This document shows, piece by piece, positions 1-64,000 of a stretch of DNA of 64,000 bases. This stretch comes from Ptychodera flava (Eukaryota; Hemichordata; Enteropneusta; Ptychoderidae): positions 34,041,388-34,105,387 of the forward strand of contig NC_091928.1 of the NCBI RefSeq assembly GCF_041260155.1, in the 5' to 3' direction. The notes beneath the pieces are model-generated. The model saw nothing but the letters and a program-made list of their open reading frames with translations. It was not told the origin of the DNA and searched no databases. The number at the start of each line of letters is the position of its first letter. Position 1 is the stretch's first letter. Made by a program: the position numbers and the translations under genes.

Positions 1-689
1 ACAACAATTGTGGAAGATGTCACAAAAATGACGCTAAGAAAATTTCACCAATTGATGCAGTGACTTAAATACAGGAGCGCACAATATCAGTTGCCAATGT
101 GTTATGAAGGTCCATACACTGTCACAAGCACAGAATCATTTATTCGTCTGGGTTGTGCATTCCAAGAGTCACGCATCAGCAGTGGCCTCCTAAGCAGAAA
201 GTTTTGGAGTGTCATTAGTAGTCCGAGAGTCCAACAAATGTGGCACGTGTGCCAGCGCTATTTTGCCAGCGTTTTGATGATGTAAGGGGTTACTAACTCA
301 AAGGATAAAGAACTGAAATATGTTGATCAAGTGACATTCATGCCCTAGCTTTATCGCCAAATGCTTCCGCAACATAAACTCAGCCAACTTGCTAATAAAT
401 CCGAACGCCCAATGTTTGTCAGGGTATCGACCCAAACTGAATTTGGACTTTCGGTACTTGGATTCATCATAGATGTTTTTACATCCATGGATTCATAATT
501 TTCCACAATACAGTCGGGCAACTAATCTGTTCGGAGGAATGATTCCAAAAATAAAGGAAAAAAACATTTCTCGAGAAAAATTAAGCCAATCAATAACAGA
601 GTTAAAACTAATGTACAGGTGTGAATTTTTGATCTGTAAAAGAAGCAATGAGAATGAAAACATACAAAATTTGTTTGGCAATCATATTG
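1..689. other. No gene recognised
   Basis: AT-rich sequence with only short chance reading frames. I see no domain motif, splice-supported exon or repeat signature here. Confidence 0.5.
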
Positions 690-1338
690 TCACCCGACAC
701 AAAACTTAAGCAGTCGGAATTGTGAAAGCGATTGGAAGTGGAAATTTATTTCATTTTACCTTCATTAGTTAGTCAGTGCCGCAATTACAAGGCGTGTGTG
801 TTTTGCGTACGGCGATTTTAATGTCATCGGTTTGTGGCATATTACTTTTACAATTAATGGTGCTGCACGACTTTCTGGTATCCAGGGTGTACGCCATCGA
901 ACAGTACTACTACAATCTTAATAATCAGATGACTTTGATATGAAATGTTAACTCAATTATAGTATACTTTTTCGCGCGCCACACTGCATTTCAACAAGTC
1001 ATCTATAATGACACAGTCCTCGCAGATTATGGTGTCTGAATTACGCTGACTGAACTTGGTAGCTTCATTACAGGGGAGAGGGTTGAATTTGTTAAATGTT
1101 GGGAAATCACATGACAGTGGCTTGTGGGAGGAGGGTCATGTTTGTGTACTTTGGACAGTAAAGTTATGGCTGTTGCTGTTTTTCATGGCAAGATTAATAG
1201 TTACATTAAACTGCGGCAGCCATATTGGATCGCATCGCATCATTAATTGACATGCACATGCACACTACAATAAATGTCTGTGTGCCAAGTTTGAACGAAA
1301 TCTGTTAAGGGATAGTTATGCTTCAAAAACATGAAACA
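690..1338 (+). repeat. Interspersed repeat, copy 1 of a ~640-bp direct pair
   Basis: This stretch matches 22110-22755 in the same orientation over its whole length with scattered substitutions and small indels. Both begin near 'cgacacaaaa', share a block around 'ggtagcttcattacagggg' and end near 'gttatgcttcaaaaac'. The short reading frame inside (1056-1250) recurs in the partner (22481-22678), so it belongs to the repeat. No transposase motif is visible; it is probably a non-autonomous dispersed element. Confidence 0.8.
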
Positions 1339-2779
1339 TGGGGCCCGGGGGCACCGACGTCCTTTGTGCCTCCTTAGTGTTTATTATTTGCCATAAATGT
1401 GAAGTTTGTCAAAAAGTCAAATTGTTTGGACATAAATGAAAGTTATTTGAACTGGTTGGTTACTGCTCCAGCATAAGTTCAAGTGTGGAATCTAAGTATC
1501 AACAGCCTTGATATGTGTGAAAGTGAATTAAGAATAAGAGATGGGACTCAATAGGATCAACAATATCTAAAACAGGAAACGGTGAACTTATATAATGCAG
1601 AAGGGGAGAAAATTTAGCCACAAACTATTGTAATATACTGGACAATGGCTAATCTAAACCAAATCACTTAAACGGGATTGTTGGCATTGATTACACATGT
1701 ATCTATTGTCCATCAAATAGAAAATAAATTTGGGCCATTGACTAAAAACATTTGCTTGTTACACTCACCACTTGTACTTAGTATTTGGAGTGTACACCTA
1801 TCTACAATACATGTTCAATGAAAAAAAGTTTGGACACTGTAGGTCAACAGTGCATCTTAATCTATGAGACTAAATAAGCTTTAACCCCTCAAGTATGTAT
1901 AGGGCAAAAACAATATTTAATTTTGAATTACGTAGTGCAGGGAAGGACATACAATATGGTGAAAAGCAAACTAAATATAAAACTGAATATACAATGATAT
2001 GGAAATGTTGTCTGACAGTCATAAGTATCTGGTGTGTGCCAAGAGACAAATATTAAAATTGGACAGCATCATCCTGACCACAGTTTCTCTGACTGGTTTG
2101 TTTCCTTCTGATTTTCTGACATAGTGATAGGTACAAAATATTTATAATATTATGCTGCTATTCACGATAGTTATACAACATAGCTTGCATTTTGTTCACA
2201 GTAGAACTGAGTTTTACATGTAAGATAACTTTCTCGTAAACTGTAAATTCTGGCTTCGGGCAGCTCAAACGTCGCAATACTACAATTTTTTGATATGATA
2301 CGGAGTGACTTGCAGTTGCACACATATGCAATATGCAGTGACAGTCGATGTAATTCATAGTATGAGAGTCAAGCATAGTGATGTTGACAATTACATGCAT
2401 GCCAGTGCACGATTTCAAGTAGCCACGAGGAAATTCTGATGGTCTTTTAGTGGAAATATATGTAACAACAGTGAAACAAACAACATTAGTTATCGTGACC
2501 ATGCTAAAGTGCAATCTCGGATCATGCCAAATTGCAATGTCGGATTATGTCGTGATTCTGAAGTGCGCGTACTTCCTAAGTAAATCGGTCAACATATAAG
2601 CACACACTGTCTTTAGCGATCTAAGTCAACAATGATGTCAAAATCAACGCACAACTGACGAAATTACCCAAAATAAGCAACAGAAAACTAAAAGTTATCG
2701 CTGTGTCGAAAGGACAGTACATCGACATAAAACGACGCTAAATAGTTATGTGCGCATGCGCATACCCTCGCTCTCACCC
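1339..2779. other. No gene recognised
   Basis: The longest reading frame is 118 codons on the minus strand (2158-2514). It has no recognisable domain and no obvious splice context, so I do not call it a gene. Confidence 0.4.
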
Positions 2780-3075
2780 TGCTCTGTAATACGGGGCGCC
2801 GATGGATTGCCTTGGTAGAACTTACAACTGTTACAAGTTTGCCGCTAAAAGAAATGGCTTCACCGGTACCGGGTGAGTATCGAGTACGGAGGCCATCATT
2901 GTTCAGTCGATCTAAGGAGCGTTTCGTGCCAAAAAATACAGGACAGCATTAAAAGAACCATCACTGTCACCTTCATATTCACAAGACATCATCAAATACA
3001 CGCTAAAAACTGTAAAACGTCAAAATTCGCACCAGACTGAGAAAAAAGATGGCATCGGTTTGATTTTTCAAAGTC
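2780..3075 (+). repeat. Dispersed repeat, copy 1 (partner at 5560-5800)
   Basis: The two segments share 'ggaggccatcatt', 'cagtcgatc', 'ccaaaaaataca' and a 'accaga' block in the same order and orientation. They look like copies of one element about 250 bp long. No coding capacity is seen. Confidence 0.7.
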
Positions 3076-3224
3076 CTTGGGAAAACAATGCTAACTTGTT
3101 TATGTGCATGCGCGTATTAAGGGGAGATCAATTTGATTTCTGAGGGGGGTATGGAGGAGTCAGAGTGACAGCAATTTTTTTATTTCTACTGTCAGACCTG
3201 CATCATTTTTTACCTCGCGTGCGC

Positions 3225-3430
3225 ATGCGCGCAGCGAGGTTATGGTTTAGGCGTTTCTGTGTGTGTGTGTGTGTCTGTCTGTTAGCACGATATCTCAAAA
3301 ACGGCTTGGCAGATTCCGATCACATTTCGCACACAATTTGTTCTTCAAATTTGCAAGAACTGATTAGTTTTTGGTGGTTGTGCTTTGTGAATTTATCAAG
3401 TTATGAGTAAAAGAAAATTTGTGGCCTGTA
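3225..3430 (+). repeat. Dispersed repeat with a GT/CTGT microsatellite core, copy 1
   Basis: A GT-rich and CTGT run is followed by 'gatatctcaaaaacggc' and 'aagaactgatta'. The same order occurs at about 18780-18930 and 20270-20440, defining a three-copy family in this window. Confidence 0.7.
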
Positions 3431-3889
3431 TAAGTCTATGGGGAGGCTAAATAAGTATGTTTGAGGGCGCTATACTAAAACAATTACACAAAGTGATTTC
3501 TGAATTCAGTCACTCGGCCGCGCTGATCGCTAATCTTGAGTTTTGACTGTTGATGTCGTCGTGTCGACGTTTGACTTTAAGAATCGTTTGGGTTACTCTG
3601 GACATAGCGAACCAAAAGCTAGATTATCGAAGGTAGCGTCATAATATTTGATCAATGCATTTTTCTCTGAGAATGAGATGTAGAGTGACACTTTTCAATC
3701 TTGTGTGTGTGTCAGCGAATTTATATTCCGGCATGGTTCCGCTGAGATCAGCATAATATTATGGCGACGTATTGACAGTCTGTGTCTTTTAAGTTGCTTT
3801 TCAAGATTGTATTAGCTACAGAACCAACAATGACAAATTTTTCATGAGATTTCCATGTTGGCATTGATGTTAAATCAGCAGCAGTAGGC
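3431..3889. other. No gene recognised
   Basis: Nothing identifiable was seen apart from short chance frames. Confidence 0.4.
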
Positions 3890-4010
3890 TAGCTCCTGCG
3901 TACAATAGGTCTGCGTTCCCGGCGGTACGGTGGTAGGCCGACGGCTTGTACCACACTGTCCACAGGACACCACGTGGTAGAGGTTGTGTGCACAACCTGT
4001 ACGCAGAGCT
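3890..4010. mobile_element. Degenerate MULE-like MITE (TAGC...GCTA family)
   Basis: Ends resemble the family described at 55529, 59971 and 14721: the left end starts TAGCTCCTGCGTACA and the right end finishes TGTACGCAGAGCT, so the termini are imperfect inverted repeats. Internal sequence also shares a 'gtggta' and 'gtgtg' arrangement. No matching 9-bp target duplication is visible, so this copy is old or rearranged. Confidence 0.5.
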
Positions 4011-5559
4011 TCGAATACACTAGACAGAGTTCGTGTTTCCGTAAATTAGGCATTGAACTTGACAATATAGGCAATAACCAGAATCATCGACCATCGCCTG
4101 ACAAGTGCACCATAGTCAGCTGTACATGAGTTGCGTGGCGTGGTGAGCAGGTTCCATGGGTATTTATTTTTTGAAACGCGTACTTCAAAGGTCACGAACT
4201 CATTTTGCTGCTACACGGCGCGGCACAGATGATTGTATCGTTTTGGGGCGCATTGAGATACTGTGAAGTAGGTCAACTCGTTCTACATGGCAATTTTATG
4301 TGAAATATGCAGAATTTATACGCAAACGCGACCTCTGCCAGTCAAGAGCCTGCTCAGCCATTTGCACTTGCATCGACAGATATTGTTGGATCATAATTTT
4401 TCAAATGGTTTCTTTTCTTTTTTTTCATTGCGTAATACAGTGGGGATAATGTCAAATTTAGATAGATTGGATTATTTCGGGAATAAAAACAATGTAATGT
4501 AAATGATTTGTAAAAGTTTTAATTCTGTAAATTTTCCAATGTTTATAAGCTGTACTTTACATTCTATATTCATATTATAACTTTGAAACATTTTATCGTC
4601 CAACTATTCTAATTTTGAGAAATTCGGGAACAAATTTTGTCATCTATTGACACATTTTCCTTCTTCATAAAAGCCAATACCCCAAGAAGTACTTACAAAA
4701 TGTGCACGCGAGGCCATTCAGTTCATATCTGTTTCAAATGGGGTAGCAGTGCCATTTTTCAAATTTAACCCAGTGTTTCGCATATCACAGGATGGTTCTA
4801 TGTATTCATTTTACATTGCAACAAATTAAAACAAAATGGAAAATCTAGCTTTAAATTATATAATACTTTTCTGACAAAATCAACTCTGATCAGTAACTAT
4901 GCCTGCTTTTCTTTAAACAGTCAATTCCTTTTAAGTTCTCAGGGGAGATGTCATCTTTTGTGGTCAGAGAAACAAGGCTCACACATTGTATTTCATTATA
5001 TTTGTTGTTCCTCAATTTTTCATTGTCAACTTGTAATCTTTCTAACATATTTTATTGCGAGAACAATATATTGGTTTTAAACTAGTTTATTGACTCCTGT
5101 CTTGTGTTTTAAATTTTCACAATTAGAGAAGTCAAATAGTTCCATCTAGATATTGCCTATACCATTGAGATATTGCAACAGAAATCCTGAAATGTGATTT
5201 CTTGGATCAGAAAAGGGAAGGACAACATTGAGTGCACTGAGGTGTAAAGTAGTGCATGTTTATATCATAAGTGCAGAAAAAAACACACATAAGAATTGCT
5301 TGTGGCCATCTATGGCAGCATGCCAGCAAAGAATACATGAGAATGAAGTTTCGAGAGTTTTGCTCATTTCAAGTGCATTGTGACAATTTTTTTTAACTTC
5401 TGTCTTTTATGAGAATTTTTTTCTTTTCAAGCCATTACAGGCTTAATTTTTTTTCTTCTATTTCACCTGGTGACAATTTTTTTTTCTCAAAATCCTCCAT
5501 ACCCCCCAAAAGCAGGTGGTTATCCCCTAAGTGTGGCCCTGACCTATAATACGGGCCAG
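4011..5559. other. No gene recognised
   Basis: AT-rich intergenic sequence. The 71-codon frame at 4287-4502 has no recognisable motif. Confidence 0.4.
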
Positions 5560-5800
5560 TGGGTATTGCTTCCTCTGTAGAACTGATTTGCCTGCCGGTA
5601 CCGGTGATTATCGCCTACGGAGGCCATCATTCTTCAGTCGATCAAAGGCGCCTTTCGTACCAAAAAATACACGACAGCCGCAAAAGTGCATCACTGTCAA
5701 CTTCATAAATATGAAACATATTGAAATACACAATGAAACGTTTACAACGTAAGAAAAATGTGACCAGACCGAGAAACAAGATGGCGTCCGTTTCGATTCT
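5560..5800 (+). repeat. Dispersed repeat, copy 2 (partner at 2780-3075)
   Basis: Shares the 'ggaggccatcatt' and 'ccaaaaaatacac' blocks with 2780-3075 in the same order. It ends near 'aagatggcgtccg', which corresponds to 'aagatggcatcgg' in the other copy. Confidence 0.7.
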
Positions 5801-6231
5801 TCAACTCAGATTTTGTCCTACAGTTATGCACAAGCGAAGACGGTAGCTTTAGCAAAAGTGATTAAATATCAAGTAAATATGAAATAAAATGGATAAAAGT
5901 ATTATTTAAAAATAATACAAGGCATGTATCACCAAACTTTGAACATTTTTGACGGCATTTCAACTATACGAACACCCATGCCAAACATCAAAATGATCAA
6001 ATCGGTGGTTTTGAGGGAAAATTGAAATTAGTGGTTTTCACAAAAAAGAAAAAAGACCGTTTGAGATACATGCAGAAGTGGCCATCTGACCAAATTTTAG
6101 AAAAATTTACTGAAGCGTTTCTGAGATACCTGCGTCAACGGCATATGGCCCACTATATTGGGCATATTGGGCCACGCCATCACATTAGTACTTTGGGCCG
6201 GGCCCACAGCCAAAGGACTAATAATCGCAAC

Positions 6232-7035
6232 ACCAGATATGAGTTGAAAATGCTCACGTGTTTCATTATATATTGCATTTATGTGCAAATTTGAACCTTT
6301 GCTACATGTTTGCAACTTCATTGAAAGTGTTATGATCAACATAATGAACAAAATTCACCACAGATCAATGCTAAAGGTCATTAAGTATTCAAATATGTAA
6401 TTATCTGATATAAAAATAATTAATTTCTTTGAGTAGTGTCATTGTATCACCACTTAATGTAGTGTGTGTAATTGCCTTTGGTCAAGTCCTTCAAGCTATA
6501 TATGCCAAACTGTGAAAGCTTATTAGCTATGCAAATTATGAATTAGCTGACATGAAAATGCGAAAATGACTTTCAATACTGTTATAACCTGGTAAAATGA
6601 TCAATGCACACAGCATGTTTTGCCAACTTTTATCAAGTTAATCCCAGTATGTATCCCTAATTAGGAAAGTTCATTAAATATGCAAATATTGGAATTGGCT
6701 GAAATAAAAATGTGAAATGACTTTCAATAATATTAGTATCTTTAATGCACATAGCCAGTTCTGTCGACTGTGGTCTAGTCAATACAGATAATTATAGATA
6801 GATAGATATTAAATATAAATAAAAGTTCATCAAATATGCAAATTAGAAATTGGCTGATGCAAAAATGCTTAACGAATTTCAATAACATGTATTATAGTAT
6901 CTTAAATATTTCATCAACTTTGGTTGAGTCAATTCAGATATATATCCCTTATTAGAAATATTCATTACATATGCAAATAAGGAATTGGTTGAAATAAAGC
7001 TAGTTTATGACTTTCAATAATGTTATATCATAGTT
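6232..7035 (-). repeat. Array of ~150-bp repeats with an element-end motif
   Basis: Several imperfect copies of a unit containing 'aaattaggaattggctga', a 'gactttcaataa' block and 'catcaactttgg' follow each other. This orientation is opposite to the larger arrays at 19075-20100 and 20580-21370. The segment opens with 'accagatatgagttgaaaat', an end motif that also occurs at 16886 and, inverted, at about 20258 and 21532. The unit is probably an internal repeat of one transposon family. Confidence 0.7.
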
Positions 7036-7104
7036 TATTACACCTCACTCATTCAGCGTGCACTGCCATTGGTTAAACACGACTCACGTGACATGTAAAA
7101 GAAC

Positions 7105-7172
7105 GTGATGATGCCCTCTGCGAATGTGATGATGCCCTCTGCGAACTTGATGATGCCCTCTGCATTTGATAT
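7105..7172 (+). repeat. Short tandem repeat, three units
   Basis: Three consecutive copies of 'gtgatgatgccctctgcgaa' (last copies slightly diverged) sit just upstream of the Crypton-like reading frame at 7262. They might be a leader or promoter-proximal repeat of that unit, but this is only positional. Confidence 0.75.
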
Positions 7173-7261
7173 TACATGGATGACGTCATTTTACTTACTG
7201 CGCATCCTTTCTGCGCACAACAAATTGTCGTTCGCTTGTTGTACTTTGCAGTTGGCAACTT

Positions 7262-7515
7262 ATGGCTGCGAAACGTCATGCAGAGCTGTCACCGGCACAG
7301 TTAGACGATATTTTAATGCAAGTAAACAGCAAACGAACGAAAATGGCAACAAGGAATGCAATTTCTGTGTTCAGCGACTATGCAAGCAACAAATTTGGAT
7401 ACGCCACCGAGGAGATCGGCAAACTTTAGCGGCAACCTATACACTCGGCACTGACAACATTTTACGCTGAGGTCCGACTCAGAAGGTGAACTGTACTCGA
7501 AGAAGTCTTTGTGTT
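7262..7515 (+). pseudogene. Crypton/KIAA1958-like (DUF3504-type) recombinase N-terminus, broken
   Basis: From the ATG at 7262 the frame reads MAAKRHAELSPAQLDDILMQ and then a helix-rich segment with ATRNAISVFSDYASNKFGY. After an in-frame TAG the same frame continues with FYAEVR, and after a one-base shift GELYSKKSL follows. The order 'SPAQLDDIL - T..A...F - L..FYAEVR...GELYSKKS' matches the N-terminal half of KIAA1958/QRICH1/ZMYM-type proteins and the Crypton tyrosine recombinases they derive from. The catalytic half is absent and a hairpin element starts at 7554. With one stop and one frame break it is a relic. Recognition is from motif memory, not a search. Confidence 0.6.
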
Positions 7516-7553
7516 ATTATTTCTTTGCATGTTTGCTTGTTCGGTGTAATAAA

Positions 7554-7739
7554 AATAATAAAACATGAGAGCTTGGGCAATATCACGATTTTTTGCCTGC
7601 CCTTGGCTTGTGGTCATGATCGAAATACTGATCATAGTATCGCCTACGGCTCGGGCATCATCAGTATTTCGATCATGACCATCATCCCTTGGGCAGGCAA
7701 TAAATCGTGATATTGCCCTCGCTCTCATGTGTTATTATT
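7554..7739. mobile_element. Hairpin MITE with ~80-bp inverted arms
   Basis: The left arm runs AATAATAAAACATGAGAGC, then 'gggcaatatcacgattt', 'ttgcctgccc' and 'tggtcatgatcgaaatactg'. The right arm is its near-perfect reverse complement, ending 'ctctcatgtgttattatt'. The centre is about 25 nt. No clear target duplication could be fixed because the flanks are A/T-rich. It directly follows the Crypton-like relic. Confidence 0.8.
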
Positions 7740-8184
7740 TAAATCTTCAATGTACATTATGCCATGGTTTGGGCCAATCAGGTGGCAGCTTTTAGGTCCT
7801 GGCAAACAATAAGGCTTCCAGCAACACAAATTTCGCATACTCAACTTTAACGCTTTGAGACAAAAAATTTCATTGGTGGGCAAATTTTTTACGTAACCGC
7901 AAGGTTTTGAATCCTTGGCTTGCAAATGGACGGCGTGGTTTTGATTTCCACCGTTTTCAGGAGTTAGAGGCGATCTAAAAGGGTGCAGCACAGAGAAAGA
8001 TATAGATTTGCATTGCCAAGGCTCCCAATCCTGGAAAAACCTCTCCGACAAGCAATGAAGTCAACTAAAAATCCACAACAGAGTGAAATACGGGTTTCTA
8101 GCAATCTTTCTACTGTTTCTAGTGGTCTTATGCCTCATGCGGGATATAGGACCGCAGGCGAGCGAAGTTGCATTATAAGGGACC
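7740..8184. other. No gene recognised
   Basis: Overlapping reading frames on both strands (about 7725-8051 minus, 7983-8267 plus) show no recognisable domain. I leave them uncalled. Confidence 0.35.
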
Positions 8185-8310
8185 GAGCACAATTAACGGC
8201 AAGGGGGGCCCGAAAGAGAAAATGGGGGGACCACGAAAAAAATGAGTGTTCTTGGGGTGGGCCATGAAAATTCCAGGGAAGGTAAGGGTGGGCCACCAAA
8301 ATTTTTTACA
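8185..8310 (+). repeat. G-tract element end ('attaacggcaaggggggc')
   Basis: The sequence 'gagcacaattaacggcaagg' followed by G runs and 'aaaatttttt' resembles the reverse complement of the end near 12962 ('ctgccgttaatagtgctt'). It appears to be one end of the same G-tract inverted-repeat family. Confidence 0.5.
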
Positions 8311-11300
8311 CCATGACAGACAGAGAATACTTTTCAGCATTTTTGTTCCTTGTTGAAGCTGGAGTTCCTTGTTAAACTTCTTGTAGCATGATGAAATACC
8401 AAGTCTTAAACCTAACAATGCAGTTGTTATGTGTAAAATGAGCAATATTATTATTGAAAATTGACTTCATTTGTCAACAATAATAATGGTTGGTAATGAT
8501 ACAGAGGCTAGGTTGAAACTGGTTATTATTGAAACTGGTTATAACAGCACTGAATGAACTTGTAGATTGTTTATAAGGTATTTGGTAATTTCATCATTCT
8601 TTGAGATTAAAATAGCACAACACAATACTGAAAAGTATATTCCCTTACAAAACTGAACTGCCTATTAGCCAGCCCACACTACTGTGTGGAACAGGTGCAT
8701 GGCTATTTGAGGAAAATTGGCAGTCCATAGCTGTCCAACCTGCCACATGCCAGTATTGGAAATATGACATGTTAAAATTTGAACATTCTTCACAAGCTAT
8801 GCATGTGAAATCAGGCTCAGCCATGTGAAGTAACCATTTATTAGCAGTGCTATTGAATTCACGATAGAAGGGAAGATTGTCAATGGATTGAATGGTAGCT
8901 TACACATGTGGCAGTAAAAATTTAGACATGCATTAATAAACTCCAAGGACTGACTTGTTGTCAATTCTCATGTTTTCATATCCCTATTGTCTATTTAATT
9001 AAAATAAATTAGGCGGCACTCATGTGTAGAGTTGTTTTTACTTGGCTTAAGTTTTTCAGGTGAAATTACTAATGTTTACACTATAGAAGTTTGCACTATT
9101 TAAGTTGAATTAGCTCGTTGATATTATCGATACAACCAACATACACTTTGTGTGCATGTATATTATAAAAGCTCACTGTTATTGTGTTCAATGAAGTTTA
9201 GTCCAGACCGAATGCGTTTACCAACAATAACAATGCTGACTGTACATAATACAGGTTGTGAAGACAAGACATTTGAACGTGTTTTAGAAAATAGAATAAC
9301 ATTAGCAATACTGGCTAACATGATTTTGAAAAGCAGAGAAAAAAACTGTAGTCGAAGTACGAAGAACAAAATTTCTGCCAAAATTATGAAGTTACAGACT
9401 ATCCCTTAAATATAGTTAGAATTGGTTTAATTCATCTCAATTCAAAAAAAGAGCCAGGGATTTTCACTTAAACCAATGAATATGACAAAAGGGAAGTAAT
9501 GCAGATGGCTGCAAACGTCTGTGTGAGTAGCCTCTAAATTAAATCAGCACAGATCAAATTTTAAACATCGTTTATTTTTATTTTCAAAATGTGAAATAAT
9601 TAACACATGTTCACCGCTAAATATTCCATATGATCGGAACCTGCATTCTATTGAAAGGTACTCACATTTTCAGACGTAATATGGTTGGATCTGTCAATAA
9701 ATTTTTCTCATACGGTCCACGTTTTCGCGTACGTCCGTCAGCAACTGCCAATGCAGTCATGTACATGTACGTCAGATCATAACACAACGACGAACACACT
9801 TGCGACAGTTCTGCATCTGCCATTGTAAAACTTTCGCGATTACAACTTACATAAAACTTAATGGAAACGCAATACAGGTACTGTTCATCCCCATGATGTC
9901 GTCACTTTGGAAAGAGTTGTGTTTCCACTTGGAAAAGTGGACGGGACGCAACAGGGTATGAACGTAAGGGTCCCTTGAATGAGTACTCTGGAATTTAACA
10001 AGGCCGATCAGTATTGCAACGGGGTTCACTTAGTGTTTTGAACTTCCGTATTTCAACTGATCTCTTCAAATAAAGCCATTTTTGCTTATTTAAAAAATCT
10101 AAAAGAACAGTTTACGCGTACTTGAAATATCAAAATTTGCGACGATTACGACCCTTGACCTTTCGAATTTGACCAATGCTTTGTGTTCCCAAGCGAGAGT
10201 TATCGGATATCACATTGTATCTCTCAAATGAGATTGCGCAGAGTTTTTTGAAGTAACGGCTGTTCAGATCTTTAGCTGAATCTTACGAATTATGGCTGAT
10301 TTCTCAGTCATTTCTTCCCCCAGTGACGACACATTTTTAGTCAAAACAGCAAGTGAGTTAGGTCTATGTATGTTTCGGTGGGCATGAAGGTAAAGTGTAT
10401 TTCCCTGCGACATGTTGGATGCAGTGACCGAGTCGTGGACGATAATTTTCCATTCATCCGGTAAGTATTTGAAATGCATATTTATAAAAGGCAATTACAA
10501 AATTAGTATGCCTTATAGAGAGGCTTTTCTCTGCACATTGATGTTTCCCTAGGAAGCTTGGTTTTGTATATGGCCCGACACTTTTAACCAGCTTGAGAGG
10601 TGAAAAGAAAGTACGTATCTGTAAGTATACCTGGACAGGGCGGAGGGAGGTAAACAAAGCTGGGCTTGAACAACGCCTAAGCTTAGTTTGGGCTTCGTCT
10701 TGAACTGATGGTCTCACTCATGGACCAAAAATAGTTACGTCCATGGTCTCACTCAGTGCAAAAACACTGCCATTAGCGTTCTCTTAATTCATAGCTGCCG
10801 ATTCGTATATTTTCCCCTTGTCTAACATTTATCAGCGAAACGTCAGTTCAAAAACTTCAAAATGACGGTACACCCCTCAAAATTAAATGTTACCATGAAA
10901 AATACTCTTATAAAGCTCATGAGGTAGAAATTTTGATTCCGAATACCTGTTACCTCAAGGAAAGATCAACACGTTGCTACCGGTATGTATGTGTGACTTC
11001 AGACTATGGACAAAATGTTGGCCAGTGCATTGACTTCACTGTGCACTGCTGGCAATCGTGCAGATGTGAGCCTCCTCACTCAAACTCGAAGTCAATCAGA
11101 TAATGAGTTGTGCCTGTTTTTTATTCACATTGCAAAATGGCTCAATAATCATTTTCAGATGAATTTCTCGCTCGCTTTCAATTTTCTGGGGTATGCAAAA
11201 AAAATAGGCGAAAGGAAAATATTTAAAAACAAGAAACAAAACTAGATCGTAGGATGAACATGGCTATGTAAACTTATGATTGTTTGTACCTCCTGGTCTT

Positions 11301-12378
11301 ACTTGCATTTTTTTTACTTCTTTTATACATGGTTAATTTTAAAATCCATTTTTGATATGATATTGCCAGGTAAGAAGCCTTGTATTGAAAGACAAAAAAT
11401 ATTTAGAAATGTGATACGTCCTAATTTTCAAGGGACAGCAGCTGTAATTTTTAATGAGTTCAATAACTTGTTTGCCTCATGTATTAACATACTTTCTTGT
11501 ATTGATTCAAATTATGAATTGTGACGCCCTCACTTTGTAAAGATGTACATAAATTAATCGGACTAGTGGCTGTGGCAACTAGTCAAGTCAATACAACGTA
11601 CACAAGCCCAATACATTTCTAGATATGTTACACTTTCAATGTGTTAATTTTGCACTCGCAAAGATGCATGTAAAAAATTCCTCTATGTGTATGTAACAAA
11701 TCACACACATGTTCTGAAACTATATTGTAAATTTGTTGTCTTAATAAATGTTGTTATTCATTCTCTCCTTTCTGTTTCATTTCAGTGTGCATGTCAGCCA
11801 AGGCCAAAGAGAAATTCGGCAAGAATAATCATGACCTACCTAAAGAAGTCTTCGATGTCAATTTCAAAAAAAATAGGACATGAAAGACGAGACTTGACCA
11901 GAGCTAAATGAACTCTTTTATAAACTAATCTTTGACTAAATCACTTTTCACTGTGTCTATGAAATTTGTTGAAGCCAAAAATTTATTAAATTGGTCATCA
12001 GACTTACAGATATATTTTGTGCTTTTTATTTTGAACGTTTGGAAAGGTGAGTCTGCTTGTGTTTGCTGTGTTCAGGTGAGTCTGAGTTGCTTTCAACTCT
12101 GTTTGGCCTGTCTTAGTTTTAGGCCAAATATGGTTAAATTACATCTCCAACCAATTGTATCATATAATACACTAAAAGAGCCTGTGTAAAAAGTACTTGA
12201 TTTCACTGGAATTTGATTTCACTTATTTGATATTTGCTTACACCTTGCAAACATGCAAATGTAACAATGTTTACCAAATTCATAACAGCAACATCAAAAA
12301 AAGTAAAATCCGGTGTCAAATCAGTACTTTTCATGGTGCTCTTTTTCTGCCAGGATGACCCTGTCATTCATATGTGCA
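8311..12378. other. 4-kb stretch without a recognised gene
   Basis: Only short frames (up to about 87 codons) occur, none with a family motif or convincing splice context. A 'agtccagaccgaatgcg...aacaataacaatgc' segment near 9200 resembles repeats at 34450-34560. Confidence 0.4.
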
Positions 12379-12470
12379 TTCAAAATAACCATTCGTTCAC
12401 ATACATGTGAATGGTTCAAAATAACCATTCGTTATTCAAAATAACCATTCGTTCACATGTATGTGAATGG
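12379..12470 (+). repeat. Tandem 'ttcaaaataaccattcgtt' repeat with palindromic spacers
   Basis: Three copies of 'ttcaaaataaccattcgtt' occur in 92 bp. Two are followed by 'cacat(a/g)ca/tgtgaatgg', itself nearly palindromic around 'acatgt'. Confidence 0.8.
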
Positions 12471-12814
12471 CTAGCTCATTTAAATATTTCGGCCTATACA
12501 CATGTTACCCACGTGCTTCTGAAATGAATGTGGACTGCCTAACTGCCTATTCCCTATGCACATGCATTTAGCCATGCCAACTAGCCATGTGAATGCTAAT
12601 TTCACATGGTACTGACAGGCATTCCTGTTCTATAAGCTAGCTGTAGGTGTTACAAGTAGTAAAGCTTGAACATATGTTATTTTGTTTGTTTATTATTTAT
12701 ATATTTATTTGTTTATTATTTATTTCAAGAATGCAAGAATGTTGTTTTCACTAAAGCATATATTAAAAGTTATAAGGATTATATTATATGTGTACAACTT
12801 TGTACCTATGTTAT
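12471..12814. other. No gene recognised
   Basis: Low-complexity AT-rich sequence encodes hydrophobic chance peptides (12666-12911) that I do not regard as genes. Confidence 0.4.
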
Positions 12815-12985
12815 CTTTCTTTTTTGGGGAGGGGGGGGGCGCCACAAATATTTTGTTGCCGGTGATGGGGGGGCACTAAAATTTTTGTTGGTGTTAGGGG
12901 GGGGGCTGTAAAAAACATATGCACCACATATTTTCTCTTCCAACTCCCCCCCCCCCTGCCGTTAATAGTGCTTGTTCCCTACGCG
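12815..12985. mobile_element. Small G-tract inverted-repeat element
   Basis: The left side reads 'ttttttggggagggggggg' and the right side 'aactcccccccccccc' followed by 'tgccgttaatagtgcttg'. Two internal G7-G9 runs are each followed by a T/A-rich 'aaatttttgt'-like stretch. It resembles other G-tract elements at 8185 and 14437. Confidence 0.5.
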
Positions 12986-13505
12986 CGCCAACCCCAACTC
13001 ACTGCATGGACATCACATTTACGAAATCAAAGTCCAAAGTCAGCTACGACAATTTTAGAATAAGATAGGTTTTCCATCAAACGGGAGCATATTGCCATAA
13101 ATTTTGCACAGGTAGCGTTACACTGGCATTGAAAAAAAGGCGCATGGAACGCGAGCAGTTTCCCTCGCTATCGATAGGAAATGCTTTGAGCAAGACACTT
13201 CCGGGTTCGCAAAAAAACGAGGATCCCATTTACGGAACGCTCAAATATAACTATTTGCTGTGATACATAGCAGAGGCGTATATGTTTGTGATGCTGAGAA
13301 CAGCATCAGTACATAAATGACGGGTTTTAAAAGTTGACGTTTTTTGCGCCGAAACAGACTTCTGAAGGTAGCTCGCTTGGGGAACAGGTCATTCCGACCC
13401 TGTCTGCTTCGACCCAAGTAATTCACACTTGTTTTGGTCACCTCAACCCCGCTACCCAAGTCACTTCGACCCCGTCACACTTTTCACGTTATGTGACGAC
13501 ATTTT
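12986..13505. other. No gene recognised
   Basis: Intergenic sequence. The 72-codon minus-strand frame at 13241-13459 shows no recognisable domain. Confidence 0.35.
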
Positions 13506-14080
13506 ACTGAATATTTAACGCAACTTTGCTAGAGAGAATTGATGGTGTTTCTGTGATAGAACTGTTTGCTTCGAAACAATACTTTGGTTGAATATGTTTG
13601 CACCACGGCCTAGTGCCTACCTGTCTGCGGAGACGATTCAACATGTTCCATAACAAAGCCAAGACAAAAATTGAAAATATAATAAAATGGCTTCACAAAG
13701 GCTGAAATACGCGATACTCGATGAAGTATGAAGTTTGTGAAATGAAATCAAAATTTACAACTCAAGTGTTTGTCTCGGGTAGTACTATATATATAACTGA
13801 ATATTTAACGCAACTTTGCTAGAGAGAATTGATGGTGTTTCTGTGATAGAACTGTTTGCTTCGAAACAATACTTTGGTTGAATATGTTTGCACCACGGCC
13901 TAGTGCCTACCTGTCTGCGGAGACGATTCAACATGTTCCATAACAAAGCCAAGACAAAAATTGAAAATATAAATAAAATGGCTTCACAAAGGCTGAAATA
14001 CGCGATACTCGATGACGTATGAAGTTTGTGAAATGAAATCAAAATTTACAACACAAGTGTTTGTCTCGGGTAGTACTATT
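13506..14080 (+). repeat. Recent tandem duplication, two ~290-bp units
   Basis: Unit one (13506-13795) and unit two (13796-14080) start with 'actgaatatttaacgcaac' and end with 'gtctcgggtagtactat'. Only a few differences are visible, e.g. 'gatgaagtatg' versus 'gatgacgtatg' and one inserted A. No gene is recognisable inside. Confidence 0.9.
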
Positions 14081-14711
14081 GTCCAGACTGTTTTTTCCGT
14101 ACAGTGCAGTATTTGTCAGTGACAAACCTTTGAAATACATTTTTTGCGATGAGCTGGAAATTTGATTAATATCGAGTTAATGTACATAAATATTCCGTTA
14201 TTTACTGGGACACGTTTATTTTCTCAATCCGCAATCTGCGGACTACGTGCTGAAGTACATTGACTGCTCATGTCAACGATCGTTTCTCCCTCTGCAGAGT
14301 TTCTGTATCCCGTTCAAAACGCTGTACCTCGATCACGCGATAGTGACGCTATGTAGCTTTGCAGTATTGAAAACTTATCATAAAATGGCCACCACGTCTA
14401 ACCATAACACGAATTATCGGGATTAGGGAGCATTCGTTTTTTACAGGGAGGGGGGGGGTCGGTGGAAATCAGGGGGGTTGACTTTTACAAAACCGCTTAC
14501 AATCAATGATTGAAGGGGGGGGGGTCAAATTTTACAAAGGTTTGTATTGAGTTATGGAAAAAAAAATTGACTTTGGAATTTCACCGAAATGTTGCTTGTG
14601 TAACCGATGTTTCGAGACGGCAGAATAATAACCGACCGAAGCTCAGCCAAATGTATTTCTCTAGCAGGGCCAACAAGTCCCAGACTGGCGTTAACCTCTC
14701 TAGAGCAGCAA

Positions 14712-14720
14712 CAGAGCATG
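14712..14720. repeat. 9-bp target site duplication, left copy
   Basis: 'cagagcatg' immediately precedes the element start and is repeated at 15122-15130 immediately after its end. Confidence 0.85.
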
Positions 14721-15121
14721 TAGCCCTGAGTACAGGTCTGTGTGTTCCTGGCGTTATACGGCCTCCACCACAGCCCTGCAACGGTCTGTGGAGATAACTG
14801 GGGTCTCTGCAGCGAGATTCAAAATGGGATCTCCATGGGTAAACAACTTGTCGAGTACGTTATGTTTCAGAAAATGAGCGGTTTTGGACGTTAGGAGAAG
14901 TTAATCGCATCTTTTCTGGGATTGGTTAGGAGGTAAAGGTAGGAAGGGAAAGGATTTTGCCCCAATAGAGCAAGATTTGGGCCAAAAAGACCGTTTCTTC
15001 ATTTCGCCCGGTCCAGATCCAGGCCGCAGAGACCTCAGTTCTCTTCATAGACCGTTGCAGGGCTGTGGTAGAGGCCATATAATGCTGGGAACACACATGC
15101 ACAGACCTGTACGCAGGGCTA
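14721..15121. mobile_element. MULE-like non-autonomous transposon, 401 bp, 9-bp TSD
   Basis: Ends are TAGCCCTGAGTACAGGTC and GACCTGTACGCAGGGCTA. About 90 bp from each end are inverted copies, including 'ccaccacagccctgcaacgg' on the left and 'ccgttgcagggctgtggt' on the right. Both flanks carry the identical 9-mer 'cagagcatg'. Long inverted termini plus 9-bp duplications are hallmarks of the Mutator (MULE) superfamily. No transposase is encoded. It is nested inside the G-tract element. Confidence 0.85.
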
Positions 15122-15130
15122 CAGAGCATG

Positions 15131-15894
15131 GGGCATGAAATGAGGAACTAACACACAGTCATATAATGTAACAAACAACTTCTGTATATTACTATATTGT
15201 GTCAAATATCGGGGTCTACATATAAAATAGTAAAACCGTACTTCAAAACTATAAATATTACTCCATGGTAACAATAACCGTACTGATCGACCTCCCGACG
15301 GCAGGAGTCGAACACACTTTCAGAACAAAAACTCTGTTCAAACCCTTTCTAAATGCTTAATTGTTAACAATTTCTATGGAAAACTTAACGTTACCGCAGA
15401 GGTACCTCAGACTTGACCACGCGGCTCGGAAACACAAATAGTTCACACGCGACTTTAACTAATGTTCGATGATGAGCACAATTGTAAGTCCGGTGTAATG
15501 TCCGCACATGAAAGTCGGCGACAACACACGCAATTCACTGCTAAGCAACGTCCAGTTCAGCTACCACGGGAGCAGCCATCTTAGATCTTTTGTTTACTTC
15601 CGGTCGGGACATGCCGAACTAATCTGAAGTCTTACTCTGCTAACTCCGCGCATCGACAAAAGTTCAGTGGAACAATCATAAATAATTTTCTCATGACAAT
15701 CGCAGACATCTGACTGAACTCATAAACGGAATAAAGTTCGCAGTTAACACACAATTTGCTGCAGAAAGATCAGCTTTCAACTTGTGGTGATACTATCATC
15801 TCAGTGTGCAGTGCGTATTGCACATATACGGCATGTATGGCACGCACGGTGAGCAATGTTTGTTTGATCGACTAAGTAGAGGATGACGTAGGGT
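15131..15894. other. No gene recognised
   Basis: No domain or splice-supported exon was seen in this part of the G-tract element interval. Confidence 0.35.
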
Positions 15895-16149
15895 TTAAAT
15901 AAACAGTCCGATCCGCATAAGGTTCGATCTCTGCCACTCACCGGTTTCTTTACATATCTGCTGACTTGAGTAAAACTCAAAATACAGAAATATCTGACTT
16001 AAAAAGCACACGCTGACACTCAAACCTTCAAGTGCAGCATGCAACGTAAAAACTCTCTGGAAAGTTCCCGTCCTGGACTCCCTAGGTATACAGTGATAAC
16101 ACACAAGAACTCCCAGGCAAAATAGAAAATACACAGGTCCTCCATACAT

Positions 16150-16680
16150 AATCTATGAGAAGCTATGAATAATTTCTTTTAAATACAAAACTAGCTAAAT
16201 CTGTGTATTTATAGACTCTTGATTATTGATATTAATGTACTTGATCAGACTAGGGTAATTACCAGTGCATGTGTGAGCAAGAAATTTGATTTTGGAATTT
16301 CACCGAATTGTTAATTCACTATCTTGTCAGAGGAAACTATGAATAATTTTTTTCCACTTATAAAACTAGTTAAATCGGTGTATTTATGTACTCTTGATTA
16401 TTGATATTAGTGTACTTGATTAGACTAGGGTGGTTACAAGTGGATGTTTGTGCAAATATTTTGATTTTGGAATGTCATCTAAATGTTGATTCACTGTCTT
16501 GTCTATGAGGAAACTATGAATAATTTTTTTCCAATACAAAACTCGGTAAATCTGTGTATGTATGTACTTTGATTATTGATATAAGTGTACTTGATTAGAC
16601 TAGAGAGATTACAAGTGCATGTGTGTGTAAGAAATTTCATTTTGGAATTTCACCAAAAATGTTGATTCTCTAGTATGCGT
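16150..16680 (+). repeat. Three-unit tandem repeat, ~200 bp
   Basis: Units share 'actcttgattattgatatt', 'gtacttgat(c/t)agactag' and 'ttttggaatttcacc', followed by 'gaaactatgaataattt'. They are diverged from each other. Confidence 0.75.
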
Positions 16681-17634
16681 GGAAACTTTTTCAGCCCGGG
16701 GCCACAGGGTGCGAAAGGTTAATGAATCAAATCTGATGAATTTTTTTTTTATTGGGGGGGGGGTCACATTTTACAATCGATGAACTGAGGGGGTCAAATT
16801 TTGGAAATTTGTTTTGGAGGGGGGGGTCACCTTTTACATTTCATTTGTCGCTCAAATTCCACCGACCCCCCCCCCCTCCCCGTAAAACCAGATATGAACT
16901 GAAAATGCTCATGTGTTTCATTATATTAGTTATGTCAGGCCAATTTTAAATATTGGGGGAGAGAATTGGAATGTACTTCAATCTAAAGATCTCACTGAGG
17001 GGAACAAAACAAGCCTTGAATGATCAAGATTGGACGAGTAGTTCCGGAGATACAGATTTTTAAAGTGATAAATTTCATATTTTTTTCTGCCGTTCATTAA
17101 AAGTTTTTGACGTTTTTAATTTTAATGAAGTTTTGATGTCAATATATCAGAAATAATACATAAATAACTTTGATGAAAGCTTAAAATCTGTTGGAATATT
17201 TCTTTTGAAACCAATTGTGGCCATTCACTCTAAAAAAACTTATTCAACTACAAATTATATGCGGTCAAAATTTGAATATTATCTAATTTCACCGACCGTA
17301 AAAACAGTGCGTTCACAGAAAAACTAAGTCCACCTAATTAAATATGCAAAAAATAAATATCTCGATTACTCTTCAACATAGAGACATAGAATTTTCAATT
17401 TGTAGGTTTTCAAACATGCTGAATTCAATGAAATCATTCAAAATGATGTCTGACCATTCCTACGTAGTTTCCCTGATCAGCCTTTCAGGTATGCTAATTT
17501 ATGCAAATTATTACATTTCAAAAAGATTTATTCATTGTAAGTTTCTGTAATTAGCAATATGTCAGCTAAATGGGTAACTGCGATCATTGGTGCCAGACTA
17601 GCCCCTAAAAACCACTCATGGTGTGCTATGTATG

Positions 17635-18205
17635 CATTCCGCCACTAAATTTTGTTTGCATTTGTTAACATTAAAGAAAGTAAAATTTTGTTCAGTTTAC
17701 GAAAATTTACCAGTCCCAAAGCATCTTCTGAAGTAAATTCTGAATCACAGTGGTTTCAAACTTTCGAAAGATATGAGTAAGTTCTTTGTTTTACGTGAAT
17801 ATATACAATCTATGAGCACAAGCACCCGGCCTTGCTCGGTCATAACGTCGGTGATGCTCGGGCTTCTAATTGACTCAACGCACTTCTCGATCAATTTCCA
17901 TCAAAATTGCTCGTCAAATTTTCATGACACTTCACAATCTTACTAATTATGAACTAAACTTTATCATCAGAAAGTCAGTTACCCCCAATTTTGCTGTCTT
18001 GAGGTCAAAAATTTCCATCAAAGTCCGTTCGTTTTGCATACTGCGAGCTGCCACCCGATGTTTATTAGCATTTGTTAACAATAAAGCAATATAGTCCATT
18101 CGTTCAGAAAAAAATTACAAGTTCCATTTTTAAAGCATCTTCTGAAGTAAATCCTGAATCACAGTTGTTTCAAACTTTCCAAAATACGAGTAATATTTTG
18201 TTTTT
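17635..18205 (+). repeat. Duplicated ~150-bp segment, ~415 bp apart
   Basis: The block 'aaagcatcttctgaagtaaa' followed by '(t/c)ctgaatcacag(t)ggtttcaaact' occurs near 17718 and again near 18132. Both copies are preceded by 'tttgttaaca(t/a)taaag'. Confidence 0.8.
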
Positions 18206-18285
18206 ACGCAAACATACACTCATCATAACTGTCTACGCAGTACGCGATAGCGTACACACTGGCCTCACTCAAGTCACAATGTCGG

Positions 18286-18410
18286 TAGCTGCAATAATTG
18301 TAGCCCACGGGCCTTTGTTTACCGTGTAGGCTATTCAGCCCCGGCCATGCCAGTGGCTGAATAGCCAACACGGCAAAAGAAAGACATGTGGACTACAATT
18401 ATTGCAGCTA
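18286..18410. repeat. Imperfect palindrome, ~55-bp arms
   Basis: The left arm begins 'tagctgcaataattgtag' and continues to 'ggctattcagcc'. The right arm begins 'ggctgaatagcc' and ends 'ctacaattattgcagcta'. The spacer is about 15 nt. The transcript could fold into a long hairpin, or it may be a foldback MITE. Confidence 0.85.
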
Positions 18411-18429
18411 TGTCGACAGCCAACACGGC

Positions 18430-18760
18430 AAACAAGTATATTCAGATATATATCTCTAATTAGGAAAGTTCATTTAATATGCAAATTAGGAATTGGCTGA
18501 AGGGAAAATGCTTAATGACTTTCCATAATATTGTATTACAGTGTCTTAATGTACATAGCAAGTTTCATCAATTTTGATCAAGTCAATTCAGATAAATATC
18601 CCTCGTTATGAAAATTCATTAATATGCAAATTAGGAATTGGCTGAAGTAAAAATGTTTTTTGATTTTCAATAATATTATATCACAGTATCTTTGATGTAT
18701 ATAGCAAGTTTCAACAACTACAATCAAGTTAATTGAGTAATACACAACCTCTGGTACGCT
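18430..18760 (-). repeat. ~150-bp repeat units, minus orientation
   Basis: Two copies of the 'aaattaggaattggctgaa' unit lie in reverse orientation to the arrays that follow at 19075. Confidence 0.75.
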
Positions 18761-19074
18761 ACATGCACTGCCGATCGTCAGATCGTCTGTGTCTGTCTGT
18801 GTGTCTGTCTGTCTGTTGGTCTGATATCTCGAAAACGGCAGATCAGATTAGAATCAAATCTGGTACATAGATTCAGTTAGCAAATGGCAAGAACTGATTA
18901 GTTTTTGGTGGGTAGGCTTGCATACTTTTTGCTCATCTGCATAATTGATGATTTTAGAAAAAACGGATATTCATTAAAAACGACTACACACAATTTGATG
19001 AGATTTTTACAAATGTTGATCACACCAAGATATATCAGTAGTGGGAACCATTAAGGGGTGACATGAAAGAGAGT

Positions 19075-20100
19075 TGCTAATTTGCATATTTAATGAACTT
19101 TCCTAATTAGGGATATATATCTGATTGACTCGACCAAATCGACCAAACTTGGTATGGATATTAAAGATACTATGATTTAACATTATTGAAAGTCATTAAG
19201 AGTTTTAACTGCAGCCAATTCCTAATTTACATATTTAATGAACTTTGCTAGCTAGAGATATATATTTAAATTGAATGGACCAAAGTTGATGAAACTTGCT
19301 ACATGTATTGAAGCTACAACGATACAACATTTTTGAAAGTCATTAACGTTTTACTTCAGCCAATTCCCAATTTGCATATAATAAACTTTCCAAATTAGGG
19401 ATATATATCTGAATTAACTTGATTGTAGTTGTTGAAACTTGCTATATACATCAAAGATACTGTGATATAATATTATTGAAAATCAAAAAAAAACATTTTT
19501 ACTTCAGCCAATTCCTAATTTGCATATTAAATGAATTTTCATAATTAGGGATATTTATCTAAATTGACTTGATCAAAATTGATGAAACTTGCTATGTACA
19601 TTAAAGACACTATAATACAATATTATTGAAAGTCATTAAGCATTTTCTCTTCAGCCAATTCCCAATTTGCATATTAAATGAACTTTCCTAATTAGAGATA
19701 TATATCTGAATCAACTTGACCAAAGTTGACAAAACTTGCTACATATATTGCAGATACCATGATACAACATTATTGAAAATCATTAAGCATTTTTACTTAA
19801 GCCAATTCCTAATTTACATATTTAATGAACTTTGCTTATTAGGGATATATACTGGGATTTACTTGATCAAAGTTGGCAAAACATGCTATGTCGTTGATGA
19901 TTATACCAGGTTAAAACAATATCAAAAGTCATTTCACATTTTCATGTGAGCTAATTTATAATTTTCATGTCTAATGAGCTTTTACCGCTCGGCATATATG
20001 GCTTGAAGGACTTGGCCAACGGTTATTACACTTGCTATATAAAGTGGTGATCAATGACAGCAGTAAAAGAACTTTAATATTTTTATTTCAGCCAATTACA
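19075..20100 (+). repeat. Array of ~150-bp repeats (about six units)
   Basis: Each unit carries 'cagccaattcctaatttgca', 'tttaatgaactttcctaatt', 'gggatatatatctgaatt', and 'gatactatgatataacatta' with modest divergence. Together with 18430-18760 it forms a large inverted arrangement. Confidence 0.85.
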
Positions 20101-20269
20101 TGTTTGTATACTTCATGACCTAATCGGCGGTGATTATTGTTCATTACGTTGATCATAATATTTTCAATGAAGTTGCAAACATGTGGCCATGGTTAAAATT
20201 CACACATAACCACAATATTTAATGAAACTCGTGAGCATTTTCAGTTCATATCTGGTTTGCTCACGTGTT

Positions 20270-20450
20270 CACACAGTGAGCATATATTCGCAGCGATGTC
20301 TGTGTGTCTGTCTGTCTGTCTGTGTGCTCGATATCTCAAAAACAGCTCATTTGACCAGAATCAAATCTGGTACATAGATTAAGTTTGCAAATGGCAAGAA
20401 CTGATTATTTTTCGGCGGGTTTGGCTTGCTTCCTTTTTGCTCATTTGCAT
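20270..20450 (+). repeat. CTGT-microsatellite dispersed repeat, copy 3
   Basis: A 'gtctgtctgtctgtgtgctc' run is followed by 'gatatctcaaaaacagctca' and 'aatggcaagaactgatta'. It matches 18780-18930 closely and 3225-3430 more distantly. Confidence 0.75.
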
Positions 20451-20579
20451 AATTAATGATTTTAGAAAAAATGGATATATATTAAAACGACTACACACAA
20501 TTTGATGAGATTTGCTACAAATGTTGATTCACACCAAGATATATCAGCTGTGAAAGATATTAAGGGGTGGCATAAAAAA

Positions 20580-21370
20580 CAATGGAGAATTTGTATATTT
20601 AATGAACCTTCCTCATTAGGGATATATATCTGATTTGACTTGATCAAAATGGACAAAACATGGTATGTATATTGAAGATACTATGATTTAACATTATCAT
20701 TCAGTATTGTTATTTCACTAAACTCTTAATTTGCATATTTAATGAACTTTTAAAATCAGGGATATTTATTTGAATTCACTTTACCAAATTGATGAAACTT
20801 GCTAAGTACATTAAAGATACTATGATATAACATTTTTGAAAATCATTAAAAGTTTTACTTCAGCCAATTCCTTATTTACATATTTATTGAACTTCACTAA
20901 TTAGTGATATATCTGAATTGACTCGAGTGAAGTTGATGAATCTTGCTACATATATTGAAGATACTATAAACAACATTATTGAAAGTCATTAAACTTTTTT
21001 ACTTCAGCCAATTCCTAATTTGCATATTTAATGAACTTCCCTCATCAGAGATATTTATCTGTATTGACTAGACCAAATTTGATGATACTTGCTATGTACA
21101 TTAAAAATACTATGATATAACATTGAAAGTCATTAAGCATTTTTACTTTAGCCAATTCCTTATTTGCAAATTTAATGAACTTTCCTAATTAAGGATATTT
21201 ATCTGTCTTGACCAGACCAAAGTTGACGAACTACTTTGTACATTAAAGATATTATGATATGACATTATTGAAAGTCATTTAACATTTTTACTTCAGCCAA
21301 TTCCTAATTTGCATATTAATGAGAACATTTCAGTCAATTCCTAATTTGCATATTTAATGAACTTTCTGAT
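20580..21370 (+). repeat. Second array of the ~150-bp repeats
   Basis: Five or so further copies of the unit described at 19075 follow in the same orientation. The array ends near 21370 and is followed by the 'tcatatctggt' end motif at about 21532. Confidence 0.85.
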
Positions 21371-21539
21371 TGGGATATATACTTGGCTTTGGAATTAATC
21401 TGTGGTGAATATTATTCATTATATGTTGATCATAACACTTTCAATGAAGTTGCAAACATGTGGCAAAGGTTCAAATTTACACATAACTGCAATATAAATA
21501 AACACGGGAACATTTTTAGTTCATATCTGGTAGAGTTAT

Positions 21540-22109
21540 AAAACAGGAATTTTGACAGACTTAACAGAGTATCACCATTTTGTGAACGCATGAGTAATGT
21601 AAATTTTGCTATTGTCGGTAAATCATAATTAAAAGAACGGTAAAAATTCCTTTCTAATTTCATGATATACAGGGCAAACGAGCTTTTTATGGCCACTTAA
21701 TTGTAACTCTGAAATGTTTTGTTATATGATTCATTAAACGACCAATGTATTGTCCTGCAAAGTGTAATAAACTTGTCAGACTATATATGTCATAGTATTT
21801 AAGCATGCATACATACCTTAAGGGACCATGGAAAAAAACCAGGAAATATAAGGAGCCATAGATTTGCTCCATAATTTACCAGGGGAGGGGGCATGCAAAA
21901 AACTCGCGAGGAAAATACAAATTACAACAATTTTATGAATAGAATGTGAGATAGGTGATATTGGACTAGGAATGAGACGGCATTATTGCAGCACTAACCC
22001 TAAAATGTGTCTGTTGGTCTTCATTTGCTTGATTTTGTGTCGGGTGTTAGTTCGCTCAGTTCCGACAATTTGGTCAGCTAACCTAAATTCCTGCCTCCCC
22101 CACTGTGTT
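21540..22109. other. No gene recognised
   Basis: No motif or splice-supported exon was seen. The frames are short. Confidence 0.4.
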
Positions 22110-22755
22110 TCAACCGACACAAAAATTAAGCAGTCGGAAATTATGAAAGTGATTGAAAACAATTGGAAATTTATATTATTTTAACCTCATTAGTTAGTCA
22201 GTGCCGCAATTACAAGGCGTGTGTGTTTTGAGCACGGCAATTTTGACATCATCAGTTTTTGGCTATACTACTTCTACAATGATGCTGCAAGACTTTCTGG
22301 TATCCATGGTGTACGTCATCTTACAGTACTACTACACTCTCAATAATCGGATGACTTTGATATGAAATGTTACTCAATTATAGTATTGTTTTTCGCACGC
22401 CGCACTGTTACATGTATACAAGTCATCGCTGATGACACAATCCTCGCTGGATTATGGTGTCTGAATTACGCTGACTGAACTTGGTAGCTTCATTACAGGG
22501 GAGAGGGTTGAATTTGTTACATGTTGGGAAATCACATAATAGTGGTTTGTGGGAGGGAAGTCATGTTTGTGTACTTTGGACAGTAAAGTTATGGCTGTTG
22601 CTGTTTTTCATGGCAAGATTAATAGTTACATCTGTAAACTGTGGCAGCCATATTGGATCGCATCGCATCATTAATTGACATGCATATGCACACTACAATA
22701 AAATGTCTGTGTGCCAAGTTTGAACGAAATCTGTTAAGGGATAGTTATGCTTCAA
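22110..22755 (+). repeat. Interspersed repeat, copy 2 of the ~640-bp direct pair
   Basis: It matches 690-1338 block for block. The continuing sequence to about 23120 adds two 'gcggccatattgga(t/c)' units absent from copy 1, so copy 2 is the more complete member at its 3' side. Confidence 0.8.
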
Positions 22756-23125
22756 AAACGTGAAAAAAATTGCAACATTATGGCTGCCCGGCGGCCATAT
22801 TGGATCATATCACAAAATAAATTGAATATATATATGCAATATTACTCTATCTATGTACCAACATTGAACGTAATCGGTTCAGGGATAGTTGAGTTATGGT
22901 TCAAAAACATGAAAAATCGCAACAAAATGACCGCTCGGCGGCCATATTGGATTTTATCGCGAAATTATTGACATGGATATTGCATATGTATGCTACAGTT
23001 CTTTATCGTTGCACACAGTTTGAAAAAATTCGGCTCAGGGGTGACAGAGAAACGGCTACTAACGGACGGGCGGACGAAACCCAATCTAGAAGTCCCCGCC
23101 AGACTGCGTCCGTGGGGACTAACAA
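22756..23125 (+). repeat. Repeat tail ending in a GGGGACT-type hairpin
   Basis: Units with 'cggcggccatattgga' are followed by 'acggacgggcggacgaaacc' and then 'agtccccgcc...cgtggggact', an inverted repeat. A comparable 'gacggacggaaggg' plus hairpin end occurs at about 35630-35700. This looks like the 3' end of a widespread non-autonomous element. Confidence 0.6.
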
Positions 23126-24761
23126 GCCGACAGTAATAGCTGCATATTCTTCCATTATCTGCAGCTTTAAACAACACATTACAGGAACATTCCATAGCAA
23201 TTATGCGGTGTAGTATGACTTACGTCTGGATTCATCGAAGTCCGCGGGTCAGTTGTGAAATGTCGTGACTGTTCTTCCATAGTGTGTTAACTCTTTGATG
23301 GAAATTAGGTCTCAGATATCTGAAGCTCGTGGTATATACATCGACTTCAGTTGTTATAAAGAGATAATATATAACTGATTTCGTTAAACGTTTACATTTG
23401 TATACATGGTTCAAACTGCCATGACCTATATGAGGATGGAGACTCATTTCTCGGTCAGAGTTCCATTGGGTAAGAAGCCACCAGCCTCAATTCTACCGGC
23501 GTTTTTATCTTCCTTTAAACAATTATGATGATGGTTTTGGCCTTTATTTCAATTCGATAGACTGGATTGGGCCATTGGCTTTTCTTACACAGTCTCTACA
23601 GTCTCAAGCAATGGAGAATTTGCGCTATGCAGATACAAGTAACAGCAATATTAGGTTAGAGCTAATTTGAAAAAGAAACTATTGCAACGTAGAATGAATG
23701 AATGTTGGTACATTGAAGGTAAAAATGACAATAATAAACTATATTTAAACTAGACCACTTTTTATTCTGATCATTTTGTCTGGGTTTTTGCAAGATATAT
23801 GCGTTCCTGCAAGGGATGGGTCAGCTCATTAAATAAAAGACCGTATTCAGTGCATGCTCACTTTGAAGCAAAAAATAGGCATTTCGTGCCTATGACAATA
23901 TCGTGGTTTTCCCGCTTTGCATCATTGAGAGATTACGTAATTAACACATTTCTACAAGTGACATAATTTTATATTGGCATCTCAAACATGTGGACATATG
24001 TATTGCAAGGCCAATAGATGCAAACGTCCATTTCGGACAAGGTATACGCAGAACCATTAAAAGTTGCTATATCATTACACAAGCAATGCACGAAACTCTT
24101 TGACGTACTCGTAACTTCTCAGAAAGGCTGTCAATGCATGGTTAATTGTTGCGCAGAACGGGACAGGATGAAAAGGCAAATTGTTTTTGGATGAAAAGGT
24201 TTCGTGTGGCTCATTCACGGCAGTTTGTCTTTGAAACGATTGCAATGTTTTGAATTCATCTGTACTGTTTAGATAATTTGGAAAGAGGATTTAGGATCAA
24301 AAGGGACCATTTATCCCTAAATGTTTTTAGCAGAACTACAAATTTAAAACAAGCTTTTGTTTCCTATAATAGAGCCATTTATTCTAATAAAGTATTAATT
24401 CGAAATGAACAGCATAACAACACATTGAATAATAATCTTTTAACCCAACAATCGCATCGAAGACACTGGTTCAACTTGCATAAAAACAGCATTGTCACAA
24501 GAAATTAAATGTGAACAAACAACAGAAAACACATTGGATTCGAAAGTGACTTAGCTATGTCAGAGATATTGCTCGTACAATACTGGTCTTTTTCTGAACA
24601 GAAAAACTACTCGTACAATACTGGACTTTTTCTGAACAGAAAACTTAATTATTTAGATTGTTAGACAAACAACAATACAGGAACATGATTGCATGGTTTT
24701 CCCTTTAATATGGAGTGAATATACAATAAAGATGTGCAAGACCACAATCACAGACAGGTAA
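23126..24761. other. No gene recognised
   Basis: A 76-codon plus-strand frame at 24278-24508 has no identifiable domain. The 'gtacaatactgg(t/a)ctttttctgaacag' stretch near 24570-24640 is duplicated. Confidence 0.4.
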
Positions 24762-24774
24762 TATATATATATAT

Positions 24775-24860
<86 letters not shown>
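24762..24860. repeat. (TA)n microsatellite
   Basis: Almost pure alternating TA for about 100 bp. The 99-codon I/Y frame over it is an artefact. Confidence 0.95.
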
Positions 24861-24865
<5 letters not shown>

Positions 24866-25027
24866 TACCAGGCTGTTAGAGAAATTACACATTGGTTTGT
24901 ATAGTCCATATTTGCTGAAATATATTAAACACTTTTGAGTCCTCAACTTCACTTGTATTTTTGCGCAATTCTACTGATTTAATACTCTGTATGCAGTAAG
25001 ATTTAGATTTCGCAAGATTTTCACCAA

Positions 25028-25278
25028 TTATTGACTAAAGATTCCATATGTCCACTCAATGAACTCGTTTACGATTTTCACTCCTGCGAATTTCTCTTCC
25101 TCATCTTCAATTTTTTCCATCCTAGCTTTCAACGCACGGATTTCAGCATCCTTTTCTGCATTCTCTCTTCGGAGTTTATCGCACTCGGACTGAAGTTTTT
25201 CAGCTCTTGCGATGACCATTTCAGGACGTTCACTCTCGTCTTCCTTTGGTGCCGGCGATGGTGCTCCTAAAATTTGTC
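25028..25278 (-). CDS. GT-like/TRADD-N gene, terminal exon 6 (coiled coil)
   Basis: Reading on the minus strand, a 'ccatctag' acceptor opens this exon with GA, completing a glycine codon begun by the G left from exon 5 (phase 1). It encodes QILGAPSPAPKEDE, a Pro/acidic linker, then a heptad-rich stretch (EKLQSECDKLRRENAEKDAE...ALKARMEKIEDEEE) typical of a coiled coil, and ends KIVNEFIEWTYGIFSQ with a TGA-type stop at 25028. A coiled-coil tail after a TRADD-N domain would favour self-association. No downstream exon is needed. The family of the tail is not recognised. Confidence 0.7.
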
Positions 25279-25489
25279 CTAGATGGTTTGGTGAGAAAAT
25301 GAAATGATAATATTTCATTCAATTTTCGAATTCAAGTAAATAAGGCAGGATACACGTTGAAAGTGAATTTTGTAAAAGTCATATGATACTTGATATAAGG
25401 GTTCAGTAAACGTTTCAATGGCTATAAATGTTTGCAATGTAATCTGTGTGCTTATTAAGAGTTAAATACAAAAGTAAAGTTTACATTAC

Positions 25490-25865
25490 CTTTCTTTAAG
25501 AGTTCCATCTTACACTTGTCGTATTCTTCAATATCAAGAGCGGTTTGTATCTCTAGATACAGCGCAGCAATTTTCTTCAATGTCTCCTTTAGTAATAGTG
25601 ACAGACGTGACAAGTTCCTTGAGTTCTAACGATTCGTGTTGTTGCAACAGAAACTCCAACTCGTCTAACGTCTTGCAGTGAATTATATATATTATGCTGT
25701 TGGTGCTCACACCTTCAAGTATCAGGTCCGAGTGACTTGAGTTCACTTGTTCTGGTACAGCCTTTTGAACTTCATCAAGTTTATGGTAGGCCAGTTCCAC
25801 GTAGGTCATCTTGAGTCCTTTCTTAGGAATACCAGCGTTGATCTTCATGCGTAATTTCTGTCGAC
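25490..25865 (-). CDS. GT-like/TRADD-N gene, exon 5: TRADD-N-like domain, one-base frame break
   Basis: Acceptor 'acacacag' at 25867-25866, donor GTAATG after 25490. The first part encodes RQKLRMKINAGIPKKG, a helical segment, then NSIIYIIHCKTLDELEFLL, the 'beta strand plus HC.T.(D/E)(E/A)LE' signature of TRADD-like N-terminal (TRADD-N) domains. The expected last helix, ALDIEEYDKCKMELLKK, is present but one frame over. The exon is 376 nt, one more than a multiple of three, although both flanking junctions are phase 1. An extra base near 25598-25612 would explain both. This is either an assembly error, a disabled allele or a pseudogene. TRADD-N domains occur in NLR-like and other innate-immunity proteins as adaptor/effector-associated modules. 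Confidence 0.7.
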
Positions 25866-26089
25866 CTGTGTGTTGTACAAAAGAATGCATAGAAAATATA
25901 CACCAAAGAAACTCATTTGACGGTGCCATTAATGGTTCTTTCAGGGATAGAGGCAAACCCACTTATATCTGCGAAAACCCATACATGTTTTCTTTTGCTT
26001 TGTGGTGCAACTTCCCATAGCATTGATATTTTAGGAGCGTCGCATTTACTCAACCTGTTTACCTCACGGTATCATTTTGTTTTGTAAAC

Positions 26090-27830
26090 GTTCATTCAAT
26101 TTTCAGTAATCAGATTGCCCAAGACTGATATATTGGTAGGTTCAGTAGGTTTACTATTTTTGCATTACCAATAGTTTGAATTTCGAAGAGATAAAAGTGG
26201 AAATTTATCAAATTACCATATCCTCGGTTTCTTTTTCACCTACTTTGAACACATGAAAAAAGCATAAGTCGACTCTGACTTGGACAAATTATGTAAAGTT
26301 ACTCATTTTGTTCATGAATTACCGTACGACCACATTTCAATTTTGATCGGCAATAAAATAATTAAAATGGGAACGTCCCTTGCCTATCATGATTAAATCA
26401 TATTTTTCTAAATTTCAGTCTTTCGATTGCTGCGACTAAAGAGTGAGAATTGACAATGCAAAACCAAATAGCTGGTTTTATAAACTCAAGTTTCAAATGA
26501 GCTATTACATAGCTGAAGTTTTTGACCTACGTAATATGTTACAAATGCCAATATTGGGTGTTTTTGGCCCGTAATATAGTAAACTATATAAAACTATAAT
26601 TAATTTCATATGCTCTTCTGTTTGAAAACGTTTAGTGTCATCTTTGATGAGAAATATTGCTTTTGACAAAAGTAAGTAGGTAACATGCAACGCCACATGT
26701 ATATATCACGGACTTATGATGCAGACCTCTTAACCAGAAGAACGGATAACAAAAAATGTATCAACTAATTGAAATTGAAATCATAATCTCCTGAAAGTGA
26801 TCAACAATGTCATATCGGGTCTCACCAAATCATTCCAATTATAACGTATCTACAAATTCTAGTGATATCTCTTTGGCGTTGCATTAAATTGAGTTATCTA
26901 TCTTTCATTGTAAAATTGTATTATAATATGCTATTATCGACCGTGTCGTGTACATAGATACTTCATGACACAGTCACTAAACTAAACTAACTTTACCATC
27001 TCATAGCTAAAGTAATCGTGTGAAAAAACGGAAAACCGATGTTATCATCCATAGCATATTTAAACAAGTCGTTCACTGATAAGTTTTTGATCACAGGTGG
27101 CAATTTTACAGCATAATGAAAGGGTAACAGTAAACTGGTCAAATCAACTGGAAGGATGAAAGCACTTTGCCATACCTGTACGTTCCTCGTCAACGTTGCC
27201 GAAATGACCGGCATCTCGTTTACCAAGTACCCCAACTGTAACACAAATGATGTCGTAGAATCAGTATTTATTGAAGTGACATAATTGCAACGACTTAAAC
27301 ATAACACTAATATCGTATGATGACATTCTGTATAACTTGTCTTTTGCAAAATATTCATCAGCCTATAGTTAGAGGCTGGTTATTGCTCCTTTTTAAAATT
27401 ATGAAGCGTTATTATATTTGCATATGATATCAGAAAGTCTCTTGTGAAGCTACAAAATTATAATAACAATGGCTTCCAAAGGTTATAGCTTAAACAGTCC
27501 GTAATTTCTTGCTATATGTGAATATAGTCAATCAGTTCACATAGATTCGTCGTAACACTGTTAACTAATCAATCCTATAAACTAAAGTCATTTCTGTGAA
27601 GAATGAAAGCCATGTACACTATTTTATATTATCAATCACAAAAGAGTTTACCATCACTCGAGACTAAAGGTGACAGGGTGATAGGACTCTGGTCAATCTA
27701 ACTTGAAATGCGCTAAGCACTTTACTTGGTCTGAAAACTGCCTTTTCGATATTATAACCATACATACGGTAAATTGCTAATATTTACATTTTTACTAAAT
27801 ACGTATATTGTGTCTGCATTCTTTCAACAA
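26090..27830. repeat. Segmental duplication, copy 1 (partner 29345-31680)
   Basis: Starting at 'cccaagactgatatattggt' and continuing through the 60-nt exon to 'cgcatagattcgtcgtaaca'-like sequence, this segment matches 29345-31680 in the same order and orientation, with moderate divergence. Copy 2 additionally contains a 770-bp inserted element. The duplication carried an exon with it. Confidence 0.85.
27176..27235 (-). CDS. GT-like/TRADD-N gene, exon 4: 20-residue repeat, copy 2
   Basis: Acceptor 'gtgttacag', donor CAG/gtatgg. The exon is exactly 60 nt and phase 1 on both sides, so it can be gained or skipped without changing frame. In the frame dictated by exon 5 it reads GVLGKRDAGHFGNVDEERT plus a split glycine. 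Exon 3 encodes an 11/20-identical segment, so this is a tandemly duplicated exon. The larger frame 26993-27358 covering it reads the wrong phase. Function of the motif is unknown. Confidence 0.6.
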
Positions 27831-27889
27831 CAGCGTTTGTTGTAATGGTAACTAACCAAAAAAACGCCAACAAACTGCACTTGTACCAT

Positions 27890-28190
27890 GATACGGATAG
27901 TAAGTAGGGATAGTACTGTCACTATGAAAGTTATGGCCTGAGTGTAAATGGCCTACAGTCTCCTATACCAAAATTTTCTCCGCTGCCACAAAAATGCCAT
28001 ATAGCCGAGTGGAGGGTTTGGTCATGGTCAAGCATGCAATAGGGATAGTAAACACTTGCTTCTTGTGTCACGATGACACATTTCTGACCTGAGGGTAAAT
28101 AGCCTTCGATCTAATGAACCAATAAGTCTCCCCGCTACCACAAAATGTCACATGGCCTAGTGAAGATTTTGGTAATCGTCCGGTATGAAA
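27890..28190 (+). repeat. Diverged ~135-bp tandem duplication
   Basis: 'cctgagtgtaaatggcct...tccgctgccacaaaaatg' (about 27935-28010) is echoed by 'cctgagggtaaatagcct...cccgctaccacaaaatg' (about 28090-28150). No coding content. Confidence 0.65.
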
Positions 28191-28499
28191 GTAAGTTTGA
28201 AATCATCATATTGATATTGTAAACAACTGTTTTACAAACTTACAGCTTACAATCTGATGGCAGCAGTTTACAATCTATATATAACTGTAGCATTTTATGA
28301 AATTGCAATGAATAAGAACTATACCAGTGTTAAAAATAACGAGTTTCACAGATGTAAAGCACATTACAGGGTTTTTTACTAATTCTATATCTTAAATAAC
28401 TCAGACATATGGCTAGTTTTCAGTGTGTTTGTGTTCTGTGTATCAGCATCAGTTTCTTATTTAACTCCCTGCAGCAGGATAGAATGCGAAGTACTTTAC

Positions 28500-29071
28500 T
28501 TAACAAAAATGGCTTAAAATGACAAAACCAAGGGTTCCTTCAAATAAATGTAAGTTTTGTAAAAAGGAAGTTGAAATATCACATATTTTATATGACGGTG
28601 AATATATAATGGAGTACTGAGATGGTTTATAATTGGGTGTCAAAGTTGGTCTTAATGTTTTTCCTAGTGCAAGACAAATACTAATTGGAGATAAGTACCT
28701 CTTCACGTTGGTTAATTTTCTAATTTTGATTGCAAAACGTCATATTTATCTGGCAAAGCTTGAAAATCAGAAACCAACTCATCTTATTTCTGAATCAAAA
28801 GATTACTACAAAAGGTAGAATATTGTATAGCGGTCAAAAGGAACAAATTGACTTTCCACAACAAGAAATGGAGTGGTATTCTAACAACTCTTATTCCTAG
28901 AACCACAATACAGTGAATTTATTACATGTAGTTGGAAAATCTTATATGCGCATAGTCTCTGAGACTTCTTGATTGACATTTATTGATATCATTACATTGT
29001 AATGTTTGTAATACCCTCCCACTATTGAGATTGTAACTATTTTGATATCCTCAATAAAAAATTGTTAAAAA
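28500..29071 (+). pseudogene. LINE retrotransposon 3' end (ORF2 C-terminus), degraded
   Basis: Frame fragments read CKFCKKEVEISHILYDG, a CxxC...H pattern like the zinc-binding end of LINE ORF2, followed one frame over by FPSARQILIGD and TLVNFLILIAKRHIYLAKLE, the typical 'ILxG...LxNxxIxxAKxxIxxxKL' tail of LINE reverse transcriptase ORFs. Stops interrupt it. A non-coding tail with AATAAA ends at about 29071. This is a 5'-truncated, dead copy between the two duplicated segments. Confidence 0.65.
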
Positions 29072-30391
29072 GGCTTATGTGTGCAAGTAGCATTGTTATT
29101 GTCCAAACATCCATTCAAGCATGGACTTGAATTAATTTGCCTACAATAACAATGCTCGAGCCACATTTTGTGGCTACTTTTACTTTCGATATACTTAATG
29201 ATTTAGGATTTTGTGGGTCGTAGAAAAAGATTGGCGTTAACTACACAGAGCAAAATTTTGAAAACATACAAAGTCATATGACTGTGCTAATTCAAGTGCC
29301 CTATCGAAATTATATCTTTCATGTTGTTTTGCAAATGAACGTCATTACATTTCATAATCCGGTAGCCCAAGACTGATATATTGGTAGTTTATTCTTTTGT
29401 ATGACCAATAGTTGGAATGTGGGAGAAATTAAAGTGCAAATTTATAAATTAACATATTTCTTGGTTTCCTTTTCGACCCATTCTTTGAAGATTTCAAAAG
29501 AAAACATAACTCCACCCTGACACTCAAATTATGTAAAGTTTCTCATTTCATTCTTGAATTACCGCACGCAATTTGATCGGCAATGAAATAATTACATTGT
29601 CAAAAAGAACCATGTTCTTGCATGTCATGATTAAATTATATCCTTTTAATTACAGTCTTTAGATTGCTGCCACTAAAGAATGAGTATTGACGATGCAAAA
29701 AAAGATAACGGTTTTACAAACTCTAGTTTCAAAGGAGCTATTTCATAGCATAAGCTGGTGCCAGGTTTTTGGCCTAAAGAGATTGTTATAAATTGTTATA
29801 AATGTTTTCCCTTAATATAGTAAACTATATTAACTTTAATTATTTTATATTCTCATCTGTTTGAAAACGTTTGGAGTCACCTTTAAAGAGAAACATTGCT
29901 TTTCAAAAATATAAGTAGATAACATGCAACTCCAATTTATCTATTACCATTTACAGTTATTAGAATGTAGAGTTATTTAACACTGACTTGTAATACAGAC
30001 TTCTTAACCAGGATAATCTTCTGAATGATCAACAATGTCATATCAGGTCTTACTTAATTTTCCATATATACAACTTTGAGTGACATCTATATATTTACTG
30101 TTGTATTTTGATTTACATATGTTATATTTTGAAATTCTACTATAATATTGCTACTATCGACTGTACCACGTACATAGATCGATACTTCTCATTTCACAAT
30201 CACAAAACTAACTCTACTATCGAAAGGCTATGGTAATTCTTGTAAAGAACGAAAATCCTAGGTTATCTCATCCTTACCATATCTAAACAAGTCCTTCACT
30301 GATAGTGTTGATATTGAAGTCTTTCAATTTCGAGCGCCCTACTACCTTAACTAGTCAAACAAATCAAAAGGATGTGAGTACTTTGCCACAC

Positions 30392-30451
30392 CTTTATGTT
30401 CCTTGTCACCATCGCCGAAATGATCAGCACCTCGTTTACCAAGTGTCCCAA
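30392..30451 (-). CDS. GT-like/TRADD-N gene, exon 3: 20-residue repeat, copy 1
   Basis: Acceptor 'ctgttacag', donor AAG/gtgtgg, 60 nt, phase 1-1. After the phase-1 end of exon 2 it reads GTLGKRGADHFGDGDKEHK. Identical positions with exon 4 include the LGKR.A.HFG core, and both splice sites have been kept in both copies. Whether both exons are used together or alternatively cannot be seen. Confidence 0.55.
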
Positions 30452-30696
30452 CTGTAACAGGAAGGTTGTCATAGTATCAGTATTTGTAAGATGCAGAACT
30501 TGAAGATTACACAAATGTCATACGATGTTATACTGATAAAAATGACGTCAAAACTTTTCTATTGCAGGATATTCACCAGCCTATAATAAAAGATTGGTTA
30601 TTGTTTCTACCAAAAATTGAATAGCGTGGCTATACTTCCATGAAATGTCAGAAAATCGCTTTTCAAAGCAACAAAGTTGTAAGAACAATGGTAGGA

Positions 30697-31469
30697 AGCC
30701 GTCATTAATTACGGCTTGTGGGTCGGAGGAACCTGGGGGTCACTCAAAATATTGAAAGCTACATCGGGGATGCTCAAATGTGGAGAGAGGAGGAGGATTA
30801 CTCAATATATAGTGCAAAATGAATTAAAACACCTAAGATTGCATCAATTCACAAATTAATTTCTCAAAATTTTCGATGCGAGAGAGGGTTCTAATATGTT
30901 TACTTTGTTAAATACAAATTGAAAACACCTCTTAGATTGCGCCAGATTGCACCATTCCACCCATCAATTTCTCAAAATTTTCCACACAAGTGAGGGAGCA
31001 ATCCCTCTGACACTTCCCCCTCAGCCTCTCGCGTGTTCTCTCCCTGTACTTTCAAAGTCTGCCTTGTCAGATATCTTAGTGAAAACCCTGTCATGGTACC
31101 CATCCAAAGTAAACGATACTATGCGGTTGGATACTAGTTACACCATGAGCTTTTATATTTACTTATATCTGTATTTTGTTGTGAGTTTGAATTTCAGTTT
31201 GGGTTTTTACTGTTTTTAACCGCCGTGATGTAACCGATGATAATCGAACAGGGTACATCAGGATTTGAAAGGTCTTTACTATTTTTGCTCTATTTTTGTA
31301 AATTTACAAATACATTTTATTTAACTTTTTGAGTTGGGGAGGTCAGTCAAAATTTATGTGGTAAAGTGGGGATTACTCAAATTTATTCTGGTTTGCAGAG
31401 GGGGTACTCTAAATTTCAGAGTTTCCAATGAAATTCCTTCAACCCCCCAGGCTATAAATAATGACGGCT
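30697..31469. mobile_element. Non-autonomous TIR element (AGCCGTCATTA ends) with G-rich repeats
   Basis: Left end AGCCGTCATTAATTA, right end TAAATAATGACGGCT (inverted). Internal sequence has repeated '(g/t)gggga...actcaaa(t/a)tt' blocks. Copy 1 of the surrounding duplication has 'aatggcttccaaagg' at the corresponding site, so that paralogue serves as an empty site and dates the insertion after the duplication. No transposase seen. Confidence 0.65.
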
Positions 31470-31689
31470 GCCAAGGCTCCCTTATGTGTGCATAAAGCCA
31501 GCCAATTCGCATAGATTCGTCGTAACACTTTCATCTAATTAATCTTATTGTCCCTAAACTATAGTAGTTTGCGTGAAGAATGAAAGCCAAGCACATTCTT
31601 ATACATCATCAATCACACAGTCATAGATCAGATCAGTTTAAATAAGCCCGCGTGTTTATCACTTGGCCCGAATACTCAAGATTGGCTTG

Positions 31690-32340
31690 AAACTATATCG
31701 ATGATGCGATGAAATTTCCCCCTAGACAGACATGTAAGAGAAAATATATCTCAGATGAAAGCGTTGAAATTGTAATTAGTATTAATGGTATAGTCGCAGT
31801 GATAGTGCACATAAAGTAAACGCATATTATTTGACTGATGTAATTTTCCCCGCCAAAATTTTAATGCGATATTTTACCAATTTTTGTGAACTTTTCTATA
31901 GTTTTTTTTTTCATAATTTTTGATAAAATGGATCGGCCACAAAATTTTGGCAAACGTCAGAAAAAATGACTGTGGTATATTTTATAAAGGTGAAAAAATA
32001 GACTTTAGCGCTCAAAGGGTTAAAGTGTCATCCGTCATCCAAAGTCTCTGTCACGATTCATCAATTTACCGCCATGCGTCATTCAGCTAATAAACGACTT
32101 GGTACAAGTCTGGACAACTGTTACCAGGATAAATATGAAAATGCTATTTGCGTACTTTCATCTTCAGGAAAATGTAAAGGGGTGCCGAGAGATCAGTGAT
32201 GGTATAGAATAGTGGCTAAAATTGTTTAGTGAACATGGATGAGGTTTGTTGTAAAACAAACACATTAACTTGCCCTATTCGGGAAGAAGCATACATTTGT
32301 TTCCAGTTAGGGTTGTAAGCTGCTCAAATATACGTTTCTC
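31690..32340. other. No gene recognised
   Basis: AT-rich intron-like sequence of the minus-strand gene model. No motif was seen. Confidence 0.4.
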
Positions 32341-32532
32341 TTGGTCCATGGCCCTGGGAAACAGAAAGATTTGGATGAATCACCTATCCCACAAACGTAT
32401 ACGATACCATCATGGCCAGTCAACATCTTTGTAATAGACCCTAAATTTTCCTACCATGATGATAAACTTTGGGTTCTTCTAGATTTATCTTCGGTAGTTC
32501 TAAGCTTGAAAGATCGTCACCGCTGGCTATAA
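32341..32532 (+). other. Unrecognised 63-codon frame
   Basis: It reads VNIFVIDPKFSYHDDKLWV near its middle, which looks more protein-like than background. No family is recognised and no splice partner is proven. It lies opposite the intron of the minus-strand gene. Confidence 0.2.
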
Positions 32533-32879
32533 AATAACAAAGACGACATTGGTTTGAATATGATGATTCATCGGTATTAATGAAAATGTAATACGTAAGG
32601 GGCAATATTGATATTACAAGAATTATATCTGTTTTGATTTTTTAGTATTTGTGCATTAACAAATAATGATGGCGAGCTTTATCATGTATAATCGTCATTT
32701 TATGGTAACGGTACTTCAGTAGAAATATCAATTTGAGTACATCGCAAATGAAAAATAAAAGACCTGTCTGAAAACAATAATATCTTCGACGAAAACCTAC
32801 TTGTGTGCCCAAAGCACAAATCTCAATTTTAAATAGCAATGATATCGTTGTTACAAGTAATACTTGAAGTGGTAAATCT

Positions 32880-33069
32880 TTGTGCCATCAACCACTTTGC
32901 GTTACCAGTCCTAACGAAACAGTCTTAGCTGTATCCACACTCCTTAGCATTTTATGCGGGAAAGAGTTGCCGAATTACGTCATGTTTTCCCTATCGGCGT
33001 TGTACATCGGCAAGAGTCTCGAAGAGGATGAGCTTATCGATCTCTCGGACCACAGTCAAGGAGAATTAC
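32880..33069 (+). pseudogene. Possible gene fragment, faintly Lon-protease-like
   Basis: The frame reads SPNETVLAVSTLLSILCGKE and LPNYVMFSLSALYIGKSL. This aligns without gaps to the 'PSAG.TM.TALLSL..NKP' strand-helix of Lon (S16) proteolytic domains, but the catalytic Ser position would be Asn. The part after 33070 belongs to an inserted transposon. With only about 35 residues this is weak; it may be chance. Confidence 0.2.
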
Positions 33070-33563
33070 CAGGTGCAGCCAACGAACAATGCACTTTTAA
33101 AAAGGTCCTTACTATAATAAGATATATTGTGCATGAAAAATAATGTGAACTGACTAATTTTAAGTCTAGAGGGTAATTAATTAGCTGTTCATAATTTGCC
33201 CTCCCACAGAAAATTTTTCGACCTACCCTCCCACACTCAAACTTCATTTTTACCCACTCCCCACTTATTTTTGCCTGTTTCCCCTCCCCACTGTGAATTT
33301 TTGAAGCTCCCTTACCCTGTGGCGAAAAAAACTTGCCAATTCCCCCTTCCCTGGAAACAATTCCCCTCAAAAAGTTTTTCGCCAAGCCCTGTCCCCAGGA
33401 CAATTAACCGATATCGGCCATGCCCTACAAAAAAACCCCTAAAATTTGCTCCCCTACCACCTAAAAACATGTCCCCTGCCCTAGCAAAATTAAAATTTCC
33501 CTTGCCCTCAAAAATTGCTCCTGGAATAGCTTTTTCGATGAATAGCTCCGTTGGCTGCACCTG
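33070..33563. mobile_element. TIR element with pyrimidine-rich minisatellite, 494 bp
   Basis: Inverted termini CAGGTGCAGCCAACG and CGTTGGCTGCACCTG are perfect over 15 bp. Flanks 'aattac' and 'aattat' match at 5/6 and may be the target duplication. The interior is a diverged tandem repeat of about 40 bp built on '(c)ccctnccc' and 'aaaattt'. The 115-122-codon frames inside arise from this repeat and are not genes. Confidence 0.75.
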
Positions 33564-34445
33564 AATTATCCTCGCCTGTGCTTGACCAAGGTCGCAGTGG
33601 CCAACGTGGATTTCTTTATTTATGTAACACGTATAAAGCGCGCTGGATTGGTCTGCCATTTTTTTCAGGTCCAACCCTCTCCGTCATGCAATATTGCAGG
33701 CGGTTCCCACACGGGCTAGTTCGTGCACATGGGAGACTGTAGTCGAACGAACGCCCCGAAAATGAACAGGTCATTGACAATGACATAGTCCCCGCTTATA
33801 ATTGGGAATTAGTCAGTGGAAGTAACTAAATTGAAGTTAATATATCAATATGAAAAACGAAATGAGACCTATCTGCCTCTGATGCACATATTAGATCGCA
33901 CTGCAAACAATCAGACATAAGTATGAATGGCATAGGGTTATTTCGTTTTACCAAGTTGAATAGAATTAGGTATGCCATGTACTGGCTCTTGAAATGTGAA
34001 AATGCAACCAATCTGCAGGAAACTGGTCAAGACATGCCTAAGTAATGGCTGTTAATATTAAGAAAATTAGAATGCCAGATATAAACCAAAAATGCCCCTA
34101 CGTTCACTACAGAGGAGACTACAATTAGCTATTGATGCTGCAAAGATTTTCTTTACTGTCAAATGTTTTGTATGATCAACACCTGCAAGTTTCATCAGAT
34201 TTATTGCAGTCATTCAGGATATAGATCACTAATTACAGACAATCTTTCTCTGTTCAGAGACCCAGCTTTACTGTAAAAAAACTCTGGGGTTGGTCCATAC
34301 TATGGTGGTGAAAATGTAAAGCCAATCTAGACTGTCACTCTAATTATGCAAGGTCATAACATCAGTAATGATAACTTTTTAATTATCTTTTCATCATTTT
34401 TATTTTCAACTCAGTATAAAATGCATTGTTATTGATAACATTTGA
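33564..34445. other. No gene recognised
   Basis: No motif was seen. The interval is within the large intron of the minus-strand gene model. Confidence 0.4.
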
Positions 34446-34600
34446 ATTCTAGTCCAGACCAGAAGTCAGCTTTCAACAATAACAATGCAGTTTACACATG
34501 TATGGGATGAGTTGACAAGCTAGTCCAGACCAGAAGTCAACTTTCAACGATAACATGCAGTTCACACATGTATTTGATGAGTTGACAAGCTGAACACTGA
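34446..34600 (+). repeat. Two-unit tandem repeat, ~75 bp
   Basis: 'ctagtccagaccagaagtca' followed by 'ctttcaac(a/g)ataac' and 'gatgagttgacaagct' occurs twice. Related 'aggtccggactagaagtcaa' lies near 47930 and 'agtccagaccgaatgcg' near 9200. Confidence 0.8.
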
Positions 34601-34689
34601 GTATATCAACATGCTTTGGAAGGTAGAACAATGAATTATGGTTCACCTTCAAAATAAGAATGGTGAAAATATTATCAAAAGTTTTTTAC

Positions 34690-35110
34690 TGGCTTTTTAA
34701 ATAAGTGAATTAGTAATTAATCGACAGGATATTGCTAAATGTCATTGCATTTTAACAATTAAAACACTGTGAGATCAACACATTTACCAAGTTTCATCAA
34801 ATTTGATGCAGTATTTCTGGACATATCACACTAATTTGAAAAGGTTATCGAATATTCAAATTTGCAATTGATTGACATGATATTGCCTAAATGTCTTTTA
34901 CACTGTTACAGTACTGAGAGCTCAACATCTGTACCACGTATCATTAAATTTGATGCTGTATTTCTGGACATAGTACACTAATTAGGAAAAGTCATCAAAT
35001 GAGCAAATTAGCAATTATTTGACATGACACCCCTGGATGTCTCTGCACACTATTACAGCTGTGATGTATCAATATCTGTACCAAGTTTCATGAGATTGAG
35101 TCAGCATTTC
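34690..35110 (+). repeat. Diverged ~150-bp repeat units
   Basis: Three units share 'accaagtttcatcaaatttg'-like text, 'ggacatat(c)acactaatt' and 'aaattagcaattatttgaca'. Layout resembles, but is not the same as, the arrays at 19-21 kb. Confidence 0.65.
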
Positions 35111-35159
35111 TTGAGAAATCACGAATAATTCAAGTGTCTTTACAATTTACAATGGTAAA

Positions 35160-35705
35160 ATACAAAAGTAGTTTAGGATTCAGATTGAGACAATAAGAGT
35201 CTGAATACCAGACACCAAGAGTAATTTTGGATTCAGATTCAGAGGATGTAGCTCAACTATAAAAAAGAGAATCTGTCAGGGCCGAATTTGATTGTATTGT
35301 GAAATCAAGTGGCCTACATCAAGGGACCATCGGGTACAATATTTATGCCAGGTTCTTAAAATGAGAAATTGGTGGTGACAGATGCATAGATGGACACGAA
35401 TTCAGATTCGGATTCAGACAATATGAGTCTGAATACCATAAACCAAGGGTAATTTTGGATTCAGATTCGGGTGATAGCTCTGAATATACAAAAAAACGGA
35501 ATCGTTTAGGACCAAATTTGATTGTTTTGTGAAATCAAGTGGCGTGCATCAAGAGACCATAGGGTACTATACTTGTGGAAAGTTCTTAAAAATTGTTTCA
35601 CAGATGTCTGAGAAAAGGTTGGTGACGGATGCACGGACGGACGGAAGGGACCTAATCTATTAGTCACCCCCAGGACTCAGTCTGGGGCGGGGAGTAATAA
35701 CCACT
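35160..35705 (+). repeat. Two ~235-bp repeat units plus hairpin-type end
   Basis: 'gtaattttggattcagattc' and 'gtgaaatcaagtggc' occur in both units. The segment ends 'gacggacggaaggg' followed by a 'cacccccagga...tctggggcggggag' inverted repeat, as at 23040-23120. Confidence 0.7.
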
Positions 35706-35995
35706 AAAATATAAAACAAAACCAAAAATGCCAAAAACTAAAAAATATTCCGGGCTACAGTGAGCTCAACATAGCCTGCGAACTTCTTTCCCTCCTTGAA
35801 CTGAACTTTAACCAGTCTTATTATATAATACGAGCACCAAATTGTGGAAAAAATATCAATCGTAGATTATAGATACTTCGGCTAAATTGTACATGACAAG
35901 ACAAACGGTTTTCTGATCGCCATTTACATGTAATAGGCAAGAAAAGAAATAGAAAAGGCGAATGGAAGATGCTGTGGTGCCAGCTTTCTACTTAC

Positions 35996-37298
35996 TGATG
36001 ACAAACTCTGCTGACTGTTGAATAGCAAAACATATGTGTCCAGTTCGAATATCAGTCTTTATTTCTTCTTCGAATGCCCTATTGCAAGACTCAGATAGTT
36101 GCCCAGCTGACTCCATTAAACAGGCCTTTACTTTCAAAGCTGACTGTACACGACAAGGAAAGTTACAGAGCATGTGCACGATTTTCTGCCTCAATTCCTG
36201 GGTATCGTCAGGATTCATGGAAGTCAGCATGTGTTCGATATTCACCTTATTAGCGACTAACTTCTTGATCAAATTGTGACAGGGGGAATATCTCTTGGTA
36301 ATGAGAGGTATTCCTACGGCCATTACAGAAAGCAGAAGGTTCAGAGAATTCATCCCAGGGGATTCTGGGATAAGAACCAAGTGGGAACTTTGCAATTCCT
36401 GCTCTATTTGCTTAACAGTTGGCAGACACATCGGTATCACGTTCAGATGTGAGTGAGGTTTTAACTTCTTTCTGATCAATCTATCTTTTCCTTCAGGTAC
36501 ACCAAGGATTTTCCATTTTGGTGGCGTTTTATTCATGGATTTAAAATCTTCTGCAACTAAATTCATAGCATTTGCTATCACTCGATGACTTCTTAGCTCA
36601 TCTACATCGTGTTCTTCGAGAAACGATAAAATTCTGAAAGTAGGATTATCGTTTTCAGGAAGTTTAGGGGGCTTTAAATCGTAATATCGCTTGCTCGGTT
36701 GTGCCATGATTTGGACCAGGGTACATGTAGGTATGGAGTGCATCTGAAAGCAATATTCAAAAGTGTTCTGATCCATGGAGATCAAGATCTTTGCTTTTGA
36801 TAATTCTTCACTAAACATATCGATACGTTTCTCCAATTCGTGCCTATCGCAGCCGATAATACCCGGAATTTCAAGAATTTCATCTAGTGGCCATAGATTT
36901 GCAATGTAGTATTTCGCATTTCGGAATTCTAAATCCTTGATGAACATAGCTGCTTCTGATGTTGTGAGTCCAAAGCCGAGGACTACATCTATATCGCGTG
37001 CACGTGTTTTCAGATTTTGAAAATGTGCTTCATGTGAAAGTAACCAAGTTGAGTCTGGTTTTGTTCTCTGCAAGGACCCCCGTGGCTCTGGGCAAATCAA
37101 TTTAACGTCGAATATTTTAGCCTCCTTTTCTTCTTCATGTGTCTTTTGTAAGACAGTGCAGTAAGTTGACATTCGAAAGGAACGAAAAAAACTAGCTAAA
37201 ATTCTTAAGGCTGTTGGAATACCTCCCTGAAAGGAATGCCCCCACCTGTCACTTATGATCAATACTGACGCTTCACGCTTCCACGTACGCCTGTTAAT
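35996..37298 (-). CDS. GT-like/TRADD-N gene, exon 2: glycosyltransferase-B (GT4)-like domain
   Basis: The acceptor 'cttctcacag' at 37300-37299 and the donor ATCA/gtaagt (after 35996) bound a 1303-nt exon that starts phase 0 and ends phase 1. Joined to exon 1 it gives about 434 residues. An N-terminal Rossmann strand and loop reads SVLIISDRWGHSFQGGIPT (residues ~17-35), the usual donor-fold start of GT4-like proteins. A C-terminal LVLIPESPGMNSLN then LLLSVMAVGIPLI (from ~residue 314) corresponds to the sugar-nucleotide site. In active GT4 enzymes this site holds an E-x7-E pair; here the second Glu is Asn, so catalysis is doubtful. Similar GT-like modules are fused to innate-immunity domains in marine invertebrates. 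The apparent upstream ATG at 37352 lies in intron sequence. Confidence 0.75.
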
Positions 37299-37583
37299 CT
37301 GTGAGAAGAATGACAGAGATAGATAAAGGTAAGACAATAAACATGTGATCACAAAATGTGAGAAATGCTAAGAACATCTTGTATTGTTTAGGCCCAACGT
37401 ATTACGAAAATGAAATGCACTGTCGTGTTAAAATTTGTTAAATAACATTGTTTTGATGGCGACATTTTGAACCTATACTCAGAGCATTTGTTTAACAGCG
37501 TAGATTTGTCAGCGTTGATAATATATAGCTTTTCTGCATACAAAGATTACATCGCTTACTCATGTTAGAGTAAATCGATGCTT

Positions 37584-37586
<3 letters not shown>

Positions 37587-37659
<73 letters not shown>

Positions 37660-37674
37660 CATACATACATACAT
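37587..37674. repeat. (TA)n followed by (CATA)n microsatellite
   Basis: Alternating TA to about 37656, then five 'cata' units. It sits in intron 1 of the minus-strand gene. Confidence 0.95.
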
Positions 37675-38126
37675 ATGATGTCATCCAAGGAAATATTTAA
37701 TGTTACACTCTATCAGAAACTGTGTCTTGTACTACATAATTTTTTGATCAAATGGCTCGTGCGGTTTACTTTGCCTAATAACAGTGATATCATGTCAAAT
37801 CTGTTATTGGGCTGCAGTCGAATCAGTACATGACAGGCCCCTCATGGAGCACACGTTGTATATGCAACCTTTCTATTGCATTAAAAAGTTAATAATTCAC
37901 AGCTTTCTATATCAGCGCAATTGCTATCAAAATGCAAGCCGACCAAGCTTTAACTTGCTCTGAAGTGCGTCTACGTCGTGATATTCAAACTTGACTGCAG
38001 GGAATTTCTCAGCAATCTTTTTAGACATTGTTCTTATCGTCTCTTACAGCCGTAATAAAGATTTGATAAGCAGCTTGCACGAATACACTTTGACTCTTTA
38101 CTCCCTTTCCCTCTCCCGCACTGTCT

Positions 38127-38129
<3 letters not shown>

Positions 38130-38171
<42 letters not shown>
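38130..38171. repeat. (TC)n microsatellite
   Basis: About 20 TC units mark the left edge of duplicated block A. Confidence 0.95.
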
Positions 38172-38172
<1 letters not shown>

Positions 38173-38410
38173 ATAGACAGACAGAGAGAGACACACACAT
38201 GCACGTGTCCCCATTGTTCCATATTGTAAATTTTAACCTTTAAAGACGACGACTACATTCAAACACGATAGGGGAGGGAGCAGGACGAGTTCTTTGCTAC
38301 AACGTACATGTTTTTGATGCATAAAGTGGCAAAATATTTCAATTGTTCATTTTTTTCTCCTGCACCCTCCCCATATGGTTATTCCCACACATCAAGAGTC
38401 TTTCGCTTAC

Positions 38411-38428
38411 CTCTACTGCAGCATCCAT
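38411..38428 (-). CDS. GT-like/TRADD-N gene, exon 1 (start exon, MDAAVE)
   Basis: Minus-strand reading gives 'gtcaaaATGG', a good initiation context, then six codons (MDAAVE) and a GAG/gtaagc donor. The phase-0 end fits the phase-0 start of exon 2. The exon and its surroundings are exactly repeated at 41933-41950. No clear TATA box was identified upstream. The very short start exon makes this call depend on the splice signals. Confidence 0.55.
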
Positions 38429-41343
38429 TTTGACCCAGTGCGGCGCGATGGCCGACTCAGTATCTAATCGACTGACGACGTCGACCTAGCGTGGTTGCGA
38501 TCAGTTCATTAATAAGTGTGTCAAAGAGTTAATGTTTAACGTTCAGATTTACCGACGTATTTGTGATACACTGCATCCCATCCACAGGAGATCGCTGGTA
38601 TCTAAGCAGGCATATATATAAAACGAATATTTCATTATTTATTTATATCACTGTTATATCATGGAAAGGCAATAATATTGTAGAGAAACGCGGTCAATGA
38701 TCCGTTTTCCCGCGGACAGTTACAAGCTGCCAGCATAGATACCTATGACCTATTACCTAATTTGAGTCCTTTCGTATAGCGTTCCAGTGTTAGATCTTGA
38801 TATACATGAGGAGCGATTTGCCTACCTGATCACTGACTTTTTCGTCGAATATCGAGAACAGTTCTGGCGTTTGGTGGAAAATGGTGGGGTACTGGCTAAT
38901 GTCGCAGTTGAGAGTACTCCCTTCTTAATTCTGTAAAAAAAATTGCTAAGGGACAAGCCAATTTCTTCAGCCTAGGGGAGCGGCGCATCCATGTACTGGG
39001 GAGGGAGGTAGCCCTGTCTTGACTATGGTGTATATGCAGGTCGAGATATTTACAACATATTATTTCACTTTTTCACAAATATCAATTCAAAAGCTGTTTG
39101 AATAGAAATGAAATCGCACACGTTAGGAAATATCGTATAATTTGCCAGTTACTTATTGTTCTCTGTATAGACTTCTCTTCTTTGTCAGTTTTAAACTACT
39201 ACAAGTAGATTGGTGTCCCGTTACAATTTTCGAGACATGTAATAGTTTGTAAAGTTACTCTCTTAACATAGGCATCCATACATATAAGTGCATCACTGTT
39301 CTTACGATCTGATACAATTTTGACATATCATAGTTAGAACAAGAAAATGTTGACGAAATACACGAAAACGTTAAACGGCTTGTAAAATGTACAACACAGC
39401 GACGTTTTACATAGTTTTTTTTCTAGTATGCTTGATTGTTGCATCTAGTCCAGCTCCTTTTTCGCATGATAACAGCTCAGGTTTTCAGCATGGCCTATAC
39501 GTGTGTGAATACATTGCTATACGATTATATTGATATGAGTATGTGATTTTATAATTATAAGTATGTGTATATGATATCGATGTTGCACTGAATTGACAAG
39601 TGAATTCAAATGGACTACAATCCAATACCAACAATGCTATCTTGCGCCTCATGGACGGATATTCCGACTCAAACTTTTACAATTCTTTTCTGATCTACTA
39701 CTTGTGGGGGTTAAAGCTCTTGCTGCAAGAAAACTTTTAACCGGCTTAATGTTTCGAAATTCGAAAATTACGTTTTTCTCCATACAGTTAGCACAGGGAT
39801 GGCAGCCATTTTGAATTTTAAATATCGGTAAATCTAGGATTATTTGTTTCTCTAGTACCAAAATTTGGAAGGTGACCCCCCGTTTTTATTCTTGATTTTG
39901 AAAGAGAATGGTTGAAAGATTCCCTAAAGAGAGGAAAAGTTTAAGTGCAAGTCTTTCACGTTGACAAGGATTTAAAGGCAATCAGTTGTTTTGTATCTAT
40001 TGCTATATGTATGGTGACCTGACGGAGACGCTATTGTATTTCCTACTGTTGTGACTGGTATATTTTGCATAAAAGTAATGTATGACATAAATGATTCTAC
40101 ATCGGAGACATATTTCAATGGTAACTCTGGCACACTGGTCTTACCAAGGGTTCAAGCTTATCGTGGTTTGAACATGGGTACATTTACTTTACCAAGGCCA
40201 CTGCACCATGATTGCTTTCCATCCCATCGAATACAATCTAGCTGTCATCATCCATCTCAGACTGATACATTAGCATAGGCCTGCCATTCTGGTATCGAAG
40301 TCTCTTAAGATACATAGCGCCTCGAAAACGCGAGACTTAAACTTATGCTCAAACTTACCTCAAGGAAACTGTCAATAATTATCTTTCAAAATCAAGCATA
40401 AAAAATCAAGGGTTGGGCCACAGTGCTAATTCTGGCAGCGGAGAAATAAATTACCCTTTCTATATTTACCGATACTTGAAATTCAAAATTGCCGCCATCC
40501 CTGTGGTGTCTCTATGTGGGGAAATATTTGCGATTTTCATAAAATTAATCCAGTCAAAACTTTATTTACTCCATGTGCTTAAAGATGAGCTCCCACAAGT
40601 GATAAACCAAAAGAATGTTGTGGAAGGTTTAGGAGTCCGAGTATCCGTTTGCGGGTCGTACTCGTACTAGGTCTTGCTTTGTTGGATGAGCTGAATGATC
40701 AAAATATTGAATGAGCTCACACACCATTATTGGCTGAGATGAAACAATACCAAAATAAAAATATGCTCATTTCGCCAGGGATTAACAATTTAGATGAGGT
40801 ATAATGTTGTTTAAACAGACAAGGGAAGCCCCCCCCCCTCACGTGTCTGTTTCGCAGTAAATAAGTAACAGAAGTGTTTTTTTATTTTTATGAATCCATT
40901 GACATCATCATGGGTGACTGAATTAAAGATTGACCAAATGTATGTGACTAAGATGAAACCTTTGCTAACGATCCCTGTGACCAGAAAAGCTGCCTGGATA
41001 CAATATATAAGAGAAAAACAAGAGATTGCGATTAACATGGAAGTAAACTCTGAATTTTAATTTTCCCAACATTTCTACTGATACATTTTCTCCGGCCCCT
41101 AAATTTTCTTATGTAGGCCCTAAATGAACAATTTTAGTGAAAAGTGACTTTCAGGTCTCTGGTTCCATTTTGTCTAACTAATTATGCACGTTCATAAATT
41201 TGTTTCTCTGGTAAAAATGAAACCATTGGATACTAAAACATTGTTTTCTTTCAGATACAGAGGACAGTAAAATTAAATCAAGCTTTTCCGCACTGTCAGA
41301 AATATAATTTTTTCCGAATAATTTGAATAATTTGCTTTTTCAG

Positions 41344-41640
41344 GTTTTTAGTAACACATACACTGGTGATTCGTTTTCATTCAACTTTAAGAGAAGTAAG
41401 GTAGGAACAGTGGTGACGAGTTTGAAGACAGTCTTCGTGAATTCATTAATTGTGCCAACAAGAAGTTCATGTTTAATGAAAAAGACATCCTGCCCTTCCC
41501 TTCTCTGTCCGGACACGTATACAAGATACAACCTTTGGAAATTTTTGAATCAAGTGATTTCCCTCTGTACTTTAAAAAAAAATCATGCCCAACCTCCGGC
41601 AATTGTTCAATTTCAGAAGATACCCCTCCCCACAGTAACG
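41344..41640 (+). pseudogene. Exon-like remnant in block A, family unknown
   Basis: After a 'tgctttttcag' acceptor the sequence reads FSNTYTGDSFSFNFKRSK; one frame over it continues FEDSLREFINCANKKFMFNE and GHVYKIQPLEIFESSDFPLY. The sister copy at 45728 preserves GHVYKIQPLDIFESSDFPLY. Conserved text on both sides of frame breaks suggests a once-coding exon duplicated with the block. I do not recognise the family. Confidence 0.4.
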
Positions 41641-41932
41641 CTTGGTTTTTCTATGTATACCACACGGCGGCAGCTATGTATCGAACCACACGTAACTGAT
41701 AGACGGACAGAGAGATACACACGTGTCCCTAGTTGTTCCATATTGTAAATTTTAACCTTTAAAGACGACGACTACATTCAAACACGATAGCGGAGAGGGA
41801 AGCAGGACGAGTTCTTTGCTACAACGTACATGTTTTTGATGCATAAAGTGGCAAAATATTTCAATTGTTCATTTTTTTCTCCTGCACCCTCCCCATATGG
41901 TTATTCCCACACATCAAGAGTCTTTCGCTTAC

Positions 41933-41950
41933 CTCTACTGCAGCATCCAT
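41933..41950 (-). CDS. Duplicate start exon (MDAAVE) in block B
   Basis: Identical 18-nt coding segment, identical 'gtcaaaATGG' context and gtaagc donor to the copy at 38411-38428. It could splice over about 4.6 kb to exon 2, providing an alternative promoter, or be a leftover of a partially duplicated gene. Confidence 0.4.
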
Positions 41951-44269
41951 TTTGACCCAGTGCGGCGCGATGGCCGACTCAGTATCTAATATTATTCTGT
42001 AAATAGATGGTTATTTTCGACTGAAGACCTAGCGATGGTTGCGATAAGAAATTCATTAAATGTGTGTAAGTGTGTCAAAGAGTAATTGTTTTAACGTTCA
42101 CATTTACAGACATATTTGTGATATACTGCATCTCATCCATAGGAGATCGCTGGTATCCAAGCAGGCATAAAACGAATATTTCATGAATTATTTATTCATA
42201 ACACTGTTATATCATGGAAAGGCATCAATGTTTTAGACAAATGTGGTCAATGATCCGTTATCCACGGACAGTTACAAGCTGCCAGGATAGATACCGATGA
42301 CCTATTACCTAATTTGAACAATTTCGTATAGCGTTCCAGTGTTAGATCTTGATATACAAGAGGAGCGAATTTGCCTACCTGATCACTGACTTTTTCGTCG
42401 AATATCAAGAAAGTTCTGGCGTTTGGTGGAAAATGGCGGGGTACTGGCTAATGACGCAGTTGAGAGTACTCCCTTCTTAATTCTGTAAACAAAATTGCTA
42501 AGGGACAAGCCAATTTCTTCAGCCTAGGGGAGCGGCGCATCCATGTACTGGGGAGGGAGGTAGCCCTGTTTTGATTTTGGTGTATATTCATGCAAGTCGA
42601 GACATTTACAACATATCACTTCACTTTTAAAAAAATATCACTTTCAAAAGAGACTATTTGAATAGAAATGCAATCGCACACTTCAGGAAATATCGTATGA
42701 TTTGCCAGTTATGTCCTGTTCTCTGTATAGCCTTCTCTTCTGTCAGTTTTAAACTACTAAATATATGTAGGCTCGTGTCCCGTGACAATTTTCGAGACAT
42801 GTATTAGGATGTAAAGTTGCTCTCTTAACATAGGCATCTATACATACAAGTGCATCACTATTCTTAGGATCTGATACAATTTTGACATATCATAGTTAGA
42901 ACAAGAAAATGTTGACGAAATACACGAAACGTTAAACGGCTTGTAAAATGTACAACACAGCGACGTTTTACATATAGTATGCTTGATTGTTGCATCTAGT
43001 CCAGCTCCTTTTTCGCATGATAACAGCTCAGGTTTTCAGCATGGCCTATACGTGTGTGAATACATTGCTATACGATTATATTGATATGAGTATGTGATTT
43101 TATAATTATAAGTATGTGTATATGATATCGATGTTGCACTGAATTGACAAGTGAATTCAAATGGACTACAATCCAATACCAACAATGTTGCACCTCGGGG
43201 ACGGATATTCCGACTCAAACTTTTACAATTCTTTTCTGATCTACTACTTGTGGGGGTTAAAGCTCTTGGTATAAGAAAACTTTTCACCGGCTTAGTGTTT
43301 CGAAATTCGAAAATTTTACTTTTCTTCATAGAGTTAGCACAGAGATTGGGGCCATTTTCGGTAAAATTTTGGCTTATTTGTTTCTCTAGTACCAAAATTT
43401 GGAAGGTGACCCCCGATTTTTATTCTTGATTTTGAAAGAGAATGGTTGAAAGATTCCCTAAAGAAAGCAAAAGTTTAAGCTTATGTCTTTCACTTTCGAG
43501 GTGCATACTACCTTAATTTATCGAGTATGTCGACAAGGATTTAAAGGCAACAGTTGTTTTGCATCTATTGCTATATGTATGGCGACCTGACGTAGACACT
43601 ATTTCCTAGCTGCAATTGTGACAAGTAGGCCTGTATTTTGCATGAAAGTAATGTATGACATAAACTATTCTACATCAGAGACATATTTTAATGGTAACTC
43701 TGGTACCCTTGTCTTACCCAAGGTTCAAGCTTATCTTGGTTTGAACATGGGTACGTTTACTTTACCCAGGCCACCGTACCATGATTGCATTTCCATCCTA
43801 TACAACATGTCACCATCAGTGTCAGACTGTTAAAATAGCATAGGCCTGCCATTCTGGTATAGAAGTCTGTTAAGATACACAGCGCCTCGAAAACGCGAGA
43901 CTTAAACTTTTGCTCGAACTTTCCTCAAGGAAACTGTCAACAATGCTCTTTCAAAATCAAGCCTAAAAACAATCAGGGGTTGGGTCACAGTGCAAATTCT
44001 GGCAGCGGAGAAATAAATTACCCTTTCTATATTTACCGATACTTGAAATTCAAAATTGCCGCCATCCCTGTGGTGTCTCTATGTGGGGAAATATTTGCGA
44101 TTTTCATAAAATTAACCCGGTCAACACTTTATTTACTCCATGAGCTTAGAGATGAGCTCCCACAAGTGATAAACCAAAAGAATGTTGTGAAAGGTTTAGG
44201 AGTCCGAGTATCCGTTTGCGGGTCGTACTCGTACTTGGTCTTGCTTTGTTGAATAAGCTGAATGATCAA

Positions 44270-45105
44270 AATTATCGAGCAGCTTTTCTCATTCCGTGGT
44301 TTCGCCTAAGAATTGAAGCAAACAGAGGGGATGAAAACAAAACAATAAACACCCTGAAAGTAAACAAACACACAAATATAGGTGCTTCAGAATGCTTTTG
44401 AAATCGAGTTTTTGTGCTCAACCTGCGATGTGAAAGCTTCCGCGTGTTTACATTGTATAGGCTATAAAACTCCCTTCACATACGACATTTTATCGAATGA
44501 ATATTTCGTGTTTCAGTGGATTTTTAGAATGTCGACAGTGGCCTTCGCCGGTCAGTGAAAGTCCCTGGGCACAACTTCGTGCCGTCGACTCTCGGTTGTT
44601 GGGAGAAAGCACAACCCACGATACTTGCCACAGAGGTCGCGGCAGTATTTTATGCAAAGAAGGCACATGGACTGTCGAGAGTCTAGTGGAACATGTACTT
44701 CGATATTTTCAGATAAATAATCCGGCTTTCCTAAGCTTCACCATTAATCACAGCTATTAAGTATCTTGATTTCTAGAAAACATATGAAAAGCGCCTATTT
44801 AAAATCAACAGTTAAGGTATGTCAAAGTGGACTTATATCTGTACGTATTTCTATAGAAATTCTATTTTGTTTTTCTGGCATTTACCGCAACGGTACCTCA
44901 TCATTGCTTATATTTTTACACCTTAGAAAGTGTTGTTTAACTGCATAAGGATCACTGTTTCCAACATGTCCCCAAGAAAGATCTGCATATGAAAACGCAA
45001 CCTTGGTAACGTCCACCTAGTGAAGAATTATTAGGATGAGCTCGCGCTGGTGACGTGGTTCTCTGCATCTTCGACTCTTAGCATAATAATTTAGTGCAGC
45101 CAAGT
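44270..45105. other. Segment present only in block B
   Basis: At the equivalent place block A goes directly from 'gctgaatgatcaaaat' to 'ttattggctgagatgaaaca'. B has ~830 bp in between, including an 87-codon frame (44497-44760) of unknown nature. Either an insertion in B or a deletion in A; no terminal repeats are visible. Confidence 0.7.
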
Positions 45106-45727
45106 TATTGGCTGAGATGAAACAATACCAACATAAAAATATGCTCTTTTTGCCAGGGATTAACAATTTAGATCAGGTATAAACCGATTTAAATGTGGTT
45201 TAAACAGACAAGGAAGTCACCCTCGCGTGTCTGTTTCGCAGTAAATAAGTAAAAGAAGTGTTTATGTTTAAGAATTCATTGATATCATCATGGGTGACGG
45301 AATCAAAGATTGATTAAATGTATGTGACTAAGATGAAACTTTTGCTAACGATCCCTTGACATCCCTGTGAGCAGAAACGCTGCCTGGATACAATATATAT
45401 GAGAAAACCAAGAGATTGCGATCAACATGGAAGTAAACTCTGAATTTTAATTTTTCCAACATTTACTTGGATGCTATACATTTTCTCCGGCCCCTAAAGT
45501 TTCTTATGTAAATGAACAATTTAAGTGAAAAGTGACTTTCAGGTCTCTGGTTCCATTTTTTCTAACTAATTATGCATGTTCATAAATTTGTTTCTCTGGT
45601 AAAAATGAAACCATTGGATACTAAAACATTGTTTCCTTTCAGATCAGAGGACAGTAAAATTAAATCAAGCTTTTCCGCACTGTCAGAAATATTTTTTCCG
45701 AATAATTTGGATGATTTGCTTTTTCAG

Positions 45728-45960
45728 GTTTTTAGTAACACATGGTGATTCGTTTTCAATCAACTTCGAGAGACGCAAGGTAGAAACTGTGGTGAAGAAG
45801 TTCATGTTACGAAAAAAGACATCCCAACCTTCCCTTGTCTGGATGGACACGTATACAAGATACAACCTTTGGACATTTTTGAATCAAGTGATTTCCCTCT
45901 TTACTTTATGGAAAGAAAAGCATGCCCCACCTCCGGCAATTTTAAATTTCAGATGACACC
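45728..45960 (+). pseudogene. Exon-like remnant in block B, family unknown
   Basis: Same 'tgctttttcag' acceptor as in block A. One frame reads GDSFSINFERRKVETVV; another reads KKDIPTFPCLDGHVYKIQPL then DIFESSDFPLYFMERKACPT. About 40 nt present in A are missing here. Both copies are broken differently. Confidence 0.4.
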
Positions 45961-46294
45961 CCCATCCCCACCCCCACCGATCGTGAACACTCCGGGCGCC
46001 TGTGGCCAAACGCGTCCATAATAACGCACCCATATTACCTGGGCGACAAAAGGGAGACCTCTCACCTTGGCTCTGCCCATGAATACAAATTCGTAATTAA
46101 AATAACGTCTCGTTTTAACATTTAAGTGAAGAGAATATTCATTTAATATATCTGTCGTCAATGATAATCGTACCTTTGACTTAAAAATGACCAATTGTTT
46201 ATGGTATTTGCAGGTTGCAAATAACCCAACGTCACTCGCGGGAACGAGCCTGTATGTGCAACAAAGGGGGCATTCACAATAAAATCATTCCAAA

Positions 46295-46996
46295 ATGGCG
46301 ACCCACGAAGACGCTGTGATGTTGTCTCGACTTGAAACCTTGAAAGAAGTGAGATCAAAAATGGCGCAGCTTGAAACATTGAAGACTGAGCTCTTGGACC
46401 ATTTCGAGGACACAGAAAAAGAAGAAGATATGTTGAAAGAGTACAAAAAAGAGATGGATTTCTTGCTGCAAGAGAAAATGGCTCACGTAGACGAGCTTCG
46501 TCTTATCCACGCCGATATTAACGTGATGGAAACCACGATAAAACAAGCTGAAGCCGACAGAAACCAATCTTTGGAGAACGCCAGGCGACTTCACGACGAG
46601 TACTTACCGTTGAAGCAGCACATCGACGGTATGAGAGCTAGCGTTGGGCTCGAAAAATTGCCCGAGTTGTACGAAGACGACATCAAGCTCACGCCAGATT
46701 ACTTCGAAAAACAACGGCAGAACTATCAAGTGTTGAGCGAGGAGCGACCGACAGAGCCCGTGATGTCCCCGCGATTGGCCACTGCCCCCGCTGCCCAGCA
46801 AATGCAGGTGTCCGGAGTTAGTCGACAGCCGGCGGAGAGGCAACAGCAAACAGGCTTCAGGCAGCAACCACCGCCGATGAAGGCATGTCTGTCGTGCCAC
46901 CAGCAGATACACCGTAATGCTCCAATCTGCCCACTCTGTAAAGCCAAGTCCAGGTCCAGAAATCCTAAGAAACCGAAGAGAAAGCAAGAAGATTAA
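46295..46996 (+). CDS. ZC4H2: ZC4H2 zinc finger protein, uninterrupted frame
   Basis: A 233-codon frame with start context 'ccaaaATGG'. The N-terminal two thirds form a coiled coil containing [20 protein letters not shown] and [12 protein letters not shown], as in vertebrate ZC4H2. The C-terminus has the C4H2 zinc finger, [19 protein letters not shown], and the basic tail [14 protein letters not shown]. Vertebrate ZC4H2 is about 224 residues and acts in neural development, interacting with RNF220 and stabilising BMP/Smad signalling components. A Gln/Pro-rich linker (~160-195) is longer than usual. The vertebrate gene is multi-exonic, whereas here the whole protein lies in one exon, so it is an intron-poor orthologue or an intact retrocopy. 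A run of nine A begins at the stop codon. Confidence 0.95.
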
Positions 46997-48549
46997 AAAA
47001 AAATTGTACAACCCTTCATTTAGTTTGATTTTTAAATCCTGTAAATGCTGCATCTTTCAGTCGACCTCCGCAGTTTTGAAACATTTTTCCTAGAACTTAG
47101 GAAGAAAAACTCCGTCGATGTAAACACTGACCTTGACTCTCAGACCACAGTTTTTCTCGAGGGTCTATGCTCAGACTCACAATTTATGCATAAAATATTT
47201 CGAAGAGAATTATAATCACACCAGAAACTTACTCCCATCGTATTTAGATATTTTACTTATTTTGCTGCTTTCTCGATATTTGAAATTTATAAACATAGCA
47301 AATGACTACGGCTTGTTTACTTCAGAAGTACAACTGTTGTATGTTGTGTGTATCATCAAGATTGCAAAGAAAGGAATGTTTAAGGGTCTGGGCTTTGCAG
47401 CCTACTTGGTATTTTTCAGCTGAGTTGTTGAATTAATTAGTAAGAGCATATCGAAATTTCATTCGCTAAAATTTTTAATGTTGAAAGCAATGTTGTGTAG
47501 TGAGTGAATAGCAAAATACCCTATTCAAACGAAAATGATTATAAGAAATTGAAAATGGCGTGAAATTAAGCTCTTTATATTTCTCTCACAACTTAGCATT
47601 TTTATTTTACCCAAACTTGCTACCAGCACTGCCCAAGTAAGTTTGCGTACAGTGCTGTATCAGATAGTCCCCCAACAAAGACATTCCTTTTTAAACATGA
47701 AATACTACTTTCAAAGCACTTAGATTTTATTTTCATGTTTATTGATGCTGTACATTTGTCTGTGAAAGGGTCTGTGGCTATAACTTTTGATGATGGTGTT
47801 CTCTATTTTTTTAATTTCAACTACTACAATTACTTCTACTCCTCAGAGCTTGGTGAGACTTATGGTAATCATCTTGTCAACCCAGTCTGTTCATGAGTAG
47901 ACTGCATAGTAATTGTTGACGAGTGAATTCAGGTCCGGACTAGAAGTCAAATGTAAACAATAATAGGACGTATTGCACACACACGCTGCATTGTAACTAA
48001 ATAGTAGGTCTGAACATGCTTTAGGGAGTTGAACGAAAACTTGAATTGGTATTTATGCGCAACAAAATCAGTGAAAGAATCATCAAAAGTCACAGCTACT
48101 GGCCATATTAAGGCATGTGACATTCTCTCCATGAAAACTTTATTTGGTGGAGAGATTTCGGTTAATGGAAAGGTGGCTACATCCTGCCCTTTTTGCCTGT
48201 AGTGGGCAAATGTATTTTGTAGCCTTGTGCAACAGATATCAAAGGGAAAGTAAGGGTTTGCCAATTTTGTTCCTCCATTTTGTTGTATAGATTCTCTAGT
48301 ATGCATCAAGTGTATCAAAACAGGTTGAAACAATGTTGATGATGGGCCTGGGATAATGGCTTGCTCGCTATGAGCTGAGCTGAACTGACCAGTACACAGT
48401 CCAGAGTGATCTTTGTGATTGATTACTCATTAGAATGCAGGGGACATTCCATCACGACCAATGAGAGTTCACTTTGACTTTCTGAAGACAGCCTTCAGTT
48501 TCAGTAATTTGCCCATTTTTGCATGATTGACTTAAAATATCAAAGTTTT
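46997..48549. other. Intergenic, 3' of ZC4H2
   Basis: Presumably includes the ZC4H2 3' untranslated region. The frames at 47133-47423 and 47947-48333 have no recognisable domain. A copy of the 'aggtccggactagaagtcaa' repeat lies near 47930. Confidence 0.4.
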
Positions 48550-48553
48550 ATAT
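48550..48553. repeat. Target site duplication (atat) of the LTR element, left
   Basis: 'atat' precedes the 5' LTR and is repeated at 54080-54083 after the 3' LTR. A 4-bp duplication is usual for Ty3/gypsy elements, although AT-rich context weakens the evidence. Confidence 0.65.
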
Positions 48554-49125
48554 TGTTATGTAGGTCATTCCCCCCACACTCATCATGACCTGAGTTCAAT
48601 TAGTCTAGAACATTCTCAAGGTCACTGCCCTTGATGACCTCACAACCTTGAATTCAATTAGTCATGTTTGGAATGTTCTGGAAAGTTGATTAGTTGTGTA
48701 AGGGAGATAATTTTAGAACAGTAATTAGCATGTCAATAAAAGTTCTAGATTGTTCTTATATGCCTTTATAAAAGGGACGTGCACAGCTTCCAGTCAGACT
48801 TTTGGGATCGTGTCTCTTGTGTGTTACTAAACTCCAGCAGTAGTCATTCTCAAGACTTTTCAAGACCTTCACTGTCAACGCTGGATTTATACTGTGGACT
48901 TTGTGCAGCTTCAAGCCTGCAAGCCAAAGAACTGTTCATTCATCCAACTGACTGTTACAACTCTGAGACTGGAGCTTTGCCGTCCCAGCTGAGATAAGTA
49001 GTCTGTACACTTTAAAGCTTGTACTCTATCCCTGACTTAGCAATTAGTTTTTATTTTCGTAATAAATTTTGTTTAAACGTTAACTGCTGAGTTCACCCTT
49101 TTGTTCGTTTTCTCTGCACGTAACA
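48554..49125 (+). mobile_element. 5' LTR of a Ty3/gypsy element
   Basis: A 572-bp LTR starting TGTTATGTAGG and ending CACGTAACA. A TATAAAA box lies at 48767-48773 and AATAAA at 49061-49066, giving a conventional U3-R-U5 layout. It differs from the 3' LTR by about four substitutions and one T indel. The 72-codon frame in it recurs in the other LTR and is not a gene. Confidence 0.95.
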
Positions 49126-49128
49126 AAC

Positions 49129-49146
49129 TGGGGGCTTGTCCGGGAG
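49129..49146 (+). promoter_or_regulatory. Primer binding site, tRNA-Pro type
   Basis: TGGGGGCTTGTCCGGGAG starts three bases after the 5' LTR. It is the classical tRNA-Pro primer site with about one mismatch (plus the last base). Confidence 0.85.
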
Positions 49147-49228
49147 ACGAATATTTTGAGCCGTTTGACAACATTTTGCCTACCTTTTCAAAACTACTGT
49201 ATACTGTGAACTCAGCGAAAATTCAATC

Positions 49229-50570
49229 ATGGCGGAATTCAAGCCAGACGAATTTATGGATGACCTTGATCAGGACACATTTAATTCCCTCAGAAAAGAC
49301 AACCTCATAGCACTGGCCAATTTCCTTAAAGTAGATGTCAAAAGATCTATGCGCAAGCGAGAAATACAGTTCAAGATTGCAAAACATTTAGTTAATTCTG
49401 GCCATTTTGAGGAGTCTGCCTTAAAGATTATGAGCCTGAGTCTTCCTTCGAACTCAAAAAATTGGAATTAGAATACAGGCAGATTTCGAGCTAAAAAAAT
49501 TGGCATTAGAAAAAGAAAAAGAATTACAAATGAAAGAAAAAGAATTACAAATGGAAAAGGAGAGACAGGCATTAGAAAAGAAAAAATACAAATGCAGTTA
49601 GAAATGGAAAAAGACAGAAAGAGAGGGAATTGGAAATGAAAGAAAAAGAATTACAAATGGAAGAAAGACAAAGGGAGAAAGAAAGAGAGGAAAAAGAAAA
49701 GGACAGAGAATTAGCAGAACACCGACTGCAGTTAGAATGAGACGTTTAGAGCTTAGAAAGTCAGGAAAATTCTTCCCTTCAGACAGTTTTGACATCACTA
49801 AGCATTTCAGGTTAGTTCCCCCTTTCCAAGAAAAGGATGTTGATAATATTTCCTTCATTTTGAGAAAATTGCTCAGAGTCTGGATTGGCCTAAGGAGTCC
49901 TGGTCTATGCTTTTGCAGAGTGCTTTGGTGGGTAAAGCCAGAGAAATTTACATTCAGTTGTCAGTAGAGCAGGCTTCAAATTATGATTCTGTGAAGGAAT
50001 TAATTCTCAAGGGCTATGAGTTGGTGCCTGAAGCTTATCGTCAGAATTTAGGGATTGTGAGAAGGTGAAGGATCAAACTTATGTTGAATTTGCTCGAACA
50101 AAAGAACAACTGTTTGATCGTTGGTGTTCTTCGGAAAAGGTCAGTCAGAATTATGACAAATTACGACAGCTTGTTTTGATTGAGAGAATTTAAAAGGTGC
50201 ATCCGGAGTGACATCAAGACGTTTATCAATGAACAAAAGGCAGATACATTAGAGGTTGCTGCACGTTTGGCCGATGATTATTCATTGACCCACAAATCTT
50301 CATTTCTCAGCAAACCATCCCAGTCCTTTTCCTACAGAAACAATGCAGGTAAATTTAACTCGTCCTTTTCATCCAAGAATTTCTCAAAGAGAGTAGGAAA
50401 TCAAATGACAACAGTTCACAAAATTCAAGTAACACTCCCACATCATCAGATCCCAAGTCTCAATCTCCTTCTGACAAACAGTTCGGTACACTTTCTTGTA
50501 ATTATTGTAAGAAAGACGGCCATTTAATGTCAGAGTGTTTCAAGTTGAAAAGAAAACGTGAAGGTCAAAG
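49229..50570 (+). pseudogene. gag (SCAN-related capsid and CCHC knuckle), frame-shifted
   Basis: It starts MAEFKPDEFMDDLDQDTF, continues through a Lys/Glu-rich tandemly repetitive coiled-coil stretch (49470-49740), then a capsid region with HFRLVPPFQEKDVD and ELVPEAYRQNF, which matches gypsy gag proteins related to vertebrate SCAN domains. A zinc knuckle CNYCKKDGHLMSEC follows at about 50495-50540. At least four frame changes break it, so no full-length gag can be made. Confidence 0.8.
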
Positions 50571-50779
50571 TGGTCAAAGTGGATCTAAGCCCACCGGCTT
50601 TATTTCTTCATCAACTCAATTAGAGTCTAATAATGTGTGCAACACATTTTCTGAGGTTAAACCCTCTTATCCCCAATTAATGAGGTCAAGGTCAATTCTT
50701 CTCAAGATAGCATTATGGGTATTTTCGAACCATTTATTCATGATGGTTTTATATCACTTTCTAGTGATTTTTCTTCCGC

Positions 50780-51100
50780 TACCCCTGTCAAAATTTTAAG
50801 AGATACCGGGGCTTCCCAGTCTCTTTGTTGGCAGATACCCTGCCGTTTTCTGAAAAGTCATTTTCAGGTTCTAAAGTTCTTATTAAGGGGGTAGATTGTA
50901 ATGACTACATTCCTGTTCCTCTCCATAATGTCTATTTGTCTTCGGACTTTGTTTCTGGACCTGTGACTTTAGGTATTAGGCCTTTTTTGCCTTTTGAAGG
51001 GATTCACCTTCTTCTTGGAAACGACCTTGCTGGGGACAAGGTCATTACTAATCCACTTGTGACTGATAATCCTAGTTTAGATCAGGATCCAGAGCCAATT
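50780..51100 (+). pseudogene. Aspartic protease region
   Basis: The catalytic DTGAS motif lies near 50803-50817, followed by a frame change and then a frame with VLIKGVDCNDYIPVPLHN and LLGNDLAGDKV, the usual second half of retropepsin-like proteases in this family. Its continuation leads directly into integrase without an intervening reverse transcriptase. Confidence 0.75.
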
Positions 51101-51229
51101 GAACAAGAGATACCCGATTTATTTCCTTCATGTGCCATTACTCGAGCCATGTCAAAGAAAACTTCCGAGAATCAAAATACTCTCAAAATAATGTCACAGA
51201 TGTTGACTTAAATGACACCTTTCTCAGTC

Positions 51230-52545
51230 AGGTGTTTGACACGGATCATTCCGTTATCCCTCGTGGATTTGAAACTTCCAGTAAAACTTCTGCTGACCAA
51301 AGTCAGACATTTTCTAGATCAAATCTCATTGCAGAACAACACAAAGACCCAGATATTTTGTCTTTGTTTGACAGGGTAGATGATGAAGATAAAACTTCAG
51401 ATAGCTCTGTTTCCTATTATACAAAATCTGGTATTCTCATGCGTAAATGGAGACCTCCAGATGTTTTGGTTGATGACGATTGGGCTATAAAACATCAAAA
51501 TATTGTGGTTCCAAAGCCCTATCGTGCTGAAATATTGCGCCTGGCCCATGAAACGCCCTGGGCTGGTCACTTAGGAGTCAGGAAAACTTATCATAAAATT
51601 CTCAGTCACTTTTATTGGCCTAATCTCAGGCAGGATGTAACACATTTCTGTAAAACTTGTCACACATGTCAAATGGTAGGAAAGCCAAATCAGACCATTC
51701 CAAAGGCCCCTTTACAGCCAATTCCTGCATTTCAAGAACCATTTAGTAGGATACTAATAGACTGTGTTGGGCCCCTACCAAAACAAGATCAGGAATGAGT
51801 ACATGCTGACAATTATGTGTACATCAACTCGGTTCCCAGAAGCCATACCACTGAGAAACATAAAGACAAAGACTATAGTGAGAGCTTTAGTCAATTTTTC
51901 ACTTTATTTGGCCTCCCTAAATGTGTCCAGTCCGATCAAGGCTCCAACTTTATGTCTGGTATTTTTCAACAAGTAATGGATCAGCTAGGCATTAAACAGT
52001 ATAGGTCATCCGCCTATCATCCAGAAAGTCAGGGTGCTCTTGAGCGATTTCACTCAAACTTTGAAAAACATGATTAGGACCTACTGTTTTGACACAGAGA
52101 AGCAGTGGATGAAGGAATTCATTTTTTGCTCTTTGCTGTTAGAGAGTCAATTCAGAGTCTCTTGGTTTTAGCCCATTTGAGCTTGTATTTGGACATACAG
52201 TCCGTGGCCCACTTAAGCTCGTTAAAGAGAAATTCCTATCAGACGATGATGATTGTCTGAATATTTTGCAATATGTGTCAGACTTTCGTACGAAACTCTC
52301 TAAAGCATGTGAATTAGCCGAGAAAATCTTGAGTCATCTCAGCAGTCAATGAAAACCAAATATGATAAAAGCACCTCAAAACGGAAGTTTGAACCAGGTC
52401 AAAAGTTCTTGTTCTACTTCCAATTCCTGGCAAACCACTCCATGCTCGTTACTTTGGGCCATATCTAATTGATAAGAAATTGAGTGATTTAAATTACATC
52501 ATAATACACCTGACAGGCGAAAACAAAAACAGCTATGTCACATAA
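51230..52545 (+). pseudogene. Integrase region, frame-shifted
   Basis: The HHCC zinc-binding part is visible as H...H (AHETPWAGHLG) and CKTCHTC near 51545-51670. The catalytic core follows with LIDCVGPLP (first Asp), SDQGSNF (second Asp) and ERFHSN (Glu position displaced by sequence context). The C-terminal part includes a HINMLKPY end. Frame changes occur near 51790, 52060 and 52400. Integrase function is lost in this copy. Confidence 0.8.
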
Positions 52546-52547
52546 AT

Positions 52548-52960
52548 ATGCTTAAGCCATATTTGGATAGGGATAATCCTACTATAACTCAGCCTGTCAG
52601 TACAGTCAGTTCAAGCCATTATGAAGATAGTGATACTGAAACTGACTTGAGTGAAAATACTCTAAACTCAAAGCTGGGCTCGGTCAAGCTTCAGAACTCA
52701 GAAATCCTGGAGAATCTGGAGTCTACAAAGTTGGCACACCTCCAGCCAGAACCACAACAACAGCTGAAAGAACCAATCCATGAACATTTGTTCCAAGATA
52801 TTCCAACGAGACAAACATCATCTATTACAATGAAGATGTCTGCGACAGTAATCCAGTGGAACAACTTCCAGACAGACTGAATCCTGCGAAAGCGGAATAT
52901 CTCCAAGGGGAAGCAAGAATTTGCCAAACAATGACTTTATCGAACTCAATAAAAATAACT
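52548..52960 (+). other. Spacer after integrase; reverse transcriptase deletion point
   Basis: A low-complexity acidic/Gln-rich frame (from MLKPYLDRDNPTITQPV) leads to about 52950, where the sequence passes into RNase H text. No RT fingers or YxDD-type motif is present, so the junction marks a large internal deletion. Confidence 0.65.
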
Positions 52961-53348
52961 GGACTTTGCCATGCATACTTTATGCCAAATTCAGTGCCAT
53001 TTCAAGTTTTCCAATATAAATTGCAAGAGCATAGTCATGGGATAGATCATCCTGTTTGCTATTTTTCACTCAAATTTAACAAATCAAATCCAGAGAAACT
53101 ACTCTACAATTGAAAAAGAGTGTTTATCTTTGATATTAGCTTTACAGCATTTTGAAGTTTATGTTACTTCTTCAAATCAGCCAATAGTGGTTTATATTGA
53201 TCACAACCCTCTTGTTTTTCTGCAGAAATTTAAAGGCAAAAATCAGAGATTGCTAAGATGGAGTTTAATGTTACAGGAGTTTAATCTTGACATTAGACAT
53301 ATCAAAGGCAGAGACAATTTAATTGCAGACTGTCTCTCTCGTATTTAG
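52960..53348 (+). pseudogene. RNase H region (C-terminal part of pol)
   Basis: Text includes HPVCYFSLKFNKS, then (one frame over) YSTIEKECLSLILALQHFEV, YIDHNPLVFLQKFKGKNQR and a RDNLIADCLSR ending. This is the conserved RT-tethered RNase H of gypsy elements. It lies downstream of integrase. One frame change occurs near 53105. A stop follows at about 53346. Confidence 0.85.
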
Positions 53349-53496
53349 AGTTTATTGTTGTTCACTTTCAAGAATTTTATTGTTGTTCACTTTCAAGAAA
53401 CTTTACTTTAGAGTAAAACAAAATTTGAGTACTTAAATCCTTTTCAAGATTACATTTGTAAAAGAAAGATTTTTCTTTGAAAAATTTCTTTTTTTT

Positions 53497-53508
53497 GAAG
53501 AGGGGGTG
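53497..53508 (+). promoter_or_regulatory. Polypurine tract
   Basis: 'gaagagggggtg' directly abuts the 3' LTR start, the position needed for plus-strand priming. Confidence 0.8.
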
Positions 53509-54079
53509 TGTTATGTAGGTCATTTCCCCCACACTCATCATGACCTGAGTTCAATTAGTCTAGAACATTCTCAAGGTCACTGCCCTTGATGACCTCACAA
53601 CCTTGAATTCAATTAGTCATGTTTGGAATGTTCTGGAAAGTTGATTAGTTGTGTAAGGGAGATAATTTTAGAACAGTAATTAGCATGTCAATAAAAGTTC
53701 TAGATTGTTCTTATATGCCTTTATAAAAGGGACGTGCACAGCTTCCAGTCAGACTTTTGGGATCGTGTCTCTTGTGTGTTACTAAACTCCAGCAGTAGTC
53801 ATTCTCAAGACTTTTCAAGACCTTCACTGTCAACGCTGGATTTATACTGTGGACTTTGTGCAGCTTCAAGCCTGCAAGCCAAAGAACTGTTCATTCATCC
53901 AACTGACTGTTACAACTCTGAGACTGGAGCTTTGCCGTCCCAGCTGAGATAAGTAGTCTGTACACTTTAAAGCTTGTATCCTATCCCTAACTTAGCAATT
54001 AGTTTTATTTTCGTAATAAATTTTGTTTAAACGTTAACTGCTGAGTTCACCCTTTTGTTCGTTTTCTCTGCACGTAACA
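53509..54079 (+). mobile_element. 3' LTR of the Ty3/gypsy element
   Basis: 571 bp, starting TGTTATGTAGG and ending CACGTAACA. AATAAA at 54015-54020. Differences from the 5' LTR are limited to 'ttcccccc' versus 'tttccccc', 'actctatccctg' versus 'atcctatcccta' and one T. Confidence 0.95.
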
Positions 54080-54083
54080 ATAT

Positions 54084-54855
54084 GTCTCCCCCAAGCTCCT
54101 GTCAGAGCAAAATCAGTGTATGTAGCTTCAGTTACATTTTGTGGTAGTTCCTGTGAGTCATACAGTTAGTCAACTTTTTGACTTCCCTGCATTAGCAGGT
54201 GCAGACTGACTGCAAGTTTCCTGATTTCATCTTTTCTGTCTTTCTCTATCTTTTCCCATAGTTATGTATTTAATATATATATAGGCACAAATCAAATCAA
54301 GGATGTTAATGTTTCCTCATCGGTACTCTATCTGAATATATTGCAAATTTTAGAGAAACAGTTTATATATAGTACATTGTATGTTGTTTTCTGTGTTATC
54401 TTACCTAGAATATATTTGTTTTGTGATCATCCGTAATTTAAAGGAAAAAAATTAACTCAGGTCCACAAATGATTAATTTTAATATAATTCCATGAAGGGG
54501 CAATAGCTGTAGCTTTTCATGTTTTAATAATTTTGTTCCACAAGTACAATTTCTTATAATTCTCCATTAAGTACCGGTATGTTGAAGTACCAGGTACTAT
54601 CCCTACAAACACAACTCATTCCGTATAATATGCAATGTTACTGTTGGATTCTAGCTCAGGCTTGAATTCAGGCATCAATGATAACACTGATATTTTTGCA
54701 ACCTGGGTTACTTTTGGAGTAGATACTGCATTTCAAACCAGCATCCCTTATCCTGCCAAGTTCATATTTCACCATCAGGTCAAGTTGGTTAAAGCTAGTG
54801 AAGCATTGTGTGTCTCATAACTTTGCATTTGAACAAAGCCTTGAATTTTATTATC
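54084..54855. other. No gene recognised
   Basis: Intergenic sequence. The 61-codon frame at 54635-54820 has no recognisable domain. Confidence 0.4.
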
Positions 54856-55519
54856 TTAAAGGTCTGGTGAAATGGTCCCGTTCATGTGACTGAATATCTT
54901 CCAGGGGGTCAATACTATTACACTCGCAACATAATTGCAACCTAAAAGTACGCGCAAGTGTTAATTTTTTTGATATTTCTATGCGCGGCTTTCATGGGGT
55001 CATTTTGCGACACTCAGGTCACGCCCGCAGCGGGGATCATGGTTGGCCGTCTGTGACGTCACAGGTGTGTTCATTTACATCGAATAGCGGTCCAACGCCG
55101 CCTTATCTCTGCCCGGTATCCGCTAACAAAACAGCCTCAGTGTTCGTACCCGGTGCTGCCCATTCGCCACGTTCGTTCGCCAATGCGAATCGAAATCCGA
55201 AGTGGCGAAAACAATCGATCCTAATTCGCCACAGTGGCGAAACTGATTTTTGTTTAAAAAATATGGTAAAATAAAGAAAAAACGTGGGTTTTTAGTCTTT
55301 TGTTTAATCTGCGCTTCTCTCTCGGCGATTCACAAAAACTGTGTCTACTTCCGTATTATTGCGTTCTTTCCGTCGTACATATTTGCAATCGAGCCAAGTC
55401 TCGCGAGAGATTTGACGTCATTTAGTCTAGTGTACAACATGCATAAATGGCTCTCGCGAGAATTGAAACTTGACACACGCAATCGAGCCCTCGCGATAAA
55501 TTTGACGTAATTTTGTCTA

Positions 55520-55528
55520 GTGTACAGC
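55520..55528. repeat. 9-bp target site duplication, left copy
   Basis: 'gtgtacagc' precedes the MITE and recurs at 55625-55633. Confidence 0.9.
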
Positions 55529-55624
55529 TAGCCCTGCGTACGATGCTGTGTGTTCCGCTACAGCTAATCGCCCCGCTCACCACATTTAGCTGTAGCGGAA
55601 CACACAGCATCGTACGCAGGGCTA
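55529..55624. mobile_element. MULE-like MITE, 96 bp, perfect 39-bp arms
   Basis: Starts TAGCCCTGCGTACGATGCTG and ends with the exact reverse complement; arms pair perfectly over 39 bp. The loop 'tcgccccgctcaccacatt' is shorter than in the copy at 59971. The identical 9-bp flanks show a clean, recent insertion inside the TTAA element. Confidence 0.9.
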
Positions 55625-55689
55625 GTGTACAGCAGGCATAGGAACGCTCGCTCGCGAGAATTGAAACTTTTGCTATACATAGCAGACAT

Positions 55690-56125
55690 ACGCAGTTGAT
55701 TTACATTGCGGTCTAGATGTTCTGTGTTGTGCATTTTAATTCCATGTTGAGGGTCGATTTGCATCGCGGTCCAGTCCTCGTGATCCGGTATTCCCCGTTG
55801 TTCTTCAATTTAATCGCCGTCCCAACGACGCGTTCCGTGTTGCTGTCGATTTGTATCAGGGAGGACTCTACCTCCATGATTTGTATATCGCGATCTCTAC
55901 GTTCCGTGTTGTGTAAATGCTAGTCTCAACGTTCAGTGTTGCTGTTCATGCAGCTGATTTGCATCACTGTCCCATTTACGTTTTAAGTTACATGTACTGT
56001 CGATTTGCATTGCGGTCCCGACGTTCAGACTAGTGCATTTTATAAGTGGCAGTCACAACGTTCAGTGTTGGTGTTCATGCAGTTGATTTGCATTACGGTC
56101 CAACCTTCTGTGTAGCGAGTAGCGA
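55690..56125 (+). repeat. Diverged minisatellite inside the TTAA element
   Basis: Six or seven units begin 'gatttgcatt/cgcggtcc' and contain 'acgttcagtgttg', with spacing from 30 to 95 bp. Confidence 0.7.
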
Positions 56126-56132
56126 GGCAGGC

Positions 56133-56276
56133 TCAGCCGAGGGACCGTGGCCGATCGTACGAACCAGAAGAGACAAGCACATTATGGTTCAAACACTCAA
56201 CACTGAAAAAGTTTACAGTTGAGCCGTTCATGCTCTTGCCGCTGTCACAGCCACCAAAAGAACAACGTCTTCCCAT
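56133..56276 (-). pseudogene. Possible THAP-type zinc finger start
   Basis: On the minus strand an ATG opens MGRRCSFGGCDSGKSMNGST, matching the start of THAP domains (M..(K/R)C...GC.(N/S)). The later Cys-x2-His pair is not evident before the stop at 56133, so the domain is incomplete or needs splicing. THAP domains occur in P-element-type transposases and host regulators. 47 codons only. Confidence 0.3.
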
Positions 56277-56574
56277 AGTGAAGGAGGACACTGTCCTGAT
56301 CATGTAAGCGGAAACCCTAGAAGTTACCCCCGTGGGGAGCTTACGGAGGTGTGAAATACTTACTTCCCGTTATGAGATACGGAGTCGGGCAAACTTCGGA
56401 AAGCCGAAAAAGTCGACTGGAGAGGCTCGGGGGACACGCCCACATTGCATTTTTCTTTTGCCATATTTCATAATCACGCGCGCTAAACGAAAAAAGAAAT
56501 GAATGTAACTGTTTTATAGACCATCAACTGTATTTCTGTGATTTTGCAACATGGGCATTTCACCAGACCTTTAA

Positions 56575-59393
56575 GGCCCCTGAAAACAGAGATACTGTAA
56601 ACATGATTTTTACTGACTATGACCTGCTGTAATATACAAAGCCAAGTTGGTGGAAATATTAGTGGCTTTGGCTCCATACCACTTATTGTTGACTTGGCAG
56701 ATAGGAAATGATACTGTCTGGCAGGAATGGGGAACTAAACACACCCAAAAAATTTCAGCCAATGTAGCTTAAACACACTGAGGCATGCCAACTAATTTTC
56801 ATGGCAAGTTTACTTACTAAAGAAACCAGCTATTTTTCAACAATATTTTTACGAGATCTTGAACAAAGTGAATTCAGAACTGACAGTAGTTGGAACTTTT
56901 CAGACTTTTTCAAATGTTTCTTTTTCTTGTGCTAAGTGTCAAGTGACAATGTAATTGAAATTACTCATACGTGTCCAGACTGGTTCAAAAGACAAATACA
57001 GCTGCTCTTTGTAAGTTCACATGTTATATACTTATGTCAAAATGAACTAATGTATTGTATGAATTTACATGTTAGTATCTATTAATAGCTGTCTTTGTCG
57101 TAGACACTGCATTTGCAAACCCGATATTTAGTCTTACAGCGTGTTTGTGCAACCTATCTTGAGAAATTATGTCGCTGTAGGCAATTTTATCCACAAAACG
57201 ACTCCAAATTTACCAGTACTGGCTGATTCTCCAACTCTTTTGAAATGTGCCCCCAATGAATTAATGGCAACAGCGACGTGTTCAGTGATTTGTTTTGTCA
57301 TGGTGACAGGTCAAGATGCAGAAAAAAAGCCTGGTTGTTTAGGATTTTTTCAATTGGCCAGAGTAAACTTTAGCAATCAAGATAATGTAATTTCACGTTT
57401 CCTGGCAACACACGATATCGTACCATGCTGACATCACCCACGGTAACCTCTTGCCTGAATCATTACTGTAAGTTAAATCATCACTGTAAGTTATCTGACA
57501 TTTTGCTTCCAAGTTTTTTCTTTCCAAAAAAATATTTAGAGTACTTTTTTGTCAGTATCTCAGATATATACATTGGTAGTCATGTAGATACTAATATTCA
57601 GTACTTAGATTTCTCTCATATATTTATTCAATGACTTTTCCTTCCCATCATGCATTTCTGGCATGACATTGTATTTGTACTTAGCTGCCTAGCAGTACTG
57701 TATCAGATCAGTACAGAGTAACCATATCTAGAATCAGCAATTTTACATCTCAACTATTTTGCATATAATTGTAATTTGTAGAAATAAAATTACAGCTCAT
57801 ACGATCAATACATGAATGTTTGTTTGGCTGTTTTGTGGAGTAGAGGGCAAAAGTCAACTTCTTTCATTCTTCTGATAAAAATTGACAAAACATTTTTTCA
57901 GGGATAATTTCAGATGGATTGAAAATTTGAAATCTCAGAATAGCTTGTTCATTATTTACCAAATATTGAAAAGCCATTCTTGGGTGATAGTTATGTGTGT
58001 GTGTGTTTCTGGGGTTAAAAGGAAGGTTCAAATGATAAGAATGCTGGCCATTAATCATCCATTAGCTACATCAAACACTCCAAGCTGTACTGGTTACGAT
58101 GATAAAATACTTCTGATGACACATCCTCATTATGCTGACTAAGACCTGAGATTTCCAACCAAACCATCAAGCCAGGTAATTTGAAACATTAATCACTTCT
58201 AATTTAGAATATCTGTTCTACTTGGCAACTTGGTTGAAACAATTGGTCTCACTGGGATATCTGTGCATGGCAGCCTGATTAATTTCCTGTTTCTCCACGT
58301 GCCAGAACATATTACCCTGCAGCATTAATTTATTTTCGCTCCTGACGTTTGACCCGTTGTTTCCCCATGCCAGAGTGACACATTACAACAGGTTTCTCAT
58401 TTAATGAATTGAAACAATTTTTGCTACCTTAAATAGCTTTTGTCTTGTACCTGGGAGGAGGCGGGGAGGGGGCAAGCTATATGATATTAATGCATTGTTG
58501 GTAAAATGTCGACTTCTCACGTCACCACGGCAAGAATTTGAGATTGTGCCAGTGTCTGTCATTCATTTATAGGAGAGAACGTACACAGGCACTGTAGTCT
58601 TTCTTGACACCTCAAAGCCTTTGAAGCTCTATAAATTATTATTTTCGTTTACATTTATTTAGAAGCTAAACAAAGCAAATGAATCAACAGAAAGGAGATA
58701 CTTGTTTTCTTCAATTTTATCACTCAACAACAACAACAACAACAACATAAACAACAAAAAACACCCAGATTACTCTTTTTTCCTTTGGTAGAAGGGATCA
58801 GTCCATCTCAGATAATATCTTCTAATAATCCTGCGAAACGATCTTGTCGCGTGATTATGTGTTATTGCATCTGACTTCCTCAATGGTTTTGTATCCATTA
58901 CCATTTTCATTCAAGAGAACCAATGTGTATGCAACATGATATTGAAAAATATTTACAAACAAAGAGACAGCCTATAATAAAACAAAAGTATAGTCAAAGC
59001 GTGTCAGGTCAACATAGATGGCGCTCTGTGACCTGATGACCACTTCCGCATAAACACAGACCAGCTATATCTGAGGTAGTGAAATTGTGCGTGCTGCTGT
59101 TGCTTGGAAAGTTGCGATTTTGACACTACTTTCTGCAAATGCATACTTCAACCCACTTTTCAGGCCATGAGTAATGGATTGCCGTGCAGCGTGTGTGCAG
59201 GATGAGCTCTAGGCAGGGTAATGTTGGTCTGGGATGTTGGTAATGTTAACCCATTTTCTTGTAGCAGCACGCGCGCGTTTCAAACGTGACACAGCACAGG
59301 ACATCGAGGACGTACATGTACATCTGTACTGCCACTGTAAAGTAATGAGACAGTAAGTATCTGATTTCACCGACACCCGTTACAAGTTCTACG
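56575..59393. other. Intergenic and 5' region of the CCDC82-like gene
   Basis: No gene is recognised before 59394. A (CAA)n run lies at about 58727-58760. The final ~400 bp, with 'atagatggcgctctgtgacc' near 59018 and rising CpG content, probably include the promoter and 5' untranslated region, but no TATA box was identified. Confidence 0.4.
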
Positions 59394-59937
59394 ATGCATC
59401 GGAACTCTGCCATTACAAGAAGTCGCTCACGTGCTCAGGAGAGCAGCAGGTGCGACAAATCGACACCCGAGACAGAATCTAACGACACGGTCAACCACCA
59501 GAAGGGACGCCATAGTAAAAGACCCCAAATTATAGTCGATTCCAAGGGCAGTTCATCACCGCAAGAAAATCCCGATGTAGAAACGAAGAAATCGTGCGAA
59601 ACCAACATGGTGACGAGAAGTCGTTCCCGGTCACAAAAAAGCGGGAAATCTGACCAACCAAACGATAACATTACTTCGGAATCGGAAGGCGAAATCGGAC
59701 ACCACCAAGTAAACAAACGCAAGAGACCACCCCTGATTGTCGATAGTACATCAGAATCCGCGGAGTGTCCGTCGGGAGAAAGCAGCCATTCGGAAACTGG
59801 CAAAGCCCCCGATATCGACACAGCGGCAGACTTTACACCGACAAGAACTCTACGTGATCGCAGAAAAATAACGTCAAGTGGCAAGAAACAAAAACTGATG
59901 GAGCTGCGTCGATTGCAAAGGATCCGAAAAAGGCAAA
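59394..59937 (+). CDS. CCDC82: CCDC82-like gene, exon 1
   Basis: ATG at 59394; donor AGGCAAA/gtatgt; 544 nt ending phase 1. The protein is basic/serine-rich and internally duplicated: ITRSRSRAQESS and VTRSRSRSQKSG, then HSKRPQIIVDSKGSS and KRKRPPLIVDSTSES. The exon ends SGKKQKLMELRRLQRIRKRQ, which resembles the basic helix before the acidic block in vertebrate CCDC82, whose KRKRLSSV-type and serine-rich segments are arranged similarly. CCDC82 is a poorly characterised, probably nuclear protein. The upstream in-frame limit and the context support this start, but a more 5' non-coding exon is possible. Confidence 0.65.
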
Positions 59938-59961
59938 GTATGTGTTTCGTTCAAATTGCTT

Positions 59962-59970
59962 TCATCACGC
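59962..59970. repeat. 9-bp target site duplication, left copy
   Basis: 'tcatcacgc' precedes the MITE and recurs at 60089-60097. Confidence 0.9.
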
Positions 59971-60088
59971 TAGCCCTGCGTACGATGCTGTGTGTTCCGC
60001 TACAGCTAATCGCCCCGCTCACCACAGCCCTGCCCTGTGAGCGGGGCGATTAGCTGTAGCGGAACACACAACATCGTACGCAGGGCTA
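59971..60088. mobile_element. MULE-like MITE, 118 bp, in CCDC82-like intron 1
   Basis: Same TAGCCCTGCGTACGATGCTG end as at 55529. Arms of ~52 bp pair with a single mismatch around a short 'cagccctgccct' centre. It is flanked by identical 'tcatcacgc' 9-mers. The insertion lies 34 bp downstream of the exon 1 donor. Confidence 0.9.
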
Positions 60089-60143
60089 TCATCACGCAGG
60101 CATTCGACTCAATGCAAGCTGACTGACATTTGGCTCAATGCAT

Positions 60144-60193
60144 GCAAACCGTCACTGATGCAACCAACGCTGGTTGCATCAGTGACGGTTTGC
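60144..60193. repeat. Perfect 23-bp-arm hairpin in intron 1
   Basis: 'gcaaaccgtcactgatgcaa...' and its exact reverse complement are separated by only 'acgc'. No target duplication is seen. A foldback MITE or a structured RNA element are both possible. Confidence 0.9.
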
Positions 60194-60273
60194 CCAGAAG
60201 TGAAAACCGATTATTCAGACATGTATATGGTATGACGCATGGAAATTGATATTGAGACATTCCCACCACCACC

Positions 60274-60370
60274 AGCTCTGTGTAGCAGGGCTGTGTGTTA
60301 CCGACCCGCTGTAGGGCTATACATGTACATGTAGCTGTCACGGTTACACAAAGCCCTACCATGCAGAGCT
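60274..60370. mobile_element. Diverged MULE-like MITE
   Basis: Starts AGCTCTGTGTAGCAGGGCTG and ends with an imperfect inverted copy 'gccctaccatgcagagct'. Flanks 'ccaccacca' and 'ctaccacga' are similar at 7/9 and may be an eroded 9-bp duplication. Confidence 0.55.
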
Positions 60371-60634
60371 ACTACCACGACAATCCACAAACCAAGGTGT
60401 ACAGTAAAGGTCGCTTAGTTTTACAACTGCATTAATATTATCAATGTAATATAAACTTAGAAATCAGATGTACTACCATTTTCCTCACGGAGCGGAGTGA
60501 CTGTGATGATGTTGGTGATGGTGGTGGTGATGAAGAAGATAATGATGATTAACCAATCAGATACATTGTACTGTTTATTGTCTTCATGGTAAAAATAAAC
60601 CAGAAGAATCTGCATTTTGTGTTGTTATTAACAG

Positions 60635-61160
60635 ATGAGAAGAAGGCACAAAGAGAATCAGAAGGCAAGTCTGGATCTCCTGAGACAAGCAGCATTACAA
60701 GCAATGGACGTGCCAAGCAATCATGTGAAAATGACAACTCAATAGACGCCGTGAATATTCCACTAAAAGCCGACTCAGACAGTCACACTAACAATGACTG
60801 CCAAGCTGATGTCACCCCACTTCAAAATTTACCACAAGAAACTGTTAGAATTCCCTCTGAAGAGAACGTGCGGGTGATGCTAGACTTCAGCGGAAACTGC
60901 ACTCAGAGCTCAAGTAAACTTTGTGAGGTCAGTGACATTGTCGCCAATGATGGTGACATTTCAGATGATGAGCTGCTGTTGATTCAAAGTGCCATAGCAA
61001 GTTCTCTCAATGACAGCCATCCCAGCACAAGCCATGACGGAGCTGGCATTGTCACTGTCGCTAGTGATGCCGGAGCAGAGAGTAGCGACAGCGATGTTTT
61101 GCCAAGTCGTGTCAAGAAAGCTCGTAAGATTCATGTAGAGTCTGAAGATGATGAGAACAA
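60635..61160 (+). CDS. CCDC82: CCDC82-like gene, exon 2
   Basis: Acceptor 'gttattaacag', donor AACAA/gtaggt. It enters phase 1 (exon 1's A plus AT gives Asn) and ends phase 2; the 526-nt length fits this exactly. The peptide (NEKKAQRESEGKSG...) is Ser/Asp/Glu-rich and low-complexity, with ISDDELLLIQSAIASSLND near its middle and VKKARKIHVESEDDEN at its end, echoing the 'KKxRxxxVxS' units of exon 1. No catalytic motif is seen. Confidence 0.7.
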
Positions 61161-61788
61161 GTAGGTGTATTTGTTTGATATTACAACGATGTGTATCCAA
61201 CATGAATAGTAATGATCCAAAATATGCATTGTTTTTCTTCTGTATGTCAATTCAACGTAAACCTTGTAAAATAAGTATCTAGTTGCTCTTTTATTGTTGG
61301 GTTTGTCTGAAAAATCAGAAATCATTTGTGGTGTAAAAGTTTAAATATCTGTGTTCGTATATGTACATCAATACTCATGATGTACTAGTTGGTAACTTCT
61401 TGATTAGACTTGCTCCAAGTCTGTAGGCATAATAAATATCAACACATATAATAAATTGAAGGACTAAACACCAGCAGACTGTCATGCTAAGTGGTAGGCT
61501 GTTGTGTCGACCGTTGGGTGAACACCTTGGCCAGCCAGTCACTCCGCTGCGAAGAAAAGCCAGGCAACTTGGGGCCAGTCTACCCCTTGATTGGAATTTC
61601 TTCTAGTCATCAGTTATACCGCACACACCCTGCCATCCCAAGTACCGTCACAGATTGAGACATATTCCTGTAAAGTAGTTTTCTGTGCAAAGGCTGGACC
61701 AGTATTGTGGGCCTTGTTGCCATGACATTGCGTTGTTTACATTTTGATTTCAAGTGACTGTTCTGTGTCTCTGCATCATTTTCCATAG
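61161..61788. other. Intron 2 of the CCDC82-like gene
   Basis: No separate gene seen. The frames on the opposite strand are short and featureless. Confidence 0.6.
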
Positions 61789-61981
61789 CAACCAAGGAGG
61801 AGAGCAAAGCGGCAACTCATCCCCAGAGGAGCTGATAAACGATGAAGATGACGATGCAGACCTGACAGATTTCATCGTTGATGATGATGAAGAGCTGGAA
61901 GATAATCAGTCGATAGATGATGATTTTGATGATGGTGGTGATGACACGGCAAAGGGAACTGCAAATCACAATGAAAGAGAG
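61789..61981 (+). CDS. CCDC82: CCDC82-like gene, exon 3 (acidic block)
   Basis: Acceptor 'tttccatag', donor GAGAG/gtacat; phase 2 in, phase 0 out (193 nt). It encodes SSPEELINDEDDDADLTDFI followed by VDDDEELEDNQSIDDDFDDG. The acidic run leading into a D-F-I-V-D-D segment is the layout that precedes the DUF4211-type region in CCDC82 homologues. This exon is the strongest support for the family assignment. Confidence 0.7.
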
Positions 61982-62511
61982 GTACATGTTTTGATGCGTG
62001 TGTGTGCTTTTAAAGATCCAATTGCTGTACACAAACAACACTGTGTAGTCTGAATCGGAAATCAAGATTTTGATGTTTTTTGACTTGCTTTGTCTTCATA
62101 CTCTTTTGCTTATGTTGGATAATAGTCATCGTTGGCAGCACCTCCACATACCGTATGGTCAACAAAATTTTTAATTCAATGATGCCTACTTCATACAGAA
62201 AACAACATAGAGAAAACAAAAGAAATAGAAGCAATGTTAGATAACTTCTGACCCACGGTATTGTTACTGCAGAAAACTGCAAAGGCCAGTCTTTAGTACA
62301 GTTCAAGTATACTGGTATATAGCAGGTTATTGTGCTCTTTGGTGGTACCAAATAAAAATGATATAAAATATAATGATAGCACATTTGCCCTGAATTTAGA
62401 TAGAGCAATTTAAATTTTATTTCACCATTACAAATTGGCTAATGGCCATTGACTGCACTAACATAATACAATACTGTACGTTGATTTTGTTTTGCTTGTT
62501 GCCCAATTTAG
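61982..62511. other. Intron 3 of the CCDC82-like gene
   Basis: The 132-codon minus-strand frame 62010-62408 has no recognisable domain; it is treated as chance. Confidence 0.6.
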
Positions 62512-62691
62512 CTGAGCTTTGTCGTCGAGAGGGAGTTGCTCTCCAACAGCGATGACATCATGTTCATCTGGCTGATAGAAGGGAAAGAGATGAGGAAATA
62601 TGTGAGAGAGACGGGGGACAATGATCACCATGACGACGAGGATCAAGATGAAGATGATGCTCCTCCAGAAATCTTTCAGCGAACCTTGGAG
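62512..62691 (+). CDS. CCDC82: CCDC82-like gene, exon 4
   Basis: Acceptor 'cccaatttag', donor TTGGAG/gtgagc; 180 nt, phase 0 on both sides. It encodes LSFVVERELLSNSDDIMFIW and an acidic His/Asp-rich stretch ending PPEIFQRTLE. The text is not obviously conserved with vertebrate CCDC82. The gene must continue beyond 64000, because no stop is reached in a spliced frame here. Confidence 0.6.
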
Positions 62692-64000
62692 GTGAGCCTA
62701 GACCTAAAGACTAGTGCAACAACGATTTAACCAGGTGAAGCCTGACGGAGGCACAGTAACTGGAACACAGAACATCCTAGCCACCTGTAACATTGAGTAA
62801 TTGGTTATTATCATTATCTGTTCTGACAGAAGTGTATGTATCCACACTGTAACAAAGAATCTGTGTTTTTCCAGCTATCCTACATGATCTGAGGTAGGAA
62901 AATCTCAATGATTGTTAATTGGCCATGATCCTAGATGATAGCAAGATATCTGCAATTTGTTACCATGTGGATGCATGTACGCTGCTGATCATGGGCAAGC
63001 AATATCGACATGAATATTTCACATCCACATAGTCATAATTCTTGTCCTTTAAAACAAGTTAAGCACTGCACAAATCCCCCTGTCTTATTACTGTAAAATC
63101 ACAGTAAAGTGGTACAAGCTTTCTGCAGAAGGATGTGATAAATCTGGAAGACTATCAACAAGACTTTGCCTCCAGATTGCAAAATTATGTTTGAACTGAA
63201 ATGAAATGTGGATGATTTTTGTAGGCTTCTAATTTATTCAACATTTACTGGATGGAAAAAAAGAGAGAAACAGCATTGTCTTTTACTTGATATTGATCAA
63301 TATTCTGACCTTAATTTGCTAATACTTTGAAAATCTTAATTTACATGACTTAAATTTGCATAATTTATTACAGTCCCCCTTAAACAGGAGCTTCCCCTAT
63401 AAAACCCAGATTATCGTTAATCTAGGCAGATGTAAAAAAGCTACGGTACTGATCTGATATGCCGTGTTTTCTCCCAGAATTCCATAATTTTGCCATGTTT
63501 CTGGCATTCACTGCTGTTGAATCTTGCATATGAAGTCTGTGAATGTATATATGCTGACTAAACTTGTGTAAAAAATAAACTGTAAAAATGTTCTCTTTTT
63601 TTGTTGGAGAACATATGTTTCAAAGTGTGTTCCCTGTACAACCATGTGACCCCTCTTTGCATATGTCACGAAAGTGCCCATCATGATTATTCAAATTTAT
63701 CATACAGTCAAAGTGATGCTATGAGAATTCAAAAACTCCCGCCCAGTGTATGCAAATGGCTGCGTCATCAGTAATCCCCCTCCCATTGTGAGCCCACAGT
63801 CCTGTAACTTCCTGTTTAATCAGAACCAATCCTCCGTAAATTTTCAAGCGAGGAGTGACATTCCACCTTTGTGAAAGAAACCTGGAGAAAAACCTGACTG
63901 GGTGTTGGCATTCCTTCATGAACACTCTTGAGTCTTGCTAGCTCATCCTCCAGGAATGTTATATTCCATTTCACAGGTCAGTCGCTATAGCAACAAGCAG
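62692..64000. other. Intron 4 or downstream sequence; no exon recognised
   Basis: No further splice-supported exon with a recognisable motif was found before the window end. Confidence 0.4.

What the first reader, a model, noticed from the sequence alone, without database searches (positions are those of the whole stretch)
25028..38428. Glycosyltransferase-like plus TRADD-N plus coiled-coil gene
Six minus-strand exons join with consistent phases (0, then 1-1-1-1) into a protein of about 690 residues: MDAAVE, a GT4-like domain, two 20-residue repeats, a TRADD-N-like domain and a coiled coil. TRADD-N domains belong to NLR-type and related conflict systems, and GT-like modules are seen fused to immune domains in invertebrates. 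The exact architecture with the 20-residue repeat is not one I know as described. This is the best candidate for a new immune-type receptor or adaptor in the window.
Basis: partly seen in the sequence, partly recalled or inferred. Interest (0 to 1): 0.75.

Follow-up and report, generated by a model that had tools for sequence, protein, structure and literature searches.

The report
Acorn-worm GT4/TRADD-N-type immune gene, broken tail
This stretch of acorn-worm DNA holds a gene of an immune-type family already described in marine invertebrates; its sugar-transferase domain seems to have lost its catalytic residues, and its predicted signalling tail is interrupted and not part of the public gene model.

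Summary
The window is Ptychodera flava (hemichordate): a public 442-aa P. flava protein matches the large exon at 100%. The GT4 part is firm: PF20706 GT4-conflict, 63.6 bits, E 2.2e-17. The 690-residue six-exon protein is not supported as written. The public protein ends in exon 2, two codons past the proposed donor; no database protein of the lengths searched matched the downstream exons. The TRADD-N exon is below Pfam's cut-off (16.5 against 23.7 bits), and the last join is out of phase, so the frame breaks there. The 20-residue repeats lie in an intronic duplication without coding signal. GT4 before TRADD-N was described in hemichordates, cephalochordates and cnidarians in 2021 (PMC8195603). 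New here: four residues invariant in 6 of 6 bacterial conflict-GT4 domains, including both glutamates of E-x7-E, are replaced in both P. flava proteins found, although that loop is the most similar stretch between them. Best reading: a pseudo-glycosyltransferase sensor gene with a relict or damaged TRADD-N/coiled-coil tail; a new member of a known kind.

The parts
38411..38428 (-). Exon 1, MDAAVE, ATG to GT donor
   Evidence: joined to exon 2 in public protein P0001
41933..41950 (-). Second identical copy of exon 1 with the same donor; possible alternative first exon
   Evidence: lies in the 38172-40705 / 41698-44272 duplication
35996..37298 (-). Exon 2, GT4-conflict domain (434 codons); the public CDS continues to the stop ending at 35988
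   Evidence: PF20706 63.6 bits, E 2.2e-17; ORF 35988..37367; P0001 100% identity
36261..36395 (-). Remodelled GT4 active-site segment, residues 308-352 of P0001; no E-x7-E
   Evidence: alignment with bacterial conflict GT4s; conservation and positions of E
32455..32526 (-). Candidate 24-codon exon 3, phase 1-1 (my addition; speculative)
   Evidence: one of 15 of 207 candidates that pass the same loose splice-site score
30392..30451 (-). Candidate exon 4, first 20-residue 'repeat'
   Evidence: best simple splice-site score of 207 candidates, but no coding constraint seen
27176..27235 (-). Candidate exon 5, second 20-residue 'repeat'
   Evidence: among the 15 candidates; no coding constraint seen
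26072..27472 (-). One copy of the 1.4-kb intronic duplication that carries the 'repeat'
   Evidence: 70.2% to 29319-30691 by blastn
29319..30691 (-). Other copy of the 1.4-kb intronic duplication
25490..25865 (-). Exon 6, TRADD-N-like core followed by an internal change of reading frame
   Evidence: PF20694 16.5 bits, E 0.0074, cut-off 23.7; frames, phases
25028..25278 (-). Exon 7, charged coiled-coil-like C-terminus with stop
   Evidence: several coiled-coil Pfam families match below their cut-offs; its frame agrees only with the second frame of exon 6
38172..40705 (-). Copy of the 5' tandem duplication containing exon 1
   Evidence: 87.7% to 41698-44272; longest identical run 213 nt
41698..44272 (-). 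Other copy of the 5' tandem duplication

Best explanation
A hemichordate member of the GT4-conflict / TRADD-N immune family. Exons 1-2 encode an intact GT4-family protein whose catalytic residues have been replaced; I infer that it binds a ligand (nucleotide-sugar, glycan or modified host/invader molecule) without transferring sugar, as a sensor, decoy or scaffold. In the ancestral architecture the following TRADD-N domain and coiled coil would recruit or cluster signalling partners. In this sequence that tail is relict or damaged (frame change within the TRADD-N exon, not found in public proteins), so the locus most likely makes a GT4-only protein of about 442 aa. Shown: domain identity, replaced residues, frame change, public model. 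Inferred: loss of catalysis, ligand sensing, ancestral fusion, relict state.
For: PF20706 E 2.2e-17. P0001 = MDAAVE + exon 2 + SK. Of 39 positions invariant in 6 bacterial conflict-GT4 domains, P0001 keeps 12 and P0002 keeps 9; the R, the K and both E are lost in both, as R to F/C, K to R/T, E to P/P and E to S/S. P0002 has no E from 39 residues before SPGMNSL to 32 after it, so no realignment restores its pair; P0001 has E at -14, -12 and -1, none with a partner eight positions on. Of 398 windows of 45 residues, the two most alike between the paralogues (31/45) are those starting at 307 and 308, i.e. this loop; loop against the other segments pooled, 31/45 against 138/315, Fisher p 0.002. TRADD-N-like exon and coiled coil lie downstream on the same strand. 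Two tail searches found no protein (0 of 4548 candidates at E 1e-3; 0 of 850 at E 10). GT4 before TRADD-N is a described hemichordate architecture.
Against: No transcript data were available; the public model may be a truncated computational prediction. The frame change may be a sequencing or assembly error. The GT4 alignment is remote (25% identity to the single match of P0001 in 296 genomes), so individual positions outside the loop may be misaligned, and P0001 keeps a positive charge at the K position. Loop conservation against the N-terminal segment alone is not significant (31/45 against 69/125, Fisher p 0.12). Three of the six bacterial domains come from genomes found with a pattern that itself demands the two glutamates. 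Both AlphaFold models were poor (pLDDT 44.8 and 45.7), so no fold test was possible. Only two animal sequences were compared.
Confidence: 0.55

Rival explanations
1. An intact GT4-TRADD-N-coiled-coil receptor or adaptor of about 690-713 aa; the frame change in exon 6 is an assembly error and the public model is truncated.
For: Compatible phases 0/1/1/1 at the first four joins, same strand and known domain order. The second frame of exon 6 and the exon-7 frame agree with each other at the splice. The first 60-nt segment has the best simple splice-site score in the span.
Against: Exon 6 is interrupted in this sequence and the fifth join is out of phase; TRADD-N is below Pfam's cut-off even when read through with X (13.2 bits in the whole protein, 16.7 alone); no public protein carrying the tail was found; the public CDS reads through the exon-2 donor; repeats lack coding signal.
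Confidence: 0.22
2. A stand-alone GT4 gene (exons 1-2); the TRADD-N-like and coiled-coil exons belong to a separate, unannotated or dead neighbour about 10 kb downstream.
For: The other P. flava GT4 protein found, P0002, also has no TRADD-N match; stand-alone GT4 expansions exist in Acropora; the span between exon 2 and exon 6 is about 10 kb with tandem repeats.
Against: The TRADD-N frame of exon 6 fits the phase-1 donor of exon 2. I did not search for a separate start or promoter for such a neighbour.
Confidence: 0.17
3. The GT4 domain is an active enzyme that glycosylates invader or host molecules, as Kaur et al. propose in general for conflict GT4s.
For: Family membership and the published proposal.
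Against: R, K and both E replaced in 2 of 2 P. flava proteins against 6 of 6 bacterial domains that keep them.
Confidence: 0.08

Closest known systems
GT4-TRADD-N proteins of hemichordates, cephalochordates and cnidarians (Kaur et al. 2021, eLife, PMC8195603; passages and sections 8 and 15 seen)
   Same: GT4-conflict domain first, TRADD-N-like domain after it; hemichordate host
   Different: No LRR was identified after TRADD-N here, though the sequence beyond exon 7 was not searched for one; tail interrupted and unannotated; GT4 catalytic residues replaced; GT4 section 15 does not mention such a loss
Pfam PF20706 GT4-conflict
   Same: Nearly full-length match, profile positions 1-374 of 385
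   Different: Lacks R, K and E-x7-E, which are invariant in the 6 bacterial members compared
Pfam PF20694 TRADD-like_N
   Same: Profile positions 3-63 of 69 matched; a serine lies in the presumed beta2-beta3 turn (TNS)
   Different: Below gathering score (16.5 against 23.7); N in place of the tiny residue before the serine; reading frame breaks just after

Membership tests
GT4-conflict (PF20706) | Score above curated cut-off over the domain length | tested here: met
   63.6 bits against 26; P0002 51.9. The cut-off is loose: the family also passed it in 14 of 14 control genomes, so other GT4s pass it too
Active GT4 glycosyltransferase | E-x7-E motif and the R and K of the GR...KG stretch (R/K role recalled; EX7E as a conserved motif of PIG-A, a GT4 enzyme: PMC2446393, passages seen) | tested here: not met
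   All four positions replaced in P0001 and P0002; 6 of 6 bacterial members keep them
Active GT4 glycosyltransferase | GT-B fold | tested here: inconclusive
   AlphaFold model pLDDT 44.8; alternating helices and strands only; no fold search run
TRADD-N (PF20694) | Score above curated cut-off | tested here: not met
   16.5 bits against 23.7, E 0.0074; none of 9 shuffles hit any family below E 0.05 (best 0.054)
TRADD-N (PF20694) | uS motif in the beta2-beta3 turn (PMC8195603 section 8) | tested here: inconclusive
   Sequence reads TNS there: serine kept, preceding residue not tiny; strand borders from a low-confidence model
GT4-TRADD-N fusion protein | Both domains, with the tail, in one open reading frame | tested here: inconclusive
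   The upstream frame reaches the TRADD-N core of exon 6 and then stops, so GT4 and the core could share one frame but not the coiled coil; public protein ends in exon 2
GT4-TRADD-N fusion protein | Both domains in one transcript | not testable with these tools
   No transcript data
GT4-TRADD-N-LRR architecture | LRRs after TRADD-N | not tested
   No LRR match at E 0.1 within the joined 713-aa protein; the sequence beyond exon 7 was not searched

The most novel reading that the evidence does not exclude
In acorn worms a bacterial-type immune glycosyltransferase has become a pseudoenzyme sensor. The catalytic E-x7-E loop was rewritten into a new conserved motif (SPGMNSLxLLxSxxAxGIPL) that is now the best-conserved part of the domain, and genes with and without the TRADD-N signalling tail coexist.
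Probability: 0.45. Interest if true: 0.5.

Novelty: new member of a known kind. Interest (0 to 1): 0.33.

Why it matters
Kaur et al. propose that animal conflict-GT4 domains may act by glycosylating invader or host molecules. If hemichordate members are pseudoenzymes, that does not hold for them, and the domain would be a binding module: a clear prediction testable with purified protein. It also suggests that conflict-GT4 annotations in animals should be checked for the catalytic pair.

Tried and rejected
The 20-residue repeat as a new protein repeat: rejected as unsupported, since 174 of 1391 windows of the duplicated block are as similar, 8 of 9 changed codons are nonsynonymous and the proposed frame is no better conserved; its good splice-site score is noted as evidence the other way. 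An exon 3 of my own (32455-32526): kept only as speculation, because 15 of 207 candidate cassette exons in the span pass the same loose score. Bacterial TRADD-N relatives for a profile comparison: none in 296 and 398 genomes of two phyla, and 0 of 14 controls rang, so this is uninformative. Solved-structure relatives: none for GT4 alone; one weak unrelated match for the two-sequence profile (E 0.33); three weak unrelated matches for TRADD-N. A scan of prokaryote genomes with the two-sequence alignment found no relative. Structure models: both of low confidence, so I ran no fold search. PADLOC: no match for P0001 or P0002. Rfam: nothing in the window at gathering scores. A small intron that would cure the frame change in exon 6: considered by eye and rejected as too short; not computed. 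Protein searches are limited by length (0.55-1.75 times the query: about 239-760 aa, 392-1248, 150-476), so a much longer GT4-TRADD-N-LRR protein or a tail fragment under 150 aa could have been missed.

Bacterial comparison set: 6 domains aligned (L006, L007, L008, L010, L017, L018). Of the other fetched loci, L009 was left out as a partial match with a stop inside; L012 and L013 are partial and were not aligned; L016 is the same place as L007. One search aligned L006-L008, L011, L014, L015 and E. coli WaaG (L001), picked by a pattern that contains both glutamates, so it shows only where they align; L010 was asked for there but missed by that pattern. An earlier version of the script picked no bacterial sequence. 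L006, L007 and L008 come from genomes found with a pattern that demands the two glutamates, so their keeping them is partly by selection. L010 (in one of those genomes), L017 and L018 (from a family search of the phylum of another) were found by the family model and keep the glutamates too.
Full report
Origin. The 434-residue translation of the large exon finds two proteins at E 1e-3 or better among 2292 candidates: P0001, 442 aa, 100% identical, and P0002, 375 aa, 47% identical over 77%; both are named as Ptychodera flava, each on a contig of 62,999,500 bases. The window is therefore taken to be this acorn worm. No whole genome is held for it.

What is there. On the minus strand I find MDAAVE (38428..38411), the GT4 exon (37298..35996), two 60-nt segments (30451..30392 and 27235..27176), a TRADD-N-like exon (25865..25490) and a coiled-coil-like exon (25278..25028), with AG/GT borders. 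A further phase-1 segment at 32526..32455 is possible but is one of 15, out of 207 candidates, that pass a loose splice-site score.

GT4. PF20706 GT4-conflict matches profile positions 1-374 of 385 with 63.6 bits, E 2.2e-17, cut-off 26. P0002 matches the same family with 51.9 bits. The model is broad: it passed its cut-off in 14 of 14 control genomes. GT4 kinship is solid; closeness to the conflict branch rests on this model and on the downstream context.

The public gene model stops in exon 2. P0001 is MDAAVE, the 434 residues of exon 2, then S, K and the end: the coding sequence runs through the proposed donor to the stop ending at 35988. Two searches with the tail (residues 440-713 of the joined protein, and exons 3-7 alone) found nothing at E 1e-3 among 4548 candidates and at E 10 among 850. 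So I found no support for the fusion in public proteins of about 150 to 1248 aa. A missing prediction is not proof that no transcript exists.

TRADD-N. The exon scores 16.5 bits, E 0.0074, below Pfam's cut-off of 23.7. None of 9 shuffles of the exon hit any family below E 0.05; the best was 0.054. Its position after a GT4-conflict exon is what Kaur et al. describe, so I accept it as probable. Its open frame of 142 codons is not remarkable: 24 of 200 random first-order Markov sequences reach it. The frame that carries the TRADD-N core ends in a stop; a different frame of the same exon goes on to a helix-like stretch and fits the coiled-coil frame of the last exon. The gene is thus interrupted in this sequence, by a real change or by an assembly error.

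The 20-residue repeats. They sit in a duplicated block 26072-27472 / 29319-30691. On a global alignment the block is 960/1324 identical; the 60-nt segments are 49/60, a value reached by 174 of 1391 windows, 80 of them without gaps. Of 9 codons that differ, 8 change the residue. The proposed frame keeps 11 of 19 residues; the other open forward frame keeps 12 of 20. In favour of exons: the first segment ranks first of 207 candidates on the simple splice-site score, the second is among the 15 that pass, and windows overlapping the first tie for the highest identity of the block, 51/60, with windows outside any exon. On balance nothing shows coding constraint.

Exon 1 twice. The 18-nt exon occurs at 38411-38428 and 41933-41950 with the same donor, inside a duplication of 2.5-2.6 kb at 87.7%. 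The stretch 38306-38405 just after the exon is 100/100 identical; the longest identical run, 213 nt, lies upstream. Alternative first exons are possible.

A dead active site. I aligned the domain with 6 bacterial PF20706 domains (315 to 440 bits). Of 39 positions invariant in all 6, P0001 keeps 12 and P0002 keeps 9. The R and K of the GR...KG stretch and both glutamates of E-x7-E are replaced in both. P0002 has no glutamate from 39 residues before SPGMNSL to 32 after it; those of P0001 at -14, -12 and -1 have no partner eight positions on. Yet residues 308-352 are 31/45 identical between the two P. flava proteins, against 69/125, 27/81, 32/76 and 10/33 in my other segments. I had chosen those borders by eye, so I slid a 45-residue window along the whole alignment: the best 2 of 398 start at 307 and 308. 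Against the other segments pooled the difference has Fisher p 0.002; against the N-terminal segment alone it is not significant, p 0.12. The pattern suits a rebuilt, non-catalytic pocket under selection better than decay. Caveats: remote alignment, two animal sequences, three of six bacterial domains from genomes found with a pattern that contains the glutamates, and no usable structure model.

What is known. Kaur et al. 2021 (PMC8195603; passages, section 15, section 8) describe GT4 before TRADD-N, with LRRs after it, in cephalochordates, hemichordates and cnidarians, and treat GT4 as a potential effector that may modify invader molecules. In one search only 12 of 32 places were shown, so I cannot say that the whole paper is silent on lost catalysis; section 15, read whole, does not mention it. 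Searches for TRADD-N with glycosyltransferase or invertebrate, TRADD with hemichordate, GT4 with TRADD, STING and amphioxus (three of four), GT4 with Acropora and immune, and inactive or EX7E glycosyltransferases with GT4 listed, besides this paper and related papers on conflict systems (PMC7159879, PMC12419801), nothing evidently on this animal family; I judged those from the listing only. The P. flava genome paper (PMC11175523) has neither 'TRADD' nor 'glycosyltransferase' in its main text (word search; not otherwise read).

Verdict. A real, largely ordinary member of a described immune-type family, with an overstated gene model. The point worth following is the apparent loss of catalysis in its GT4 domain.

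Noticed in passing
48554-54080 (+): LTR retrotransposon with 573-bp terminal repeats 99.1% identical (48554-49126, 53509-54080), borders TGTTATG...GTAACA and integrase matches PF17921 and, weakly, PF22938: probably a recent insertion upstream of the gene.
   Followed up: partly
46283-46996 (+): Open frame of 237 codons that matches PF10146 zf-C4H2 over profile positions 2-240 of 240 (251 bits), without an intron in the match: possibly a retrocopy or a single-exon gene.
   Followed up: partly
18429-21322, inverted relatives at 6227-7034; also 34766-35091: Tandem arrays with 144-147 bp units. An array in the large intron after the GT4 exon (34766-35091) has a 147-bp period too, but one search showed no match between it and the others.
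   Followed up: no
13506-14079: Tandem duplication of 284 bp at 98.9% identity.
   Followed up: no
40727-41633 and 45105-45971: Further duplicated segment (82.9%) next to the exon-1 duplication, suggesting repeated unequal exchange at the 5' end of the gene.
   Followed up: no
59349-61164 (+): Two long open frames (234 and 203 codons) without Pfam match at E 0.01, rich in S, T and charged residues: possibly exons of an unidentified gene.
   Followed up: no
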